DNA of 64,000 nt from Bacteroidia bacterium (GTDB taxonomy: Bacteria > Bacteroidota > Bacteroidia > B-17B0 > Aurantibacillaceae): positions 186,001 to 250,000 of the forward strand of contig JAEUTO010000005.1 in NCBI GenBank assembly GCA_016787785.1, in the 5' to 3' direction. The notes beneath the pieces are model-generated. The model saw only the letters and a program-made list of their open reading frames with translations, was not told the origin of the DNA and did not search any database. Both the position numbers and the translations under genes were made by a program. Every line of letters begins with the position of its first letter. The stretch's first letter is position 1. This document shows positions 1 through 64,000 of this stretch, piece by piece.

Positions 1-86
1 TTAGAACATAAAAATTATTTTAAGCCATTTAAGTCGCGCAAACGCAAAAGTGTTTGGGATATTGAATAACCTTTAAAACTATTACT

Positions 87-974
87 ATGAAACAACTACT
101 TACTATTTCGGCAATATGTTTTGCGGGCTTAACATTTTCACAATCTATAAATGTAACAGACGGTAACGAAAAATTCAGTACCGGTAGTCAATATGCATTG
201 ACTACAACTATTTATGAAAATAATGCAGACGATGCGATAAGCGAATGGAAAAAAGTATTGAAGGATTTTAAATACGAAAAAGTAAAAGACAGTGATAAAG
301 AAGTTTTTGGAGATAATATTCTAATAAAAGAATGGGGCAATAATCCTGTGGATATTTACACCAAATTTGAAGAAGATAAAAAGGCCAGAACGGTAAAAAT
401 GAGTACTGCTGTTGACCTTGGCGGTACTTATTTAACCTCGTCAGACAAAGACAAGACCAAACTCATTGAAAAAATGATGAAGGATTTTGCCATAAAAATG
501 ACGAAGGAACCAATTGCCGCTGCCGTTAAAGCTGCAGAAAGAGCTCAGGAAAAATTAGAGGATGATCAAAAAGATCTTGAAAAGGATAATAAAAACTTAA
601 AAGAAGATATTGAAGATTACAAAAAGAAAATTACCAAAGCCGAAAAAGAAATTATTGAAAAGGATGTTGAGATAGAAAAAAAGAAAGGCGAAGTACACAT
701 TCAAAAAAAAGTGGTAGATGCAAGTTCAGGTGCTGTGAACGAGCAGGCCAAATCGTCTAAAAAAATATTAGAGAAGCTGGAAGACCAGTTAAAAGATCTT
801 GAAAAGGACAAAAAGAATTTGAAAGAGGATATTGAGGATAACAAAAAGAAAATTAAAAAAGCCGAAGAAGAGATAAAAAAGAACGAAGAGGCGCAAACCA
901 AGAAAAAAACAGAAATCGACAACCAGAAAAAAGTTGTTGCTGATGTGAAAAAGAAATTAGACGCGGTTAATTAG
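87..974 (+). CDS. secreted coiled-coil protein with internal duplication
   Basis: I recognise no named family. Residues 1-19 form a signal peptide ending in FSQ, so the protein is probably periplasmic or surface-exposed. Residues 20-140 look globular. From about 145 to the end (295) the sequence is almost entirely Lys/Glu/Asp-rich with heptad-like spacing, typical of a long charged coiled coil. That half is an internal duplication: the block starting at residue 155 (EKLEDDQKDLEK) recurs at residue 229 (EKLEDQLKDLEK), an offset of 74 residues, and is still readable at DNA level with a 222-base offset (549 and 771). The gene is alone on this strand and converges with the leftward aro/tat operon. 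Function cannot be named; a structural or envelope-tethering role is only an inference. Confidence 0.85.
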   Translation: MKQLLTISAICFAGLTFSQSINVTDGNEKFSTGSQYALTTTIYENNADDAISEWKKVLKDFKYEKVKDSDKEVFGDNILIKEWGNNPVDIYTKFEEDKKARTVKMSTAVDLGGTYLTSSDKDKTKLIEKMMKDFAIKMTKEPIAAAVKAAERAQEKLEDDQKDLEKDNKNLKEDIEDYKKKITKAEKEIIEKDVEIEKKKGEVHIQKKVVDASSGAVNEQAKSSKKILEKLEDQLKDLEKDKKNLKEDIEDNKKKIKKAEEEIKKNEEAQTKKKTEIDNQKKVVADVKKKLDAVN

Positions 975-1077
975 GATTTTTATTTTCTTCTTTTGGTTTA
1001 TTGTCCTCTGAAAGATCCGAACCGGTAAGCTCATGAACATTAGTAAACCAAAAGCTATAAACTCTTGCGGCAATCAT
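967..1077 (-). CDS. possible 36-residue small protein
   Basis: An ATG at 1077 opens a 36-codon frame ending with TAA at 967-969. The product begins MIAARVYSFWFTNVHELT and has an acidic/Lys/Asn-rich tail. It starts 11 bases after the stop of the AhpD-like gene, as an operon member would, and its end overlaps the end of the convergent coiled-coil gene by 8 bases. There is no obvious Shine-Dalgarno sequence, which is usual in this phylum. It could be a genuine small ORF or chance; only conservation in relatives can decide. Confidence 0.3.
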   Translation of the reverse strand: MIAARVYSFWFTNVHELTGSDLSEDNKPKEENKNPN

Positions 1078-1088
1078 TTTGTTCTAAA

Positions 1089-1430
1089 TTATTTATTTAA
1101 CTCTTCCCAAAACTCTGCGCCACGGCGTGTGTGCGGAATAACAATGGTTCCGCCAACTATATTTGCAACAGCAAAAACTTCGTAAATTTCTTCGGTGGTA
1201 CAGTTTTGTTCTTTGCACTTTTCTAAATGGTATTTAATGCAATCATCGCAACGCAACACCATACTTGCAACAAGGCCAAGCAATTCTTTTGTCTTTACGT
1301 TTAATGCACCTTCAGCATAAGTTTGTGTATCTAAATTAAACAGGCGTTTAATTACCAGGTTGTCTTTTCCTAAAATAACCTCGTTCATTTTCGAACGATA
1401 GTCGTTAAATTCTTTTACTTTATCACTCAT
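1089..1430 (-). CDS. carboxymuconolactone decarboxylase / AhpD-like protein
   Basis: This 113-residue protein matches the AhpD-like fold family. The diagnostic pattern E-x11-C-x2-C-x3-H is present at E49, C61, C64 and H68 (RCDDCIKYH). In AhpD enzymes the CxxC pair and nearby Glu/His form a thiol peroxidase-type proton relay. In stand-alone Bacteroidota members the physiological substrate is usually unknown, so a peroxidase or disulfide role is inferred from the family. The length is normal for a single-domain CMD protein. It follows the esterase gene with a 2-base gap and is probably its operon partner. Confidence 0.85.
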   Translation of the reverse strand: MSDKVKEFNDYRSKMNEVILGKDNLVIKRLFNLDTQTYAEGALNVKTKELLGLVASMVLRCDDCIKYHLEKCKEQNCTTEEIYEVFAVANIVGGTIVIPHTRRGAEFWEELNK

Positions 1431-1432
1431 AT

Positions 1433-2389
1433 TTATTTCATTAAACCAAAATCTTTAACAATGTAATAGGTCAGAAAAAAATCAATATCTGTAGAAAATA
1501 TTCTGTCCTGGCCGCCTTGTTTCTCACCGTCACCTACATCAACAGGCAGTTGATGGCTTACGCCTTTTATCCTGTAAAATTTTACCGCTGCCTTTTGTTT
1601 GCCATTACCATAAATGTAAAGATCTACTTTTTCGTTATTTCCAAATCTGGGCACGCCATCGGTTGGCTCATCGGTAATACCGTGAACATTTGTCCATTGC
1701 TTAATAATCTCGGCAGCATAACCATAATCCGTCACAAAATCTTCAGTACCATGTGCAAGAATAATTCGCGGATATTTTCCCGTATAAAAAGTATTTTGAT
1801 TTCTAACTAGATCGCCCCATTCTTTGGCAGGTCTTGTTTCTGTTTTACCCAAAAGGTTAATTGCCTTTAAGCCAACATATGTTCTATAAGGAATGGCGCC
1901 GCAAAGGGCAGCAGTATTTACAAGCCAGGGATAATTAGCGCAAACAACTTCACTCATGCATGCGCCGGCAGATGCGCCGTAAAGAAAGATGCGGGTTGAA
2001 TCTACCTTTAAAGTGTCAATGGCGTAACGCATCATCTGATAGATAGACAAACACTCTCCATTTTTATTGATATCGCTTTCGAAAAAGAAGTTAAAACAAG
2101 CAGAAGCGTTATTAATGATCTTTTGCTGAGGATAAAAAACCACAAAATCATTTTTTAACGCGGCTTTTTTCCAATCGGATAATTCTTCAATTTTCTCTGC
2201 ATTTTGAACACAGCCATGTAAAACAAAGACAATGGCTTTATTTTTCGCCAGAGAATCGTTGAACGTAAATAATTTTAAATTACCGGGATTTGATCCAAAG
2301 TTGATTACTTCTTTTAGATCGGCACCAAATAAAAATAATTTGTATGTCATACATAAAACAAACAAACTATATTTTAATGTCTTTTTCAA
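1433..2389 (-). CDS. secreted PHB-depolymerase/LpqC-family esterase
   Basis: An alpha/beta hydrolase of the polyhydroxybutyrate depolymerase/feruloyl esterase (LpqC) type, 318 residues. A hydrophobic N-terminus (residues about 8-23) suggests a signal peptide. The oxyanion-region HGC lies at 58-60. The nucleophile elbow YGASAG puts Ser at 140. HGTEDFV at 213-219 supplies the likely Asp (D217), and GVSHQLPVD supplies the catalytic His (H279). Many cysteines suggest disulfides in an exported enzyme. The substrate could be a polyester, an acetylated polysaccharide or a feruloyl ester, and the sequence does not decide. It sits directly after tatC (2-base gap); no twin-arginine motif is visible in its N-terminus, so it is probably a Sec substrate. 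Confidence 0.85.
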   Translation of the reverse strand: MKKTLKYSLFVLCMTYKLFLFGADLKEVINFGSNPGNLKLFTFNDSLAKNKAIVFVLHGCVQNAEKIEELSDWKKAALKNDFVVFYPQQKIINNASACFNFFFESDINKNGECLSIYQMMRYAIDTLKVDSTRIFLYGASAGACMSEVVCANYPWLVNTAALCGAIPYRTYVGLKAINLLGKTETRPAKEWGDLVRNQNTFYTGKYPRIILAHGTEDFVTDYGYAAEIIKQWTNVHGITDEPTDGVPRFGNNEKVDLYIYGNGKQKAAVKFYRIKGVSHQLPVDVGDGEKQGGQDRIFSTDIDFFLTYYIVKDFGLMK

Positions 2390-2391
2390 GC

Positions 2392-3234
2392 TTACTCTAA
2401 TTTATGTTTTTTAACAACCCAGGCAGATACAAATACACTAACCTCGTATAACAGATACATTGGAATTGCTACCACCATTTGTGAGGTAACATCCGGGCTG
2501 GGTGTAATTACAGCAGCAGCAATTAAAATGATGATCACCGCATGTTTGCGGTATTTGCGCATAAACTGCGGTGTAAGCAACGTCATACGGGTTAAAAAAT
2601 ATACCAGTATAGGCATTTCAAAAATTATACCGGAAACCAAGGTCATGGTGCTGATCAACGAAATATAATCATCAAAGGTATTTTGGGTTTGTACAATACC
2701 GCTTGAAGAGACCTGGTAATTAATTAAGAAATTATAGCTCATCGGGAATAACAAGAAGTAACCAAAAAAGATCCCAATTAAAAATAATACCGAAGCAATA
2801 ACTACAAATATTTTTACCGGACCAATTTCTTTATTTTTTAATGCCGGGCGAACAAATTTCCATAACTCCCATAATACAAAAGGAAAACCCAAAATGATAC
2901 CGCACAAAAAGGAGATCCACATGTGGTTAAAAAATTGTTCTGATGCACTTAATGTTTGAAGATGCGCGGGTTTTATGGTCATACACATAACATCGCCGGC
3001 ACCAATTTTATGACCAAGACTGCACAACATTTTATAAGAAATAAAATCCTGACGTAAGGGCCCAAAAATAACGGTATCAAAAACAAAATCGTTCAAACAA
3101 AAAGCGGCAATAGCAAACACCATTATAACTAATGCGCTTCTTACCAAATGCCAGCGAAATTCTTCCAGATGCTGGAGAAAAGACATTTCTTTACCTTCTG
3201 TTTTTGTAGTTTTATCTGAACCGAAAAATGCCAT
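2392..3234 (-). CDS. tatC: twin-arginine translocase subunit TatC
   Basis: TatC is the multi-span inner-membrane receptor of the Tat pathway and recognises the RR signal peptide of folded substrates. The cytoplasmic N-terminal signature FLQHLEEFRWHLVRS (residues 19-33) is the family hallmark. It is followed by six hydrophobic spans and the conserved segment FPFVLWELWKFVRPAL between spans two and three. Length (280) is at the upper end of the family because of a long first periplasmic loop, as is common in Bacteroidota. No TatA/TatB gene is in the window. The gene begins one base after the aroA stop, so it is clearly co-transcribed with the shikimate genes. Confidence 0.95.
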   Translation of the reverse strand: MAFFGSDKTTKTEGKEMSFLQHLEEFRWHLVRSALVIMVFAIAAFCLNDFVFDTVIFGPLRQDFISYKMLCSLGHKIGAGDVMCMTIKPAHLQTLSASEQFFNHMWISFLCGIILGFPFVLWELWKFVRPALKNKEIGPVKIFVVIASVLFLIGIFFGYFLLFPMSYNFLINYQVSSSGIVQTQNTFDDYISLISTMTLVSGIIFEMPILVYFLTRMTLLTPQFMRKYRKHAVIIILIAAAVITPSPDVTSQMVVAIPMYLLYEVSVFVSAWVVKKHKLE

Positions 3235-3235
3235 T

Positions 3236-4483
3236 TTATGGCAGCAAATTTACGCTAAAACCAACTGATTTCAAATCTTCCCAAAAAAGGGGATAGGATT
3301 TAGAAACCACTTCCGGATTTTGGATGTTTAATGGTCCGAAAGTCAATGCCAGTGGGGCAAAGCTCATGGCCATGCGGTGGTCGTTGTACGTATTAATTGG
3401 GTTTCTTGTTTCGGGTTTTTTGTTTCGGGTTTCAAGAATAGTTAGTGAATCGGAAGTAATTTCAACATTTGCGCCAAACTTTTCGAGCTCCGTTTTTAAT
3501 GCTAATATCCTGTCAGTTTCTTTAATTTTTAAAGTTTTTAGGCCTTTAAGGTTAGCTTTTATTCCAAGTGCGAAACAAGTAACGGCAACTGTTTGCGCAA
3601 GATCGGGGCAATCTGTAAAGTCGTATTCAAATTTTGATGAAACGTTAGAGCTTTTCGTAAGAAGAAGTCCTTTGTTTGTAAACTGAGATGAAACACCAAG
3701 TTCTTTGTAAATTTTAAGTAAAATTGAATCGCCTTGAGAAGAAGAATTTGTCAATCCAACTATAATAATTTCTGCATTTTTACTTAACGCAACAATACTG
3801 AACCAATACGAAGCGGCTGACCAATCGGATTCAATATTATAGATTAAAGATGTAGGATTAATGACTAAAGACTCGGAAATTTTAATTGTATTTAAAACCG
3901 TAGAAACCTTTAAACCAAATTGGCTTAACAGATCTAAGGTCATTAATATATAAGGCCACGAAACGATCTCATTTTTTAAAGTCAATGTTAAACCATCTTC
4001 AAATGTTGGAGAGATTAATAACAGAGCGGAAGTGAACTGGCTGCTGATACTGCCGTCAATTTCGAGCTGACCTCCTTTTAATTTTTTTCCGATAATTTTT
4101 AAAGGTGGAAAATTTTCTTTTTCCAGATAACTGATATCGGCGCCCAAAGATCTTAATGCATTTACTAATTCGCCTATGGGTCTCTGTTTCATCCGATCAG
4201 AGCCGGTTAAGATCCAATCTCCTTCTTTAGTTGCCAAAAGTGCGGTTAAAAAACGCATATCGGTGCCGGCATGATGAATATCGATGGTTCCGCCTTTTTT
4301 ATTTTTTAGTTGCTGTAAAGCGTTTTGTAAAAGTAAAGTATCTTCTGATGTAGAATTGTTTTCGAGTGCCAAATTCAGGCCTAACACTTCATTTAAAATT
4401 AACAAACGGTTGCTGATACTTTTCGATCCTGCCAGTTGAATGGCTGCTTTTTTAATATGTTCCGGCGCCGAAAGTTGAAGCAT
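3236..4483 (-). CDS. aroA: 3-phosphoshikimate 1-carboxyvinyltransferase (EPSP synthase)
   Basis: Catalyses shikimate-3-phosphate + phosphoenolpyruvate to EPSP, the sixth step of chorismate synthesis, in the cytosol. The ligand-binding motifs are in place: GSKSISNR at 19-26, HAGTDMRFL at 71-79, RPIGELVNAL at 101-110, KETDRILALK, and the C-terminal YNDHRMAMSFAPLAL. The sequence is rather divergent, and the usual GT(A/T)MRF block reads GTDMRF, but all catalytic positions I can place are kept. Its ATG overlaps the aroB stop by one base (TAATG), indicating translational coupling. Length 415 is normal. Confidence 0.95.
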   Translation of the reverse strand: MLQLSAPEHIKKAAIQLAGSKSISNRLLILNEVLGLNLALENNSTSEDTLLLQNALQQLKNKKGGTIDIHHAGTDMRFLTALLATKEGDWILTGSDRMKQRPIGELVNALRSLGADISYLEKENFPPLKIIGKKLKGGQLEIDGSISSQFTSALLLISPTFEDGLTLTLKNEIVSWPYILMTLDLLSQFGLKVSTVLNTIKISESLVINPTSLIYNIESDWSAASYWFSIVALSKNAEIIIVGLTNSSSQGDSILLKIYKELGVSSQFTNKGLLLTKSSNVSSKFEYDFTDCPDLAQTVAVTCFALGIKANLKGLKTLKIKETDRILALKTELEKFGANVEITSDSLTILETRNKKPETRNPINTYNDHRMAMSFAPLALTFGPLNIQNPEVVSKSYPLFWEDLKSVGFSVNLLP

Positions 4484-5544
4484 TATGCTAAGGTATTATA
4501 AAGCGCTATGGCCTTTTTTAGTTGTGCTTCATTTACTTCCACGTCAAACTTGCAATTGCCAATTTTATGAATTAAAGAAAATTTGAATTTGCCTTTGCTG
4601 GTTTTTTTATCATTCTTTAATAACGCATAAATTGAACTAAAAGTAAGTTGATCTATTTTTTTTGGTTCAAAAACTTTTTTAAGAATAAGCGTTACTTCGT
4701 TCAGTTCTTTCGTGTTGATCAGTTTTTTCTGCAAAGCAATATTGCTTTCGATCAACATGCCTATAACAATAGCTTCACCGTGCAACAGTTCTTCGCTAGT
4801 GGCAAGTAATAAAGATTCTATGGCATGACCAACGGTGTGTCCAAAATTTAATATTTTACGTACACCTTTGTCTAAAGGATCTTTTACAACTATTTTATTC
4901 TTTAAAGTAATGCTTTTGGTTACTAATTGTTCGGCATTGTGATCTGACTTTAAGTTCTTTAACTGTTCCCAAATTTTTTTGTCACTAATTAAAGCTATTT
5001 TAAAGATCTCGGCCAACCCGTTCTTATAATGTCTCGCCGGTAATGTTGTTAAAAAATCCGGGTTCACAAAAACCGCTTTTGGCTGTGCAAATGTGCCAAT
5101 AGAATTTTTTAGTCCTGCAAAATCTATTCCTGTTTTTCCACCTACACTGGCATCGGCCATGGATAATAAAGAAGTGGGCACATTTATAAAGTCTATTCCT
5201 CTTTTATATGTAGAAGCACAAAAGCCTCCAAGGTCACTTACCACTCCGCCTCCTAAATTAATGATCAGGGAGTTTTTATCAGCATTATTTTCAATAAGGG
5301 TTTGCCAAATGTGCGCAGTAAATTCAAGCGATTTACTGGCTTCTCCGCTTTCCAATTCAATTATTTCTGAATCTTTTAAAGTAGGGCAACTAACAATTAA
5401 TTTCGGCAAACAAAACTGCAAGGTGTTTTCGTCGCAAATAATAAAGTATGAGGAGTATTTATTTTTCTTTAAAAATGCCGATAACGATCTTAAAGCATCT
5501 TTTCCTATTGTAATGTTATATCCGAGCGACTTAATAACAGGCAT
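4483..5544 (-). CDS. aroB: 3-dehydroquinate synthase
   Basis: Converts DAHP to 3-dehydroquinate using NAD+ and a divalent metal. The signature blocks are GGGVVSDLGGF with STYKRGI, then SVGGKTGIDFAGLKNSIG, HGEAIVIGM and FGHTVGHAIES; the last two supply metal-binding His residues. An upstream ATG at 5592 would add 16 hydrophobic residues that do not belong to the family. I chose the ATG at 5544 (MPVIKSLGYNI), giving 353 residues, the usual length. It is translationally coupled to aroA downstream. It is separated from pabA/trpG upstream by a long imperfect palindrome (5586-5672), which may adjust transcription between the two. Confidence 0.95.
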   Translation of the reverse strand: MPVIKSLGYNITIGKDALRSLSAFLKKNKYSSYFIICDENTLQFCLPKLIVSCPTLKDSEIIELESGEASKSLEFTAHIWQTLIENNADKNSLIINLGGGVVSDLGGFCASTYKRGIDFINVPTSLLSMADASVGGKTGIDFAGLKNSIGTFAQPKAVFVNPDFLTTLPARHYKNGLAEIFKIALISDKKIWEQLKNLKSDHNAEQLVTKSITLKNKIVVKDPLDKGVRKILNFGHTVGHAIESLLLATSEELLHGEAIVIGMLIESNIALQKKLINTKELNEVTLILKKVFEPKKIDQLTFSSIYALLKNDKKTSKGKFKFSLIHKIGNCKFDVEVNEAQLKKAIALYNTLA

Positions 5545-5585
5545 GGTTAAAGTTAAGTAAAAAATGAATAATAAGCGAACTCCTA

Positions 5586-5672
5586 ACCACAAAGCACACT
5601 AAGAAGGCACAATGAGCGCAAAGAAAAATTAAACTTTGTGTGCTTAGTGAAACACTTTGTGCTCTTTGTGAT
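5586..5672. repeat. long imperfect palindrome between pabA and aroB
   Basis: The 79-base gap between two co-directional genes is filled by two arms of about 38 bases that pair imperfectly. The inner stem is GCGCAAAG / CTTTGTGTGC around an AT-rich loop, and the outer stem is CCACAAAG / CTTTGTGATT. Each arm is itself built from short CACAAAG-like units. As RNA it would fold into one long hairpin. It resembles the palindromes at 7484-7590 and 14517-14652 in architecture, though not in exact sequence. Confidence 0.7.
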
Positions 5673-6238
5673 TAGATCTCTAACCAATTCTTGATGATGG
5701 TTTCTCCATATTCTGAAAGAATTGATTCGGGATGAAATTGTACACCTTTTACATCAAATGTTTTATGGCAGGCTGCCATAACATTGCCCTGGTCATCTTT
5801 TGCCGTAACAATCAGATCAGCGTTTATTTTTTCCGGATCAATAACCCAGGAGTGATATCTTCCGGCCTCGAAGCGTGTTGGACAATTTTCAAAGATCTTA
5901 TCTTTTGCAATTACATTAACTGGCGTTGCCAGGCCATGAAAAACTGTATCAAGGTTTTTTAATGGAAAATTAAAATACTCACCAATTGCCTGCAATCCTA
6001 AACAAACTCCAAAAATTGCTTTATTTGTATGATAATGTTTAATAAGCTCCGGCATAATACCTGCATTTTTTGGCAATCCGGGTCCGGGCGAAAGCAGGAT
6101 CTTTGAAAAACGATCGACCTCTTTTATCGTTATTTTATCGTTTTTAATTACTTCGAAAGGCATGTTGCTTACTTTTTCAACCAAATGAGCAAGGTTATAA
6201 GTAAAACTGTCGTAATTATCAAGTATCAAAAGTTTCAT
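5672..6238 (-). CDS. pabA: anthranilate / aminodeoxychorismate synthase glutamine amidotransferase subunit
   Basis: A class I glutamine amidotransferase (188 residues) that releases ammonia from glutamine for the chorismate-using subunit (TrpE or PabB). The nucleophile is C79 in GVCLGLQ, the triad His/Glu are H169 and E171 in VQFHPES, and the N-terminal LDNYDSFTYNL is characteristic of TrpG/PabA. No trpE/pabB or trpD neighbour is present, so tryptophan versus folate cannot be decided; the symbol is provisional. Its place just upstream of aroB and aroA ties it to the chorismate branch point, and one subunit often serves both pathways. Confidence 0.9.
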   Translation of the reverse strand: MKLLILDNYDSFTYNLAHLVEKVSNMPFEVIKNDKITIKEVDRFSKILLSPGPGLPKNAGIMPELIKHYHTNKAIFGVCLGLQAIGEYFNFPLKNLDTVFHGLATPVNVIAKDKIFENCPTRFEAGRYHSWVIDPEKINADLIVTAKDDQGNVMAACHKTFDVKGVQFHPESILSEYGETIIKNWLEI

Positions 6239-6320
6239 TGGTATTGCGAAGTTAATTAATATATCCTAAAAAACTTTTGATGGAATGATCCAAAACTTGT
6301 TCAAAATCGTAAATTAGTGT

Positions 6321-6998
6321 ATGCAACGAAAGTATATTTACCAGATCCTTTTTTTAGTTATTGTAATTTTTACAGCATTTACAATGCAACCACCAAAAAC
6401 CATAAATTATTTGCCGCTTGGCGACTCGTACACGATTTGTACCGGTGCAACCCAAAAAGAAGCCTGGCCACTATTATTGACCAATCATTTAATTGAGAAT
6501 AAAATAGAATGTAAATTATTGGATAACCCGGCGCGCAATGGTTTTAGCACCCAAGATCTTATTGATAATGAATTGCCACTTGTAAAAAAATTAAAACCCG
6601 ACTTTGTTACCGTATTAATTGGTGTGAATGATTGGGTGCGGGGAGTATCAAAAGAAGCATTTAGTAAAAACCTGACATTTATATTGGATGAAGTTCAAAA
6701 AACTATATCTGATAAGAAAAAGATCATTTTAATTACCATTCCTGATTTTGGAGTTACGCCACAAGGTAAAGGTTATGGTAACGGAAGGGATATTGGAAAG
6801 GGAATAGCGGAGTTTAATGCCGTAATTATTGCTGAAGCAAAAAAAAGAGAACTACCACTGGTTGATATTTACGATCTGTCTAAAAAAATGAAAGATGATA
6901 TTACGTTAGTGGCGGCAGATGGGCTTCATCCTTCGGCAAAAGAATATGCTTTGTGGGAAAAATTGATATTAAAAGAAGCGTTGAACGTATTGAAATAA
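6321..6998 (+). CDS. SGNH/GDSL-family hydrolase
   Basis: A 225-residue SGNH hydrolase, cleaving an ester (lipase, acetylxylan esterase or thioesterase type). Block I is LPLGDSYT with nucleophile S36. Block III GVND (101-104) supplies the oxyanion Asn. Block V AADGLHPS supplies D200 and H203. The N-terminus (MQRKYIYQILFLVIVIFTAFT) is a membrane anchor or signal peptide, so the enzyme acts in the periplasm or at the membrane. It is transcribed alone, divergent from pabA, and ends at a strong bidirectional terminator. The substrate cannot be predicted. Confidence 0.9.
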   Translation: MQRKYIYQILFLVIVIFTAFTMQPPKTINYLPLGDSYTICTGATQKEAWPLLLTNHLIENKIECKLLDNPARNGFSTQDLIDNELPLVKKLKPDFVTVLIGVNDWVRGVSKEAFSKNLTFILDEVQKTISDKKKIILITIPDFGVTPQGKGYGNGRDIGKGIAEFNAVIIAEAKKRELPLVDIYDLSKKMKDDITLVAADGLHPSAKEYALWEKLILKEALNVLK

Positions 6999-7031
6999 AA
7001 AACGGATCTTTTTAGGGATCCGTTCTTTGTT
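6996..7031. terminator. bidirectional terminator between SGNH hydrolase and PUR genes
   Basis: The stem AACGGATC (7001-7008) pairs with GATCCGTT (7017-7024) around an 8-base loop. An A-run lies on the left and a T-rich run on the right, so it can serve both convergent genes. Confidence 0.85.
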
Positions 7032-7379
7032 TTATTTTCCAAGGTCTTCAAAATTCACTTCAGAACTTGAAGATTCGGTAGTGTTATTTTCACTATACTC
7101 CTTTCTTGGTTCTATCTCAGGAGCATTTTCTTTAATATGCGCAACTGCTTCGTTAAGGCCTTCTACAAACTTTTCAAAATCTTCTTTATATAAAAAGATC
7201 TTATGTTTTTCATAGCTAAATTTACCATCTGTTCCAAAACGCTTTTTGCTTTCAGTAATAGTTAGGTAATAATCATTTCCACGAGTACTCTTCACATCAA
7301 AAAAGTAAGTGCGTTTTCCGGCTCTTACAGATTTTGAGAACAGATCTCCACTTTCATTTTTTTCAAGTTCTTCCGACAT
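7032..7379 (-). CDS. PUR-family (DUF3276) DNA/RNA-binding protein
   Basis: A 115-residue protein of the bacterial PUR-alpha-like family (DUF3276), widespread in Bacteroidota and related to Borrelia Bpur. Known members bind single-stranded DNA and RNA as dimers. The core GKRTYFFDVKSTRGNDYYLT, ESKKR and KIFLYKEDFEKF matches the beta-strand plus helix PUR repeat. The acidic C-terminal tail (SENNTTESSSSEVNFEDLG) is usual. I chose the ATG at 7379 (MSEELEKNES) rather than 7403 because the extra eight residues are not typical. An AATATTTG sequence upstream on the minus strand (near 7408) nearly matches the -7 promoter consensus. A nucleic-acid-binding or regulatory role follows from the family. Confidence 0.88.
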   Translation of the reverse strand: MSEELEKNESGDLFSKSVRAGKRTYFFDVKSTRGNDYYLTITESKKRFGTDGKFSYEKHKIFLYKEDFEKFVEGLNEAVAHIKENAPEIEPRKEYSENNTTESSSSEVNFEDLGK

Positions 7380-7483
7380 AGTAATAAGTTTGACTGAGGA
7401 CAAATATTAGAAAAACTTTCTAAGGTTGGCTACTCTGTTAATAATTTGCCTTTATTGTTAATAGCGTTAAACAAGTGAGCGTC

Positions 7484-7590
7484 TTTAAAAAGACAGTTAT
7501 CAAGGCGCACAAAAAATTAAAATCGCAGTTTATTTCCCATAAACGAGGATTTTGATTTTGCAGCGCATCGCAGATAGCTGGTTTTTTAAA
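7484..7590. repeat. long imperfect palindrome
   Basis: Nested complementary arms lie in the gap between the PUR gene and the next leftward gene. The outer arm TTTAAAAAgaCAGtTATC pairs with GATAGCTGgTTTTTTAAA, with GCGC in both arms. The middle arm AAAATTAAAATC (7513-7524) pairs with GATTTTGATTTT (7548-7559). The inner stem is GTTTAT / ATAAAC around the loop TTCCC. It has the same overall build as the palindromes at 5586 and 14517. Confidence 0.6.
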
Positions 7591-7602
7591 GGTGCGGAAA
7601 CA

Positions 7603-7640
7603 AAAAAGCCGTTTCGGATATCCGAAACGGCTTTTTCTTT
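7603..7640. terminator. perfect 34-bp palindromic terminator
   Basis: Positions 7603-7636 are a perfect self-complementary palindrome centred on GGATATCC, flanked by A- and T-runs (AAAAAGCCGTTTC / GAAACGGCTTTTT). It lies 19 bases beyond the stop of the leftward lipoprotein gene and is a strong rho-independent terminator in both directions. Confidence 0.92.
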
Positions 7641-7654
7641 TAAATCGGTAAGAA

Positions 7655-8185
7655 TTAAGACTTTTCTTCTTTTTTAATTTCTTTTATAGTTTTTGCACTA
7701 TCGTACATTTTTTGAGTTGTTTCTTTATCAAAAGGTTCAGTTTCTGTGCTCTTAAGATCTTCGATCGAGTAATCAGTAGTACCGATCTTTTGATTAACGA
7801 TGAAATGAAACTCAGGTTTTACGATCTCGCTCTCCCAAAAAATAGCGGTTGGTTCGTCAACGATGTAGTTCTTAAATTTAAGTACTTCGTCTTCTTTAAT
7901 GTCTTTTTTCTTTAATTCAATGTCTGCAGCTTGCTCATTAATAGTAATGGCAAAGTTTCCACCCACTTTAATATCTAATGCGCCTGAAGATTGTTCGGTA
8001 ATGGTAAGTTTAGCAGCAACGGTATCGGGAACAAAGATCGCAAATGGCTTGCCATATTTGCTTAGATCTAAAACATTCATGCCTTGAGGGGCAACTATGG
8101 CTTCTTGTTCTGCCTTTTTACCTCCACATGAAGCAAGGGTTGATGCGATTATAGCAACGGATAATAAATTGATTAGTTTTTTCAT
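7655..8185 (-). CDS. uncharacterised lipoprotein
   Basis: A 176-residue lipoprotein of unknown function. The N-terminus MKKLINLLSVAIIASTLASC carries a lipobox with acylated C20 followed by GGKK. The Bacteroidota surface-export signal usually has acidic residues just after the Cys; here they are Gly and Lys, so the protein probably stays facing the periplasm. The rest is a small, charged, probably beta-rich domain without a recognised motif and a Lys/Glu-rich C-terminal tail. It is transcribed alone: the histone-like gene upstream has its own terminator, and the perfect-palindrome terminator follows. Confidence 0.8.
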   Translation of the reverse strand: MKKLINLLSVAIIASTLASCGGKKAEQEAIVAPQGMNVLDLSKYGKPFAIFVPDTVAAKLTITEQSSGALDIKVGGNFAITINEQAADIELKKKDIKEDEVLKFKNYIVDEPTAIFWESEIVKPEFHFIVNQKIGTTDYSIEDLKSTETEPFDKETTQKMYDSAKTIKEIKKEEKS

Positions 8186-8265
8186 CTCTTTTCTGTTTTA
8201 ATAATAAGTGTAAATATAAATTAAATTTTGAGATGAACACTTTTGTTTGGTACAAAAAAAAGGTC

Positions 8266-8297
8266 AAAAAAAAACCCCGCTTCTGCGGGGCTTCTTT
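8266..8297. terminator. terminator of the histone-H1-like gene
   Basis: CCCCGC (8275-8280) pairs with GCGGGG (8285-8290) around TTCT. On the minus strand the stem is followed by a run of T, just past the stop codon at 8298. Confidence 0.9.
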
Positions 8298-8453
8298 TTA
8301 CTTTTTCTTAGCTGCTTTCTTAGCTGCTTTACGAGGAGCTGCTTTTTTCTTAGCTGCTTTTTTTGGAGCTGCTTTTTTAGCGCCTTTTTTTGCTGCTTTT
8401 TTAGGAGCTGCTTTTTTTGCTGTAGCTTTTTTAGCTGTTGCTTTTTTTGCCAT
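8298..8453 (-). CDS. histone-H1-like Lys/Ala/Pro-rich DNA-binding protein (51 aa)
   Basis: Reading leftward from ATG at 8453 gives 51 residues made almost only of Lys, Ala and a few Pro, Thr, Arg and Gly (MAKKATAKKATAKKAAPKK, then AKKA/APKKAA repeats to KKK). This is the composition of the C-terminal tail of histone H1 and of bacterial H1-like proteins such as chlamydial Hc1/Hc2, which bind DNA non-specifically and compact it. The stop at 8298-8300 is followed directly by a GC-rich terminator, and the start is preceded by an AT-rich intergenic region. The opposite-strand frames here are Phe/Ala/Leu- or Cys/Phe/Ser-rich shadows. A role in nucleoid compaction is inferred from composition only. 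Confidence 0.85.
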   Translation of the reverse strand: MAKKATAKKATAKKAAPKKAAKKGAKKAAPKKAAKKKAAPRKAAKKAAKKK

Positions 8454-8737
8454 GGTTTTTTTGTTTTTGAGATTTGTTGATACGAAGTAAATAAATTTTT
8501 CAGAGTTATCTAATTATTAAGTCATTATTTTTTCAACATTGAATTGTTGAAATTGTTAATAGCGGAATATCTCGCCCTAATTAATAATTACAATATGATG
8601 ATTTAAATAAAATTTTTTTTTCGTGATGCTCGGCGTGTATTGATTTTACTATTGTTACAGAGCATCGTGTATTTTGATTAAAAAAAATGATGTACAGTTT
8701 TTTGAAAAAATGGGTCAAAAACCCGAAAATGATTTTT
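8454..8737. other. AT-rich intergenic region with two inverted repeats
   Basis: I see no gene here. TTTCAACA (8531-8538) and TGTTGAAA (8545-8552) form a perfect 8-bp inverted repeat with a 6-base spacer, 78-99 bases upstream of the H1-like start. This is a plausible operator. CGTGATGCTC (8622-8631) and GAGCATCGTG (8660-8669) form an imperfect stem. Near 8712-8724, GGGT/ACCC followed on the minus strand by a T-run could be a weak terminator for the leftward Ig-like lipoprotein gene. Confidence 0.5.
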
Positions 8738-10375
8738 TTATTCTTTTATTAAAATTTCTTCTTCAATTTCCCAATCCGACAAAACTTTTATTGTTTTTGG
8801 ATAAATAAAAACATGTTCGGGCTGTATTTTCGAATTTAAATTACCTGTATCCCATTTTTTATTTTCGTTCACATCAAACACAAATTTAATTTGATAGGTA
8901 CCCGGCGAAACATTAGTAAAATCAATAGTTGTAGCGTTACTGCCTGATAAACTGAACGACACAAATTGCTCTCTGATGATTTGTTCTTGTTCATTTATTA
9001 ATTGAACTAAATAGCCTTGTTTTTTATTAAAAAGTAGTTTTAATGATAATTTTCCGAGTTCATTTTCACTTTCGGTCTGAAAAGCGAGCATCAAACTATC
9101 ATTTTTGTTGCCGCTAACATCCAAAAATGCATTTGTGTCAACTTTTAAAGAATATTGACTGCCTTGTTTTAGTTTATTAGTTATTTGAAGGGTATTAATG
9201 TTTATCCACTTGTATTTTATTTTCTCTTCACCAATTAAACTATCAGTTTTGCTGCTCAGTTTGATCTTTGTTGCATCCGTATTACTAGTATCCATCCAGT
9301 TTAAGAATACCAGTTGCAACGGTTTATTAAGTGGTAGTTTACCAAGATATGTATTTAACGTAGCGCTGAATTTCTTTTTACCGCCTTTGCTCTTTGGCAG
9401 TTGAACTTTAACGGTATCGGTTCTTTTAAATGAGCTATTCTTTAAAACAAGATCTAAAGTATCTTTTAGATCTTTATAGTAGAACGATATGGTGTCTTTT
9501 TCTCTGCCAACATTTGTTTCATATATATATGCGTCATCTGCCTTATTTAATGCTTTTAAGCTAACAACACTTTTCTTGTTCAATATTACCTGGCTAAAAC
9601 CATAATAAGGTGAATAGATCTTTTTCACGAAAACCTTATTTGCTTCTTCTTTAAATAGCTTCAGGCTCACATTTGTATCGGTGCTAAGTTCAAGTGCAGA
9701 ATCTAAAAAAGCCAGGCGTTCAATTTCGCCATCATATATATAGTTCTTGTTCTTATCTGCTAACGCATATACCTTATATGTACCCTGCGGTAAATTACCA
9801 AAAGCAAATGTGCCGCTTTCAGAACTCCTGGTAATATAGTTGGGTGTTTTATTGTACAGCAAACTATCTACATCTTCACTCTTATTATAAAGTCCTATAA
9901 TAATGTCTTTTTCGGGTTTATTATTAAATCCATTGAGTACACTACCATTTATCCTGAGTGAATCGATCACAGTACCTGTTGAGAAAACATATTCAAAATT
10001 AGTAAGACTGTTTCCTTCGGTCATATCTATGATCGCTTTTCCAAAATAAAAACGATACGTAGTATTTGGTAATAAAGCCTGCTTTTTAAACGAGATGATC
10101 ACTTTTTTTCCATCCGTCTCTATATCGGGTTCAAAACTAAGTTTGGGCGATATAATTAATTGGTTGGGCAGATCGCTCAACTTTACATGCTCATTAAATT
10201 TTAATATTATTTGATCTGAACTAAAATTTACCGAACCGTTTGCGGGAAGCGCTTCTATCAATGTTGGTGGAGTAGTGTCAGGTTTACCACCGGTTAATGG
10301 ACCAACCTGTGCGCATTTTCCGAATAAAAGAATAAGAAAAAATGCTGAAACTATTTTAAATGCCTGCTTTGCCAT
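8738..10375 (-). CDS. lipoprotein with N-terminal Ig-like (Big_5/SbsA-type) domain
   Basis: A 545-residue lipoprotein of a type common in Bacteroidota. The signal MAKQAFKIVSAFFLILLFGKC places the acylated Cys at 21, followed by AQVGPLTGGKPDTTPP, the family's typical linker. Residues about 37-131 form the Big_5-like Ig domain (ALPANGSVNF, KFNEHVKLSDL, ALLPNTTYRFYFG). Later there are beta-rich regions resembling carboxypeptidase-regulatory-like folds (LPQGTYKVYALADKNKNYIYDGE; VSPGTYQIKFVFDVNENKKWD). It is probably anchored in the outer membrane with a structural or ligand-binding role. Function is not established. Confidence 0.85.
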   Translation of the reverse strand: MAKQAFKIVSAFFLILLFGKCAQVGPLTGGKPDTTPPTLIEALPANGSVNFSSDQIILKFNEHVKLSDLPNQLIISPKLSFEPDIETDGKKVIISFKKQALLPNTTYRFYFGKAIIDMTEGNSLTNFEYVFSTGTVIDSLRINGSVLNGFNNKPEKDIIIGLYNKSEDVDSLLYNKTPNYITRSSESGTFAFGNLPQGTYKVYALADKNKNYIYDGEIERLAFLDSALELSTDTNVSLKLFKEEANKVFVKKIYSPYYGFSQVILNKKSVVSLKALNKADDAYIYETNVGREKDTISFYYKDLKDTLDLVLKNSSFKRTDTVKVQLPKSKGGKKKFSATLNTYLGKLPLNKPLQLVFLNWMDTSNTDATKIKLSSKTDSLIGEEKIKYKWININTLQITNKLKQGSQYSLKVDTNAFLDVSGNKNDSLMLAFQTESENELGKLSLKLLFNKKQGYLVQLINEQEQIIREQFVSFSLSGSNATTIDFTNVSPGTYQIKFVFDVNENKKWDTGNLNSKIQPEHVFIYPKTIKVLSDWEIEEEILIKE

Positions 10376-10416
10376 TAATTAACGCTGTAAAAGTAAAACA
10401 TTATTCCATTAAAGTA

Positions 10417-10424
10417 TATCTTTG
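10417..10424 (+). promoter_or_regulatory. TAnnTTTG -7 promoter element
   Basis: TATCTTTG exactly matches the Bacteroidota -7 consensus TAnnTTTG. No clear -33 TTTG is seen at the right distance. It overlaps the first possible TTG start of the following gene. Confidence 0.45.
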
Positions 10425-11447
10425 CTTAAGACCTTGTTAAGCTATTATCTTAAAATATTTAAAAAACTGTCCGTTTATAAAGCATTTAACTTTTTTAAAC
10501 TCGCTTTTGGATTTTATTACTCGCGTTTGATCAATAAACCGGTTCAAATGGGTTTGCCATTCTTTATTAGTATTGAACCAACTACGAGTTGCAATTTAAG
10601 ATGCCCGCAATGCCCGAGTGGCTTGCGCGAATTTACACGGCCAACCGGTATGTTGCAAAACCAATTGTTCGAAAAGATCATAATGCAGACCAAAAAACAT
10701 TTGCATAGCCTTACCTTCTATTTTCAGGGTGAACCTTATTTGAACCCGGATTTTTTAAAGATGGTATCGTTTGCAAGCAGCAACAATATTTTTACCATAA
10801 CAAGTACCAATGCACATTATTTGACCGAAGAAAATGCCAAACAAACAATATTGAGCAAACTGGATAAGCTCATTATTTCGGTTGACGGCATTACACAGGA
10901 AGTTTACGAAAAGTACCGCATTGGTGGCGATTATGATAAAGTAATTGCCGGCACCAAAGAAATTTTAAAACAAAAAAAGCTATTAAACAGCAGCTCGCCA
11001 CATGTTGTTTGGCAATTTGTTGTATTTAAAACCAACGAGCACCAGATTGAGGCAGTAAAAAAATTGGGAAAAGAATTGGGAGTGGATGAGGTAAAGATAA
11101 AAACGGCACAGATCTACGATTTTGAGAATGGGCACGATCTTATTCCTGATCAGGAAGAATATGCACGTTACAAAAAAGGTGATTCGGGGAAATTTGAATT
11201 AAAAAATAGATTATTGAACCAGTGTTGGCGTATGTGGCAAGGTTGTGTAATAACCTGGGACGGTAAAATTGTGCCCTGCTGTTTTGATAAAGACGCTAAA
11301 TACAAATTAGGGAATTTAGAAAAAGATACATTTGAGAGCATTTGGTTCTCTGAATCATATAATAATTTCCGTCGTTCGATCTTAAAGAGCAGAAATCAAA
11401 TTGATATTTGCACAAATTGTACTGAAGGGACTAAAGTTTGGTCGTGA
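10422..11447 (+). CDS. radical SAM protein with SPASM domain
   Basis: A radical S-adenosylmethionine enzyme of 341 residues. The cluster-binding CxxxCxxC is C57-NLR-C61-PQ-C64. The C-terminal third is a SPASM region with further cysteines (QCWRMWQGC, DGKIVPCCFD, DICTNC) for auxiliary Fe-S clusters. SPASM proteins modify peptides or other substrates, but no precursor peptide is visible nearby. The start is uncertain: only TTG codons (10422, 10434) fit the N-terminus, and TTG 10422 lies inside a TATCTTTG promoter-like sequence, so TTG 10434 is attractive. The gene stands alone between oppositely oriented neighbours. Confidence 0.88.
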   Translation: MLKTLLSYYLKIFKKLSVYKAFNFFKLAFGFYYSRLINKPVQMGLPFFISIEPTTSCNLRCPQCPSGLREFTRPTGMLQNQLFEKIIMQTKKHLHSLTFYFQGEPYLNPDFLKMVSFASSNNIFTITSTNAHYLTEENAKQTILSKLDKLIISVDGITQEVYEKYRIGGDYDKVIAGTKEILKQKKLLNSSSPHVVWQFVVFKTNEHQIEAVKKLGKELGVDEVKIKTAQIYDFENGHDLIPDQEEYARYKKGDSGKFELKNRLLNQCWRMWQGCVITWDGKIVPCCFDKDAKYKLGNLEKDTFESIWFSESYNNFRRSILKSRNQIDICTNCTEGTKVWS

Positions 11448-11454
11448 TCTATTC

Positions 11455-13230
11455 TTAATCCCCTTCACCAAATATCTTCGTGATCACATCCTTATTCTTT
11501 TCAGCGATCACTTTTCTTTTCAGGCTTAATTTCGGCGTTATTTCGCCCGACTCAACTGTCCAAACACCGGAAATGAATTGGCAGCGTTTTAATTGTTCGT
11601 AAGGAGCCAAAGTTGCATTAACGGCTTTAATATGTGCGTTGATGATCTTTTTTATCTCATCATGTTCGTGCGCGGTATGTGTTCCCGGCCATTCAATGTT
11701 ATTCTTATTAAAGTGTTCTTTAAAATTTAAGATAGAAGGGATAATTAAAGCCGAGGCATATTTTTGTCCCTCGCCAATTACCATACAATGTTCTATGAAC
11801 CTGCTTTCTTTTAATTTATTTTCGATAGCAACCGGCGAAATGTATTTGCCGGCGCTGCTTTTAAAGATCTCTTTTTTACGATCGGTTATTTTTAAAAAAT
11901 TATTGCCCACAAATTTTCCAATATCCCCCGTATGAAACCAACCTTGTTCATCAATTACTTCAGCAGTTGCTTGCGGGTTTTTATAATAACCCATCATTAA
12001 GCTTTCGCCTTTCATTAATATCTCACCATCTTCTTCGGCAATTTTTACTTCTGTATTTCTTATCACGTGTCCAACGGTTCCAAACATTTGGTTACCTTTT
12101 CCTAAACGGTTAACAGCAACAACCACGCAAGTTTCAGTTAAACCATAACCTTGCAATAATTTTAAATTGGCGCAGGCAAAAATGCGATCAACTTTTGGAT
12201 TTAATGCGGCGCCGCCACTTACAATCACAAAAACATTACCCCCAACAGCCGCGCGCCATTTTGAGTACACCATTATATCGCAGATCTTTCTTTGGAATTC
12301 GTACCAGGCACCGTTTGTGCCATCCAATTCATATTTCTCCGCTAATCTTACGCTCCAATCAAATATTGTTTTTTTAAATCCACCTAATTTTTCGCCGGCC
12401 GACATTATTTTCTCCAGTACACGCTCCAGTACTCTGGGAACAGCAACAAAGATCTCGGGCTTTATATCGCGGCAATTGTCTCCTATAGTTTCAAAATTCT
12501 CGGCATAATAAATACTCACGTTTTGATATAGATACATGGTATTCAAAAAACGCTCGTACACATGGTTCAAAGGTAAAAAACTTAAAGCACGCCAGTTTGG
12601 CGTAAATGGCGCAATATCTTCACAATTTAAAACATTGCGCACTAAATTTTTGTGCGAGATCATTACACCTTTTGGTTGGCCAGTGGTACCCGATGTATAT
12701 AATAATGTAAGCAGGTCGTTTTCGGTGACTTTACTTTTTATAGCTTCAATTTTATTGAGATCTAAATTTTGTTTTCCTATTTCTAAAAATTCGCTAAACG
12801 ATTTAACACCTTCAATAGGATGAAAACTGAAAACATATTTTAAATGTGGCAATTCTGCTTCTAAACTTGCAAGTTTTTGGTAAGTAGATTTTTCTGATAT
12901 GAAAATAATTTTTGCCTCACAATGATTTAATATATAAGTAAGATCACCAGTGCTTATGGTAGGAAAAATTGGCGCGGTTGGCATGGCAACCTGTTGCGCA
13001 CCATAATCCACAAAATTCCATTCGGGCATGTTGCTGGCCATTATGGCAACACTATCGCTGCTTTTTAAACCTAAATGTAAAAGTGCCGAGCCAACATAAT
13101 TTGCTTTATTTACAAAATCGGCAACGCTGTGCTTTACCCATTGCTTATTTTCTTTAGCTGTTAAAATATCATCCTTTGTTGAGGTATTCTTCAGTTTATC
13201 AAGAATATCAAAAACTCTTTTTATTTCCAT
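11455..13230 (-). CDS. long-chain acyl-CoA synthetase (AMP-dependent ligase)
   Basis: A 591-residue ANL-superfamily enzyme of the FadD15-like long-chain type, activating fatty acids to acyl-AMP and then acyl-CoA. The P-loop YTSGTTGQPKGV lies at 178-189. Further core motifs are GGAALNP, LLQGYGLTETC, GWFHTGDIG and ITDRKKEIFKSSAGKYISP, the last containing the hinge and the start of the C-terminal lid with its catalytic Lys region. It is transcribed alone and ends 8 bases from the convergent radical SAM gene. Together with the crotonase at 39.97 kb it indicates fatty-acid use, but the two are not linked. Confidence 0.93.
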   Translation of the reverse strand: MEIKRVFDILDKLKNTSTKDDILTAKENKQWVKHSVADFVNKANYVGSALLHLGLKSSDSVAIMASNMPEWNFVDYGAQQVAMPTAPIFPTISTGDLTYILNHCEAKIIFISEKSTYQKLASLEAELPHLKYVFSFHPIEGVKSFSEFLEIGKQNLDLNKIEAIKSKVTENDLLTLLYTSGTTGQPKGVMISHKNLVRNVLNCEDIAPFTPNWRALSFLPLNHVYERFLNTMYLYQNVSIYYAENFETIGDNCRDIKPEIFVAVPRVLERVLEKIMSAGEKLGGFKKTIFDWSVRLAEKYELDGTNGAWYEFQRKICDIMVYSKWRAAVGGNVFVIVSGGAALNPKVDRIFACANLKLLQGYGLTETCVVVAVNRLGKGNQMFGTVGHVIRNTEVKIAEEDGEILMKGESLMMGYYKNPQATAEVIDEQGWFHTGDIGKFVGNNFLKITDRKKEIFKSSAGKYISPVAIENKLKESRFIEHCMVIGEGQKYASALIIPSILNFKEHFNKNNIEWPGTHTAHEHDEIKKIINAHIKAVNATLAPYEQLKRCQFISGVWTVESGEITPKLSLKRKVIAEKNKDVITKIFGEGD

Positions 13231-13549
13231 AATACAAGTTAAATTTCTTAAAAATTAAGCGAATAACAAAATAGATCTTTTAAGTTGGCAGATTTTGTTG
13301 GTCAGTTCTATCGCAAATGTTACTTTTTTCGGCTCCGGAGGAGCCAAACATTTTAAAAACAACATACACGTGCAACGATCGCACCAGAGGTGCGAAACAA
13401 AAGGGCCGAGCTGTAACAACAATGTTGCGTACCTCCGGCATGCCAGCCCTTATTAAATTATTTCTGTAAATATTTTGCTCCTCCGGAGCAATGAATGATC
13501 GTGTTTCTCTTTCATTATTTTTAATTAACTTTACATCACAAAATACATT
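13231..13549. repeat. intergenic cluster of short GC-rich hairpins
   Basis: No gene is seen in this 319-base gap. It holds GGCTCC-GGA-GGAGCC (13331-13345), TCGCACC-AGA-GGTGCGA (13379-13395), GGCATGCC (13437-13444) and TTGCTCC-TCC-GGAGCAA (13475-13491). Three are short perfect stems with 3-base loops, and two share the GCTCC/GGAGC core in opposite sense. The sequence is more GC-rich than its surroundings and looks like a REP- or MITE-type insertion. Before the next gene, TAACTTTA (13526-13533) is a near match to the -7 promoter consensus. Confidence 0.65.
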
Positions 13550-14515
13550 ATGATCGTTATTACAGGTTCGGCAGGATTTATTGGTAGTTGCATCGTTTCG
13601 AAATTTAATTCGGAAGGTGTAAATAATTTGATACTGGTAGATGATTTTTCTGTAGCCGATAAACAAGCCAATTATACGTTAAAGACCTTTTACCAAAAGA
13701 TAGAACGCAAGCATTTTATTGAATGGTTTGACAAGAATTACAATATTGTTAGTCATGTTATACATATTGGTGCCAGAACAGATACCACCGAAAAAGACGT
13801 TCATATTTTAAATGAACTCAATCTTAATTACACCAAAGCCATTTGGGAGATCTGTGCTAAAAATAGTATTTCTTTAATTTATGCTTCATCAGCCGCAACT
13901 TATGGTTTGGGTGAGCAGGGCTATGAAGATGACGAAACGAAGATCCCGCTTTTAAAACCATTAAATCTTTACGGCGAAAGCAAGAACGACTTTGATAAAT
14001 GGGCCTTGCAGCAAAAACAAACGCCACCCAACTGGTATGGTTTAAAGTTCTTTAATGTATACGGACCAAACGAATATCACAAAGGCAGAATGGCCTCGGT
14101 GATCTTCCATTCTTTTTTGCAGATAAATAAAACCGGTAAAGTAAAATTATTCCGTTCGCATAATCCTAATTATACAGATGGCGGACAGCTGCGCGATTTT
14201 GTGTATGTAAAAGATGTGGTAAATGTTATCTGGTTCTTATACTCGAACAATGTAAAGAACGGTATCTACAATTTAGGAAGCGGCACGGCCCGCACTTTTT
14301 TAGATCTTGCCAATGCCACGTTTAAAGCATTAAATATTGAACCGAACGTTGAATTTATTGATACGCCAATTGATATAAGAGACAAATACCAATATTTTAC
14401 CGAAGCCAATATGAGCAAATTAATAAGTGCTGGTTATTCGAAAAAATTTACCAGTCTTGAAGAGGGTGTTACTGATTATGTGAAAAATTACCTTATCAAA
14501 GGCAATTATTTTTAA
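13550..14515 (+). CDS. hldD: ADP-L-glycero-D-manno-heptose 6-epimerase
   Basis: An extended short-chain dehydrogenase of 321 residues that epimerises ADP-D-glycero- to ADP-L-glycero-manno-heptose for the LPS inner core. The nucleotide-binding motif TGSAGFIGS is at 5-13. The catalytic Ser region YASSAATYG is at 111-119 and YxxxK at Y141-K145. The HldD-specific segments GRMASVIFHSF and GGQLRDFVYVKDV separate it from UDP-glucose epimerases. It implies a heptose-containing LPS in this organism. No other heptose gene is adjacent, and a long palindrome follows it. Confidence 0.92.
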   Translation: MIVITGSAGFIGSCIVSKFNSEGVNNLILVDDFSVADKQANYTLKTFYQKIERKHFIEWFDKNYNIVSHVIHIGARTDTTEKDVHILNELNLNYTKAIWEICAKNSISLIYASSAATYGLGEQGYEDDETKIPLLKPLNLYGESKNDFDKWALQQKQTPPNWYGLKFFNVYGPNEYHKGRMASVIFHSFLQINKTGKVKLFRSHNPNYTDGGQLRDFVYVKDVVNVIWFLYSNNVKNGIYNLGSGTARTFLDLANATFKALNIEPNVEFIDTPIDIRDKYQYFTEANMSKLISAGYSKKFTSLEEGVTDYVKNYLIKGNYF

Positions 14516-14516
14516 T

Positions 14517-14652
14517 CACATAGACACATAGAAAATTAAACCCAAAGGTTTTAAAAAGTTGCACATAGTTTCTTTGCCAAAGGCGAAGAAAACCTATGCT
14601 TTACTTTAGGCATCAACTGTTTCTTCTAGACCTATGTGCCTATGTGTTTAAA
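14517..14652. repeat. long imperfect palindrome after hldD
   Basis: The outer arms CACATAGACACATAG (from 14519) and CTATGTGCCTATGTG (to about 14646) are nearly perfect complements. The centre is a strong hairpin with TTTCTTTGCC and GGCGAAGAAAA around AAA, extended by GCACATAG / CCTATGC. The whole 136-base element could fold into one rod-like structure and fills the gap before the peptidase gene. It has the same architecture as the elements at 5586 and 7484. Confidence 0.7.
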
Positions 14653-14708
14653 TTTTATCGGTTTAAAAATGCTGTTTTTTGTAAAGATTTTTTTCCTAAA
14701 TTTAGATT

Positions 14709-17141
14709 ATGAGAATTTATTTAAAAGCGATGTGCCTGTTAGGCTTGTTGATAGGCTCAACTATTTCGGCACAAAATTACGGATGCCAGCATGGAAAAAA
14801 TATGCAGTCGGCAGCACCCATATATTATAGTGCCGAAAATCTTAGAAGCGATACCTTTAATATATTAACCTATACTATCAATTTAGAGATAGGTAATTTT
14901 ACCACCAAGGATATTAAGGGAAATACACAAATTCGCTTTGCGCCAAAATTAAATAGCAGAACCTTTATTCGTTTTGATCTTCTTAAATTAACGATTGATT
15001 CGATAAAAGAGAATGCAACAACATTAACCTACACTTATAACGACACTATCTTGAAGGTTAATTTTACTGCGCCAAAAAACACAACCGACACCTCTATATT
15101 TACAGTTTATTACCATGGTTTGCCACAGGGCGATCCAAGTGGTTGGGGTGGTTTTTATTTTGACAACCACGCCGGCAATCAATACGCTTATAATTTAGGT
15201 GTGGGTTTTGGTGCCAAACCACATAATTATGGTCGCGTTTGGTTTCCTTGCTTTGATAATTTTGTAGAGCGTAGTAAATATGTATTTAATATTACCTGCG
15301 ATTCTACACGCCGTGCATATTGCAACGGGCAATTAACTTCTGATGTTGTTACCTTAGCAAAACGTACACGCCAATGGGTGTTGAACGAAGAGATCCCAAC
15401 TTATTTAGCCAGTGTTGCGGTTGCAAAATACAAACAGGTAAACTGGACAATTAACGCGCTTAATGGTGTTAAGCCAATTACTTTGGTTGGTGTTGCTGCA
15501 GATACTACTGCAATGAAAAACGGTTTCGTTAATTTAAAAAATTGTATTCATGGATTTGAGAATTATTTTGGGCCTTATGTGTGGAACCGTTTTGGTTATG
15601 CGTTGGTACCATTTAATAGTGGTGCTATGGAACATGCAACAAATATTGCCTACCCGCGTGCGGTAATTGGTAACCTTGCATACGAGGCAGAATTAATGGC
15701 GCATGAATTATCGCATCACTGGTGGGGCGATCTTATTACCTGCGAAACTCAGGAAGACATGTGGATAAATGAAGGGATGGCAACCTTTAGCTCTTACATG
15801 TTCTTAGAATGGCAATACGGCAAAACAAGTTATTTAAATGCAGTGAAAACCGAACACGATGATCTGTTACATTTCCTTCATAAAAAAGATGGTGGCTTTA
15901 GAGCAATTAGTGGTATTCCGCACAGCACAACGTATGGCGACCATGTTTACAAAAAAGGCGCAGATGTTGCACACACGTTAAGAGGTTATATGGGCGACGT
16001 TCCTTTTTTTAACGGCGCAAAATATGTAATGCAACAAAACGCATATAAGAGTATAAACAGTAATGAGTTTAGGAACTTACTTCAAACAAGCAGTGGGCAA
16101 AATTTAACCGATTTTTTCACCAACTGGGTATTTACAGGAGGCTGGTCGCATTTCGCGATCGATTCTGTAAAATACACACAGCTCTCACCAACAAGTTATG
16201 ATGCAGTTATTGCTTTAAAACAAAAAACGTATGGCACAACGTTGCTTCATAATAATGTGCCCTTAGAAGTTAAATTTTTTAAGAACGATTGGTCGTTCGC
16301 AGTTAAAACAGTTACCATGAGTGGCGCCACCGGAAGTTTTACAGTTAACCTTCCATTCAATCCGGTTTACTCGGCTTTAAATTACGATAGCAAAATTGGA
16401 GATGCTACATCACACGAAGTTAAAACCGTAAAAAATACCGGAAATCTTAACTGGAATTTAGGAAAAGTATCTATGATCGTTCAAAATAAAGGTTTGGATT
16501 CGAGTTTGATCCGCGTGGTACATAATTACGTGAAGCCAGATCCATTCAAGAACAATCCTGCAAATCATAAACTCTCTAACCAACATTTCTGGAAAGTGGA
16601 AGGGATCTTATCTCCCGGCTTTGTTTCAAAGATCAGATTCAATTACGATGGAAATAAAACAATTGGCGGTACTTTTTCTTATTTAGACACACTTCTAACC
16701 ATCGTAAATGGAGACAGCGTGAGATTATTTTACAGAGCAAACGCCGCAGATGATTGGAAAGTAATTAAGAATATGAACAAATTTATTTCCGGCACAAGAA
16801 CCGGTTTTATTGAAATTGATACTTTAAAACTGGGAGAATATGCATTTGGTAATTCTACAGACACCAGTTCGGTTGGGATAATTGAACATGCAAAAAATAG
16901 TGTGGATGTAAAAGTTTATCCAAACCCGGCAAAACATAAATGCACGCTGGAGTTTAAAGACGAGTTAAAAAAAGAATACACGTTAAGCATGTACGATATT
17001 GAAGGAAAAGTGTTGTTAAACAAAAACATCAGCGCAAAAGTTACAAACCTAGATATTAGCCAATTTGGCAAAGGCACCTATTTTATAAAAATAGCAAGCG
17101 ATAATAAACTGGTGTACAGCCAGAAATTGTTAATTGATTAA
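14709..17141 (+). CDS. secreted M1-family metallopeptidase with T9SS type A tail
   Basis: An 810-residue exported zinc aminopeptidase-like protein. Residues 1-21 are a signal peptide (ISAQ). The zinc site HELSHHWWGD gives H332, E333 and H336, with the third ligand E355 in MWINEGMATF: the exact HExxH-x18-E spacing of family M1. The substrate-anchoring GAMEN motif reads GAMEH (305-309). The last 75 residues (VKVYPNPAKHKCTLEF ... GTYFIKIAS) form a type A T9SS sorting domain, so the protein is carried across the outer membrane and anchored or released there. It probably trims peptides outside the cell. TAAATTTA at 14697-14704 is an imperfect -7 element very close to the ATG. Confidence 0.93.
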   Translation: MRIYLKAMCLLGLLIGSTISAQNYGCQHGKNMQSAAPIYYSAENLRSDTFNILTYTINLEIGNFTTKDIKGNTQIRFAPKLNSRTFIRFDLLKLTIDSIKENATTLTYTYNDTILKVNFTAPKNTTDTSIFTVYYHGLPQGDPSGWGGFYFDNHAGNQYAYNLGVGFGAKPHNYGRVWFPCFDNFVERSKYVFNITCDSTRRAYCNGQLTSDVVTLAKRTRQWVLNEEIPTYLASVAVAKYKQVNWTINALNGVKPITLVGVAADTTAMKNGFVNLKNCIHGFENYFGPYVWNRFGYALVPFNSGAMEHATNIAYPRAVIGNLAYEAELMAHELSHHWWGDLITCETQEDMWINEGMATFSSYMFLEWQYGKTSYLNAVKTEHDDLLHFLHKKDGGFRAISGIPHSTTYGDHVYKKGADVAHTLRGYMGDVPFFNGAKYVMQQNAYKSINSNEFRNLLQTSSGQNLTDFFTNWVFTGGWSHFAIDSVKYTQLSPTSYDAVIALKQKTYGTTLLHNNVPLEVKFFKNDWSFAVKTVTMSGATGSFTVNLPFNPVYSALNYDSKIGDATSHEVKTVKNTGNLNWNLGKVSMIVQNKGLDSSLIRVVHNYVKPDPFKNNPANHKLSNQHFWKVEGILSPGFVSKIRFNYDGNKTIGGTFSYLDTLLTIVNGDSVRLFYRANAADDWKVIKNMNKFISGTRTGFIEIDTLKLGEYAFGNSTDTSSVGIIEHAKNSVDVKVYPNPAKHKCTLEFKDELKKEYTLSMYDIEGKVLLNKNISAKVTNLDISQFGKGTYFIKIASDNKLVYSQKLLID

Positions 17142-17151
17142 AGCGTGATCT

Positions 17152-18723
17152 TTGGCCGGTACAGCAAAATTAAAAATTGACGATCTTTTTGAGAATAAAT
17201 TTAAGATCGTAGACGTTCAAAAATTTATTTACTTTTTCCTTCTGTTTAATTGCATTCTTTTAGTTATTACCTTTAATCATCCCATTGGAGATTTTGGTAA
17301 TTACTATTACGGCAGCAGGTTTTGGAGAGAAGGCATTGATCCTTTAAAATTCTATCAAAGCATCCATTTTTTTAATTCCGAAATAAGACTTTATGAAAGT
17401 GGTGTGTTTTTTGAGAACTATACGCCGGTGCCTCCATTTTCATTGCTCTTTTACTGGCCCTTCACATTTTTAAAATTGTCGGTTGCCAAATTGCTTTTCA
17501 ATCTTTTAGGCCTTTTTGTATTCTGTTTTTCGCTACAACGACTTATAAAAACGTTGAGAGTAATTAGCCCAGCTTTTTATTTTCTTCCTGTTATTTTTTT
17601 GCAGCCGCTTTATTCTAATTTTCATCACGGACAAGCTTATTTATTAATAGCGGCTTTATTGTTTGAATTTTATATTGCCTTACAAAACAATAGAAAAATA
17701 ACCCCGGGCGTAATTATTGCGCTGTTGTTCTGTTTAAAGGTCTTTCCGGCATTTATTGCCGTTCTGTTTTTATTTAAAAAAGACTGGAAAGCCTTTGGCT
17801 GGACCATTTTGTTTACCAGCGCCATACTTTTATTGACCTATTTATTGGTTGGTGCAGAAGTGGTAAATTATTATTACCAGGATGTCTTTCCGCGTTTGGC
17901 TCTTAACGATGTAACAGCACCATTTTCTCATTTTAACCAGAGCTTTCACACTTTCTTATTAAATAGTTTTGTTTTTCATCCCTTTTTAAATCCCACGCCA
18001 CTGCTTAATGCTACACTAATAGCAGTTATTGCACAGGTGGTGTTTTATAGTTTTGTTTTTAGCCTGTTTATAAAAGTGGTTTTAAAACAAGATGTATTTG
18101 CGTCTTTTTTTATTTCTGTGTTAGTTTTGGTTTTAATAAATAAATACTCCACCGTGTATGGGTTGATTGTACTGTTTCCTTTCATTTTCTTTTTAAAAAA
18201 CATAAACATCAAAAAAATGGCTTTAATATGTTGTCTCTTATTCATTGCCTGTAATGTTCCAATTCATAAGTTGAGCAATTTACCGCTCCTATTACAATAC
18301 ACACGTGTATGGCTCTTAATAGCGGTATTTATTATTATAATGGTTGAATTTAAAACCGCATTTGATCTTAAATATTTTGTAGCCTGTTTGCTTATCTTTA
18401 TTTTACCCTCTATGGCTTTTTATAACTATAAAAGTGATAGCGTAAATGAGTTCAGATCAAAAACCGGTGTGGTTTACGATTTTAATGTAAGTCATGATCA
18501 TATTGATATGTATACCTGCATGGGTAATAGAGATACTTTAGAGCGGATAGCATTTGTCTCAAATAAAATAGATTCAACTACCTTTAGAAAAAATTATCCT
18601 GAACATTTATTGACGAATAAGGCTATTTTTGTAAATAATAAAGACCTTATATTTATGTCAGACGAAAATAGTGGTGTTGGTATGTATTATTTACAAGTAA
18701 TAAAACCTACACGAGTAGAATAA
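17152..18723 (+). CDS. GT87/DUF2029-like polytopic membrane glycosyltransferase
   Basis: A 523-residue protein with about ten to twelve hydrophobic spans. Features typical of the GT87 (DUF2029) C-type glycosyltransferases, which take sugars from polyprenyl-phosphate donors on the outer face of the membrane, are visible: the acidic first-loop segment GDFGNYYYGSRFW, YTPVPPFSLLFYWPF, HHGQAYLL and CLKVFPAF. The soluble C-terminus (about residues 425-523) carries no recognised fold. The start is TTG at 17152, 10 bases after the peptidase stop. Its stop overlaps the next ATG by one base (TAATG). It is the first gene of a nine-gene run ending at 27706. Confidence 0.75.
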   Translation: MAGTAKLKIDDLFENKFKIVDVQKFIYFFLLFNCILLVITFNHPIGDFGNYYYGSRFWREGIDPLKFYQSIHFFNSEIRLYESGVFFENYTPVPPFSLLFYWPFTFLKLSVAKLLFNLLGLFVFCFSLQRLIKTLRVISPAFYFLPVIFLQPLYSNFHHGQAYLLIAALLFEFYIALQNNRKITPGVIIALLFCLKVFPAFIAVLFLFKKDWKAFGWTILFTSAILLLTYLLVGAEVVNYYYQDVFPRLALNDVTAPFSHFNQSFHTFLLNSFVFHPFLNPTPLLNATLIAVIAQVVFYSFVFSLFIKVVLKQDVFASFFISVLVLVLINKYSTVYGLIVLFPFIFFLKNINIKKMALICCLLFIACNVPIHKLSNLPLLLQYTRVWLLIAVFIIIMVEFKTAFDLKYFVACLLIFILPSMAFYNYKSDSVNEFRSKTGVVYDFNVSHDHIDMYTCMGNRDTLERIAFVSNKIDSTTFRKNYPEHLLTNKAIFVNNKDLIFMSDENSGVGMYYLQVIKPTRVE

Positions 18724-19859
18724 TGAAACGAGCAAGTATATATTTTATTGGAATTATTTTTTTGTTTTTTTCCTGCAAAAAAGAAGCTGTGGTTGATAAT
18801 ACCATTAACCTTGAATTTACTAAGATCTACGAAATTGATAATTGGGAAAATGGCCGTGGTGGTTTATTATGGGCGCTTTCTTTTTTAGGTGCAGAATTAA
18901 GAAAAGACAGTTTAAATGCCGCTATCACGAGGTTAGACTCTACCAGGTTCAGTCTAGATCTTTCCAGAGTTGGTTTTTCTGCGCAAGCAGTAAGCGCATT
19001 AAAAATAATAAACGATTCACTTAAAAGAACAGAAGAATATAAAATTAAAAACTCGATCGATCTTGGGGCTTTTGTCTCATTGCTGTTAGGGAGTAGCGAA
19101 CACTATTACCGTATTACAGGTGTTGAAAGAACCTATGCAGAAAAATTAAATAAACATAAGGGCGAAGTTCCGATTGTTTTCCCTGTATCAAAGTCGGTGG
19201 TCTCAAAAAATACGCGGGTTTTAAAAGTGTATAATAAAGGTGCTTATACCAATTGGTTATTTATAGCCGAAGAAGGCGTTGGCGACATCAGCAAAAACGA
19301 ATTTAAAGTAAGTGCCTACGAAGTATTTGATATTATGCCAAATGGCCAATTGCGTTTTTCGGTTTACGATGTAGAAGGTAAGATAATGAATGGAAGCCCG
19401 CAAGCTATTAGCGAGGCCGGTAAGCCTGCTAAATGTTTATGGTGCCACGAAATTAATATTCAACCCCTTTTTGCAAATAACGATTCAATTTCTGGTTATA
19501 TCTCGCAAAGGCAGTATCTCAATTTAGTTAAAACACTAATGGATACATTGACGGCTGCCCGTAAAAAATTAAATAGCGATATTGATTATTCAAAAACACA
19601 GGATCATTCTTTGACTGAGCGTTTGTACGTTGGATATATGGAACCATCGCTCATGAAACTTTCTAAAGAATGGAATATTCCTGCAAAAGCATTGAAAGAT
19701 ATTTTGAAAAATAACCGTACACATAACTACCACGATTTTGAATTTTTTGGAGATATCTATTACCGCGATTCCATTATTCAATTTGCTCCCTTCAAAGCCG
19801 GTATTCCAATTTTTAGCGTAAGGGAGAATGATCCCCGGGAGCCAAATTTTATAAAATAA
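18723..19859 (+). CDS. lipoprotein with a single CxxCH (heme c-type) motif
   Basis: A 378-residue lipoprotein with lipobox FLFFSC (C18) followed by KKEA. Mid-protein KCLWCHEINIQPLF contains C238-x2-C241-H242, the covalent heme c attachment motif. Downstream Met residues (for example VGYMEPSLM) could serve as an axial ligand. No classic cytochrome c fold length is obvious around it, so binding of heme is an inference. The gene is coupled at both ends: it shares a base with the glycosyltransferase stop, and the flippase TTG follows its own stop directly. It might supply an electron-transfer or structural function in the envelope to the cluster. Confidence 0.7.
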   Translation: MKRASIYFIGIIFLFFSCKKEAVVDNTINLEFTKIYEIDNWENGRGGLLWALSFLGAELRKDSLNAAITRLDSTRFSLDLSRVGFSAQAVSALKIINDSLKRTEEYKIKNSIDLGAFVSLLLGSSEHYYRITGVERTYAEKLNKHKGEVPIVFPVSKSVVSKNTRVLKVYNKGAYTNWLFIAEEGVGDISKNEFKVSAYEVFDIMPNGQLRFSVYDVEGKIMNGSPQAISEAGKPAKCLWCHEINIQPLFANNDSISGYISQRQYLNLVKTLMDTLTAARKKLNSDIDYSKTQDHSLTERLYVGYMEPSLMKLSKEWNIPAKALKDILKNNRTHNYHDFEFFGDIYYRDSIIQFAPFKAGIPIFSVRENDPREPNFIK

Positions 19860-21026
19860 TTGAAGGTACTGAATTCAAATACGGGCATTGTTTTTTCAAA
19901 TACAATAAGAGGCGTTTCCTCTTCTTTATTGAATGCCTTTGTTTGTTTCGCCTTTACTGCGCTTAATTTGCAGCTAGATCTTAAAGACTTCGTTATTTTT
20001 TTTACTGGTAGCAATTTATTATTGATCGTTTTTAATTGGGGCTTAAGAGACTACAGCGTTAAATTATTTACGTCAGAATCAGATACAAGAAATATATTTT
20101 CAAAATTATTTTCATTAAGGGTCGCTTTGTATTTTGTGTTGGGGATAGTTCTCGTTTTTCTTCCCCTTAAATTAATCTTATTGGTTTTTATCCTGGCCTT
20201 TTCTTTTTTTAAATCAATTAATAATACCATTGAGGCTTTTTCCACTTCGAGGAATAAAAATGTAGGATTTGCTTTTATCGATATCCTTTCACTTTCTGTT
20301 TTGGTTATCGCGTATATAATGAATTTTAACTTTACGTCCCTCTCAGTTTTTATTTTAATTACCGCATCCGAAATAGTAAAGGTCGTTTGTGGCCTTCTTA
20401 TATTCAATAAAGAAATTTCGTTGCGACTTATAAATCCCTTTCCTTTTTTAAAAGAAACAATAAATTATTTTTTAGTTGCCTTTTTTGCTTTCCTGCTTTC
20501 AAAGGTCGATTTTTATATTTCTTCATTTTATTTGGGCGCAAAAGATCTTATCAATTATCATATTTATAGCAGCTTAATAGGTTTATCGCAAATAATAATT
20601 ACGTCTTTTTTTTCGCGGCAAATGGTAAACTGGTTCAAATCAAAAGAAGATAAATTTAATGTGGATATGAAGCGCTTTGCTTTTGTTTCCTTTGTTTTAT
20701 CGCTTTTGGCATTACCTTGTTTTTATTTTATCACTTTATATTTTTACAAATTCAACATTTCCGTTACTATGTTGGCGTTGGTATTTTTTAACTTGTTTAT
20801 TTTCTCATTTACGCTACTGGAAATATACTTGTACACACATCAAAATAAGCACCGCGTTATTTTAACAGGTGTGCTTTTCTGTTCTTTCATTAATATTGCT
20901 CTATCCTTCATTATTATCAGCTATTTTGCAGTAATAGGCGCAATTTTAGCAAACATTATAAGCCTATTTGCACTATATTTATACTTTAAAATTGTTGCTA
21001 AACACCGTTTCAAAAATGGCTCTTAA
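19860..21026 (+). CDS. Wzx-like oligosaccharide flippase family membrane protein
   Basis: A 388-residue protein with about ten to twelve hydrophobic spans and few charged residues except in short loops. This matches the polysaccharide (PST/Wzx) branch of the MOP flippase superfamily, which moves lipid-linked oligosaccharides to the outer leaflet. N-terminal FSNTIRGVSSSLLNAFVCF and the internal repeat-like helical pairs fit. The start is TTG immediately after the previous stop. Its 3' end overlaps the next gene by 11 bases. It could also be an exporter of another lipid-linked product of the neighbouring enzymes. Confidence 0.7.
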   Translation: MKVLNSNTGIVFSNTIRGVSSSLLNAFVCFAFTALNLQLDLKDFVIFFTGSNLLLIVFNWGLRDYSVKLFTSESDTRNIFSKLFSLRVALYFVLGIVLVFLPLKLILLVFILAFSFFKSINNTIEAFSTSRNKNVGFAFIDILSLSVLVIAYIMNFNFTSLSVFILITASEIVKVVCGLLIFNKEISLRLINPFPFLKETINYFLVAFFAFLLSKVDFYISSFYLGAKDLINYHIYSSLIGLSQIIITSFFSRQMVNWFKSKEDKFNVDMKRFAFVSFVLSLLALPCFYFITLYFYKFNISVTMLALVFFNLFIFSFTLLEIYLYTHQNKHRVILTGVLFCSFINIALSFIIISYFAVIGAILANIISLFALYLYFKIVAKHRFKNGS

Positions 21027-22518
21027 TATATTGTTATTTAACCCTCGAAGTGCCAGGTCAAAACCCAGGATACCCAACAGTATTTTGCAGGTGGCGGCAT
21101 CTATTGAGGGAAAGCATAACTATATTATTGTTGATGGCAATATGGAGAGTGATCCTGAGCAGGTTATTTTAAATTATTTCTCAAACCAAAAAATAGACGT
21201 TTTTGCAAGTACGGTAATGCCGGGCCCCCAGCTAAAACAAGCTATTCCGTTTTCTATCAAATTAAAAAAATTATACCCCAACTTAAAAATTGTTTGGGGA
21301 GGTTATTTCCCTTCCAACCAACCGGAGCCGGTTTTAAATTCGGGTTTTGTAGATGTCATTATTAATGGCATGGGCGATATTTGTTTTCCTATGGTTTTAG
21401 AAGCATTCGAAAATAATACGGGTTTAGAGGATATCCCCAATATAATATATAAAAAAGAGGGCAAAATTATTTCTGCCAAAAAGGACCAGATCTATGATCT
21501 TGATACTTTACCAGCATTACCCTATAAGAAACTTAACGAGTTTTATGACATAAAAAAATATTTAGGCAAAACGTATTTGGGCACAAAAACAATTGCGTAC
21601 CATAGCAGTTTTGGTTGCCCTTTTACCTGCTCGTTCTGTGGTGTTGTACCAATATATAATGCGCGCTGGAAAGGAAAATCGGCGAAAGCAATTTACGACG
21701 ACATTCTTTTTTTAAAGAATAATTTTGGCGGTAATGCTATTGAGTTTCACGACAACAATTTTTTTGTGTCAGAAAAACGTACAGTTGAATTCAGCAATCT
21801 AATTAAGAATGAAGGGATGATCTGGTGGGGCGAAGGAAGGATTGATACCATTGACAAATACAAAGATGAAAGCCTGGCATTAATGCGAGAGGCCGGTTGC
21901 AAAATGATATTTTTTGGTGCAGAAACAGGAAACGACACGGTTTTAAAGGCCATGGATAAAGGTGGTACACAAACCGGCGAACAAATAATAAGATTTGCAG
22001 AACGTATTGCGAAATTTGATATTATTCCCGAATATTCTTTTGTATTGGGAATGCCGGGATCGGATGAGGCGCTGGTAAATAAACAAATTGATGAGGATAT
22101 TGAATTCATTAAAAAGATCAAAAAAGTAAATCCGGCTACAGAAATAATTATTTATTTGTATAGCCCGGTTCCAACAAAGGGTTCTGAATTATACAACATG
22201 GTTACTAGCACCGGTTTTAAATTTCCGGAGAAGTTGGAAGACTGGATCTCGCCACACTGGGAAAATTTTGATCTGCGTAAAAATCCGCTTACACCCTGGC
22301 TTAAGCCTTACATGATCGATAAGATCAAAAATTTTGAAACGGTAATCAATGGCGTTTATCCAACAGTTTCGGATATACGTTTAAAGAACTGGCAGCGTAG
22401 CTTTTTAAAAACATATACCAGTTTGCGATACAAAACGGGTTTTTATAATTTTCCATACGAAATTAAAGCACTCCAAAAGATCTGGAACTACCGCCAACCT
22501 GAAATAGAAGGTTTTTAA
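21016..22518 (+). CDS. B12-binding-type radical SAM protein (first)
   Basis: A 500-residue enzyme with an N-terminal Rossmann-like cobalamin-binding-type domain (residues about 1-125, ending in IVWGGYFPS) and a radical SAM domain. The cluster motif is C201-PFT-C205-SF-C208 (FGCPFTCSFCG). Further typical blocks are FHDNNFFV, WWGEGRIDTI, MIFFGAETGN and EYSFVLGMPGS. The DxHxxG base-off cobalamin motif is not visible, as in many of this class. Family members perform C-methylations, ring formations or other radical steps. I chose ATG 21016 (MALNILLFNPRS) over 20968 because conserved homology begins there. The stop overlaps the methyltransferase start by one base. Confidence 0.85.
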   Translation: MALNILLFNPRSARSKPRIPNSILQVAASIEGKHNYIIVDGNMESDPEQVILNYFSNQKIDVFASTVMPGPQLKQAIPFSIKLKKLYPNLKIVWGGYFPSNQPEPVLNSGFVDVIINGMGDICFPMVLEAFENNTGLEDIPNIIYKKEGKIISAKKDQIYDLDTLPALPYKKLNEFYDIKKYLGKTYLGTKTIAYHSSFGCPFTCSFCGVVPIYNARWKGKSAKAIYDDILFLKNNFGGNAIEFHDNNFFVSEKRTVEFSNLIKNEGMIWWGEGRIDTIDKYKDESLALMREAGCKMIFFGAETGNDTVLKAMDKGGTQTGEQIIRFAERIAKFDIIPEYSFVLGMPGSDEALVNKQIDEDIEFIKKIKKVNPATEIIIYLYSPVPTKGSELYNMVTSTGFKFPEKLEDWISPHWENFDLRKNPLTPWLKPYMIDKIKNFETVINGVYPTVSDIRLKNWQRSFLKTYTSLRYKTGFYNFPYEIKALQKIWNYRQPEIEGF

Positions 22519-23195
22519 TGTTAGATCGTTTACATAAAAAAACGTACGATGTTTTTATACAACCTTTTTTAAAACTCTATTTAAAAAAAGCAAGATCGTT
22601 TACCTACCACGGTATCAACTTAAAGATCTATCCCGGCGTTTTTCATCCTGCTTATTTTTTTAGCTCTACCTTTTTTGCAGAATTTATTCAGAACCTTGAT
22701 CTTAATAATAAAAAGGTTTGCGAGGTGGGCGCCGGTTCGGGATTATTGAGTTTTATTGCACTAAAAAAAGGAGCCGCTGTTTGTAGTTTTGATATTAGCT
22801 CCACTGCTGTAAATGGTATCAAAGAAAATCTCAAATACAATTTTCCTGAAGCCAAAAATTTTGAGGTTTATCTATCCGATCTGTTTGATTCTGTTCCTGA
22901 GAATAAATTCGATCTTCTTTTTATAAATCCACCTTATTTTTTTAACGATCCTCAAAACGAAGGCGCATTTGCCTGGTATTGTGGTAAAAATGGAGAGTAT
23001 TTCGAGAAATTATTCGCACAATTAGGTAAATATTCACTGCCATCTTCTCAAATATTCATGTCTTTGGCCGATAATTGCGACCTGGAGAGGATCAACGCAA
23101 TAGCAAAAAAGCATAATTATTTGTTAAACCTTGTAACCGAAAAGAAAATAAAGTGGGAAAAAAACTTTATCTTTAAAGTTATAAAGGATACATGA
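22518..23195 (+). CDS. class I SAM methyltransferase with NPPY motif
   Basis: A 225-residue methyltransferase. Motif I is CEVGAGSG (68-75) and motif IV is INPPYFF (NPPY at 137-140). NPPY is the signature of enzymes that methylate planar nitrogen, as in HemK/PrmC and RNA or DNA N-methyltransferases, so the target may be an amide or base nitrogen. The cluster setting instead suggests a small-molecule or glycan substrate. It is coupled to the radical SAM gene before it and overlaps the next gene by 4 bases. Length and layout resemble PrmC-like proteins without the N-terminal helical domain. Confidence 0.8.
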   Translation: MLDRLHKKTYDVFIQPFLKLYLKKARSFTYHGINLKIYPGVFHPAYFFSSTFFAEFIQNLDLNNKKVCEVGAGSGLLSFIALKKGAAVCSFDISSTAVNGIKENLKYNFPEAKNFEVYLSDLFDSVPENKFDLLFINPPYFFNDPQNEGAFAWYCGKNGEYFEKLFAQLGKYSLPSSQIFMSLADNCDLERINAIAKKHNYLLNLVTEKKIKWEKNFIFKVIKDT

Positions 23196-24118
23196 TAGCA
23201 GTAGATTTAGATAAGGTGACTTTAACCAAAGGTCAGTTTGCAGTGTATAGCTGCCTATGCTATTTTGATGTGTTTAAATATCCCGTAAAGCCAAATCAAA
23301 TATTCGATTTCGTCAATTTTAAAACCACACAAACGCAGGTTAATTTGATCCTTAACGAACTGGTGGAGCTTAAAATGATAGCGGAAGCAGATGGCTATTA
23401 TTTTTTAGAAAAAGCCAATGCTGATTTTATTGCAAAACGTTCTGATTCAGAAAAAAGATTTCTGGAAAAACAAAAGGTAATTAAGCGTTACGCTAACTTT
23501 ATTTCGCGTTTTCCTTTTGTTGAGTCGGTTTGTATTTCGGGCTCATGTTCAAAAGGATTATTGGAAGATGATGGAGATATAGATTATTTCATCATCACAT
23601 CCCCAAATAAATTATGGCTATGCCGTTCTATTTTAATTGCTTTTAAAAAGATCTTTCTTTTTAACTCAAAAAAATATTTTTGCGTTAATTATTTGGTTGA
23701 TTCAAATAACCTCGAGATCCCTGATAAAAATATTTTTGTAGCTACCGAGGTAAGAACGCTTGTGCCAATTACCAATAAAGCCTTGTTTGAAAAATTTCTT
23801 GATGTAAATAACTGGACAAAAGAATTTCTACCAAACAAACAGGCGTATGATTCAACTTTCTTAAAAGAAAAAAAAGCAACCAAGTACTTTTTCAAACTAG
23901 TAGAAGTTTTATTTGGCGGTAAACTTGGCGATAAGTTGGATAAAAAATGTTTTGAACTTACGCTTTCGTCCTGGCAAAAAAAATTCCCTAACTTTTCTAA
24001 AGAAGATTTTGACCTAAATTTACGCAGTCGAAAAAATGTTTCAAAACATCACCCGCGCGGCTATCAAAAAAAGGTGTTAGCAGAATTGAATTTGCGCCTT
24101 GAAAAGATAAATTGTTGA
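23192..24118 (+). CDS. nucleotidyltransferase-fold protein with N-terminal winged-helix-like region
   Basis: A 308-residue protein. Residues about 10-75 (GQFAVYSCLCYFDVFKYPV ... LNELVELKMIAEADGYYFL) look like a winged-helix domain. A polymerase-beta-type nucleotidyltransferase core follows: G117-S118 in CISGSCSKG and the metal-binding pair D129/D131 in DGDIDYFII. The third acidic residue is not certain. Such proteins add nucleotidyl groups to small molecules, proteins or RNA. Its place among radical SAM and methyltransferase genes suggests activation or tailoring of the cluster's product. It overlaps the methyltransferase by 4 bases and precedes the next radical SAM gene by 9. Confidence 0.7.
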   Translation: MIAVDLDKVTLTKGQFAVYSCLCYFDVFKYPVKPNQIFDFVNFKTTQTQVNLILNELVELKMIAEADGYYFLEKANADFIAKRSDSEKRFLEKQKVIKRYANFISRFPFVESVCISGSCSKGLLEDDGDIDYFIITSPNKLWLCRSILIAFKKIFLFNSKKYFCVNYLVDSNNLEIPDKNIFVATEVRTLVPITNKALFEKFLDVNNWTKEFLPNKQAYDSTFLKEKKATKYFFKLVEVLFGGKLGDKLDKKCFELTLSSWQKKFPNFSKEDFDLNLRSRKNVSKHHPRGYQKKVLAELNLRLEKINC

Positions 24119-24127
24119 TTTCATAAA

Positions 24128-25576
24128 ATGAAAGTCCTTTTTACACATTCGTATTTCCTGCATTTTGATAATAAACAATTAAAAACGAAGACGCCTTTTG
24201 CGCCCCTGGCAACACTTTATGCCGCTTCCGTTTTAAGAGAAAATGGATACGAAGTAAAATTAGCCGATCTTCAATTTGCTACTTCGCCCGATGCTATTAA
24301 ACAACATTTAGAAAGTTTTAAACCGGATGTATTTGTAATTTATGACGATTCGTTCAACTACTTAACTAAAATGTGTTTAACCAATATGCGCGAAGCTGCT
24401 TTCAACATGCAGAAATTAGCAAAAGCATATAATATCCCGGTTATTGTTTCGTCATCTGACGCTACTGATCACCTCGAAAAATATTTTTCTAATAATGCAG
24501 ACTATATTATTATTGGCGAAGCAGAACAAACACTTTTAGAACTAATAAATGGTTTAAAACAAAAAAATAGTTTTGATCCGGCTTTAATAAATGGTCTAGC
24601 GTATTCTTCAGAAAATAAGATCATTAAAACTCCGCCGCGGCTAGTATTAAAAAACCTTGATCAGTTGCCTTTACCGGCCTGGGACCTTGTAGATATTACA
24701 AATTACAAAAGCGCATGGCTTTCAGGACACGGTTTCTTTTCAATTAATTTTGTTACTACGCGTGGTTGTCCATACAAATGTAACTGGTGCGCAAAACCGG
24801 TTTATGGTAACAGATACAATTCGCATTCGCCACAAAATGTAGCTAAACAAATTAAACACTTGCAAGCCCAATTTGGCTTTACGCACATTTGGTTTGCCGA
24901 TGATATTTTTGGATTAAAACCAAATTGGTTAAAAGAATTTAATGAGTCAATTAAAGAACTAAATATAAAGATCAAATATAAAATTCAAAGTCGCGCCGAT
25001 CTTTTATTGGAAGATGAAAATATAAGATACCTTGCAGAATCGGGTTGTGAAGAAGTTTGGATAGGCGCTGAAAGTGGTTCGCAAAAGATATTGGATGCTA
25101 TGGATAAGGGAACGACCATAGAACAAATAAAGGAAGCCACACTACTTCTTAAAAAACACAGCATAAAACCTTGTTTCTTTTTGCAGTTTGGTTATACCGG
25201 CGAATTAATTGCTGATATAGAGAAAACCATTTCAATGGTAGACGAATTAAAACCACACGATATTGGTATTTCGGTTTCTTATCCATTGCCGGGTACAAAA
25301 TTTTACGAAAACGTAAAACAAGATCTGGTAGCAAAACAAAATTGGAAAGATTCTGACGACCTGCACCTGATGTTTAACAGTACTTATAAAGCAAATTTTT
25401 ACCGCTATTTACAACGCTTTGTCCATTATAAATTCAGAGGGCAACAAGCAAAGGACCTTATCAAAAAAGGAACGATCAATAAAAGAAGTTTACTAAGGCC
25501 GTATTATTTATTTAAACAACAAAGCCTTAAAAAGAAATTAGAAAAATTAGAACCCAATGCAAGTAGCCTCATTTGA
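24128..25576 (+). CDS. B12-binding-type radical SAM protein (second)
   Basis: A 482-residue protein built like the first: an N-terminal cobalamin-binding-type domain (KVLFTHSYFLHF ... YIIIGEAEQTLLELI), then the radical SAM motif C214-PYK-C218-NW-C221 in TTRGCPYKCNWC, IWFADDIFGLKP, SRADLLLED, EVWIGAESGSQKILDAMDKG and the C-terminal HDIGISVSYPLPGTKFYENV. It is clearly paralogous to the third (26342): both keep FAPLATLYAAS/VPLGILYISA and GAESGSQKI at matching positions. Its 3' end overlaps the following methyltransferase by 20 bases. Confidence 0.87.
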   Translation: MKVLFTHSYFLHFDNKQLKTKTPFAPLATLYAASVLRENGYEVKLADLQFATSPDAIKQHLESFKPDVFVIYDDSFNYLTKMCLTNMREAAFNMQKLAKAYNIPVIVSSSDATDHLEKYFSNNADYIIIGEAEQTLLELINGLKQKNSFDPALINGLAYSSENKIIKTPPRLVLKNLDQLPLPAWDLVDITNYKSAWLSGHGFFSINFVTTRGCPYKCNWCAKPVYGNRYNSHSPQNVAKQIKHLQAQFGFTHIWFADDIFGLKPNWLKEFNESIKELNIKIKYKIQSRADLLLEDENIRYLAESGCEEVWIGAESGSQKILDAMDKGTTIEQIKEATLLLKKHSIKPCFFLQFGYTGELIADIEKTISMVDELKPHDIGISVSYPLPGTKFYENVKQDLVAKQNWKDSDDLHLMFNSTYKANFYRYLQRFVHYKFRGQQAKDLIKKGTINKRSLLRPYYLFKQQSLKKKLEKLEPNASSLI

Positions 25577-26345
25577 TAGTTATGCCGAGCTCTACGATGA
25601 GCATTTTACCTATTCTCCCATTGGTTTGCTTCAAAGGGAAATGGTCTATTCACATTTGATCCCTTTATTAAATAAAGAAAAAAATGTGCTTGAATTGAAT
25701 TGTGGAACCGGTTACGATGCCTTTGAAATTGCCAGACAGGTAAATTCAATTTTGGCTACTGATGTGTCTCCAAAAATGATCGAACAATGCCGGACAAAAA
25801 AACGGGAGGAAAAAACCGCCAATATTGATTTCGAAAAAAAATCAATACAGTCGCTTGAACCGGAGCTTAAAAATAAAAATTTTATTTTTTCGAATTTTGG
25901 AGGATTGAATTGCATTTCGCCAAACGATCTGAATGATCTTTCAATAAAATGCAATTTACTTTTAGAAAAAGAGGCAGATCTTTTTTTTGTGATCATGGGA
26001 AGGAAATGTATTTGGGAAAGACTATATTTTACTTTAAAATCCAGAAAGAAAGACGCGAACCGCAGGAAATTGACGCAAGGCGTTACTGCGCATAATAACG
26101 ATACGGAATTTAAGATCTGGTATTATTCTCCAAAGGAAATTCAACAGGTATTTGGCCCTAATTTTAAAATTCAAACACTTGCCGGCGTTGGTTTATTTGT
26201 GCCTCCTTCTTATTTAAATCCCTTTTTTAGAAATAAGAAAGCACTACTTTCACTTTTTAATGGTCTTGATAAAGTATTTTGTAAATTTAGTTGGACCGCT
26301 GATCATGCAGATCATTACATATTGCATTTAAAGAAAGTAAGTTGA
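25557..26345 (+). CDS. class I SAM methyltransferase
   Basis: A 262-residue methyltransferase with motif I VLELNCGTGYDA (44-55) and ATDVSPKMIEQC just after it, typical of the UbiE/Methyltransf_11 group acting on small molecules, lipids or sugars. It begins SFDSYAELYDEHF, also usual for this group. The start lies inside the end of the preceding radical SAM gene, and the stop TGA overlaps the next start TTG (TTGA), so it is translated together with both radical SAM neighbours. Confidence 0.82.
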   Translation: MQVASFDSYAELYDEHFTYSPIGLLQREMVYSHLIPLLNKEKNVLELNCGTGYDAFEIARQVNSILATDVSPKMIEQCRTKKREEKTANIDFEKKSIQSLEPELKNKNFIFSNFGGLNCISPNDLNDLSIKCNLLLEKEADLFFVIMGRKCIWERLYFTLKSRKKDANRRKLTQGVTAHNNDTEFKIWYYSPKEIQQVFGPNFKIQTLAGVGLFVPPSYLNPFFRNKKALLSLFNGLDKVFCKFSWTADHADHYILHLKKVS

Positions 26346-27706
26346 TACTTTTAACGCACGGATATTTTTTAAAAGACGATCCCAAAGAATTGGAGATCAT
26401 GAAACCTTATGTTCCATTGGGCATTCTCTACATTTCGGCCTATTTGGAAAGTAAAGATATTGCGCACGACGTATTTGATTCTACCTTCTCATCTTTTGAA
26501 GAATTTAAAGTTTATCTTCTTAAAAACAAACCTAATTTAGTTGGCATTTATACCAATTTAATGACCAAGGTTTCTGTATTAAAAATTACAGAATTTATTC
26601 ACCAACATCCTGAACTTAAAAATTGCAAAGTTATTTTAGGCGGACCCGAAATACGATACAACGCCGAAAATTATTTGTTGAACGGTGCCGATATGTTAGT
26701 GGTTGGCGAAGGCGAGCAAACTTTTTTTGAAGTTGCAGACTTCTTTAATACTAATAATGTTCTTCCAGCCGAAGTGGCGGGTACTGCTTATCTTCAAAAC
26801 CAAACCGTTTTTTTTACACCCGAACGCACGTTAATAAAAGATATAAATACCTTGCCCATGCCGGCAAGAAGTAAAATAGATCTTACTTTGTATGGCAATG
26901 CCTGGAAAGAACATCATGGTTACAGCATGTATTCTATAAGTACCATGCGTGGTTGCCCTTACACCTGTAAATGGTGTAGCAGGGCAGTGTATGGCGGCAC
27001 CTACAGAAGACGCAGTGCAAAATTAGTGGTGGACGAGCTGGCCTATTTAAAACAAAATTATAACCCCGATCGCGTTTGGTTTGTAGATGATGTTTTTACC
27101 ATAAGCCATAAATGGATGAATGAGTTTAAAGATGAGGTCTTAAAACGACAGGTTTTTATTCCTTATGAAATTATTACGCGCGCTGATAGACTAAACGAAG
27201 ACATTATAAAAATTTTAAAAGAAACAGGTTGTTTTAGGGTTTGGATAGGAGCGGAAAGTGGTTCGCAAAAAATAATTGATGCAATGGATAGGCGTGTGAA
27301 TGTAAAAGAGGTACGCGAGATGATCATTAAAACAAAAGCCTATGGCATAGAGGCTGGAACCTTTATTATGCTTGGTTATCCGGGCGAAAATAAAGCAGAT
27401 ATAAAAGAGACCATTCGCCATTTAAAAATATCTGATCCAAGTTATTATACCGTTACATTGGCTTATCCTATTAAAGGAACGCCTTTGCATACTGAAGTTA
27501 ACGACACCATTGAAGCCGCCGGCGCCTGGAATAAGATCAGCGATAGGGATTATGATTTTAAACGCATGCATTCAAAACGCTTCTATCAATATGCCATAAG
27601 ATGGGTCTATAACGAAGTAAATTTCAGTAAAAGTAGCGGTTTTGTAAACAAGGTAAAGTTCAAGGCCAAGTCCATTTTGGCGCAATCCCTGATGTTGCTT
27701 AGTTAA
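26342..27706 (+). CDS. B12-binding-type radical SAM protein (third)
   Basis: A 454-residue paralogue of the 24128 gene. It has an N-terminal cobalamin-binding-type domain with KVILGGPEIRYN and VVGEGEQTFFE, then C205-PYT-C209-KW-C212 in TMRGCPYTCKWC, VWFVDDVF, ITRADRL, WIGAESGSQKIIDAMDRR and GTFIMLGYPGE. The start is TTG (MILLTHGYFLKDD) overlapping the upstream TGA. It is the last gene of the tight run. After its stop a TAAATTTG promoter begins the next unit, so the transcription unit probably ends here, though I see no clear hairpin terminator. Confidence 0.87.
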   Translation: MILLTHGYFLKDDPKELEIMKPYVPLGILYISAYLESKDIAHDVFDSTFSSFEEFKVYLLKNKPNLVGIYTNLMTKVSVLKITEFIHQHPELKNCKVILGGPEIRYNAENYLLNGADMLVVGEGEQTFFEVADFFNTNNVLPAEVAGTAYLQNQTVFFTPERTLIKDINTLPMPARSKIDLTLYGNAWKEHHGYSMYSISTMRGCPYTCKWCSRAVYGGTYRRRSAKLVVDELAYLKQNYNPDRVWFVDDVFTISHKWMNEFKDEVLKRQVFIPYEIITRADRLNEDIIKILKETGCFRVWIGAESGSQKIIDAMDRRVNVKEVREMIIKTKAYGIEAGTFIMLGYPGENKADIKETIRHLKISDPSYYTVTLAYPIKGTPLHTEVNDTIEAAGAWNKISDRDYDFKRMHSKRFYQYAIRWVYNEVNFSKSSGFVNKVKFKAKSILAQSLMLLS

Positions 27707-27725
27707 CCGATTATCGTTAAATTTG
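27695..27725 (+). promoter_or_regulatory. Bacteroidota-type promoter for the 27749 gene
   Basis: TTG (27695-27697), a 20-base spacer and TAAATTTG (27718-27725), the latter an exact TAnnTTTG match. The ATG lies 23 bases further on. Confidence 0.6.
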
Positions 27726-27748
27726 ACGTTCAATAATTATCCCAATAA

Positions 27749-28456
27749 ATGAGTAAGCTCTTCTTTATATTTTCATGTTTATTGCTGCCCGTTTTATGCT
27801 TTTCGCAAACGCCAAAAGACAAAACCGGTTCGGAGGATGAGTTCAATATTAAAAAATACAAAGGCGAACCCGGCGATAGATTGATCATAGAAATTAACCG
27901 CACGGCCTGGTTGGGTGCACCGGCTAATATCAAGACCCACTGGAGAAGTCTGGGTTTAAATTTTGCTTTTATGTTTGATAAACCCATTGGCCGTTCCAGT
28001 TTTAGTTTTGGCTATGGCATTGGTATTTTTAGTCATAATTTTCATAGCAATGCCGAGTTTATTTACAAGTTAGATAGTACAAATAATAAAAGTGTAACTA
28101 CTATTTTGCAACCTAAAACAACCGAGTATAAAACCAACAGTTATAACGAAAAGATCCTTGAAATTCCTTTAGAGATACGATTTAGAAGTAAGACGGACCG
28201 GAAGTTTAAAATGGAATTTGGTGTAAAAGGTGGTTATGTGATAAACGATTTTCGTAAAATGGTAGATGCCGACGGCAAGTTAAGAGTTTACAACACAAAG
28301 AATATCAATCACATCCGTTACGGTGTAAATTTTCGCATTGGCTTTGAACAAATTTGCCTTACCGCTTGTTATTATGTGAGTGAGGTGTTTCAAAAAGACA
28401 GAGGCGTTAACGGTGTTAATATGTACTCGTTTGGTATTGCTATCATTCCTTATTAA
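27749..28456 (+). CDS. predicted outer-membrane beta-barrel protein
   Basis: A 235-residue exported protein. Residues 1-19 form a signal peptide (CFSQ). The remainder alternates hydrophobic and polar residues with Gly/aromatic-rich strands (SFSFGYGIGIFSHNF, LEIPLEIRFRSK, RYGVNFRIGFEQ) and ends in an aromatic residue (IAIIPY), the pattern of small outer-membrane barrels of the PorT/OMP_b-brl type in Bacteroidota. The cargo or partner is unknown. It has its own promoter and shares an operon with the next gene (10-base gap). Confidence 0.65.
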   Translation: MSKLFFIFSCLLLPVLCFSQTPKDKTGSEDEFNIKKYKGEPGDRLIIEINRTAWLGAPANIKTHWRSLGLNFAFMFDKPIGRSSFSFGYGIGIFSHNFHSNAEFIYKLDSTNNKSVTTILQPKTTEYKTNSYNEKILEIPLEIRFRSKTDRKFKMEFGVKGGYVINDFRKMVDADGKLRVYNTKNINHIRYGVNFRIGFEQICLTACYYVSEVFQKDRGVNGVNMYSFGIAIIPY

Positions 28457-28466
28457 TTGAAAACGT

Positions 28467-29195
28467 ATGAAGGGTGTGAATATTAAAGAAGAGCTAACCC
28501 GGTTTAAAAATAAGACCAGGAGCAAAGAAGATGAGCTCATCCAGGAAGCTAACCGAATTTTAAGCAACGATATTTTTTCGGAAGATAAGATCTTAAAGAA
28601 TTTAAAACACTACAATGATTCCTTTGAAATAGTTGATGAAGCAGATGTAGATAGCAATATGATCTTTAAAATTTCGGAGATCAAGAAAATTGCGTTGCAG
28701 TACCGTTTAAAATTTATTGATAGTAAATATTACAAAGCAGAGATCCCTTACGAAGCTATCTTAAAAATAAAACACATTAATTTAGTTTATAAAAAAGACA
28801 TCAAAGGTTTTAAGATCCTGGCTCCGTTAGAAGCATTTAAAGAAGATGGCATAAAAAAACCGGCTATATTATTTGCGCCCACCAATCTTGGCAATTATTG
28901 TATTATTCATAAATGGGGCGATGACTTTAAATGGTACAGAAAATTATTATCCTGGCCGCTAAAGAATTTTGATCATTTATTTACAACGGTGTTTATCTAT
29001 ACATTGATCGTTACCTTATGTATACCTACACCACTAATTACTTTAGATGCCACTGCTGGTTACTGGAGCGGGTATAGAGCAGCAGCCTTTATGCACTTGC
29101 TCATCTTTCATTGCGGCGTAACCGCTTATATTACATTTGCATTTGGCAAGAATCTAAGCTCCATTACCTGGAACCATTATAGGGATTTTGGGTAG
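28467..29195 (+). CDS. uncharacterised protein with two C-terminal membrane spans
   Basis: I do not recognise a family. The 242-residue protein has a charged cytosolic N-terminal part (residues 1-160: helical to about 70, then a mixed beta-rich region around GFKILAPLEAF and ILFAPTNLGNYCIIHKWG). Two hydrophobic segments follow at about 175-195 (FIYTLIVTLCIPTPLITL) and 208-230 (AAAFMHLLIFHCGVTAYIT). It is transcribed with the barrel-like gene before it. A membrane-associated role is all the sequence supports. Confidence 0.7.
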   Translation: MKGVNIKEELTRFKNKTRSKEDELIQEANRILSNDIFSEDKILKNLKHYNDSFEIVDEADVDSNMIFKISEIKKIALQYRLKFIDSKYYKAEIPYEAILKIKHINLVYKKDIKGFKILAPLEAFKEDGIKKPAILFAPTNLGNYCIIHKWGDDFKWYRKLLSWPLKNFDHLFTTVFIYTLIVTLCIPTPLITLDATAGYWSGYRAAAFMHLLIFHCGVTAYITFAFGKNLSSITWNHYRDFG

Positions 29196-29285
29196 TTAAC
29201 AAAGCCAAAAAAAATTCTGGAGTCGACTGGACAATAAATTGACTTTGCGATGCGCCGAAAACCAGCATTGTACAATTGCTGGCTG
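29196..29285. repeat. inverted repeat at the OLD gene 3' border
   Basis: CCAGCA-TTGTACAA-T-TGCTGG (29262-29282) is a near-perfect palindrome with one bulged base. It is followed by CTGTTAG, the same heptamer found upstream of the OLD gene (31154-31160). It marks the switch from the co-directional envelope genes to the leftward defence genes and could be a terminator or a cassette border. Confidence 0.5.
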
Positions 29286-31040
29286 TTAGGAGCTGGTTAT
29301 TATTTTATTTATTAAATCAAATGTTGGACTAAATCCAGTAAAATCAATAGTGTTTTTATTCAACTCAATACTACTTGCAAAAGCCATTTTGTCCCCAGTA
29401 AACATGTAAACTCTTTGGTCAAATAGAGTTGGATATTGTTTGTTTGGATTTGGTATTGCAGAGTCTTTTAGAAGCAATTCACTAGATAAGTAGCAATAGT
29501 CTGATTTTGGTTTATGGATAAAATCAGATCTATGGGAAGGTGCTACAATTGTAATGGCATATATATTTAATTTAGTTTTATGTTGAAATAGAAAAAACTT
29601 GTCACTTGCCGAATCCATTTGATTAAAAGCCTTTTTTAGAGCCTTTATTTCATCAACTCCTGTTTTGTCAAAATCAAATATGCCTATAACTTTATTATTT
29701 GTAGGGGTCTTTGTAATATGATTAAACAAAAAATCGTTAATAAATCTTGCACTAGAACCAATTGCACTACCATTTGAATTTATTAAATGTTCACAAAGTG
29801 TAAAGTCCGAGTTTATACTTTTATTATAAAGTTTCTTGTAAGCAACTTCAAAAAGTAAATTATCAGATTTACCTTCAAAAATCAAGTATGGTTTCTGTGA
29901 TTCTGATAAAGCAGTTTTTGTTTCACTTATTAATTCCATTTCCTTGGTCAAGGATGTATAAAGTATAGACAATTCTTTATTTATGTCAAGAATTCCTAAT
30001 TCATTTGATAAAATATTTTTGTTTGAATCATCAATTAGTGCAACTTGCGTATTTGAATTATTTTCAAGTCTAAAAACTCTGAATTTAGAAACGTTCGAGA
30101 CGGATAAAGAAATAAAATGAAACGAGTGACTTGCTACAAATATTTGTGTTTTAGTTGAGTATTCTAAAGCAAACTGTTCTGCGATTTTTTGAGAAAGCGA
30201 ATATTCACAAGAATTTTCCGGCTCATCGAATCCCCAAATTTCAATGTATTTGGAGTTAACTGAAATATAATTAAGAATTGTTGGTATATATCTCAGCCTT
30301 ATTCCATCACCTCTTAATCTCAATGGAATGTTATGTTCGCCAGATTGGGTATCAATAATAAGTCTTTGAAATATTTCCGAAATATTATTCGGAAAACTTA
30401 AGCTACTTGTTATTCCAGATACATTTTCAAATTCGCTATTTAAAGCTGTAGTTAAGTCTCTTATAGTTTCATTAAAACCTTTGATGTTTTTTTGAAATGT
30501 TTGACTTCGCTTTCTTTCTTCAACTTCAAAAATAGTTTCTTGAAGTTTATTTAATAAATAACTAAAAAAATGCTCATCTCTAATGGCCGGCACATATGTG
30601 AACCTTATTTTGTTTAGGAATTGGGTTAAAGTTCTTCTTGCAATTTTAACTTTATCGGACGCAAATTTCTTTTGCTTAATTAATGTGTCAAAATTATCCT
30701 TGTAACCATTAATTAAATTCCCTTCTCTGTCCCACGTTTTTGTAATTGAAAAGGTTTCAGGTAATGTTTTATAATTTCCGGGATTCTTTATTTCAAGAGT
30801 AATTTTAATAAATTGTTTTCCTTTAATGCTATCTTTTCTCACTTCTGAAAGCCTGTCTTTATTATAGTCATCAATAAAACTAACTTGAGCTTTATTAAAA
30901 AAAGTATCCAATGCTTTTAGGACATTACTTTTTCCAATATCATTTTTACCAGAAAAAATATTTAAGTGATTTATATTTCGAATAGTCACCTTTTTAAGAG
31001 ATCGGTAGTATTCGATGTCAATTTTTGAAATTATGATCAT
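29286..31040 (-). CDS. OLD-family ATPase with TOPRIM nuclease domain
   Basis: A 584-residue protein with an SMC/ABC-type ATPase of the OLD (overcoming lysogenisation defect) group. Walker A is GKNDIGKS (31-38), a signature-like region lies around LRLRGDGIRLR, Walker B is YIEIWGFDEPE with D272/E273, and the H-loop is ASHS with H305. The C-terminal TOPRIM-type nuclease part shows E389 in LIFEGKSD and D456/D458 in GIFDFD. OLD and Gabija GajA nucleases act in phage defence. No helicase partner follows here, so it resembles a class 1 (single-gene) OLD. A DNA-protection role is inferred, supported by the adjacent restriction-modification genes. Confidence 0.82.
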   Translation of the reverse strand: MIIISKIDIEYYRSLKKVTIRNINHLNIFSGKNDIGKSNVLKALDTFFNKAQVSFIDDYNKDRLSEVRKDSIKGKQFIKITLEIKNPGNYKTLPETFSITKTWDREGNLINGYKDNFDTLIKQKKFASDKVKIARRTLTQFLNKIRFTYVPAIRDEHFFSYLLNKLQETIFEVEERKRSQTFQKNIKGFNETIRDLTTALNSEFENVSGITSSLSFPNNISEIFQRLIIDTQSGEHNIPLRLRGDGIRLRYIPTILNYISVNSKYIEIWGFDEPENSCEYSLSQKIAEQFALEYSTKTQIFVASHSFHFISLSVSNVSKFRVFRLENNSNTQVALIDDSNKNILSNELGILDINKELSILYTSLTKEMELISETKTALSESQKPYLIFEGKSDNLLFEVAYKKLYNKSINSDFTLCEHLINSNGSAIGSSARFINDFLFNHITKTPTNNKVIGIFDFDKTGVDEIKALKKAFNQMDSASDKFFLFQHKTKLNIYAITIVAPSHRSDFIHKPKSDYCYLSSELLLKDSAIPNPNKQYPTLFDQRVYMFTGDKMAFASSIELNKNTIDFTGFSPTFDLINKIITSS

Positions 31041-31428
31041 ATGATTTCTGTCTGTTTAAATTGAACCTAACGTTTTTGCGAATTTGAAAGCGTTTTTTGC
31101 TAAGTCCAAGTTATGCATTTGAGCGTTAACCCGCAAAAAATGACCCGAACTTTCTGTTAGCAACTAGTTACCGCCCTACAGTTTAACTTCTGGTTAAGTG
31201 TCCGCTGATAAATTTTTTCAATTGTCAAACAGATTGTTTACGTCCAAACTTTTTAATTTTTTGTCCGATAGGAATGCAATTTGAAAAATTACTCGTTCCA
31301 ATGTCCACACTGGCGAGTAAGAAATTTTGCAAGCTTATTTGGCGTCACTAAAATTAGTTGCCTTTGAATGAAACGCCAAATGTGCTTGTAAAAAGTCGTA
31401 AGAAACTGGTCAACGAAAAAGAAAAGAA
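31041..31428. repeat. gene-free stretch with attC-like inverted sequences
   Basis: No gene is seen in these 388 bases. Near the OLD start CTAACGTTTTTGCG (31067-31080) is answered by CGCAAAAA (31132-31139) and GTTAG (31156-31160), with further internal pairs (GCGTTTTTTGC, GAGCGTTAAC). Read leftward, the outer end is GTTAGGT, which fits the R' core consensus GTTRRRY of integron attC sites. The opposite core fits poorly. The remainder to 31428 looks featureless. Confidence 0.4.
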
Positions 31429-32061
31429 TTATTTTTTCTCAGTAGTCAATTCGGATGCTTGTTTTGGAAATTTTGTAACTAACCAGTTCAATATATCAAT
31501 TTGATCTTTACTAGGAGCTCGTCGAACTTGCGCAATTAATTTAATAGCCTCTGGTCTATTCAAGGTTAAATTTGACGCGCCCTCATTACAAACAGAACAA
31601 ATTGCTCTTAAATTACCTGGATCATCAGTGCCGCCCATAGATTTGTCTATTATGTGCCCTAAATGCAATCTCGTTTTTCTACCTGCGTCATATGGATGTA
31701 TTTCACCAGCCGCCGCGCCGCACATTTGACAAGTAAAACCGTTGCGATCTAAAACAAAAGCTCTCGTTTCTTTGGATATGCCTCTTTCAAAAGCAGGTAG
31801 GGGTTTTAAATCAATAAGTAAATATTGTCCCGGCTTTAAATCACTTCTGTCATTGTGCGTTACAATATTCATCCCTTCTTCATTACGTAGTTCTCTTACC
31901 CGTCTTCCCCATTCGCTTTTACCGGCAACCTTTCTAAGGGTATTTGAGTCTAATATTTTGCCAACATTGAGAGTGAAAAATTCTCTCAATTTACTTCGAG
32001 AACCCTTACCTTTTGGTGATTTTTTTGAGGCTGCTTTTTTTACTATTGCTTTTTTCGCCAT
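31429..32061 (-). CDS. HNH endonuclease, probable restriction enzyme
   Basis: A 210-residue protein. The nuclease core contains zinc-knuckle cysteines C111/C114 (FTCQMCG) and C155/C158 (ICSVCN) around LHLGHIIDKSMGGTDDPGNL, with H133/H136 and N150 of the HNH motif. It directly follows a cytosine-5 methyltransferase, so it is most likely the restriction partner of a type II system; specificity is unknown. The first 25 residues (MAKKAIVKKAASKKSPKGKG) are very basic, like histone H1 tails, and probably aid non-specific DNA binding. Its start lies 56 bases inside the methyltransferase gene in another frame. Confidence 0.83.
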   Translation of the reverse strand: MAKKAIVKKAASKKSPKGKGSRSKLREFFTLNVGKILDSNTLRKVAGKSEWGRRVRELRNEEGMNIVTHNDRSDLKPGQYLLIDLKPLPAFERGISKETRAFVLDRNGFTCQMCGAAAGEIHPYDAGRKTRLHLGHIIDKSMGGTDDPGNLRAICSVCNEGASNLTLNRPEAIKLIAQVRRAPSKDQIDILNWLVTKFPKQASELTTEKK

Positions 32062-32995
32062 TTGCTAACGCTTTAATAATTGATTTGCCAACAGCCTTTG
32101 CTACTGGTGGAGGAAACGCATTTCCAACTTGTCTATAGGCTGGTGTTTTTTTTCCTTCAAAATTCCAATTTACTGGAAAACCTTGAACAAGTGAAGTCAT
32201 TTTTAAGGTAAGTTTTGGAAACGTCTTAAATCCATTTATAGGCGGAGAATCCGCTAAACCCTTCCCGTCAACTCCTAGTTCAGCCCAAGCACTTTTTGCA
32301 CGGGTAGGACCTAAGTCAGCACCGCCATGCTTTTTTGAACCACCAACCAAAGTTGGTGCAATGCCATTGGCCTTTTTCTTCCATTCATCAACGTTACTCC
32401 AACCGAGGCTATTCATCTCATCGTATAAAAGTTCGCCAATTGTGAGAGGAGAAGACGAAGATTTGTTCGGCCATTTAAAATGTTTAAAATATTTTCGCTT
32501 TAAGGCAATTAAAATAGCTCTTCTTCTAAGTTGCGATACTCCATAGTCTGCCGCATTCAAAATTCTCCAGTCACATTCATAACCCAAGAATTCTAACTCA
32601 GCAATTATTTCCTCCCTATAATCTTCAAACTTCGGGTCTAATAATCCTCGAACGTTTTCAAGCATTATTGCTTTAGGGTTACATTCTTTAATTAATCTTA
32701 ATGCTTCAGGAAATAAATCTCTATCGTCTAAATGACCTAGCTGTTTTCCTGCAATAGAAAATGGAGGGCAAGGAACGCCCCCTGCAAACAAGTCAATTTT
32801 TCCTTTAAAAGGACTTGCACTGAATTTTTTCAAATCACCTTCGATAACATTCCACTTAGGTCTATTATTTCTAAGAGTTTGACAAGCCAACGGTTCAATT
32901 TCAACTAAAGCAATGTGTTCAAAGCCTGCTTTTTCAAGCCCTAAAGCTTGACCGCCGGCTCCAGCGCATATTTCTAAAGAGGTAAATTTTGCCAT
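32006..32995 (-). CDS. DNA (cytosine-5-)-methyltransferase
   Basis: A 329-residue C5-methyltransferase. Motif I is FTSLEICAGAGG, the catalytic motif IV is GVPCPPFS with C76 (PCPPFS instead of the commoner PCQxFS), motif VI is ENV (E113), motif VIII is QLRRRA (155-160), and motif X is YRQVGNAFPPPVAKAVG. The target-recognition region (about 180-270) is short and not recognisable. The C-terminal tail (SNSKKSSLKKITKR) is basic and overlaps the nuclease start. It would protect host DNA from the adjacent HNH enzyme. A TAGCTTTG promoter element lies 29 bases upstream. Confidence 0.92.
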   Translation of the reverse strand: MAKFTSLEICAGAGGQALGLEKAGFEHIALVEIEPLACQTLRNNRPKWNVIEGDLKKFSASPFKGKIDLFAGGVPCPPFSIAGKQLGHLDDRDLFPEALRLIKECNPKAIMLENVRGLLDPKFEDYREEIIAELEFLGYECDWRILNAADYGVSQLRRRAILIALKRKYFKHFKWPNKSSSSPLTIGELLYDEMNSLGWSNVDEWKKKANGIAPTLVGGSKKHGGADLGPTRAKSAWAELGVDGKGLADSPPINGFKTFPKLTLKMTSLVQGFPVNWNFEGKKTPAYRQVGNAFPPPVAKAVGKSIIKALANGEKSNSKKSSLKKITKR

Positions 32996-33023
32996 ATTTT
33001 ATTCCAAACTTCAGTTGTTTCAA

Positions 33024-33031
33024 CAAAGCTA
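33024..33031 (-). promoter_or_regulatory. TAnnTTTG -7 element upstream of the methyltransferase gene
   Basis: On the minus strand the sequence reads TAGCTTTG, an exact match to the -7 consensus, 29 bases before the methyltransferase ATG. A matching -33 TTTG is not evident. The rest of the gap (to 33279) shows no gene. Confidence 0.45.
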
Positions 33032-33279
33032 ATATTTAATCTCATTTTTTAATGCTATGAAAGATAGCAATTATAAAAAGTTAAAAACAATCCCCAGATT
33101 TCTGCTGCCGCAGTTTTGTTCCTTGACTGAGTGGAGCGAAACGCGCATCAACGTAGCTTCACCAAACTCTATTGTCAGTGAGATGAAATTGCAAATATTT
33201 TGCAACCCTCAATAATTTCGATTAAAGACTGGCTTGGTTGGTCGCGTTGTAAGGGAACTGTTGCAATCCTTATTTAATT

Positions 33280-33609
33280 TCAAACAACCCCGTCTCCCCA
33301 GATCTTCACCGTTATATTATCCATTTCGGGAATCAGTTTTAACTGGCAGGATAAACGCGAAGTAGGGGTAATATTTGGAAGTGTATCCAGCATGGCATAC
33401 TCATCATCCGAGATCTCGTTTAAATTTTCAAAACCTTTTAGTACTTCTACATGGCAGGTAGCACAAAGCGCCATGCCACCGCAGGTTGCCAAAATAGGGT
33501 AATCGTTGCCTTTTAAAATTTCCATTAAGCTTAAACCCATATCGGTGGGCGCTTCAATTGTTGTAACTGTGTTATCCGGATTCTGAATGTTTATTTTAAT
33601 GTCTGTCAT
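33280..33609 (-). CDS. [2Fe-2S] ferredoxin, adrenodoxin type
   Basis: A 109-residue electron carrier. The cluster ligands are C43, C49, C52 and C88 in ATCGGMALCATCH and SRLSCQL, spacing Cx5Cx2Cx35C, as in adrenodoxin/Isc-type plant-like ferredoxins. It is a soluble cytosolic protein. The partner enzyme is not obvious from the neighbours. It is the last gene of a six-gene leftward operon and starts 6 bases after the epimerase stop. Confidence 0.92.
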   Translation of the reverse strand: MTDIKINIQNPDNTVTTIEAPTDMGLSLMEILKGNDYPILATCGGMALCATCHVEVLKGFENLNEISDDEYAMLDTLPNITPTSRLSCQLKLIPEMDNITVKIWGDGVV

Positions 33610-33615
33610 AAGTTC

Positions 33616-34020
33616 TTATTTTTTTTCTTCGCACAATTCAACTAAAACCCCGTTGGTAGTTTTTGGGTGTAAAAAACAAATGCGTTTATTGTCCGCGCCA
33701 TCTTTTGCTGTTTGGTTTATTAATTCAAAACCTTCTTTTTTTAAGCGCTCCATTTCTGCATCTAAATTATCTACCTCGTAAGCAATATGATGAATGCCTT
33801 CGCCCTTTTTCTCAATGAATTTTGCAATGGCACTATTTTCAGACGTTGCTTCCAGTAATTCAATTTTTGTTTCGCCCAACATAAAAAAAGAGGTGCTCAC
33901 ACCTTCAGATGCAACGGCTTCTACTTTGTAATGTTCTTTACCAAATAATTTTTTAAAAAGCTCGTTGCTTTGGTTTATATCCTTAACTGCAATGCCAATA
34001 TGTTCAATTTTTTTTATCAT
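33616..34020 (-). CDS. mce: methylmalonyl-CoA epimerase
   Basis: A 134-residue glyoxalase/VOC-fold enzyme that interconverts (2S)- and (2R)-methylmalonyl-CoA, linking propionyl-CoA to succinyl-CoA. The N-terminal IEHIGIAVKD (metal ligand H7), ETKIELLE, GEGIHHIAYEV (H77/H78) and C-terminal GVLVELCE (E128) match the family's metal-binding and catalytic positions. Methylmalonyl-CoA mutase is not in the window. It would make this organism B12-dependent, consistent with the B12-type radical SAM genes elsewhere. Confidence 0.92.
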   Translation of the reverse strand: MIKKIEHIGIAVKDINQSNELFKKLFGKEHYKVEAVASEGVSTSFFMLGETKIELLEATSENSAIAKFIEKKGEGIHHIAYEVDNLDAEMERLKKEGFELINQTAKDGADNKRICFLHPKTTNGVLVELCEEKK

Positions 34021-34023
34021 GCG

Positions 34024-34938
34024 TTAGTCTTTAGTAAAAAATTTTGTTTCGTCTATTTTCGTAAACCCTTCGTTTTTTCCTCCCTGCAAAGTTAATTCAT
34101 TAATTGAATTTAAAGCGGTTGGTTCTTTACTTTCAAAAAACTCGGGATCTTCTTTAAAAGCGCCAAATACTTCAGTCGCCAAAGGCTTCAGCGAGTAACT
34201 AAAAATTGAACCGGTGCAATATTTGATCAGTAAAGAGTCTTTTGGCAATTCATTTATTTGCGCGTAAAAGCCTTTTTGAATGTAGCAACTTCTTATAAAC
34301 CTCTTTTTTGTAAAAAGGCAAACGATCAACTCTTTGCCGGTATTATTTTTAACGGTAAGGTCAAAATTGGCGGTAGTATCAAATTTATTTCTTCCAAAAT
34401 AATTACTGTAAGGCGCGTCGCCCATTTTTAATGAGGTTTTTTTTGGTCCTTCAATTTCCTTTTGGGGAACATGTTTTTTGAGTGCAGTATTTGCCGGCGA
34501 AGCTAAATTAAGGATCAATAAAAAAAGGCCAACCGCAATGGGAGTTGCAAAAAGTATGTATTTAAATTCGTTATAATGTGTTTTTCCTTCGGTTGCCTGC
34601 TTGTAAGTTTCTTTTGTTTTTGCGTATTTTTTTATGTGTTCATCGTAATATTTTCTACGCTTTAATTCCTTCTCGTCAAAGCTCCAGTTTTTTGTCTTGT
34701 TGTTTTTAGAAGCGTAGTTTTCGTTGATCGCAAGGTTATAATCCAAACGGTAATCGTACATCGATTTAAGTTTTGGATCGGATAAGGTTTCGTAGGCTTT
34801 TAAAATTTTAGCAAAATGCTCTTTACCTGCAGGATTTTTATCAGGATGGTAGATCTTGGCCAGGCGCCGGAAAGCAGATTTTATTTCAGCGGAACCGGCT
34901 CCAGAATGTACACCTAAAATTTCGTAATAATTAGCCAA
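34024..34938 (-). CDS. J-domain protein with one membrane span
   Basis: A 304-residue protein with an N-terminal J-domain (residues 2-65: [19 protein letters not shown] with the HPD motif at 31-33, [18 protein letters not shown]). A charged linker follows, then a single span at about 130-148 ([16 protein letters not shown]), and a C-terminal domain of unknown fold beyond the membrane. The J-domain should stimulate DnaK ATPase on the cytosolic side, so it may recruit the chaperone to membrane-associated clients. It lacks the zinc finger of DnaJ itself. It sits 3 bases upstream of the epimerase gene. Confidence 0.85.
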
Positions 34939-34965
34939 AACCTAAAAATTTAAAAATAGAATCGT

Positions 34966-36408
34966 TTAAAGTTTTACACAAACATTTTTTGGTTCGGTAA
35001 AAAAGTCCAAAGCTTCAAAGCCACCTTCTCTGCCAACACCGCTGGCTTTAACACCGCCAAACGGCGTGCGCAGATCGCGTAACAACCAACAGTTTATCCA
35101 AACAATACCGGCGTGTAAATTATTTGCAATTTTGTGCGCACGGGTTAAATTTTGTGTCCACACAATACTTGCCAATCCGTACACCGTTGAGTTGGCCATC
35201 ATCAATGCTTCTTCCTCTTTATCAAAAGGTGTAATGGTAACTACGGGACCAAAAATTTCTTCCTGGTTAGTACGGCAATCATAGGCAAGACCTTCAATAA
35301 TGGTTGGTTCAATATAATAGCCTTCTGTTAATTCACCTTTTAACGTGAGTTTGTTTCCGCCGCAAAGTATCTTCCCGCCCTCTTGTTTTGCGAGTTCTAT
35401 ATAACTTACTATTTTTTCCTGATGCTGTTTAGAAACAATGGCGCCTACTTTTGTTTTATCGTCTAACGGATCGCCAACGCTTAACTCTTTTGTTTTTGCA
35501 ACAAAGTCCGTTTTAAATTTATCGTAAATTTTACGCTCCACAAAAATACGCGAGCCGCATAAACAAATTTGTCCCTGGTTAGCAAAAGAAGAATTTAATG
35601 TAGTGGCTAACATTTTATCGTAATCGCAATCGGCAAAAATGATGTTTGGATTTTTACCACCCAACTCCAACGATAATTTTTTAAACATGGGCGCGGCAAT
35701 ACTGGCAATGCTTTTACCCGTTGCCGTTCCTCCGGTGAAAGAGATCAAAGGAATATCTTTATGACTAACAATGGCATTACCAACTTTTGCGCCCAGGCCG
35801 TGCACAATGTTTAACACGCCCGCAGGTAAACCTGCTTCAATACATATTTCAGATAACAAAAATGCGGTCATAGGTGTTATTTCAGATGGCTTTGCAACTA
35901 CTGTGCAACCGGCAGCTAAAGCCGGTGCGATCTTCCAACTAAATAAATATAACGGCAAATTCCACGGAGAGATACAACCTGCAACGCCAACCGGTTGACG
36001 CAGTGTGTAATTAATAGCAGTTTCCTCCATGCTATGCGCATGCGAAGCATAATGTAAAATGCCGGTACCGTAAAAATGAAAGTTAGCGGCGGCACGTGGA
36101 ATATCCACTGTTTTAGCTAGTTTTAAAGGCTTGCCGTTATCAATACTTTCTGCAAGCGCTAATTTGTCTAAATTCTTTTCTATTAAAGCGGCTATCTTTA
36201 AAAGATAGGCCGAACGTTTATCTTTAGACGTAACGCTCCATTCTTTAAATGCATTTTTAGCGGCAGCATAAGCCAACTCCACATCTTTTTCGTCACTATC
36301 CGGTATGTGCGAATAAACTTTACCCGTTGAAGGATTAAAATTGTCTAAATATTTTTTTGAAACGGGTTCGGTTAAGGCGCCGTTTATATAGTTTTTGATC
36401 TGTTGCAT
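34966..36408 (-). CDS. aldehyde dehydrogenase (hydroxymuconic-semialdehyde type)
   Basis: A 480-residue NAD(P)-dependent aldehyde dehydrogenase. The catalytic nucleophile is C282 in NQGQICLCGSR and the general base E248 in SLELGGKNP. The cofactor segment FTGGTATGKSI (224-234) and N150 in SPWNLPL are present. The sequence style is close to 2-hydroxymuconic semialdehyde and related betaine-type enzymes, but no aromatic-degradation genes are nearby, so the substrate is uncertain. It lies in the operon between the unknown 124-residue gene and the J-domain gene. Confidence 0.9.
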   Translation of the reverse strand: MQQIKNYINGALTEPVSKKYLDNFNPSTGKVYSHIPDSDEKDVELAYAAAKNAFKEWSVTSKDKRSAYLLKIAALIEKNLDKLALAESIDNGKPLKLAKTVDIPRAAANFHFYGTGILHYASHAHSMEETAINYTLRQPVGVAGCISPWNLPLYLFSWKIAPALAAGCTVVAKPSEITPMTAFLLSEICIEAGLPAGVLNIVHGLGAKVGNAIVSHKDIPLISFTGGTATGKSIASIAAPMFKKLSLELGGKNPNIIFADCDYDKMLATTLNSSFANQGQICLCGSRIFVERKIYDKFKTDFVAKTKELSVGDPLDDKTKVGAIVSKQHQEKIVSYIELAKQEGGKILCGGNKLTLKGELTEGYYIEPTIIEGLAYDCRTNQEEIFGPVVTITPFDKEEEALMMANSTVYGLASIVWTQNLTRAHKIANNLHAGIVWINCWLLRDLRTPFGGVKASGVGREGGFEALDFFTEPKNVCVKL

Positions 36409-36457
36409 ATCCTTTTAAAATGACACTAAAGATACGAAACAAAAAAAACTGTAGCAA

Positions 36458-36832
36458 TTAAATTTTAGAGATAAAACGGTTCCAAATGCCGTTGTCAGGG
36501 TCTTTGAAAGGCCCATCGTTCCTCGAAAAGAACTCGATTGCCGGTTCGCTCCCAAAAGACACCAGTTTAATGCTTTCTTTGATGCCGTTATTTATAAATT
36601 CCAACTCATTTAAAATTTGTTTTGCCAATTCAGAATGTATCAGGCCCAACTCAATGAACGACCATCTTTCTTTTAACTCAAAACAGATCTTTAATTTTTT
36701 GCTGATGAAATAGTCTTCATAGGGTTGTAATAAAAATGAATTTACGGCTTCCTTTAAAAAAGGGATCCTGAAAATTGTTTTCTGGATGTCTGCCAATAGA
36801 TCAAATCGTTGCAAATTATCTGCCTGTTCCAT
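36458..36832 (-). CDS. uncharacterised 124-residue protein
   Basis: I do not recognise a family. It is a soluble, helix-rich protein with many aromatic and acidic residues and no signal peptide, for example RFDLLADIQKTIFRIPFLKEA and ERWSFIELGLIHSELAKQIL. It starts 2 bases after the phosphatidyltransferase stop, so both are almost certainly co-translated. No function can be assigned. Confidence 0.7.
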   Translation of the reverse strand: MEQADNLQRFDLLADIQKTIFRIPFLKEAVNSFLLQPYEDYFISKKLKICFELKERWSFIELGLIHSELAKQILNELEFINNGIKESIKLVSFGSEPAIEFFSRNDGPFKDPDNGIWNRFISKI

Positions 36833-36834
36833 AA

Positions 36835-37407
36835 TTATTTTTTTAGTTTAAAAATTGAACTTACATCTACTTTAGAAGTTTTCATTTTAAAAATGATCAA
36901 TGCCACTTCTAATTGTGCTATTAATCCCCAAACAAACATTACGTAAAAAATAACCTCTGCATTTTTACCCAATAATATTTGTAATACCGATAACGTTAAA
37001 AGTACAGCCCAGGCTTTTGCAGCGTAGGTGTGTAATGCCAATGCAGTATTAAATTTTAGATAGCCAAACAGCTGTATAAAAACCTCCGACATTAATAAAA
37101 TAAAAAGCGCTGCGGCGTGTGATCTTACAAAGGAATTTTCCATCACCAACAAAACGTATAAAAGTGTTACCCAAAAAATGATATCCACTCTGCTATCTAA
37201 TTGGCGTAAACGGACCGAATCTATCTTTAATTTTCTGGCAATGACACCATCAAACACATCGCTTAAAACTGCAAAAATTAAAAGTAAACTTACGGTGATA
37301 GGATCTTGCAGTTGTTTAAAAATGGCAACGAAAATAAAATACACAGCAATTAACAGCCTGCTATAAACTAACAGGTAAGGCGTTTGATTTAAAATTCTTG
37401 TTTTCAT
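36835..37407 (-). CDS. CDP-alcohol phosphatidyltransferase family protein
   Basis: A 190-residue membrane enzyme with about six spans that would transfer a phosphatidyl (or related) group from a CDP-activated donor to an alcohol. The family motif D-x2-DG-x2-AR-x8-G-x3-D-x3-D is present as DVFDGVIAR ... D-SRV-D, but the central Gly is replaced by Leu (RLRQLD). All four Asp residues remain, so activity is plausible. The alcohol (glycerol phosphate, serine or inositol phosphate) cannot be told. It is the first gene of the leftward operon that ends with the ferredoxin. Confidence 0.82.
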   Translation of the reverse strand: MKTRILNQTPYLLVYSRLLIAVYFIFVAIFKQLQDPITVSLLLIFAVLSDVFDGVIARKLKIDSVRLRQLDSRVDIIFWVTLLYVLLVMENSFVRSHAAALFILLMSEVFIQLFGYLKFNTALALHTYAAKAWAVLLTLSVLQILLGKNAEVIFYVMFVWGLIAQLEVALIIFKMKTSKVDVSSIFKLKK

Positions 37408-37567
37408 AGTTAGGTTTTTTTCTTGATCAAAATTATCGCATTAAAACAGCAGCGCCTTACGACCTTTTGCGGTTGGGTTTGCAAAAGCATTATAAACCGC
37501 GTTTAAGTTGCCGTGAAACTTAAAAACGGCGAATTAATTGCAATAAATGCAAATGTTTAACTAGCAA

Positions 37568-37598
37568 TTTGCTTTTTTTACTAAAAACGCTATCTTTA
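37568..37598 (+). promoter_or_regulatory. Bacteroidota-type promoter for the HTH regulator
   Basis: TTTG (37568-37571), a 19-base spacer and TATCTTTA (37591-37598), one base off TAnnTTTG, 20 bases before the ATG. Just upstream, TTTAAGTT / AACTTAAA (37502-37524) forms an 8-bp inverted repeat that could be an operator. Confidence 0.6.
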
Positions 37599-37618
37599 TC
37601 TCTATAAATCATCGAAAT

Positions 37619-38632
37619 ATGCCTGTTAAAAAAGAAAAAAAAGGAGGCAAAGTTGACCTTCTTATACAGAATCATTTTATAACCAAGTTCAAAGCTATAA
37701 TTCCACCCAGTGTTGGTTTAGCAGAAGAAATTGCAGATGTTTTAGATGTTAGCATTGATAGTGCTTACCGCAGGATAAGAGGCGAAACCGAATTAACCAT
37801 TGAAGAGGTATACAAGATCTCAAAAAAATATGCAATAAGTCTGGATGAAGTTTTTAGCAACCAAAACGATACCGTAACTTTTTCGTACACCAAATTAACG
37901 GATAGCGAAAAGAACTTTGAAACGTATTTGAACAGGATCTTATCGCACCTTAAAACCATGAACAAGTTTGAGAATCGAAAAGTTTATTATGTTGCCGAAG
38001 AGATCCCTATTTTTTATTCTTTTTTCTCAAAAAAATTAACCGATTTTAAATTATTTTATTGGCAACGATCTGTTTTAAATATTCCGGCCTACCAACAACA
38101 AAAATTTGAATGGGGAATTGTACCACAAAATCTAATAGACATTGCGCACAATGTTTATAAAGAATACCTAACGGTTCCAAGCTCTGAGATCTGGACCTCC
38201 GAAACAGTTTTAACCGGCTTAAAACAAATTCAATTTTATTTTGACAGCGGCATAATTTCTTCGGCACATGCAACCGAACTACTTGGCGAATACAAGGTAA
38301 TGATAGATATGATATTGAAGAATGCGGAAAGCAGCAGAAAGAACATCAGCGATAAATCAGATACTTTCTCGTTATACAACAGCGAAGTGGTATTAGGTAC
38401 CAATTGTATTTATGTAGTAATGGGCGACACAACTTATTCTTATATTTCTTTTAATACCATGAATTCACTTACCACCAACAATCCGCAATTTTGTGAAGAG
38501 ACGGAGCATTGGGTGAGAAATTTAGAGAAAAAAAGTACATTGATAAGTGGTGTGTCTGAGAAACAACGTTATCAATTCTTTAGCGGCATGTATAAGAGTA
38601 TAGACGAGTGTTTGCAGAGGGTGAAAGCGTAA
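37619..38632 (+). CDS. helix-turn-helix DNA-binding protein
   Basis: A 337-residue protein. Residues about 33-75 (GLAEEIADVLDVSIDSAYRRIRG ... ISKKYAISLDEVF) form an XRE-like helix-turn-helix. The rest is a long mostly helical domain with aromatic-rich segments (FYSFFSKKLTDFKLFYWQRS) of a type seen behind HTH domains in Bacteroidota, with no assigned ligand. It is probably a transcription regulator; its targets are unknown. It has its own promoter and is followed without gap by the flavoprotein gene, so it may also regulate its own operon. Confidence 0.75.
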   Translation: MPVKKEKKGGKVDLLIQNHFITKFKAIIPPSVGLAEEIADVLDVSIDSAYRRIRGETELTIEEVYKISKKYAISLDEVFSNQNDTVTFSYTKLTDSEKNFETYLNRILSHLKTMNKFENRKVYYVAEEIPIFYSFFSKKLTDFKLFYWQRSVLNIPAYQQQKFEWGIVPQNLIDIAHNVYKEYLTVPSSEIWTSETVLTGLKQIQFYFDSGIISSAHATELLGEYKVMIDMILKNAESSRKNISDKSDTFSLYNSEVVLGTNCIYVVMGDTTYSYISFNTMNSLTTNNPQFCEETEHWVRNLEKKSTLISGVSEKQRYQFFSGMYKSIDECLQRVKA

Positions 38633-39835
38633 TTGAAAAAAACAATTTCTATAATTGGTGGCGGCCCCGGTGCTATTATTTTAGCCAGTGAGCTGGATCC
38701 AAAAAAATATTCCGTTTCAATTTTTGAAAAGAACACGGCATTAGGACGTAAGTTTTTAGTGGCAGGAGATGGTGGTTTAAACTTAACGCATTCCGAAAAT
38801 GAAAAAGAGTTTGTTTCCAGATATACACCAAAAGACTTTCTGACTAACGCGTTTTCGCATTTTTCTAATAAAGATCTTATCGCCTGGATGAATGATCTTG
38901 GCATTGAAACTTTTGTGGGAAGCAGCGGACGCATATTCCCAAAAAAAGGAATAAAACCCATTGATGTTTTAAAAGCAATGGAAGAAAAATTGAAACAGCA
39001 ATCTGTAAAAATAAATTTTAAACACGAGTGGCAAGGTTTTTCTGAAACAAATGAATTGATATTTAAAACAGCAACGGGCAATAAAAAAATAAAAAGCGAT
39101 CTCGCTGTTTTTTGTTTAGGCGGCGCCAGTTGGCCGGTAACAGGCAGTAAGGGAGATTGGCTAACTATTTTTAAAGGAAAAGGCATTGATGTAATTCCTT
39201 TTAGTGCAAGCAATTGTAGTTTTAAAATTGAATGGCCAAAAGACATCCTTAAAAGTATAGAAGGAAAACCCTTAAAAAATATTTCAGTAAAATGTGGTAA
39301 CAAGATCCATTTTGGTGAAGTTGTAATTACGGCTACAGGCATTGAGGGAAGCGGCATCTATCCTTTAAGCCCGCAAATAAGAGACGAGCTAAACAAAAAA
39401 AATGAAGCAAAAATTTTTATTGATCTTAAGCCCGATCTGTCTTTTGATGAAATGATAGAACGTATTTCTAAACCTGTTTCAAAAATCTCTTACACTGAAC
39501 ATGTAGTAAAACAACTTAATTTAAATAAAACACAAATAGCATTACTAAAATCTAAACTTAGTAAAAGTGATTTTTTAGATCCAGGCATACTTGTTAACAA
39601 TTTAAAGAATTTAGAATTGACCATTTTTTCGCTTGGTCCAATTGAAGATGCGATTTCTACAGTTGGTGGAATTTCTTTGAATGAGATCTCAGAAAAATTT
39701 GAATTAAAAAAATTGCCAAATAATTTTGTGATAGGCGAAATGCTCGACTACGACGCACCTACAGGGGGTTACTTACTTCAATCGTGTTTTAGTATGGGAA
39801 AATTTTTGGCCAACCATTTAAATGATCGTGCTTAA
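38633..39835 (+). CDS. HI0933/BaiN-like FAD flavoprotein (TIGR03862 type)
   Basis: A 400-residue NAD(P)/FAD-dependent oxidoreductase-like flavoprotein. The dinucleotide motif is ISIIGGGPGAIILASELD, followed by FEKNTALGRKFLVAGDGGLNLTHSE, the HI0933-family signature. AVFCLGGASWPVTGSKGDW and the C-terminal GEMLDYDAPTGGYLLQSCFSMG complete the FAD site. Substrates in this family are mostly unknown. The start is TTG directly after the regulator's stop; no ATG fits, and MKKTISIIGGG is the expected N-terminus. Confidence 0.88.
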   Translation: MKKTISIIGGGPGAIILASELDPKKYSVSIFEKNTALGRKFLVAGDGGLNLTHSENEKEFVSRYTPKDFLTNAFSHFSNKDLIAWMNDLGIETFVGSSGRIFPKKGIKPIDVLKAMEEKLKQQSVKINFKHEWQGFSETNELIFKTATGNKKIKSDLAVFCLGGASWPVTGSKGDWLTIFKGKGIDVIPFSASNCSFKIEWPKDILKSIEGKPLKNISVKCGNKIHFGEVVITATGIEGSGIYPLSPQIRDELNKKNEAKIFIDLKPDLSFDEMIERISKPVSKISYTEHVVKQLNLNKTQIALLKSKLSKSDFLDPGILVNNLKNLELTIFSLGPIEDAISTVGGISLNEISEKFELKKLPNNFVIGEMLDYDAPTGGYLLQSCFSMGKFLANHLNDRA

Positions 39836-39917
39836 AGAGATGTTAAATTTCTGATTTTTAAATTTGTGTTTAGCCTCCAAAAGAAGCTTTTTTTTAACTT
39901 TTTAACGGTTTAAAACT

Positions 39918-39951
39918 TTTGTATTATTTAGAGTCTAATATTCTATATTTG
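39918..39951 (+). promoter_or_regulatory. Bacteroidota-type promoter for the crotonase
   Basis: TTTG (39918-39921), a 22-base spacer and TATATTTG (39944-39951), an exact -7 match, 23 bases before the ATG at 39975. Confidence 0.75.
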
Positions 39952-39974
39952 CTCAGTTTATAATTAAAAATAAG

Positions 39975-40763
39975 ATGGTGGCTACAAGTGAATATATTTT
40001 ATGCGAAATACAAAATGGTGTTTTAGTTGTTACAATTAATCGCCCTGATAAATTAAATGCTTTAAATAAGCAAACGATCGAAGAACTGCACGAAACTTTG
40101 GTGGAAGCTGAAAATCAACCGGAGATCCGTGCGATCATACTAACAGGTTCGGGCCAAAAGGCTTTTGTTGCCGGTGCAGATATTGCAGAGTTTGCAAATT
40201 TTTCTGTAGAGCAAGGAAAACAACTTAGCTCGATAGGGCATTTTAAAATATTTAATTTTATTGAGAATTACAGCAAACCAATTATTGCTGCTGTAAACGG
40301 ATTTGCATTAGGCGGCGGTTTAGAATTGGCAATGTGTTGCCACATTCGTGTAGTTAGCGAAAATGCAAAAATGGGTTTACCTGAAGTAAGTTTAGGTGTA
40401 ATTCCAGGTTACGGTGGAACACAACGTTTGGCGCAACTGGTTGGTAAAGGAAAAGCATTTGAAATGATCGTTACGGCAGATATGATCAATGCGCAAGACG
40501 CTTATAAATGGGGTCTTGCAAACTACGTAACCACACAAGAAGAATTATTAAATAAGTGTTTCGAAATTACAGCTAAACTTTCTACAAAAAGTCCTACTGC
40601 AATTAGAACTGCAATTAAAGTTATTAATGCAGGTTACAACACTAAATTAAATGGTTTTGAAGTAGAAATTGAAGAATTTGGTAAATCTTTTGGTACTAAA
40701 GATTTTAAAGAAGGTGTAAGTGCTTTTTTAGAAAAAAGAAAAGCCAATTTTAAAGGCGAATAA
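39975..40763 (+). CDS. enoyl-CoA hydratase/isomerase (crotonase)
   Basis: A 262-residue crotonase-fold enzyme that hydrates trans-2-enoyl-CoA in beta-oxidation or butyrate-type metabolism. The oxyanion-hole segments are AFVAGADIAEF and GFALGGGLELAM. The two catalytic glutamates of true hydratases are both present, E117 and E137 (LPEVSLG), which supports hydratase rather than another crotonase activity. IPGYGGTQRL also fits. It has a promoter in front and a strong terminator behind, so it is monocistronic. Confidence 0.93.
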   Translation: MVATSEYILCEIQNGVLVVTINRPDKLNALNKQTIEELHETLVEAENQPEIRAIILTGSGQKAFVAGADIAEFANFSVEQGKQLSSIGHFKIFNFIENYSKPIIAAVNGFALGGGLELAMCCHIRVVSENAKMGLPEVSLGVIPGYGGTQRLAQLVGKGKAFEMIVTADMINAQDAYKWGLANYVTTQEELLNKCFEITAKLSTKSPTAIRTAIKVINAGYNTKLNGFEVEIEEFGKSFGTKDFKEGVSAFLEKRKANFKGE

Positions 40764-40783
40764 GGTTTTGAAATTTAATTTTA

Positions 40784-40814
40784 AAAAGAGCTGTTGCAAT
40801 ACAGCTCTTTTTTT
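40784..40814 (+). terminator. terminator of the crotonase gene
   Basis: AAAAGAGCTGT (40784-40794) pairs with ACAGCTCTTTT (40801-40811) around a 6-base loop and is followed by T. Confidence 0.92.
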
Positions 40815-40870
40815 ATGCTGATTTTGATCATTTTACCTGTTAAATAAACAAACCAACACAAAAATTAACG

Positions 40871-40878
40871 TAAATTTG
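40871..40878 (+). promoter_or_regulatory. TAnnTTTG -7 element
   Basis: TAAATTTG exactly matches the -7 consensus. It covers the GTG at 40878 that would otherwise be the first start codon of the following gene, so that GTG is unlikely to be translated. Confidence 0.55.
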
Positions 40879-40895
40879 TGGGGAGTATAAATACA

Positions 40896-41165
40896 TTGAA
40901 AAAAAACACAAAATATTTTACAGTTTTAATTATTCTGTTCGTAGTGTTATTTAGTTTTGACGCTGAAGCGCAATGTGCTATGTGTAAACAGGCGGCAGAA
41001 ACTTCTTTGAAATCAAATCCAACTTCTATGGCAAGAAGTTTAAATAGTGGTATATTATATTTAATGGCAGTACCTTATTTATTAATGTGTTTTATTTTCA
41101 GGAAGCAGATCGTTCAACTTTGGAGGAAGATCTTTCCTAAATCTTCGCAATCGCCCGTTAAATAA
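40896..41165 (+). CDS. small exported/membrane protein with CxxC
   Basis: An 89-residue protein when started at TTG 40896 (MKKNTKYFTVLIILFVVLF). The upstream GTG at 40878 lies in the promoter. The signal peptide ends near DAEAQ, and the mature part begins CAMCKQAAETS, a CxxC at the start of the domain. A hydrophobic span follows (SGILYLMAVPYLLMCFIF), then a basic C-terminal tail (RKQIVQLWRK). Small proteins of this layout occur in Bacteroidota without a known role. The CxxC may bind a metal or form a disulfide. Confidence 0.7.
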   Translation: MKKNTKYFTVLIILFVVLFSFDAEAQCAMCKQAAETSLKSNPTSMARSLNSGILYLMAVPYLLMCFIFRKQIVQLWRKIFPKSSQSPVK

Positions 41166-41286
41166 GGGTTTTTTGGGATACGCCTTGTTCCCTCAGCAAT
41201 AAAGCCTTTTCACTCAGTTCGTTTTTTTTCCCTTTACTAAATCGGCTTTTTAATAAGTTAAGTCTGAGTCTAGCTCAAATACAGTT

Positions 41287-41314
41287 TTTGTAAGTTTTTA
41301 ATAAGGTAGTTTTG
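41287..41314 (+). promoter_or_regulatory. promoter of the 41336 gene
   Basis: TTTG (41287-41290), a 16-base spacer and TAGTTTTG (41307-41314), an exact TAnnTTTG. It overlaps a TTG at 41312, which therefore cannot be the start codon. Confidence 0.6.
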
Positions 41315-41335
41315 AGGCGTAATACAAATACTTCT

Positions 41336-44317
41336 ATGAAAACTCTAAAATTAACGCTCTTCGCTCTTCTAACAACGGTTGTTGGATTTAAACAATTAAA
41401 AGCCTGTCATGGCATGCCTTTGGTTAATTATCAGGTAACAGTTGGTGCTACAGGCGTAACTATTAATGCAAATTCTGATCTTTCAACCTGTGGTTGTGGA
41501 CCATATTGGATGCAAACCGAAATTTCATGTTCTCCGGTTTTTGTGGGCACTCAACCGGCATGTTTAACAAGCACCTTAACTAACTGGAACAACCCTGCCA
41601 CATCCTATTTAAATTATCCTTATTATAATTCATTATTAAATGTGCCTAATTATAATATTACAACCGGTTGGTTTGATAATTGTGTATTAGAACCATATCA
41701 CCCAAATGTAATTCCGTTTGCAAATTTATGTCCTGGTAAAACTTATTACATCCGCTCACGCGAAATGGTAATGGGTGGCGGTAATACAGGTCCGTGGACA
41801 GCAGTTCAATCATTTGTTGTTCCGGGTGCGCCAATTGTTAATCCGCCAAATACGTTAAACATGACAGTTAATGCTTCTCCAAACCCAATTGTTTGCTGTG
41901 GTCCCGTGCAACTTACTGCAGTTATTACCGGAACAAATTATGGTCAGTGCGTGGGTAACGTTCCTTCATGCGAAAAAAATCTAACGGTTACTCCAACTTT
42001 CAGCTGGACCTCATCAAATCCGGTATCAACTACGGTTGGTAATGGTAACACATTTACCACTTCAATAAATATTTTATCAGTTACTAATTTAACAGCTACT
42101 ACAACGTTTAGCGTTTGGCTTACTTATTTTTGTGCTTCTCCTTCCGGCACAATTATTTATACACCACCAAGCGTGCCTATTATTTTCACGAATCTTCCTT
42201 TATCATCATCAAACATTACAAACACATTTGTTACCGCGCCAAGCAATGCCGTATGGACGCAGGCACTATCTTCATGTTTAACAGGCAGTGCATGTATGTG
42301 TCAATTTATAAGTGCTCAACCTGCAGTTGTAACTGTGAATGTATTAAGTGTACCACCACCATTAACGGTAACTATGACACCAAATACATGTTTAAGTTCT
42401 CCTAATTTTACATTTACAGATGTAAGTGCTAATGCAGGTAACTTTAATCTTAACTGGAATTTTGGTGACGGCGGAATTGGTACCGGTACAAACGTGGTTC
42501 ACACGTATACTGCAGCCGGTATTTACACGGTAACAGTTACAAAAGCGGGTTGTGGTCCGTGTATGGCATTTGGTTCTTATACGGTACAGGTTTACCCTGC
42601 ACCAAATTCTGTCTTATCTGTTAACTCACCTGTTTGTATTGGTGGTACAGCATCGTTTACCAATACAGTCACAAACGGTGTAACATATAGTTGGACAGGT
42701 CCGAATAGTTTTACATCATCGGTACAAAATCCTGTGATCACAAATGTTACTGCAGCAATGGCTGGTATATATACATGTGTTACGACTAATGCAAATGGAT
42801 GTACAGGAACATCAACTGTAAATTTAGCAACCTACCAGGCTACAATGAGCGCTGGCGCTAACAGCCCCGTTTGTCCCGGAAGCCCAATAAATTTAACGGC
42901 AAGTGGAAGCGGTAATTATAGTTGGGCGGGTCCAAATAATTTTGCATCTGCGCAGCATAACCCTTCGTTAATTGCCGCAAATAACTCAGGTGGCAATTAT
43001 ATAGTAACTGCTACATTAACCGGTAACTGTTATGCAAGTGCAACAGTTGCTGTAGCTATAAGCTCTACAAGCGTTTCTGCAAGTAATAATAGCCCAGCAT
43101 GTTCAGGTAATAATGTGCAACTGCACGCTTTCGGTAATGGAACTTTTGTGTGGGCTGGTCCTAACGGATTTACTTCTAACTCACAAAACCCGGTAATAAA
43201 TAATGCAACTTCAAGTGCAAGTGGTGTTTATACGGTTACAATTACATCAGCACAGGGTTGCACCGCAACTGCAACTACAAGCGTTTTTGTAAATGCTTCA
43301 AAAGTATTACATCCTTCTATTTCTCCTGCAGAACTTTGCGAAGGCGGCACTATAAATTTTGAAGCGTTAGATGGAAGTGGCGTTACATATTTATGGACAG
43401 GCCCAAATGCCTTTGGTTCGAATAAAGCAAACATGGGTATTTTGGATGCAACACCATTACATAGCGGAACATATATTTTAACTTTAACTGATGCCGCAGG
43501 TTGTATAGCAACCGGAAGCGCATCTGTAAAAGTTAATCCAAAGCCAAGTATTGATATTGATATGAGTAAAGCTATTTCAGCTTGTGCGCCGGTTTGTAAC
43601 GTAGAATTTAAAGCTTTATCAACTACCAGTGGAATTGATTACAGTTGGAAATTAGGTAACGGTGATGTGAATCAATCTGTAAATCCAAAAAACATTTGTT
43701 ACAATTCGGCAGGTGTATTTACAATTGAATTAACAGGTGTTGATGCCAAAGGTTGTAAAGCCGAGATTGAAAAAACATTTGAAACATATCCAGTGCCGGT
43801 GGCAAATTTTGATATCAGCAATAATGGTTCAACCTGGATAAATGGAACAACGCAGTTTACTGATCTTTCAACAAAAGCACTTGTGCAATCATGGTTATGG
43901 ACCTTTGGTCCGGATATCAATTCAACAGTTCAAAATCCAACTTATACTTATCAGGATAGTGGCAGATATGATGTTACCTTAGAAGTTAAAACCGATAAAG
44001 GATGTAAGTCTTCGATCTCTAAAAAAGTAATTGTTGCAGATGAGATGGGATTGTTTTTACCAAATGCCTTTACACCAAATGGTGATGGAAGCAACGATGT
44101 GTTTTTGGCAGTATCTAATAACACGGTTAAATTTGAAATGTTGATCTTTAACAGAGGTGGTAATTTAGTTTTCCAATCTGGCGACATTAGAAAAGGTTGG
44201 GATGGTACCTTTAAAGGACAGGCAGCAGAAAATAACGTTTACGTTTACAAAGTGAGTTATGTTGGTAAAGACGGTAAATCACACGCGTTGAACGGAAGTG
44301 TTACTTTAATAAGATAA
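41336..44317 (+). CDS. secreted PKD/Ig-repeat protein with T9SS type B sorting domain
   Basis: A 993-residue exported protein from ATG 41336 (MKTLKLTLFALLTTVV signal peptide); the 24-base longer TTG version begins inside a promoter. The Cys-rich N-terminal part (CGCGPYWMQ, CSPVF) is followed by Ig-like and PKD domains (NWNFGDGG ... VVHTYTAAGIYTVTV; WLWTFGPDIN ... PTYTYQDSGRYDVTL) and three or four 75-80-residue Ig-like repeats (YSWTGPNSF, YSWAGPNNF, FVWAGPNGF, YLWTGPNAF). The C-terminal about 85 residues (LFLPNAFTPNGDGSNDVF ... NRGGNLVF) are the gliding-motility-type (CHU_C) signal for T9SS export. It is probably a surface adhesin. Confidence 0.9.
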   Translation: MKTLKLTLFALLTTVVGFKQLKACHGMPLVNYQVTVGATGVTINANSDLSTCGCGPYWMQTEISCSPVFVGTQPACLTSTLTNWNNPATSYLNYPYYNSLLNVPNYNITTGWFDNCVLEPYHPNVIPFANLCPGKTYYIRSREMVMGGGNTGPWTAVQSFVVPGAPIVNPPNTLNMTVNASPNPIVCCGPVQLTAVITGTNYGQCVGNVPSCEKNLTVTPTFSWTSSNPVSTTVGNGNTFTTSINILSVTNLTATTTFSVWLTYFCASPSGTIIYTPPSVPIIFTNLPLSSSNITNTFVTAPSNAVWTQALSSCLTGSACMCQFISAQPAVVTVNVLSVPPPLTVTMTPNTCLSSPNFTFTDVSANAGNFNLNWNFGDGGIGTGTNVVHTYTAAGIYTVTVTKAGCGPCMAFGSYTVQVYPAPNSVLSVNSPVCIGGTASFTNTVTNGVTYSWTGPNSFTSSVQNPVITNVTAAMAGIYTCVTTNANGCTGTSTVNLATYQATMSAGANSPVCPGSPINLTASGSGNYSWAGPNNFASAQHNPSLIAANNSGGNYIVTATLTGNCYASATVAVAISSTSVSASNNSPACSGNNVQLHAFGNGTFVWAGPNGFTSNSQNPVINNATSSASGVYTVTITSAQGCTATATTSVFVNASKVLHPSISPAELCEGGTINFEALDGSGVTYLWTGPNAFGSNKANMGILDATPLHSGTYILTLTDAAGCIATGSASVKVNPKPSIDIDMSKAISACAPVCNVEFKALSTTSGIDYSWKLGNGDVNQSVNPKNICYNSAGVFTIELTGVDAKGCKAEIEKTFETYPVPVANFDISNNGSTWINGTTQFTDLSTKALVQSWLWTFGPDINSTVQNPTYTYQDSGRYDVTLEVKTDKGCKSSISKKVIVADEMGLFLPNAFTPNGDGSNDVFLAVSNNTVKFEMLIFNRGGNLVFQSGDIRKGWDGTFKGQAAENNVYVYKVSYVGKDGKSHALNGSVTLIR

Positions 44318-44336
44318 AAAATTTGTGTATCTTAAT

Positions 44337-44367
44337 AGCCCGAAACTACTTGTTTCGGGCTTTTTTA
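44337..44367 (+). terminator. rho-independent terminator
   Basis: AGCCCGAAAC (44337-44346) pairs perfectly with GTTTCGGGCT (44352-44361) around TACTT and is followed by a T-run. It separates the PKD protein from the SBBP protein. Confidence 0.95.
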
Positions 44368-44371
44368 TTTA

Positions 44372-46024
44372 ATGAAATACCTCTGTGGCATATTAATTTT
44401 TTTTCAACTTGGGCTTATTGGTCAGAGTTGTAGCTATTGGTCAACCTACTCGGGAAAAATTGGATCAGATGACATAAGAGGACTTGCATTAGATAACAAT
44501 AAGAACAGTTATGTTATTATGCAAACTGATAGTCCTTCGTTGACTGTAATGCCCGGTTTAATAAGTGACGCTATAAACGGTGTTAATGATGCCTACATTG
44601 CAAAGTTTGATTCATGCGGTAATTTTATTTGGGCAACTTACTTAGGTACTGCTAATTTTGATAGTGGCGAAAAAATAATTATGTGTACCGATGGTAATAT
44701 AGCATTTACAGGTTATTCGCAGGGTACGGGACTACCTACAACACCTGCTTGCTTTCAACCAACAAATGCTGGACAATCGGATTGTTTTGTAGGAAAGATA
44801 ACACCAAATGGAAATCTTGTATGGTTAACTTATTTTGGTAAATCAGGATCCGATCTTGCTTATGATCTGAGTTGTGATTTTAATGGCAATATATTTATTG
44901 GAGGCACCACAACTTCTACAAATCTTTATACGACCGCCTCTTCTTTTCAACAAACTTTTGGCGGCAATACAGATGCCTTTGTTGCGAAATTTTCCAGCAC
45001 AGGAAATTTAAAATGGTGTACCTATTACGGCGGTTTGGGGAGCGAAGATATTCACGCACTAATCGCCGATAATTTTGGAAATGTTTTTGGAGCTGGAGGC
45101 ACAAATAGTTTTAATTTAAGTACCTCGTTAGGTTGCATACAGGCTTCAAAAGACGTTGGTTTAGATTGTTATGTGATCAAATTTGATTCATTAGGAAACA
45201 GGATCTTTTCAACTTACCTGGGTGGAAGTGGACAGGATGATTCGTGGGGCTTGATCACGGATGGTTTAGGAAATTTGTATTTAAGCGGACAAACAACCAG
45301 CTCAAATTTTACAACTACAACGGCAGCCTATCAATCAACACTTGCAGGCATGACGGATATGTATTTTTCAAAGATCTCTCCAACAGGAAATTTAATTTAC
45401 TCAACGTTAATTGGTGGTTCGGATGTAGATGTTGTTAATCGAATGAAAATACACAATTACGAGTTGTATATTTTAGGTACAACTGCATCCGTCAATTTCC
45501 CGATGCTTGGAACACCCAATTACAGTGTGCTTCCGGGGGTTCAGAATTTGGTAATTGTAAGGTTAACATCTGCAGGTCAGCCAAATTATTCAACTTATTT
45601 TGGCAGTGTTGCAGGTTATGATTATGGGAATGATATCGCGGTCACTACAAACAATCTGTTTTTTTGTGGTAAATCGTCTTCGCCAACTTATCCTACAAGC
45701 GCATCTTCATTTCAAAATATTTATGGTGGGAATGACGATGGAATACTAACCAGGTTGCCAAATAACAATGCCAGTTTAATTACTTTATCAAATGCTACAC
45801 AAGCTGAAAAACAAGATATTATTCTATTTCCAAATCCAACAAAGGATAAACTAACAATAAAAAATAGTGGTAAAGAAACAAAAGTGGAGGTGATAAATTA
45901 TTTAGGGCAGATCGTAAAAGAGTGCGAACTGGAAGACGGAGAATTAGATGTGCAAGAATTGCCCGAAGGAATTTATTTTTTGCGGGTAAACAATCTGGCC
46001 TACAAATTCATAAAAGTAAATTAA
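44372..46024 (+). CDS. SBBP-repeat beta-propeller protein with T9SS type A tail
   Basis: A 550-residue exported protein (signal peptide residues 1-20, LIGQS). Residues about 25-460 consist of roughly six to seven units of the SBBP type, with recurring YFGKSGSD / YYGGLGSED / YLGGSGQDD starts and GNIFIGG / GNLYLSGQT strands, predicted to form a beta-propeller. The C-terminus (ILFPNPTKDKLTIKN ... LPEGIYFLRVNN) is a type A T9SS sorting domain, so the protein is surface-bound or released. It starts 5 bases after a terminator, and no promoter is seen in that space, so it may rely on read-through or on a promoter inside the preceding gene. It overlaps gatC by 4 bases tail to tail. Confidence 0.9.
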   Translation: MKYLCGILIFFQLGLIGQSCSYWSTYSGKIGSDDIRGLALDNNKNSYVIMQTDSPSLTVMPGLISDAINGVNDAYIAKFDSCGNFIWATYLGTANFDSGEKIIMCTDGNIAFTGYSQGTGLPTTPACFQPTNAGQSDCFVGKITPNGNLVWLTYFGKSGSDLAYDLSCDFNGNIFIGGTTTSTNLYTTASSFQQTFGGNTDAFVAKFSSTGNLKWCTYYGGLGSEDIHALIADNFGNVFGAGGTNSFNLSTSLGCIQASKDVGLDCYVIKFDSLGNRIFSTYLGGSGQDDSWGLITDGLGNLYLSGQTTSSNFTTTTAAYQSTLAGMTDMYFSKISPTGNLIYSTLIGGSDVDVVNRMKIHNYELYILGTTASVNFPMLGTPNYSVLPGVQNLVIVRLTSAGQPNYSTYFGSVAGYDYGNDIAVTTNNLFFCGKSSSPTYPTSASSFQNIYGGNDDGILTRLPNNNASLITLSNATQAEKQDIILFPNPTKDKLTIKNSGKETKVEVINYLGQIVKECELEDGELDVQELPEGIYFLRVNNLAYKFIKVN

Positions 46025-46323
46025 CTTTTTTGGTCTATCACCTTTGGTGCTTTAAAATAATCGCTGTCTTTTTTAGGTGCGTTCTTCAAAGCTTCTTTCT
46101 GCGTAACGGTTATTTCGGGTTCATCTTTACGCATTATGTTTTTTTCATCTGTCATATAAATTAAAGGTTCTACATTATTAGTGTCCAACTCATTTAATTT
46201 ATCCACAAAACTCAGCATACGATTCATATCATTTAAGATCTCTTCTTTTGCTGCATCATTAAATTCTAAGCGTGCCAGGTGAGCAACTTCATCAACCGTT
46301 TTAATATCTATTTTATTTGCCAT
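46021..46323 (-). CDS. gatC: Asp-tRNA(Asn)/Glu-tRNA(Gln) amidotransferase subunit C
   Basis: A 100-residue GatC, the small subunit that clamps GatA and GatB in the amidotransferase that corrects mischarged Glu-tRNA(Gln) and Asp-tRNA(Asn). N-terminal VDEVAHLARLEF and central NRMLSFVDKLNELDTNNVEPL are diagnostic; the latter is the segment that wraps around GatA. gatA and gatB are not in the window. It overlaps plsC by 11 bases. Confidence 0.93.
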   Translation of the reverse strand: MANKIDIKTVDEVAHLARLEFNDAAKEEILNDMNRMLSFVDKLNELDTNNVEPLIYMTDEKNIMRKDEPEITVTQKEALKNAPKKDSDYFKAPKVIDQKS

Positions 46324-47059
46324 TAAATTTTTCTAATTCTTGTAAAGTAAAGGTATGAATTTTCTCTTTAAGTCCGTCAACATCTTTATCTGTCATTCCT
46401 TTGGTATATATTGGGTCGCCAACTATTATTTTAGGATTGCCAGGCTTTCCATGACTTTTAAAGAAGCCGCCGTTTTGTAAGAACTGCCAGTTGTTTAAAT
46501 TAACGATCGGCACTATGGGCACTTGTTTTTCAACGGCTAATTTAAAGGCGCCATTTTTAAAAGGCCTTAATTTTCCATTCTCACTTATTGTTCCTTCCGG
46601 ATAAATAACAACACTTAATCCTGCGTCAAGTTTTTTTCCGGCATCAGAAAAGGCTTTGTGTGCATTAGTAATACTTTTGCGATTAACAGGAATATCCAGG
46701 TAAACAAAAAAGTATTTGAACAGTGGAATTTTAAGCAATTCATACTTGCCCATAAAAACTGCAGTGTGATCAATATAAAAGGGACAAAAAATAATATCTA
46801 AATAAGAAGTATGATTGGATACAATAATACAGGGTTTAGGCAACTTATATTTTTTTGTTTTATAATATATAGATGGAATTAAAATAGAAAAGGTGCAAAT
46901 TAGTCTTGCCCACAAACGTTTCAATTTAAAAACAAAATCAAACTTACCGGCTCGTAAAGCAAAATAAAATAATGGAAATAAAATTAAAAAAGGAATCGCA
47001 AAACTAAGGACGAATAAAATTTTCCAGAAGGGAGAGAATATGTATCCAAGGATCTTCAT
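46313..47059 (-). CDS. plsC: 1-acyl-sn-glycerol-3-phosphate acyltransferase
   Basis: A 248-residue membrane-bound acyltransferase that converts lysophosphatidic acid to phosphatidic acid. The catalytic HX4D is H83-TSYL-D88 in VSNHTSYLDIIF, and the glycerol-phosphate-binding motif is YPEGTIS (EGT at 155-157). Two N-terminal hydrophobic spans anchor it (residues about 8-36). It lies 57 bases downstream of the adhesin gene and its 3' end is coupled to gatC. The PlsC symbol is by family; other lysophospholipid acceptors are possible. Confidence 0.88.
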   Translation of the reverse strand: MKILGYIFSPFWKILFVLSFAIPFLILFPLFYFALRAGKFDFVFKLKRLWARLICTFSILIPSIYYKTKKYKLPKPCIIVSNHTSYLDIIFCPFYIDHTAVFMGKYELLKIPLFKYFFVYLDIPVNRKSITNAHKAFSDAGKKLDAGLSVVIYPEGTISENGKLRPFKNGAFKLAVEKQVPIVPIVNLNNWQFLQNGGFFKSHGKPGNPKIIVGDPIYTKGMTDKDVDGLKEKIHTFTLQELEKFNGK

Positions 47060-47116
47060 TGTACGGAATTGGTAAAATTACCATTTATAATCTAATAGTG
47101 AATTTATAAATGCTAA

Positions 47117-50100
47117 TTAATACTGTATTACTACGAATCCGGTTCTTGTCTCCTTATCACCGTCTATGAATTCAATAATATAATAATAGGTTCCCTGAGG
47201 TACTTTATTATTTCCCAGTGTGTTGGACACATTTGGATAGGCATTCCAGACATTATCGTATTCACCATTCTCGTAGATCTTATTTCCCCAGCGGTTAAAG
47301 ACAGTTAATTTAACCGGTCTGCCATTTAAGCCTTTGATAAAGAAAACATCGTTTTTTCCATCTCCATCAGGAGTAAAACCATCAGGAATAAAAAGATCGA
47401 TAGGGTTAAAATTAATTACGGTAGCACTATCATTATTGGTTGGATCACCATCACTATCCGGGTCCCAAACAAAACCATTATTAGAACTATCTGATACAAT
47501 AACGTTATTTATGAATTCAGCAAAACCGATCACAGAATTTTTAAACGGACCAAAATATCCTTTTGGGTCTATTCTTACTGTAAAAACAATAGTATCGCGC
47601 TTATTAGCTAACAATGTACTTGTAGAAGGTGAGGTTAAACTTATTTGAGAAACGCCATCAAATAAAGGATTAATACTTAAACTGCTATTTTGAGATGTAA
47701 TTACTGGCTGACTAACAACTGAGAAATTTGTTGGTGTTGGAAAAGCAACAGATAAATTTTCATCCATGCTCACGTTGGTTAAATTAATTGTCGACGCATT
47801 TACTGCGGTGATCGTAAACGTAACATTATAAAAAGAATTATACACCAAAACAGGTTTTCCGGCTGCTTTGGTCATACCAAACATAGAATTGTTGCAACTT
47901 ATAACCGCAACAGATACCGTTGCAGTATTTGTGCAGCCGCCAATTTCGCCAACCACTGTGTAAGTATTAATTAAAGTACTTGCCGTGGTTGAAACAATGC
48001 TACCGGTAAGATTCACAGGCATCCAGGTATAATTCGTTGCCCCACTCGCACTTAAAGAAAAAGTTCCACCATCACACAGAAGAGTATTTGAACTCGTTGC
48101 AATTATGGTTGGGCCAGGGGCAATTGTAATGCTAATAGTTTCTGTATCTGTACAACCCGAACCGTTTATTCCGCTAATGGTGTAAGTAGTATTTACGATT
48201 GGAGAAACTACTATAGCAGAACCTGTTTGCGCGCCCGGTAAACAGATATAATTAAGCGCGCCACTGGAAGTTAGTGTAACTGAGTTTCCTGAACATATGG
48301 TGTTTGAGGATGTAATTACAGTAATAGTTGGCGAAGGGTTAACAGTAACTGTTGTTGTTGCTGTGTTAGCGCAACCAACTGTGTTGGTGCCGGTAACTGT
48401 ATACGTTGTAGTTACCGATGGCGTAATTGCTAACGTGTTTCCAACCGAGCTCCCAGGACTCCATGTATAACTTGAAGCGCCAAACGCTAATAATGCACCC
48501 GAATTACCGCTACACGTTACCGGCGGTATTGCTGTAATTGAAATAGTAGGACGTGGTAATACAACTAAGGTAAATGTTTTGGTAGAATTGCATATGCCAG
48601 ATGCGCCGTTAACGGTATAAACTGTTGTGGCAGTTGGAGAGACTACTATAGAAGTTCCGGTCAAAGCACCCGGCATCCAGGTATAAGTTGTTGCGCCATT
48701 TGTAGTTAATGTTGCCGAACTACCATTACAAATAGTTGTTGGTGATGCTGAAACAGTAATGGTAGGAGTTGGCGATACCAAAACACTAACGGTTTGAGAA
48801 CTGACGCATCCTAAAGAGTTTGTTCCGGTAACGGTATAAGTTGTACTTACTGATGGAGTAACTACTAAGGTACTGCCGTTAGAACCTATTGGTGCCCAGG
48901 TATATGTTACCGCACCCGAAGCATTTAATAGAGAAGGAGAACCGCTGCAAATATTGGTTGGGCTACCGGTAACGAAAACAGTGGGTGTAGGGTTAACGGC
49001 AACACTAATGGTTCCCGCGTTGATGCAACCTAAAGAAGAGGTTCCTGCTACAACATAAACGGTTGTCATGGTCGGAGAAACGCTTATGGTAGACCCAAAT
49101 AAAGCAACCGGGTTCCAGGTGTATGTGGAAGCACCGGATGCAGTTAAAGTAGCGCTTCCACCTGCACAAATAACCGTTGCATTGCTTACAGCTGTTATTG
49201 TTGGCAATGGAGCAACAGAAATTGGAATTGTGCTCGTAGACGTACAAGCGCCGTTAATACTGATCAACGTATAAGTAGTGCTGGTTGTTGGCGAAACCAC
49301 AACAGAAGATGTTGTAAAAGCACCCGGATTCCATGTATAAGAACTTGCACCACTTGCAGATATAGTTGCTGATGAACCCGTGCATATTGTATTGGATAAA
49401 GGTGAAACACTAATTGTTGGATTATTTACAACCAATTGAATTGTAGTACTTGATGAACAGCCTAAAATATTTTTGCCTGATACAGTATAAATAGTAGTAG
49501 CTAAAGGACTAACGGTTACTGTATTGCCGGATAAATTGCCCGGCTGCCAGGTATAAGTTATTGCACCATTTGCCGTTAAAGTTGAAGTACTGCCCTGGCA
49601 AATAATGGTTGGCGAAGCTGAAGCTGTAATTGTTGGAATTGGAACTACCGTTAATAAAATACTTGTGGTAGATGTACAAACTCCATTAGCACCGGTTATC
49701 GTATAATTAGTAGTTACAGTTGGAGAAACCGTAACAGTGGGACCCGTTAGACTTCCAGGCATCCATGTATAATTTGTTGCGCCGGTAACAGATAAAGTTG
49801 TTGGCGAACCTGAACAAACCGTTGGGCTTCCAATAGCAACCATTGTTGGCGTTGGCGTTACAGAAATGGTAATAGAAGTACTTCCCGTACACGCTCCGGA
49901 AGTACCACTTATAGTGTAGGTTGTGGTAACTGTTGGATTAGCCGCCACAACAGAACCTGTTCCCGGAAGAGTTGCGCCTACTGGCGTCCAGGTATAGTTG
50001 GTAGCGCCGGTTGCGGTAAAAGATACTGGCGCTGCACTCGGAAAACAAATTTGTGTGCTGGACGCAGTTGCGTTTATTGTTAAAGAAGTACTACCCGTTG

Positions 50101-51985
50101 GAACGTTTATTGTTTGTGTGCCTGAGCAACCTGATACCGGATTCGTTATAGTAACCGAATATAAGCCGCCAGCAATAATATTTAATGTTGGTGTGATATT
50201 GCTTCCAAAAATACCTGGCCCACTCCAAAAATAGGTGTTAGTTAATATGTTTGGCACTACGGACAGTTGTGCAGTAGGGCTTGAGCAACTTATACTACCT
50301 GTTAAAGTTATGGTTGGATTAATTGGTGAAGCATTATTAGCAACCGTAAAACTAGAAATAGAAAGTTGCGGTGGACAACCTGTTGTTAAAGTTGCAATAT
50401 ATACTCCAGGAGCATTTACCTGAACGGTTTGGTTATTTGGAGAAGTTAAGATGCCCGGGCCAGACCATTGATAATTTACAGGTGTTACAGTGGAATTTAC
50501 GCTTAACGTAATTGTCGGTACTGAACATGTGATCGATGAAATTGGAGCCGCAGTAATAGTTGAACTGAATATTTTATTTGCGTAACAATTTGCAAAATCA
50601 CTTGGAGTCGGAAAAGAATTTGGGGTAGCTGTGAAATTAATAGTTGTACCTGAAATTGTTCCGACGTAATAATTTGCACCGGTATGAGCAGTAACGGTAT
50701 TGCCTACAAAAGCAAAGCCGCCACCAGAAGGAGATGGTGTAATACCGTTTACAACTAACGAGCATGTCATAATTCCGTTGGGGTCTAAAACAGCCATACC
50801 CATAGGTATCGATTGAGTCTTTAAAAAATAAAAATTATCAAGATCATCGCCTACCAGATCGAAGGGGCCGGTATTTTGAAACAGGAAAGGATTTGTAACT
50901 AATAAAGTTGCAGGCCCGGTGCCATTATATTTGTATACTTGACCTGTTGCGCCAACTAAATTGTAGATAAAGTTTTTACTTCCTCCTGGATTAACGGCTC
51001 CTGCATTGCCGGTAGAGTGAGTTGTGTTTACAAAATTTGTTCCATTATAATACCAATATGTTCCTCCCGCCGTTGTCCAATACGTTGGATTAGGTGCAGG
51101 GAAACTAAATGCAGGGCCGACAGCTAAACCTGTTGCGCCCGGCGGAAGCGGCAAGCCAGTGAGAGTAGAGGTATTCGGTATACCAGTATTTGATTCGTAA
51201 ACAGAAGAACCACTTAAAGCATAAAAAGAATTATTGCAATTTGGATTTGTAACTGAAGCGACGCAATTAGGATCGGTTAAATATAATTGATTGAATTCGC
51301 CGTCAGTTAATTTTCGGTTGTAAAATCTAACATTATCAAGTGAGCCTAACATCGGGAGATTAAAAGGAAGCCCAGTTCCTCCCAAAAAAACATTTTCACT
51401 TGCATTATAACTAAATGGAATTGTAATTGGTAAGGTACCTTGTAAAGACCCGTTCATATATACTTTTAATGAATCATTCCCTATATAACCACCAATATGA
51501 TACCAGGTGTTTGCAACCAGGTTTGTGGTACTGGATATTAACTGTTGCGTTGCCGGAGAACATGCACCACTTGATTTTACCACATATAGCTTATACCCTG
51601 GCCCTAAATTTTGTGTTATCAATGTGTAACCTTCATGATAACTGGCGCAGGTATTGTGAGCAAAAACTATATAGTGGCTTTGAGTAATATTATCCAGTTT
51701 TATCCATGCAGAAAATGAAACAGCGTTAGTCGATTTTAATAATGGACTATTAGGTAGTGCAATAAAACTTCCGGCATTTCCATTAAAATGAATTGCAGAA
51801 TTAGCATTACTAAATCTATCAACTGTTGCGGTTACGGCGCTTAACGTACCCGTTAAATTATTAATGGGTTCTGTCCCATTTCCATTTAACGCATAGCATG
51901 CTGTTAAACTTGTAGATAACGATTGCGAATAAAATAAATTAGTAGTTAAACTAATCAGAAGGAGTATAAAATATTTTAATTTCAT
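47117..51985 (-). CDS. giant T9SS adhesin with LamG domain and about 12 Ig-like repeats
   Basis: A 1622-residue surface protein. Signal peptide residues 1-20 (FYSQS). A concanavalin/LamG-type domain lies at about 25-232 (AIHFNGNAGSFIALP, VSFSAWIKLDN, LDNVRFYNRKL). A second module spans 240-465. About 12 Ig-like repeats of 73-74 residues with core TNYTWMPG follow, then a DUF11-like domain and a C-terminal CHU_C type B T9SS sorting domain (LFIPDGFTPDGDGKNDVF ... NRWGNKIYENGE). It is a close paralogue of the gene upstream: the ends are nearly identical but it has fewer repeats. Such proteins (compare SprB) mediate adhesion or gliding. It lies 37 bases after its paralogue. Confidence 0.92.
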   Translation of the reverse strand: MKLKYFILLLISLTTNLFYSQSLSTSLTACYALNGNGTEPINNLTGTLSAVTATVDRFSNANSAIHFNGNAGSFIALPNSPLLKSTNAVSFSAWIKLDNITQSHYIVFAHNTCASYHEGYTLITQNLGPGYKLYVVKSSGACSPATQQLISSTTNLVANTWYHIGGYIGNDSLKVYMNGSLQGTLPITIPFSYNASENVFLGGTGLPFNLPMLGSLDNVRFYNRKLTDGEFNQLYLTDPNCVASVTNPNCNNSFYALSGSSVYESNTGIPNTSTLTGLPLPPGATGLAVGPAFSFPAPNPTYWTTAGGTYWYYNGTNFVNTTHSTGNAGAVNPGGSKNFIYNLVGATGQVYKYNGTGPATLLVTNPFLFQNTGPFDLVGDDLDNFYFLKTQSIPMGMAVLDPNGIMTCSLVVNGITPSPSGGGFAFVGNTVTAHTGANYYVGTISGTTINFTATPNSFPTPSDFANCYANKIFSSTITAAPISSITCSVPTITLSVNSTVTPVNYQWSGPGILTSPNNQTVQVNAPGVYIATLTTGCPPQLSISSFTVANNASPINPTITLTGSISCSSPTAQLSVVPNILTNTYFWSGPGIFGSNITPTLNIIAGGLYSVTITNPVSGCSGTQTINVPTGSTSLTINATASSTQICFPSAAPVSFTATGATNYTWTPVGATLPGTGSVVAANPTVTTTYTISGTSGACTGSTSITISVTPTPTMVAIGSPTVCSGSPTTLSVTGATNYTWMPGSLTGPTVTVSPTVTTNYTITGANGVCTSTTSILLTVVPIPTITASASPTIICQGSTSTLTANGAITYTWQPGNLSGNTVTVSPLATTIYTVSGKNILGCSSSTTIQLVVNNPTISVSPLSNTICTGSSATISASGASSYTWNPGAFTTSSVVVSPTTSTTYTLISINGACTSTSTIPISVAPLPTITAVSNATVICAGGSATLTASGASTYTWNPVALFGSTISVSPTMTTVYVVAGTSSLGCINAGTISVAVNPTPTVFVTGSPTNICSGSPSLLNASGAVTYTWAPIGSNGSTLVVTPSVSTTYTVTGTNSLGCVSSQTVSVLVSPTPTITVSASPTTICNGSSATLTTNGATTYTWMPGALTGTSIVVSPTATTVYTVNGASGICNSTKTFTLVVLPRPTISITAIPPVTCSGNSGALLAFGASSYTWSPGSSVGNTLAITPSVTTTYTVTGTNTVGCANTATTTVTVNPSPTITVITSSNTICSGNSVTLTSSGALNYICLPGAQTGSAIVVSPIVNTTYTISGINGSGCTDTETISITIAPGPTIIATSSNTLLCDGGTFSLSASGATNYTWMPVNLTGSIVSTTASTLINTYTVVGEIGGCTNTATVSVAVISCNNSMFGMTKAAGKPVLVYNSFYNVTFTITAVNASTINLTNVSMDENLSVAFPTPTNFSVVSQPVITSQNSSLSINPLFDGVSQISLTSPSTSTLLANKRDTIVFTVRIDPKGYFGPFKNSVIGFAEFINNVIVSDSSNNGFVWDPDSDGDPTNNDSATVINFNPIDLFIPDGFTPDGDGKNDVFFIKGLNGRPVKLTVFNRWGNKIYENGEYDNVWNAYPNVSNTLGNNKVPQGTYYYIIEFIDGDKETRTGFVVIQY
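47905..50560 (-). repeat. tandem Ig-like repeat array, about 12 units of about 221 bp
   Basis: Each unit encodes about 73-74 residues with an N-terminal S-x-T-I-C, a central YTW(N/M)PG and C-terminal S-P-T-x-T-T-x-YTV. DNA of the units is diverged but recognisably repeated. The next-to-last unit reads LNYICLPGAQTG, with the YTW core altered. Confidence 0.8.
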
Positions 51986-52022
51986 TTTCCGGCTTTAGGA
52001 AATAAATTTTTTAGTTTTATTT

Positions 52023-55000
52023 TCAATACTGCACTACAACGAATCCTGTCCTTGTTTCTTTCTCCCCATCCAGGAATTCAATAATGTAATAATACGTTGC
52101 GGGTGGCACTTTATTACTACCAAGCACCAGGCCAGTGGCATTCACCAACCCATTCCATGAGTTATCGTATTCTGATTTCTCATATACTTTGTTACCCCAG
52201 CGATTGAAGATCGTTAATTTCACTGGTCTTCCATTTAAACCTTTAATGAAGAAAACATCATTTTTTCCGTCACCATCAGGAGAAAAACCATCCGGAATGA
52301 AAAGATCGATAGGTGTTAAGTTGATGATGGTCACCGTGTCGTTGTTGGTAGGATCACCATCAAAGTCAGGATCCCATGTAAAGCCGTTATTTGAGGTATC
52401 CATAACGGTAACGTTATTAATAAAATCAGCGAACCCAATTACCCAGTTTTTAAATGGACCATAAAAGCCTTTAGGATCAATACGTACAGTAAATACAATG
52501 GTGTCGCGTTTGTTGGCTAACAAAGTACTGGTAGAAGGAGATGTTAAACTTATTTGCGATACGCCGTCAAATAACGGGTTAATGCTTAGACTACTATTTT
52601 GCGACGTAATAACCGGTTGGCTCACCACGCTAAAATTACTAGGCATTGGGAAAGCAAAACCAAGGTCTTCATTTAAAGTAACGTTGGTTAAGTTAATAGT
52701 AGACGCGTTAACCGCGGTAACAGTAAAATCAACATTGTAAAACGTATTGTAAACTAAAACAGGTTTGCCGGCCGCTTTTGTCATACCAAACATCGTGTTG
52801 TTACAACTGATCACAAATACAGAAACAGTTGCTACAGAACTACAACCACCATTTTCACCAATAACAGTATACGTATTAACAGAATTAGTAGCCGTTGTAA
52901 CAACAGTACTTCCTGTAAGAGCAATTGGCATCCATGTGTAATTAGTAGCACCGGTTGCAGATAAAGTAAATGATCCGCCATCACATAGAAGTGAGTTTGA
53001 AGCGCTGGCAGTAATAGTAGGATTGCCACCCACAGTAATAGTTACCGTCTCAGTATCTGTACAACCAAAATTATTTAAACCGGTAACGGTATAAGTTGTG
53101 GTTACGGTTGGAGAAACCACAACGATCGGTCCGGTTAAAGCGCCCGGATTAACTAAATAAGTTACACCACCACTCGAAACCAGTGTGACAGAATTTCCAG
53201 AACAAACAAGTGTAGAAGAAGGAATGGTAGTAATTGTAGGATTAGGATTGACTGATACATTAGTAACAGCTGTATTTGTACAGCCCGCTAAATTGCTACC
53301 GGTAACCGTATAAGAAGTAGTAACCGAAGGCGACACGATTATAGTATTACCAATTGCGCTGCCAGGATTCCAGGTATAGCTGGTGGCTCCAAAAGCCAGC
53401 AATAAAGCAGAACCACCATTACAAATCACAGGTGGAAGAGTTGTTATATTAATATTAGGACGCGGCAATACTACCAATGTAAATGTTTTGGTAGAAGAAC
53501 AATTTCCAGATAAACCAATAACTGTATAAACGGTAGTGGCAGTTGGCGAAACCACAATGCTTGTTGCAGTAGAACCGCCCGGTAGCCAGGTATAAGACGC
53601 AGCGCCATTTGCCGTTAAAGTGCTTGAGCTTCCACGGCAAAGTGGAGCGGGATTGCCACTAATAGTAATAGTTGGTGAAGGCGTAATTAAGATACTAACG
53701 GTTTTGGTACTTACACAACCAGAAGTGTTGGTTCCTGTAACGGTATAAACAGTTGTAACGGTTGGATTAACAATAACCGGAGATCCGAGCAAGGCGCCCG
53801 GGTTCCAGGTATACGAAAGAGCACCGCCAGCTGTTAACGTAGCAGAAGCACCTGAGCCACTGCAAATACTGGTTGGATTAGTTACCGCGGTAATTGTTGG
53901 ATTAGCATTTACTATTAAACTCACTGTGCCAAAATTAGAACAACCTAGAGAGTTGGTTCCAACAACAGTATAAGTGGTATTTGCTGCCGGAGACACAGTT
54001 ACGTTAACGCCGGTTAACGGACCAGGTGTCCACGTATAAGTTGAACCACCCGAACCAGTAAGCGTTGCGGTGGAACCTGCGCAAATAGCAGTTGGCGAAC
54101 TGGCGCCGTTGATAACGGGTAAAGGATTTACAATAACAGAAACAGTTTTAGTATCGAAACATCCTGATGTAGACCCAACAACGGTATAATTAGTAGTTGC
54201 TAATGGAGCAACTGTAACGCTTGCACTGGAAAGGTTTCCAGGGTTCCAGGTATATGAAGTAGCTCCGGCAGAAGAAAGGGTAGAAGTGCCACCAATACAA
54301 ATAGCGGTTGGTGTTGCAATAGGGTTGAGAGTAGGCGTAATATTTACTGAAACGATAGCTACAGCAGTTGCGGTACATCCAGAAGCGTTAGTGCCGGTAA
54401 CAGTGTAGTTGGTTGTCGCGCCCGGACTAACAGAAACAGATGTGCCGTTCAAAGCGCCGGGATTCCATGTAAAGGTCAAAGCGCCAGCAGCAGTTAGCGT
54501 ACTGGAGCTGCCGCTACAAATAAGTGAGGGCGAAGAACCGGCAGTAATAGTTGGATTGGAATTTACTATTATGGCAACTGTTGCCGTACTTGTACAATTA
54601 CCATTGCTTCCGGTAACAGTGTAAGTTGTATTGGTTGCAGGAGCCGCTGTAACTGTTCCTCCTGGTAACGCACCGGGGTTCCAGGTATAAGAGGCGGCAC
54701 CCGTTGCGCTTAAAGTAACAGAGTTGCCGGCACAAATTGCAGTTGAAGATGAGCTAACGTTTATTGTGGGTGTAGGCGTAACTGAATAAGAAAGAGTAGT
54801 AGTAGAAACACAACCAAGACCATTAGTACCACTCACAGAAAAAGTAGAAGTAACCGTTGGCGTAATTACTAAAGAAGAAGCAACAACCGCGCCGGGATTC
54901 CATGTATAACTTAAAGCGCCGCTGGCAGTTAAGGTGGCAGAACTTCCACTTGTGCTACAAATAGTTGTAGGCGAACTTACCACCGTTACTGTAGGCCCAT

Positions 55001-57968
55001 TATTTACTGTAATAGAAATTGTTTTAGTATCCGAACAAATGCCCGTACCGCCCGTAACTGTGTAAACCGTTGTTGCAAGAGGAGACACTGTAACAGAACT
55101 ACCGGATAAGTTACCCGGATTCCAGGTATAAGAACCTGCGCCTATCGCTGATAAAGTTGTGGAACCACCAAGGCAGATTAAAGTATTGCTTGCTGAAGCG
55201 GTAACAGTTGGATTAGAAACTACAGTCACTAAAACAGTTGAAGAACCCGGACAGGTACCATCATCACCATTTACTGTATATGAAGTAGAACTTGCCGGAG
55301 TAACCACCAAAGAAGAAGAAACAATTGCGCCCGGCGTCCACGTATAATTAACAGCGCCGGTTGCTGTAAGAGTTGCCGAACTTCCGGCACAAATTGTTGG
55401 CGAAGCCGGATTGATAGTGATCGTTGGATTAGGATCTACATTAATTAAGACTGTTGAAGTTCCAACACAACCTGTAGCGTTCGTTCCGCTTACGGTGTAA
55501 ACTGTAGATATGGCAGGGGTAACGGTTATTAAGGCACCACTTAAATTACCCGGTTGCCATGTATAGCTTAAAGCACCTGCAGCAAGGATATTTGTAGAAA
55601 CTCCCTGACAAACTGATGCAGGAGAGGCTAGCGTAAAAATACTTGGACTTGGCACTACCACCACACTCGTAGTAGCGCTGGCAGTACACGAACCGTTAGC
55701 GCCAATAACCGTATAAATAGTTGTAACAGCCGGAGAGACAACAACAGGACTACCAATCAACCCACCAGGGTTCCAGGTATAAGAAGTCGCACCCGAAGCA
55801 GATAATGTTGCAGAGTTACCTGCGCAAACAGTCTGAATACCACTTGTAATAATAACAGTTGGCGTTGCATTAACTGAAACAGTTACAATTGCACTTCCAC
55901 TGCAAGCACCCGTAACACCATTAATAGTGTAGATTGTTGTAGCGCCAGGATTAGCAGCCACAACAGATCCTGTTGAGGGGATCAATGAAGCGGCAGGAGC
56001 CCAGGTATAATTTGTTGCACCCGTAACGGATAGAGTTACCGGCCCGCTCGAAGAACAGATCTGAACAGATGCAGGACTAGGAATCAACGTTAACGGCCCA
56101 ATACCACTTGCCAAATTAAAAGTAGCGGTACCACTACACAATGTACTTGTTAATGTTACCGAATAAATTCCTGCCGCATTGGCGATAATAGAGGCCGTGT
56201 TATTTGCGCCAACTATGCCCGGACCAGACCATACTATTGTATTGGTAGGTGAGTTAGGTGAAACTATCAATTGGGTTGTTGGATTGGTACAACTTAGACT
56301 ACCAGTACTTGTAATTGTAGGTGTTAATATACCACCACTATTTATTACAGTAAATGTTGCAACAGACGTTTTAGCTGGACAACCAGTAAGAGAAGTCAAT
56401 GAGCAAGTATAAACACCTGCAACATTTACCTGAACGGTTTGATTATTAATTGGTGTAAGTATACCTGGTCCTGTCCATGTATAAGAGTTTGGACTTAAAG
56501 TTGAACTAGCAGTTAAAGTTAGGGTGGGACTTGAACAAGTTAATGAAGCGCTTGGATTACCCGTAATATTAGAACTAAAGGTATTTACCAAATGACAATT
56601 TGCAAAATCGGATGGAGAAGCAAATGTGGAAGGAGTGGTTGTAAAATTAACAACGGAACCTGTAATAGTTCCAACATAATAAGCGCTACCGGTATGGGCA
56701 GTAACGGTATTACCAACAATAGAGAATCCACCACCTGCAGTAGCGGGTAAAACACCAGTAATAGAATAGGAGCAAGTTAAAACTCCCGTGGGATCGTAAA
56801 CATTTAAACTTTGTGGAGGTTGAGTTCTTAAATAATAAAAATTATCCTGGTCATCACCAACAAGATCATATGGCCCTCCTCCTGCCAATGCAGGAATTGT
56901 TGCCACCAAAGTGGCAGCCCCGGTACCGTTATATTTATAAACTTGTCCTGTGGCTCCTACTAAATTATAAATAAGATTTTTACTACCCCCAATATTAACA
57001 GCGCCGGCGTTTGACGTTGAATGACCTGTATTGATAAAATTAGTTCCATCGTAATAAGCAAAGTTTCCTGCTATGGTTGTCCAAAAAGTTGGGTTGGGCG
57101 CCGGAAAACCAAAAGCAGGGCCAACGGCAAATCCGCTACCGGCAGGTGGCAGTGATACAAGGGTAGACGTGTTTGGAACTGTTAATCCTGATTCAAATAT
57201 TCCACTTGTTGCTTGTGCGTAAAACGAAGAGTTACAATTTGGATTTGATATTGAAGTTACACAGGCGGGATCAGTTAAATATAATTGATTTACCTCTGCC
57301 GGCGTTAACATCCTGTTATAGAATCGTACATTATCTATCGACCCATTAAAAGGAAGATTAAAGGAAGGTTCGTTACTTCCGCCCAAAATAACTCGTTTAC
57401 CGGGCACATAACTGAATGGAAGGGCGGTTGGCAAAGAATTTTCAAGAACGCCATTCACATAAAGGTTCACGCTGGAGTTATCTATTGTACCGGCAATATG
57501 ATACCAGGTATTAATTAAAGCTGTTGTTGTGCCGTCCACAATTGTAGTTAATCCTCCGGCTCCTTTTTGAACGCGGAATTTTGGTGCGCCAAATTGAGTT
57601 GCGACATTAATCGTGTAAGCTTCAAAATTACTGAATACAGTGTTTTTATTGAAAATAATATATTGCCCAACGGCAAGCGTATTCATTCTAACCCAACATG
57701 AAAATGAAATAGCGTTTGTAGGTTTTAATAAAGGATTATCTGGTAATTCTATAAAACTCCCCGAATTACCACTAAAAGCAAAAGCTGAATTTGGATTATT
57801 AAATCGATCAAGCGTAGGAGTTACAGCGCTTAACGTTCCGGTAAAATTATTTATAGGTTCAGCACCTGTTCCATTTAAAGCATAACAGGCAGTTAAGCTA
57901 GTAGTTAAACTCTGAGAATAAAAAGAGAGAGTTATTAGACTAAATAATAAAAAAAATAATTTTTTCAT
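52023..57968 (-). CDS. giant T9SS adhesin with LamG domain and about 17 Ig-like repeats
   Basis: A 1981-residue surface protein. Signal peptide 1-20 (FYSQS), LamG-type domain at about 25-232, a second conserved module at 240-465, about 17 Ig-like repeats of 73-74 residues (472-1721), a DUF11-like domain (1722-1880) and a type B T9SS sorting domain (1889-1981; IPDGFSPDGDGKNDVF, NRWGNKVYEKSE). It starts 8 bases after the OmpA gene and precedes its shorter paralogue by 37 bases. Stretches such as SQNSSLSINPLFDGVSQISL are identical in the two, pointing to recent duplication or gene conversion. The role is inferred to be adhesion or motility on surfaces. Confidence 0.92.
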   Translation of the reverse strand: MKKLFFLLFSLITLSFYSQSLTTSLTACYALNGTGAEPINNFTGTLSAVTPTLDRFNNPNSAFAFSGNSGSFIELPDNPLLKPTNAISFSCWVRMNTLAVGQYIIFNKNTVFSNFEAYTINVATQFGAPKFRVQKGAGGLTTIVDGTTTALINTWYHIAGTIDNSSVNLYVNGVLENSLPTALPFSYVPGKRVILGGSNEPSFNLPFNGSIDNVRFYNRMLTPAEVNQLYLTDPACVTSISNPNCNSSFYAQATSGIFESGLTVPNTSTLVSLPPAGSGFAVGPAFGFPAPNPTFWTTIAGNFAYYDGTNFINTGHSTSNAGAVNIGGSKNLIYNLVGATGQVYKYNGTGAATLVATIPALAGGGPYDLVGDDQDNFYYLRTQPPQSLNVYDPTGVLTCSYSITGVLPATAGGGFSIVGNTVTAHTGSAYYVGTITGSVVNFTTTPSTFASPSDFANCHLVNTFSSNITGNPSASLTCSSPTLTLTASSTLSPNSYTWTGPGILTPINNQTVQVNVAGVYTCSLTSLTGCPAKTSVATFTVINSGGILTPTITSTGSLSCTNPTTQLIVSPNSPTNTIVWSGPGIVGANNTASIIANAAGIYSVTLTSTLCSGTATFNLASGIGPLTLIPSPASVQICSSSGPVTLSVTGATNYTWAPAASLIPSTGSVVAANPGATTIYTINGVTGACSGSAIVTVSVNATPTVIITSGIQTVCAGNSATLSASGATSYTWNPGGLIGSPVVVSPAVTTIYTVIGANGSCTASATTSVVVVPSPSIFTLASPASVCQGVSTNILAAGALSYTWQPGNLSGALITVTPAISTVYTVSGTNATGCVGTSTVLINVDPNPTITINPASPTICAGSSATLTATGAVNYTWTPGAIVSSSLVVTPASSTSYTVNGDDGTCPGSSTVLVTVVSNPTVTASASNTLICLGGSTTLSAIGAGSYTWNPGNLSGSSVTVSPLATTVYTVTGGTGICSDTKTISITVNNGPTVTVVSSPTTICSTSGSSATLTASGALSYTWNPGAVVASSLVITPTVTSTFSVSGTNGLGCVSTTTLSYSVTPTPTINVSSSSTAICAGNSVTLSATGAASYTWNPGALPGGTVTAAPATNTTYTVTGSNGNCTSTATVAIIVNSNPTITAGSSPSLICSGSSSTLTAAGALTFTWNPGALNGTSVSVSPGATTNYTVTGTNASGCTATAVAIVSVNITPTLNPIATPTAICIGGTSTLSSAGATSYTWNPGNLSSASVTVAPLATTNYTVVGSTSGCFDTKTVSVIVNPLPVINGASSPTAICAGSTATLTGSGGSTYTWTPGPLTGVNVTVSPAANTTYTVVGTNSLGCSNFGTVSLIVNANPTITAVTNPTSICSGSGASATLTAGGALSYTWNPGALLGSPVIVNPTVTTVYTVTGTNTSGCVSTKTVSILITPSPTITISGNPAPLCRGSSSTLTANGAASYTWLPGGSTATSIVVSPTATTVYTVIGLSGNCSSTKTFTLVVLPRPNINITTLPPVICNGGSALLLAFGATSYTWNPGSAIGNTIIVSPSVTTSYTVTGSNLAGCTNTAVTNVSVNPNPTITTIPSSTLVCSGNSVTLVSSGGVTYLVNPGALTGPIVVVSPTVTTTYTVTGLNNFGCTDTETVTITVGGNPTITASASNSLLCDGGSFTLSATGATNYTWMPIALTGSTVVTTATNSVNTYTVIGENGGCSSVATVSVFVISCNNTMFGMTKAAGKPVLVYNTFYNVDFTVTAVNASTINLTNVTLNEDLGFAFPMPSNFSVVSQPVITSQNSSLSINPLFDGVSQISLTSPSTSTLLANKRDTIVFTVRIDPKGFYGPFKNWVIGFADFINNVTVMDTSNNGFTWDPDFDGDPTNNDTVTIINLTPIDLFIPDGFSPDGDGKNDVFFIKGLNGRPVKLTIFNRWGNKVYEKSEYDNSWNGLVNATGLVLGSNKVPPATYYYIIEFLDGEKETRTGFVVVQY
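52806..56560 (-). repeat. tandem Ig-like repeat array, about 17 units of about 221 bp
   Basis: Units carry the core SYTWNPG(A/N)L and an S-P-x-x-T-T-x-YTV end. Many are more similar to each other than across the two paralogues, as expected from copy-number change by recombination. The next-to-last unit reads VTYLVNPGALTG, again with a broken YTW core. Confidence 0.8.
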
Positions 57969-57976
57969 TAAAGAGT

Positions 57977-60172
57977 CTATTTCAATTTAGTTATGATAAA
58001 CTCCGTTCTCCTGTTCTTAGCGTGTTCATCTTCAGAACAAGTTGGTTTTATTTTTCCTTCGCAGATGCAACCATTTAATAATTTTGCTTCACCATAACCT
58101 TTGCCAACTATTCTGTCTTTTTTAATACCTTTTTTAATAATGTAAGCAGCACTTGATTTTGCACGTGCGCCAGAAAGTTTAGCATTGGCAGCAGCAGCAC
58201 CCCTACAGTCTGTATGAGCGCCAAGCTCAATATACATGTTAGGGTATTCATTCATTATCTTCACAACTTTATCTAATTCAAGCGCTGCATCTTTACGAAT
58301 AGTAGATTTTCCCAAGTCAAAATTAATAGGCTTCATATCTATCATTTTTGCCAGGTCATTACCAACTTCTACTTTTCCTAATGTAAGATTTAAAGATTCG
58401 TTAACTTTTATTTCTCCAGGAGCTTTAATGTCATAAATAAAAGTTGATGTTTTGGTTATATAACCTGGTTTTTCTAAAACTATAAAATAACTTATTTTAT
58501 CACCAACCTTTTTGCCTTTTAATGGTTTGCGATAGTCACCCGTTGCCAAAGTAGTGTAATTATCAAAAGGTGCTTTACTCGGTAATTCATTGATAGTTAT
58601 TTTTACACCCTCCAATGCAAGATTTGTTTTTGCGTCAGTAACAAATGCTAATAATGATAAATGCGGATCTTTTTCTAAGCGTAATTCTTTTGTAAAAGTA
58701 TCGTCAGGGGAGGTTTTTGTAGATACACTGTCTTCCAATTTAAAATAGTCCGTTTTATCAACTACTAAATTATAACTAATATCTTCTTCAATAACAGTTG
58801 CCAACTCACCTTTTTCGTTGGTGGTAACTGTATCTCCATTCATGGCAAATTTTGTGTTTGGTATTATTTCGCCATTATCTTTATCTTTAGTAACGATCAC
58901 TATTTCTTTTCCTCTTTTTACTTCGCGTAAAATTTCAAAATTGTAAATATCATCATCCATTCCGCCACTTTTGCGGTTAGAGCTTAAATAGCCAATCTTA
59001 TTATCTTCTCCTAAAAAAACACCAAAGTCATCATGAGTGCTATTTACAGGCTCACCCATGTTATAAACTCTTCCTGCTTTGTTGTCTTTAAATTTAGTTT
59101 CGTAAACATCTAAACCACCCATTCCATCGTGACCGTTAGAAGAAAAATATAATAATCCGTTTGCTGCAATGAAAGGAAATACTTCAGTACCGGCTGTGTT
59201 TACTTTTTCGCCAAGGTTAACCGGGGTGCCCCATGTTTCACCTTCTTTTTTAACGTAGTAGATATCCATTCCGCCAAAACCGCCATCCATGTCTGAAGCA
59301 AAGAACAAATATGTGCCGTCTGCAGAAAGTGATGGATGCGCGCAATTATTATTGTTATTATTAAAAGGTAATTCGGTTACCCTGTCAAAACCATTTTGAT
59401 TTAAGCCCGCTTCAAATATTTTTAATTTATAAGTGTCTTCACTACTTATCATTTTTTTATTTGAATTATTTCTGGTGAAATAAACGGTATTAAAATCTTT
59501 ACTAAAGCAAATTGGGCCGTCGTTATATTTTGAACTCAGATCACCCATAAATATCTTTGGTTTTAAATAAACACCATTACCACTGTTTTCGCTGGTATAC
59601 AACTTCATGTAGCTGTCACTTGTCCAACCGTGTTTTTTATTGATCCATTTTGTTTTATTTCTTGAAGATGCAAACACAACAGATTCTTGATATTTTACAG
59701 CAGAGAAATCGTTTTGATCAGAGTTGTAAGATGTGATCTCAACTTTATATGCGTCTGCATTTTTTGTGTATGCTTTCATTTTGTCAACAGATGAAGCAAG
59801 ATTTTTTCCCCTCGCATCAGCTCCATATTGTTCAAAATAAGTTTTAGCACTTTCTTTTTGTCCGCTTTCGGTTAAAGCTTGCCCATAATATAATTTATGT
59901 ATCTGTTCAGCATTACCAGATTTTACTAAACCACCGTAACAAAGTAATTGTCCTTTTGTGTTATTGGTCAAACGATAGCAATCTCCTAAATTGGAAAGTA
60001 TGATCTTGTTACTACTATCTTTTTTAAGCAATTTTTCGTAATAGGGAATTGCCTGAGAATACGCTTTGGTAGAGTAATATTTATTTGCTTTTTTTAATGC
60101 GCTGGCTTGGCCAAACGAATAAATGGAAAAACAAACATTCAATAACAAGAAATATTTAAAACTGGTTTTCAT
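57977..60172 (-). CDS. OmpA-family protein with TPR and PD40 repeats, T9SS-associated
   Basis: A 731-residue envelope protein. After a signal peptide (residues 1-22, YSFGQ) come TPR-like helices (about 25-140, ALKKANKYYSTKAYSQAIPYYEK), PD40/WD40-type propeller units (about 190-410; LSADGTYLFFASDMDGGFGG, FIAANGLLYFSSNGHDGMGG), one or two carboxypeptidase-regulatory-like domains (430-600) and a C-terminal OmpA peptidoglycan-binding domain (about 625-731; NFDLGKSTIRKDAALELD, ELGAHTDCRG, NRRTEFII). This domain order is that of PorE-like proteins linking the T9SS to peptidoglycan. It lies directly between the PorP/SprF gene and the adhesins. Confidence 0.9.
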   Translation of the reverse strand: MKTSFKYFLLLNVCFSIYSFGQASALKKANKYYSTKAYSQAIPYYEKLLKKDSSNKIILSNLGDCYRLTNNTKGQLLCYGGLVKSGNAEQIHKLYYGQALTESGQKESAKTYFEQYGADARGKNLASSVDKMKAYTKNADAYKVEITSYNSDQNDFSAVKYQESVVFASSRNKTKWINKKHGWTSDSYMKLYTSENSGNGVYLKPKIFMGDLSSKYNDGPICFSKDFNTVYFTRNNSNKKMISSEDTYKLKIFEAGLNQNGFDRVTELPFNNNNNNCAHPSLSADGTYLFFASDMDGGFGGMDIYYVKKEGETWGTPVNLGEKVNTAGTEVFPFIAANGLLYFSSNGHDGMGGLDVYETKFKDNKAGRVYNMGEPVNSTHDDFGVFLGEDNKIGYLSSNRKSGGMDDDIYNFEILREVKRGKEIVIVTKDKDNGEIIPNTKFAMNGDTVTTNEKGELATVIEEDISYNLVVDKTDYFKLEDSVSTKTSPDDTFTKELRLEKDPHLSLLAFVTDAKTNLALEGVKITINELPSKAPFDNYTTLATGDYRKPLKGKKVGDKISYFIVLEKPGYITKTSTFIYDIKAPGEIKVNESLNLTLGKVEVGNDLAKMIDMKPINFDLGKSTIRKDAALELDKVVKIMNEYPNMYIELGAHTDCRGAAAANAKLSGARAKSSAAYIIKKGIKKDRIVGKGYGEAKLLNGCICEGKIKPTCSEDEHAKNRRTEFIITKLK

Positions 60173-60192
60173 AAGAAATTAAATTGTAATAA

Positions 60193-61152
60193 TTAAAAAT
60201 AACGAGGTGTAACAACTTTTTTGCCTTTGTAAGAGAATAAATAATTTATCCCTATTTCATGCGACCCCTGAGAATATTTTTGAATAGCATTAATGCCATA
60301 ATCATACGAGTAGCTTACCAAAAATTGCGGATTAACCTGTACGCCAACAATAGCGGCAACAGCAGCGTTGCTCCTGTATGAAAGTCCGGCCCAGATCATT
60401 TCTTTAATAAAGAAATTTGCACTAACATCGTATTGTATTGGCGCATTTTGAACCGCTTTGACCATTGCCTGACCTTTTAATTTTAAACTACTAGATAAGG
60501 TGAACATGTTTCCAATTGTAAAATAGTAGTGAAATTTTGAAGGATCTATTTTTGTCGTTTGTAAAACATCGCCGTTTGGATTAAACGTAACACGATCATC
60601 CACCATTCTTGGAATCGAAAGGCCTGTATAAAATGTTTTGGTATTAAAATAAATACCGGTTCCAAAATTTGGAGCTAAAACACTTGGTGAATTTTGACCT
60701 AATTGAGGATCGACAGTACCATCGTCGTTTGTTTTTAAAGTTGAAAATTTATTCAACTGATTATGGATACCACCCATTAGACCAAACGCTAAATGACCTT
60801 TGTCGCCGGTTTTTACCCTGTAAGCGTAACTTAGATAAACTAAATTCCTATTTAGCACACCAATTTTTTCATTTAAAACGCTTAAACCTAAACCCATTTT
60901 ATTATCCATTAGAGGACCGTGCAATGAGAAAGACGTTGTTACCGGACGACCGGGGAAATTAACCCATTGCTGACGATGCAATAAAGTTGCGCTCATGGCT
61001 TCCTTGCTTCCGGCGTAACCCGGATTAATGAACATCTCGTTAAACATATATTGCGTGAATAGTGCATCGTATTGCGCTTTACTTACGGTAACGATCATAA
61101 AAAGAATTGCAACTATTGCTATTTTCTTTGTTTTTTTCATGGTGCTTTTCAT
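60193..61152 (-). CDS. type IX secretion membrane protein, PorP/SprF family
   Basis: A 319-residue outer-membrane barrel. The signal peptide ends at TVSKAQ, followed by the family start YDALFTQYMFNEMFINPGYAG. Further typical blocks are HRQQWVNFPGRPVTTSFSLHGPL, MGLGLSVLNEKIG, YAYRVKTGDKG and ILAPNFGTGIYF-like strands. SprF/PorP proteins help export or attach type B T9SS cargo and are usually encoded beside their adhesin, as here with adhesins on both sides. Its start may be residue 1 or the Met at 5. Confidence 0.92.
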   Translation of the reverse strand: MKSTMKKTKKIAIVAILFMIVTVSKAQYDALFTQYMFNEMFINPGYAGSKEAMSATLLHRQQWVNFPGRPVTTSFSLHGPLMDNKMGLGLSVLNEKIGVLNRNLVYLSYAYRVKTGDKGHLAFGLMGGIHNQLNKFSTLKTNDDGTVDPQLGQNSPSVLAPNFGTGIYFNTKTFYTGLSIPRMVDDRVTFNPNGDVLQTTKIDPSKFHYYFTIGNMFTLSSSLKLKGQAMVKAVQNAPIQYDVSANFFIKEMIWAGLSYRSNAAVAAIVGVQVNPQFLVSYSYDYGINAIQKYSQGSHEIGINYLFSYKGKKVVTPRYF

Positions 61153-61170
61153 CTAAATATTTTTTATCAA

Positions 61171-64000
61171 TTAGTATTGTATCACAATAAATCCATTAGT
61201 TGTTTGTATGTCCCCGCCTTTAAATTCGAGGATATAGTAATATGTGCCCGGCGGTAATTTTTCAGTTCCAAGAGTGCCGTTCACATTAGCGGTTCCATTC
61301 CATGTATTATCGTAGTTTGATTTAGAATACACTTTATTTCCCCAACGGTTATAAACTGTAAATACATTATCAACACCAACCGGTAATCCTTTTATCACAA
61401 ACAGGTCGTTTTTACCATCACCATTTGGTGAGAAACCATCAGGAATAAAGAAATCAGTATTTGGAATGATCAATACGGTTGGTAGGTTATCTGCCGGTTC
61501 GTTCCAAACACCATTGTTATTTGAGTCTGGATTATCGCCCGTATTAGAAGTATCGGAAACCGTAACACTGGTTGAGCTCAATGCATTTCCATAAGCGCTG
61601 TTTTTAAATATGGTTACTGTATCAGGATTTACATTAATTGTAAATACGATGGTATTAACATCGCCTGGCGCCATAACATTTAAGCCAGGCGTTAATAAAT
61701 TGATATCGTTATTGCCATTAAATAACGCATTGGCATTTAAACTTCCAGTTGCTACAGGAGCAGTTTTCATAACATAAGTTGCAGGATATCTGACTGTGTT
61801 ATTGAATAAACTATCTTTTGCGGTTACATTTTTTAACGTATCATTTCCTAAATTATGGATGGTGATAGTATAGGTAACATCATAAGTTTTATCCGACTGC
61901 TTAGGGCCAACAACTCCTTTTTTAGTTATACCAAAGAAAATATTAGGCGTGAACTGAATAGGTGTTGGAATATTATTGTTAGTAGGGTTAAGATCAGTAT
62001 CCGGATCAGGATCTAATCCAATTTCTGATGAATCTGTTACAAACACACTTGGGCTCGGACTTGCTAAACCAATAACAGAGTTATTGAATGGACCAAAGAA
62101 ACCGTTAGTAAATATTCTAACTCCAAAAACAATTGTATCACTTTGTCCAAGATTTAATGTACTTGTCAAAGGATTGGTTAATGAAATATTAACACTTCCG
62201 TCAAATGCAGGATCAAGTGTTAAGCTACTTCCTATTGATGTAATTAATGGAGCAGATACCACACTAAATGTCGTTGGCAACGGGAATGTGTTATTCAAAT
62301 TCTCCGTTAAGGCAACATCATTCAATGGCAGCAAGCCATAGTTTTTAACCACTACTTTATATGTTATATCATAACTTCCATTGGCATTTAAAGTTGGCGT
62401 GCTAACTGCTTTTGCCAAACCTAAGGAATTTACAGATAAACAATTTATAGGAATTAAAATTAACGTGGTGTCTTTAAAGCAACCTTCAGCATCAAATATC
62501 CTTATTGTATATGCAACAGTGTTAGTTGGATTTGCTAAAGTATTTGTAATAATACCTGTTGTTGGAATATTTGTAGCGGTTAAATAAGTTGCAGTTCCCG
62601 TATATGTAGTTCCAACAACAAGATCATATTTATCTGTAACAGTAAAGTTCGATACAGAAATTGTTCCATCATTATTAGTTACACTGCCCGAACATGTAGC
62701 GGGTGTTATTGAAGCTGTAACAGCAACCTGTGTATGTATACCAACAGAAACAATTGCTGTTGTTGAACAGGTGCTTGAAAGGTCAGTAACAGTTACAGTA
62801 TAAACACCGAATTGTATCGATGTAAATGTTTGTGCTGTACTTGTAAAGCTACCCGGACCTGTCCATGAATAAGACACGTTTGTAGAAGTTGTTGTAGCAT
62901 TAATAGTCACACTAGGGTTTGCGCAAGTTATACTTCCACTTGTTGTTGCTGTTACAGATGGTATTGACGAATCTGTAGGTACGTTCAATGTTACGGAAGC
63001 AATACAACCTGTACTGTTATCAATAACGCTAAATGTATAAGTACCTTGCACGTTCACTGTTGGGCTTTGAGATGTTGATGTGAATGAGAACGGTCCAGCC
63101 CATGCGTAACTTACGTTAGTGGTGGTTGAACTACCCGTTAAAGTAACAGTTGGCGCAGTACATGTAATTGAGCCGCTTGTTGTAGCCGTTAAGTTAGCAG
63201 GTAATGGTGTTACAAAAACATCAACTGTAAATTGCGATGAACAAACACCGTTTGCACCAATTACAGTGTATGTTGTATTTACGGTAGGTGTTTCTACTGT
63301 CGCGGAAGTCGTATTACCACTTGGTAACCATGTATAGTTTGTTGCTCCTAAAGCAGTAAGTGTTGTAGCATAACCGCTACAAACAGTTACGTTTAATGGC
63401 GATACTGTTAAAGAAGGTACTGTGTTAACAACTACAGTAACGGTAGAAGTGCCAATACAACCAAATGAATTGCTGCTTGAAACTGTATAGGTTGTTGTGA
63501 TCGTTGGAGTGTCGGTTATTGTTGCCGTTGTTAAACCAGTTGGGTTCCATGTGTAAGTTCCGGAACCGTTAGCGGTTAAACTAACAGTTGTGCCGACACA
63601 AATTGAAGTTGCCGATGCGCTGGCAGTTAAAGTTGGGATCGGCGAAACTAATACGTTAACAGTTGTTTGTCCGATACAACCATTTAAGTCAGTTCCAACA
63701 ACGCTGTATGTTGTGGTAACGGTTGGAGTTGTTATAACAACAGAACCTGTTGCTGCAATTGGATTCCATGAATAGGTAGTTGCACCCGAAGCAGTTAAAG
63801 TTAAATTGCTTCCCGCACAAACTGTGGTTGGAGACGCGGTTGCACTTATGGTTGGATTTGCAACCGGAACCAGCGCAGCGGTACCTGATGATTGACAAAG
63901 CCCGTTAGATCCAATTAAGGTAAATGTTTGTGCAACTGGTAATGGCACAACTAATACAGTAGCGTTAGATCCACCCGGTAACCAGGTGTAACTTGTTGCG
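61171..64000 (-). CDS. T9SS type B adhesin, 5' end beyond the window
   Basis: The reading frame stays open to the window edge. A GTG at 63948 is not the start, because the in-frame upstream sequence continues an Ig-like repeat (TSYTWLPGGSNATV). The visible part (about 940 residues) has at least six Ig-like repeats (for example YSWNPIAATG, YTWLPSGNTT, YAWAGPFSF), two DUF11-like domains (SYDITYKVVVKNYG; TYDVTYTITIHNLG) and a C-terminal type B T9SS sorting domain (IPDGFSPNGDGKNDLFVIKG). It lies 18 bases upstream of the PorP/SprF gene, so it is probably the cognate cargo of that barrel. Confidence 0.9.
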   Translation of the reverse strand, partial: ATSYTWLPGGSNATVLVVPLPVAQTFTLIGSNGLCQSSGTAALVPVANPTISATASPTTVCAGSNLTLTASGATTYSWNPIAATGSVVITTPTVTTTYSVVGTDLNGCIGQTTVNVLVSPIPTLTASASATSICVGTTVSLTANGSGTYTWNPTGLTTATITDTPTITTTYTVSSSNSFGCIGTSTVTVVVNTVPSLTVSPLNVTVCSGYATTLTALGATNYTWLPSGNTTSATVETPTVNTTYTVIGANGVCSSQFTVDVFVTPLPANLTATTSGSITCTAPTVTLTGSSTTTNVSYAWAGPFSFTSTSQSPTVNVQGTYTFSVIDNSTGCIASVTLNVPTDSSIPSVTATTSGSITCANPSVTINATTTSTNVSYSWTGPGSFTSTAQTFTSIQFGVYTVTVTDLSSTCSTTAIVSVGIHTQVAVTASITPATCSGSVTNNDGTISVSNFTVTDKYDLVVGTTYTGTATYLTATNIPTTGIITNTLANPTNTVAYTIRIFDAEGCFKDTTLILIPINCLSVNSLGLAKAVSTPTLNANGSYDITYKVVVKNYGLLPLNDVALTENLNNTFPLPTTFSVVSAPLITSIGSSLTLDPAFDGSVNISLTNPLTSTLNLGQSDTIVFGVRIFTNGFFGPFNNSVIGLASPSPSVFVTDSSEIGLDPDPDTDLNPTNNNIPTPIQFTPNIFFGITKKGVVGPKQSDKTYDVTYTITIHNLGNDTLKNVTAKDSLFNNTVRYPATYVMKTAPVATGSLNANALFNGNNDINLLTPGLNVMAPGDVNTIVFTINVNPDTVTIFKNSAYGNALSSTSVTVSDTSNTGDNPDSNNNGVWNEPADNLPTVLIIPNTDFFIPDGFSPNGDGKNDLFVIKGLPVGVDNVFTVYNRWGNKVYSKSNYDNTWNGTANVNGTLGTEKLPPGTYYYILEFKGGDIQTTNGFIVIQY
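62740..64000 (-). repeat. Ig-like repeat array of the partial adhesin
   Basis: At least six units of about 75-80 residues run off the window end. The last two differ from the others (SYAWAGPFSF, SYSWTGPGSF with TATTSGSITC starts) and are close copies of each other. Confidence 0.7.

Follow-up and report, generated by a model that had tools for sequence, protein, structure and literature searches.

Which product is made by nine adjoining rightward genes of a Bacteroidia genome, three of them coding for apparent B12-type radical SAM proteins, is the question raised by this locus. The window, a stretch of 64,000 nucleotides, covers positions 186001-250000 of a contig within a 4.6 Mb assembly (labelled G000), and the original prediction took the genes at 17152-27706 as one unit for synthesis, radical modification and export of a lipid-linked glycan or envelope lipid. 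Nine adjoining open reading frames, g1 to g9, are indeed present on the + strand at these coordinates, which were checked, and they are as tightly packed as had been claimed: with the ATG at 21013 taken as the start of g4, the successive junctions are -1, 0, -14, -1, -4, 9, -20 and -4 bases, and thus span -20 to +9 bases.

14709..17141, +: M1 peptidase with T9SS sorting tail, membership uncertain (Pfam; same place in L035, L036, L037, L047)
17152..18723, +: g1, GT87 (GT-C fold) membrane glycosyltransferase, 523 aa, optional partner (Pfam)
18723..19859, +: g2, lipoprotein with invariant CxxCH, 378 aa (conservation, predicted structure)
19860..21026, +: g3, 388 aa, multi-spanning membrane protein that may be a Wzx-like flippase (hydrophobic segments)
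21013..22518, +: g4 (RS1), B12-type radical SAM protein, 501 aa (Pfam, co-occurrence)
22518..23195, +: g5 (MT1), HemK2/MTQ2-like methyltransferase with NPPY, 225 aa, RS1 partner (profiles, motif)
23192..24118, +: g6 (NT), winged helix and nucleotidyltransferase-fold protein, 308 aa, obligate core (conservation, model)
24128..25576, +: g7 (RS2), B12-type radical SAM protein, 482 aa, obligate core (Pfam, co-occurrence)
25557..26345, +: g8 (MT2), class I SAM methyltransferase, 262 aa, obligate core (Pfam, co-occurrence, fusion)
26342..27706, +: g9 (RS3), B12-type radical SAM protein, 454 aa, RS2 paralogue (Pfam, orthologues)
27749..28456, +: g10, beta-barrel protein of the outer membrane; extends the block in this lineage (Pfam OMP_b-brl_2; same place in L035, L036, L037, L047)
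28467..29195, +: g11, two hydrophobic segments, family unknown; extends the block in this lineage (at this position also in L035, L036, L037, L047)

The M1 peptidase gene ends 10 bases upstream of g1 and also precedes the block in close relatives, where the block furthermore runs past 27706 into g10 and g11 with order kept; a g11 homologue is likewise found after MT2 in L038 and L039. An Rfam scan of the window gave no match and hence no support for a B12 riboswitch, and promoter and terminator scans did no better than shuffled sequence.

A co-inherited core and its add-ons

A whole-genome survey of 396 Bacteroidota genomes from 172 genera gave NT matches in 32, belonging to 25 genera, which is a patchy distribution. 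A GTDB contig scan with NT returned 96 relatives, of which 80 were kept; by record title these are nearly all Bacteroidota, the exception being a Saccharospirillaceae MAG contig, and Winogradskyella, Dokdonia and Flavobacterium are among the carriers of the core. A plasmid search found no NT and only distant RS2 matches (28% identity or less among the matches listed). Loci were fetched via NT, re-annotated and clustered, and in this NT-selected set NT and RS2 adjoin on one strand in 95 of the 101 loci holding both, RS2 and MT2 in 75 of 89, MT2 and the RS3 gene that follows it in 56 of 61, and MT1 and RS1 in 22 of 25. Since these loci had been chosen by NT, a separate test of co-occurrence was run on 61 whole genomes, of which 27 have a clear NT, 4 a weak one and 30 none. 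RS2 is present in 27/27, 0/4 and 0/30 of these groups and MT2 in 27/27, 4/4 and 0/30, and we can conclude from these counts that NT-RS2-MT2 (g6-g7-g8) is the obligate unit and a co-inherited core. The original prediction had been staked on co-conservation of the genes, and with NT, RS2 and MT2 occurring jointly in 27/27 genomes this test did not refute it, but conservation across the block is unequal and the notion of all nine genes forming one unit has to be given up, as only the trio is obligate.

An RS1 orthologue is found in 17/27, 0/4 and 0/30 genomes, leaving out a weaker match in G256, and an RS3 orthologue, counted at 500 bits at least so as to lie above RS2 cross-matches, in 7/27 clear-NT genomes. 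RS1-MT1 and RS3 are hence add-on modules, while GT87, the lipoprotein and the flippase are optional. Between proteins of the cluster, distance matrices show correlations of r 0.70-0.87, uncorrected for species history. A literature search gave no description of the cluster, and NT-RS2-MT2 is a real, conserved and unnamed enzyme module.

Protein families of the block

The three radical SAM proteins, as predicted, appear to be of B12 type. In g4, g7 and g9 Pfam places a B12-binding domain N-terminal to a Radical_SAM domain (48.4 bits for the latter in RS1), the B12-binding scores of g7 (37.7) and g9 (41.3) being above the cut-off of 32.1 and that of g4 (30.0) just below it, and the C-x3-C-x2-C cluster motif is invariant in 37 RS1, 100 RS2 and 62 RS3 sequences. 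A DxHxxG motif was not found in RS1, RS2 or RS3; members of the B12-binding radical SAM class often lack it. A second danger to the original prediction, namely that these proteins might fall within a family of known unrelated function, did not materialize, since none of them reaches the cut-off of any named NCBIfam family (BchE, HpnJ, PhpK, ladderane type). The best matches of RS1 and RS2 are HpnJ and BchE, radical SAM enzymes that depend on cobalamin to form or rearrange rings and that likewise have the B12-binding domain ahead of the radical SAM domain; however, the scores are a third of the cut-off or less, and hopanoid or bacteriochlorophyll context is missing. HpnR is also among the matches. 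For RS3 the first match is to the PhpK-family P-methyltransferases (152 bits, cut-off 600) and the third to the ladderane-type TIGR04072 (125 bits, cut-off 360), so that it belongs to neither, and by the tests run the module lies outside the hopanoid, ladderane, BchE and PhpK groups. Judged by sequence, the nearest relatives with a solved structure include entry 9ccb, AprD4 (apramycin), CysS, OxsB (oxetanocin) and TokK. Non-methylating cobalamin-dependent radical SAM enzymes are known to form or rearrange rings (PMC13142503), and methylation and rearrangement are therefore both possible for the RS proteins. All 20 cluster-bearing genomes tested furthermore have a B12-binding_2 protein, mostly in frames of methionine-synthase size, which implies that the hosts use B12.

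The two methyltransferases of the original prediction, g5 and g8, are identified as SAM methyltransferases by Pfam. MT1 homologues have NPP in 32/32 and the following Y in 29/32 cases, but against the HemK2/MTQ2-type family MT1 scores 66.6 of the 87 needed and is thus not counted as a member. The nucleotidyltransferase fold claimed for NT likewise finds support, the match to Pfam NTP_transf_2 being just below the cut-off (20.0 against 21) and recurring in 18 of 25 homologues at E up to 0.01. D129 and D131 are found in 81/81 homologues, the conserved S116, G117, D129 and D131 correspond to a G-S and a D-x-D motif on the nucleotidyltransferase core, and the predicted structure (pLDDT 90), which MntA, AadA and AAD(9) match weakly, consists of a winged helix and this core. 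By motifs and model NT therefore qualifies for the nucleotidyltransferase (polymerase-beta) superfamily. It shares core and motifs with MntA and the aminoglycoside nucleotidyltransferases but differs in the added winged helix and a C-terminal region with an invariant SKHHP-type motif, and no significant sequence match was obtained.

As regards the envelope genes, g1 was rightly called GT87-like, scoring 79.6 bits against Pfam GT87 (PF09594, cut-off 25); it has 10 hydrophobic segments, and D47 is conserved in 32 of 33 homologues. The CxxCH lipoprotein is also borne out: the motif of g2 (C238-x-x-C241-H242), a putative covalent-haem site of c-type haem proteins, is present in 27/27 homologues and the lipobox cysteine in 25/27. 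Neither g2 nor g3 has a Pfam match, and the model of g2 (pLDDT 87) matches nothing in the PDB below E 0.1. The Wzx-like flippase fared less well, since the about 8 hydrophobic segments of g3 agree with such a protein but a Polysacc_synt match was obtained for just 1 of 18 homologues (E 0.0015); the identification is weak, and a flippase role is argued from topology.

Gene fusions and neighbours in relatives

In one genome RS2 and MT2 are fused into a single 727-aa protein (L126:8740-10923) with 49% identity to RS2 and 28% to MT2 of the window. In four others (L134, L143, L149 and L150) proteins of 656-798 aa carry an NT domain behind a GT4 domain; the GT4 domains are recognized by Pfam in all four, the NT part by a C-terminal profile match in three and, for L150, by a genome survey match. 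No other single finding ties NT to carbohydrate chemistry as strongly as its fusion to GT4. Three of the fusion genomes (G112, G123 and G385) have MT2 without a detected RS2, which indicates that RS2 is not needed in every version of the system. In these three an epimerase-like gene adjoins MT2, an APH-like kinase gene is also there in G123 and apparently in G385, and MT2 and NT of G112 are about 0.86 Mb apart.

The 108 non-core neighbours in divergent loci were compared with 92 more distant genes of the same loci, a conservative comparison since the control genes lie partly within the same polysaccharide regions. Methyltransferases make up 18/108 neighbours against at most 1/92 controls (Fisher p about 1e-4), and GT4-type genes 15/108 against 6/92, a difference that is not significant (p 0.11). 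The neighbours further include 5 GT2, 5 O-antigen ligase (Wzy_C), 4 heptosyltransferase and 7 amidohydrolase genes, and a Wzz gene is also found beside the core in relatives.

The nature of the product

Taken together, the co-occurrence of RS2 and MT2 with NT, their adjacency, the fusions, the methyltransferase-rich and glycosyltransferase-containing neighbourhoods and a GT87 protein with a conserved aspartate suggest that the block may serve a cell-surface glycan or glycolipid pathway built around the obligate trio, a notion to which we give about even chances. The product would most likely carry a radical-built residue. Co-inheritance, adjacency, fusions and carbohydrate context come from comparison, while the order of steps, the substrate, export and a periplasmic GT87 step are what we infer. 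On the cytoplasmic side, a GT4-type enzyme encoded outside this cluster would together with NT put in place or activate a residue, either sugar or cyclitol, on which RS2 with bound cobalamin and SAM could generate a carbon radical leading to C-methylation or ring rearrangement. MT2 might then cap the product with an O- or N-methyl group, further sites may be modified by RS3, RS1 and MT1, the g3 membrane protein could move the lipid-linked unit outward, and g1 would add a polyprenyl-phosphate-bound sugar on the periplasmic face. Of the original prediction, glycan synthesis is supported by the GT4-NT fusions and by neighbours in relatives such as O-antigen ligases and Wzz (not present in the window), whereas export of a lipid-linked product cannot be upheld in the form given, since the flippase it depends on is weakly identified and the GT-C enzyme is absent from many relatives.

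Wzx/Wzy loci for surface polysaccharide (O-antigen or capsule) resemble the block in the GT-C enzyme and possible flippase of the window and in the genes that accompany the core in relatives (GT4, O-antigen ligase, Wzz, heptosyltransferase), but the window is without polymerase, ligase and initiating transferase (Pfam finds no polymerase or O-antigen ligase among the nine genes, the latter occurring beside the core in some relatives) and the cluster has an obligate trio of nucleotidyltransferase, B12-type radical SAM protein and methyltransferase. Against the glycan reading it should be mentioned that the cluster has a single glycosyltransferase and no initiating transferase, polymerase or ligase, that GT4 enrichment in relatives is not significant against the local control, that flippase identity is weak, and that RS2 went undetected in the three fusion genomes.

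It has also to be considered that the trio may make a diffusible specialised metabolite, aminocyclitol or nucleoside-like, with the surface-sugar genes being chance neighbours or serving export. The presence of AprD4, OxsB and TokK among the closest solved relatives and the weak likeness of the NT model to AadA and AAD(9) agree with this, but it is made unlikely by the recurrence of O-antigen ligase, Wzz, heptosyltransferase and GT87 genes beside the core and by the lack of polyketide and peptide-synthetase families among the 25 that are commonest in the neighbourhood (there are 46 rarer ones besides). We regard it as distinctly unlikely that a radical SAM core (g4-g9) and an envelope set (g1-g3) are unrelated neighbours sharing a transcript in this lineage only. 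The lipoprotein is missing from most core-bearing genomes, being found in 2/61, and within the NT-selected loci GT87 homologues occur in just 38 and flippase homologues, most of them 15-24% identical, in just 24; however, both lipoproteins of the 61 genomes lie inside the cluster and none away from it, and in Flavobacteriaceae lipoprotein and GT87 homologues recur next to the core in differing order and strand.

It is very improbable that the radical SAM enzymes act on lipid itself, in a pathway akin to the synthesis of hopanoid side chains or ladderanes. The NCBIfam matches do include HpnJ, HpnR and the ladderane-type model, and some relatives have a nucleoside-phosphorylase-like gene, but every score falls far short of its cut-off (HpnJ reaches 127 of 578 bits at most, the ladderane type 125 of 360), and the phosphorylase is DeoD-like and not near a hopanoid model. 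Hopanoids in particular are unlikely as no convincing squalene-hopene cyclase was found: 5 of 20 carriers gave matches, all of them short and partial, the best of which scores 39 bits in a 340-aa frame of the window genome.

Within the surface-glycan reading we tentatively propose, as a possibility somewhat short of even, a new class of synthesis that uses one to three B12-type radical SAM enzymes to form carbon-carbon bonds on a residue attached to lipid or polymer, yielding a C-branched or ring-rearranged sugar, with the nucleotidyltransferase-fold protein as dedicated GT4 partner. If so, a patchy, phylum-wide set of Bacteroidota would use vitamin-B12 radical chemistry on the cell surface, the trio would provide a simple genomic marker and a defined enzyme set for reconstitution, and three orphan radical SAM families and an orphan nucleotidyltransferase family would be tied to one pathway.

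Two further genes were considered as partners and dropped. A fourth radical SAM gene of SPASM type (10422-11447) first clustered with cluster-linked SPASM proteins, but has only about 23-24% identity to most of them; its 74% match sits in L045 away from the core, and its orthologues are about equally common with (9/27) and without (9/34) the core. A DPM-like GT2 is likewise not core-specific (7/27 core and 4/34 other genomes), but it is common beside GT87 in Flavobacteriaceae, and the window genome has a copy at C4:498389-499126 with 65% identity.

Defence-type genes downstream of g11

The lineage-specific last gene of the block (g11) is followed in the window by genes of a defence or restriction-modification type, which sit between it and the gene at 33283:

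29286-32995 (-), genes for an AAA/OLD-like ATPase, an HNH endonuclease and a C5 cytosine methylase

Since the homologue of the 33283 gene comes directly or almost directly after g11 in L037 and L047, two core-bearing loci of relatives, this set looks, judging from gene order, like an insertion in the window.

Core arrangement and neighbouring amidohydrolase and phosphorylase genes

In two relatives the core itself is arranged as if split by insertion, with about 10-15 small genes separating NT-RS2 from RS3-MT2 (L139 of genome G307 and L137 of genome G272). An amidohydrolase related to aminofutalosine deaminase is a recurrent core neighbour (7 of the 108 non-core neighbours counted in divergent loci, e.g. 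L134:4053-5213) and might recycle the 5'-deoxyadenosine released by radical SAM reactions, and a DeoD-like nucleoside phosphorylase gene is found repeatedly beside the core in some Flavobacteriaceae (L074:16177-16920, L117).

Other genes of the window and its genome

A possible supplier of polyprenyl-phosphate sugar for the GT87 enzyme (g1) is encoded on another contig of the same genome (G000:C4):

L148:9377-10144, DPM-like GT2, adjoining LptF/OstA-like genes

Within the window, a SPASM-type radical SAM protein (10422-11447, +) is common across Bacteroidota and shows no linkage to the core, and the opposite strand carries a further pair of reading frames:

47117-57968 (-), two very long tandem ORFs of 1622 aa and 1981 aa
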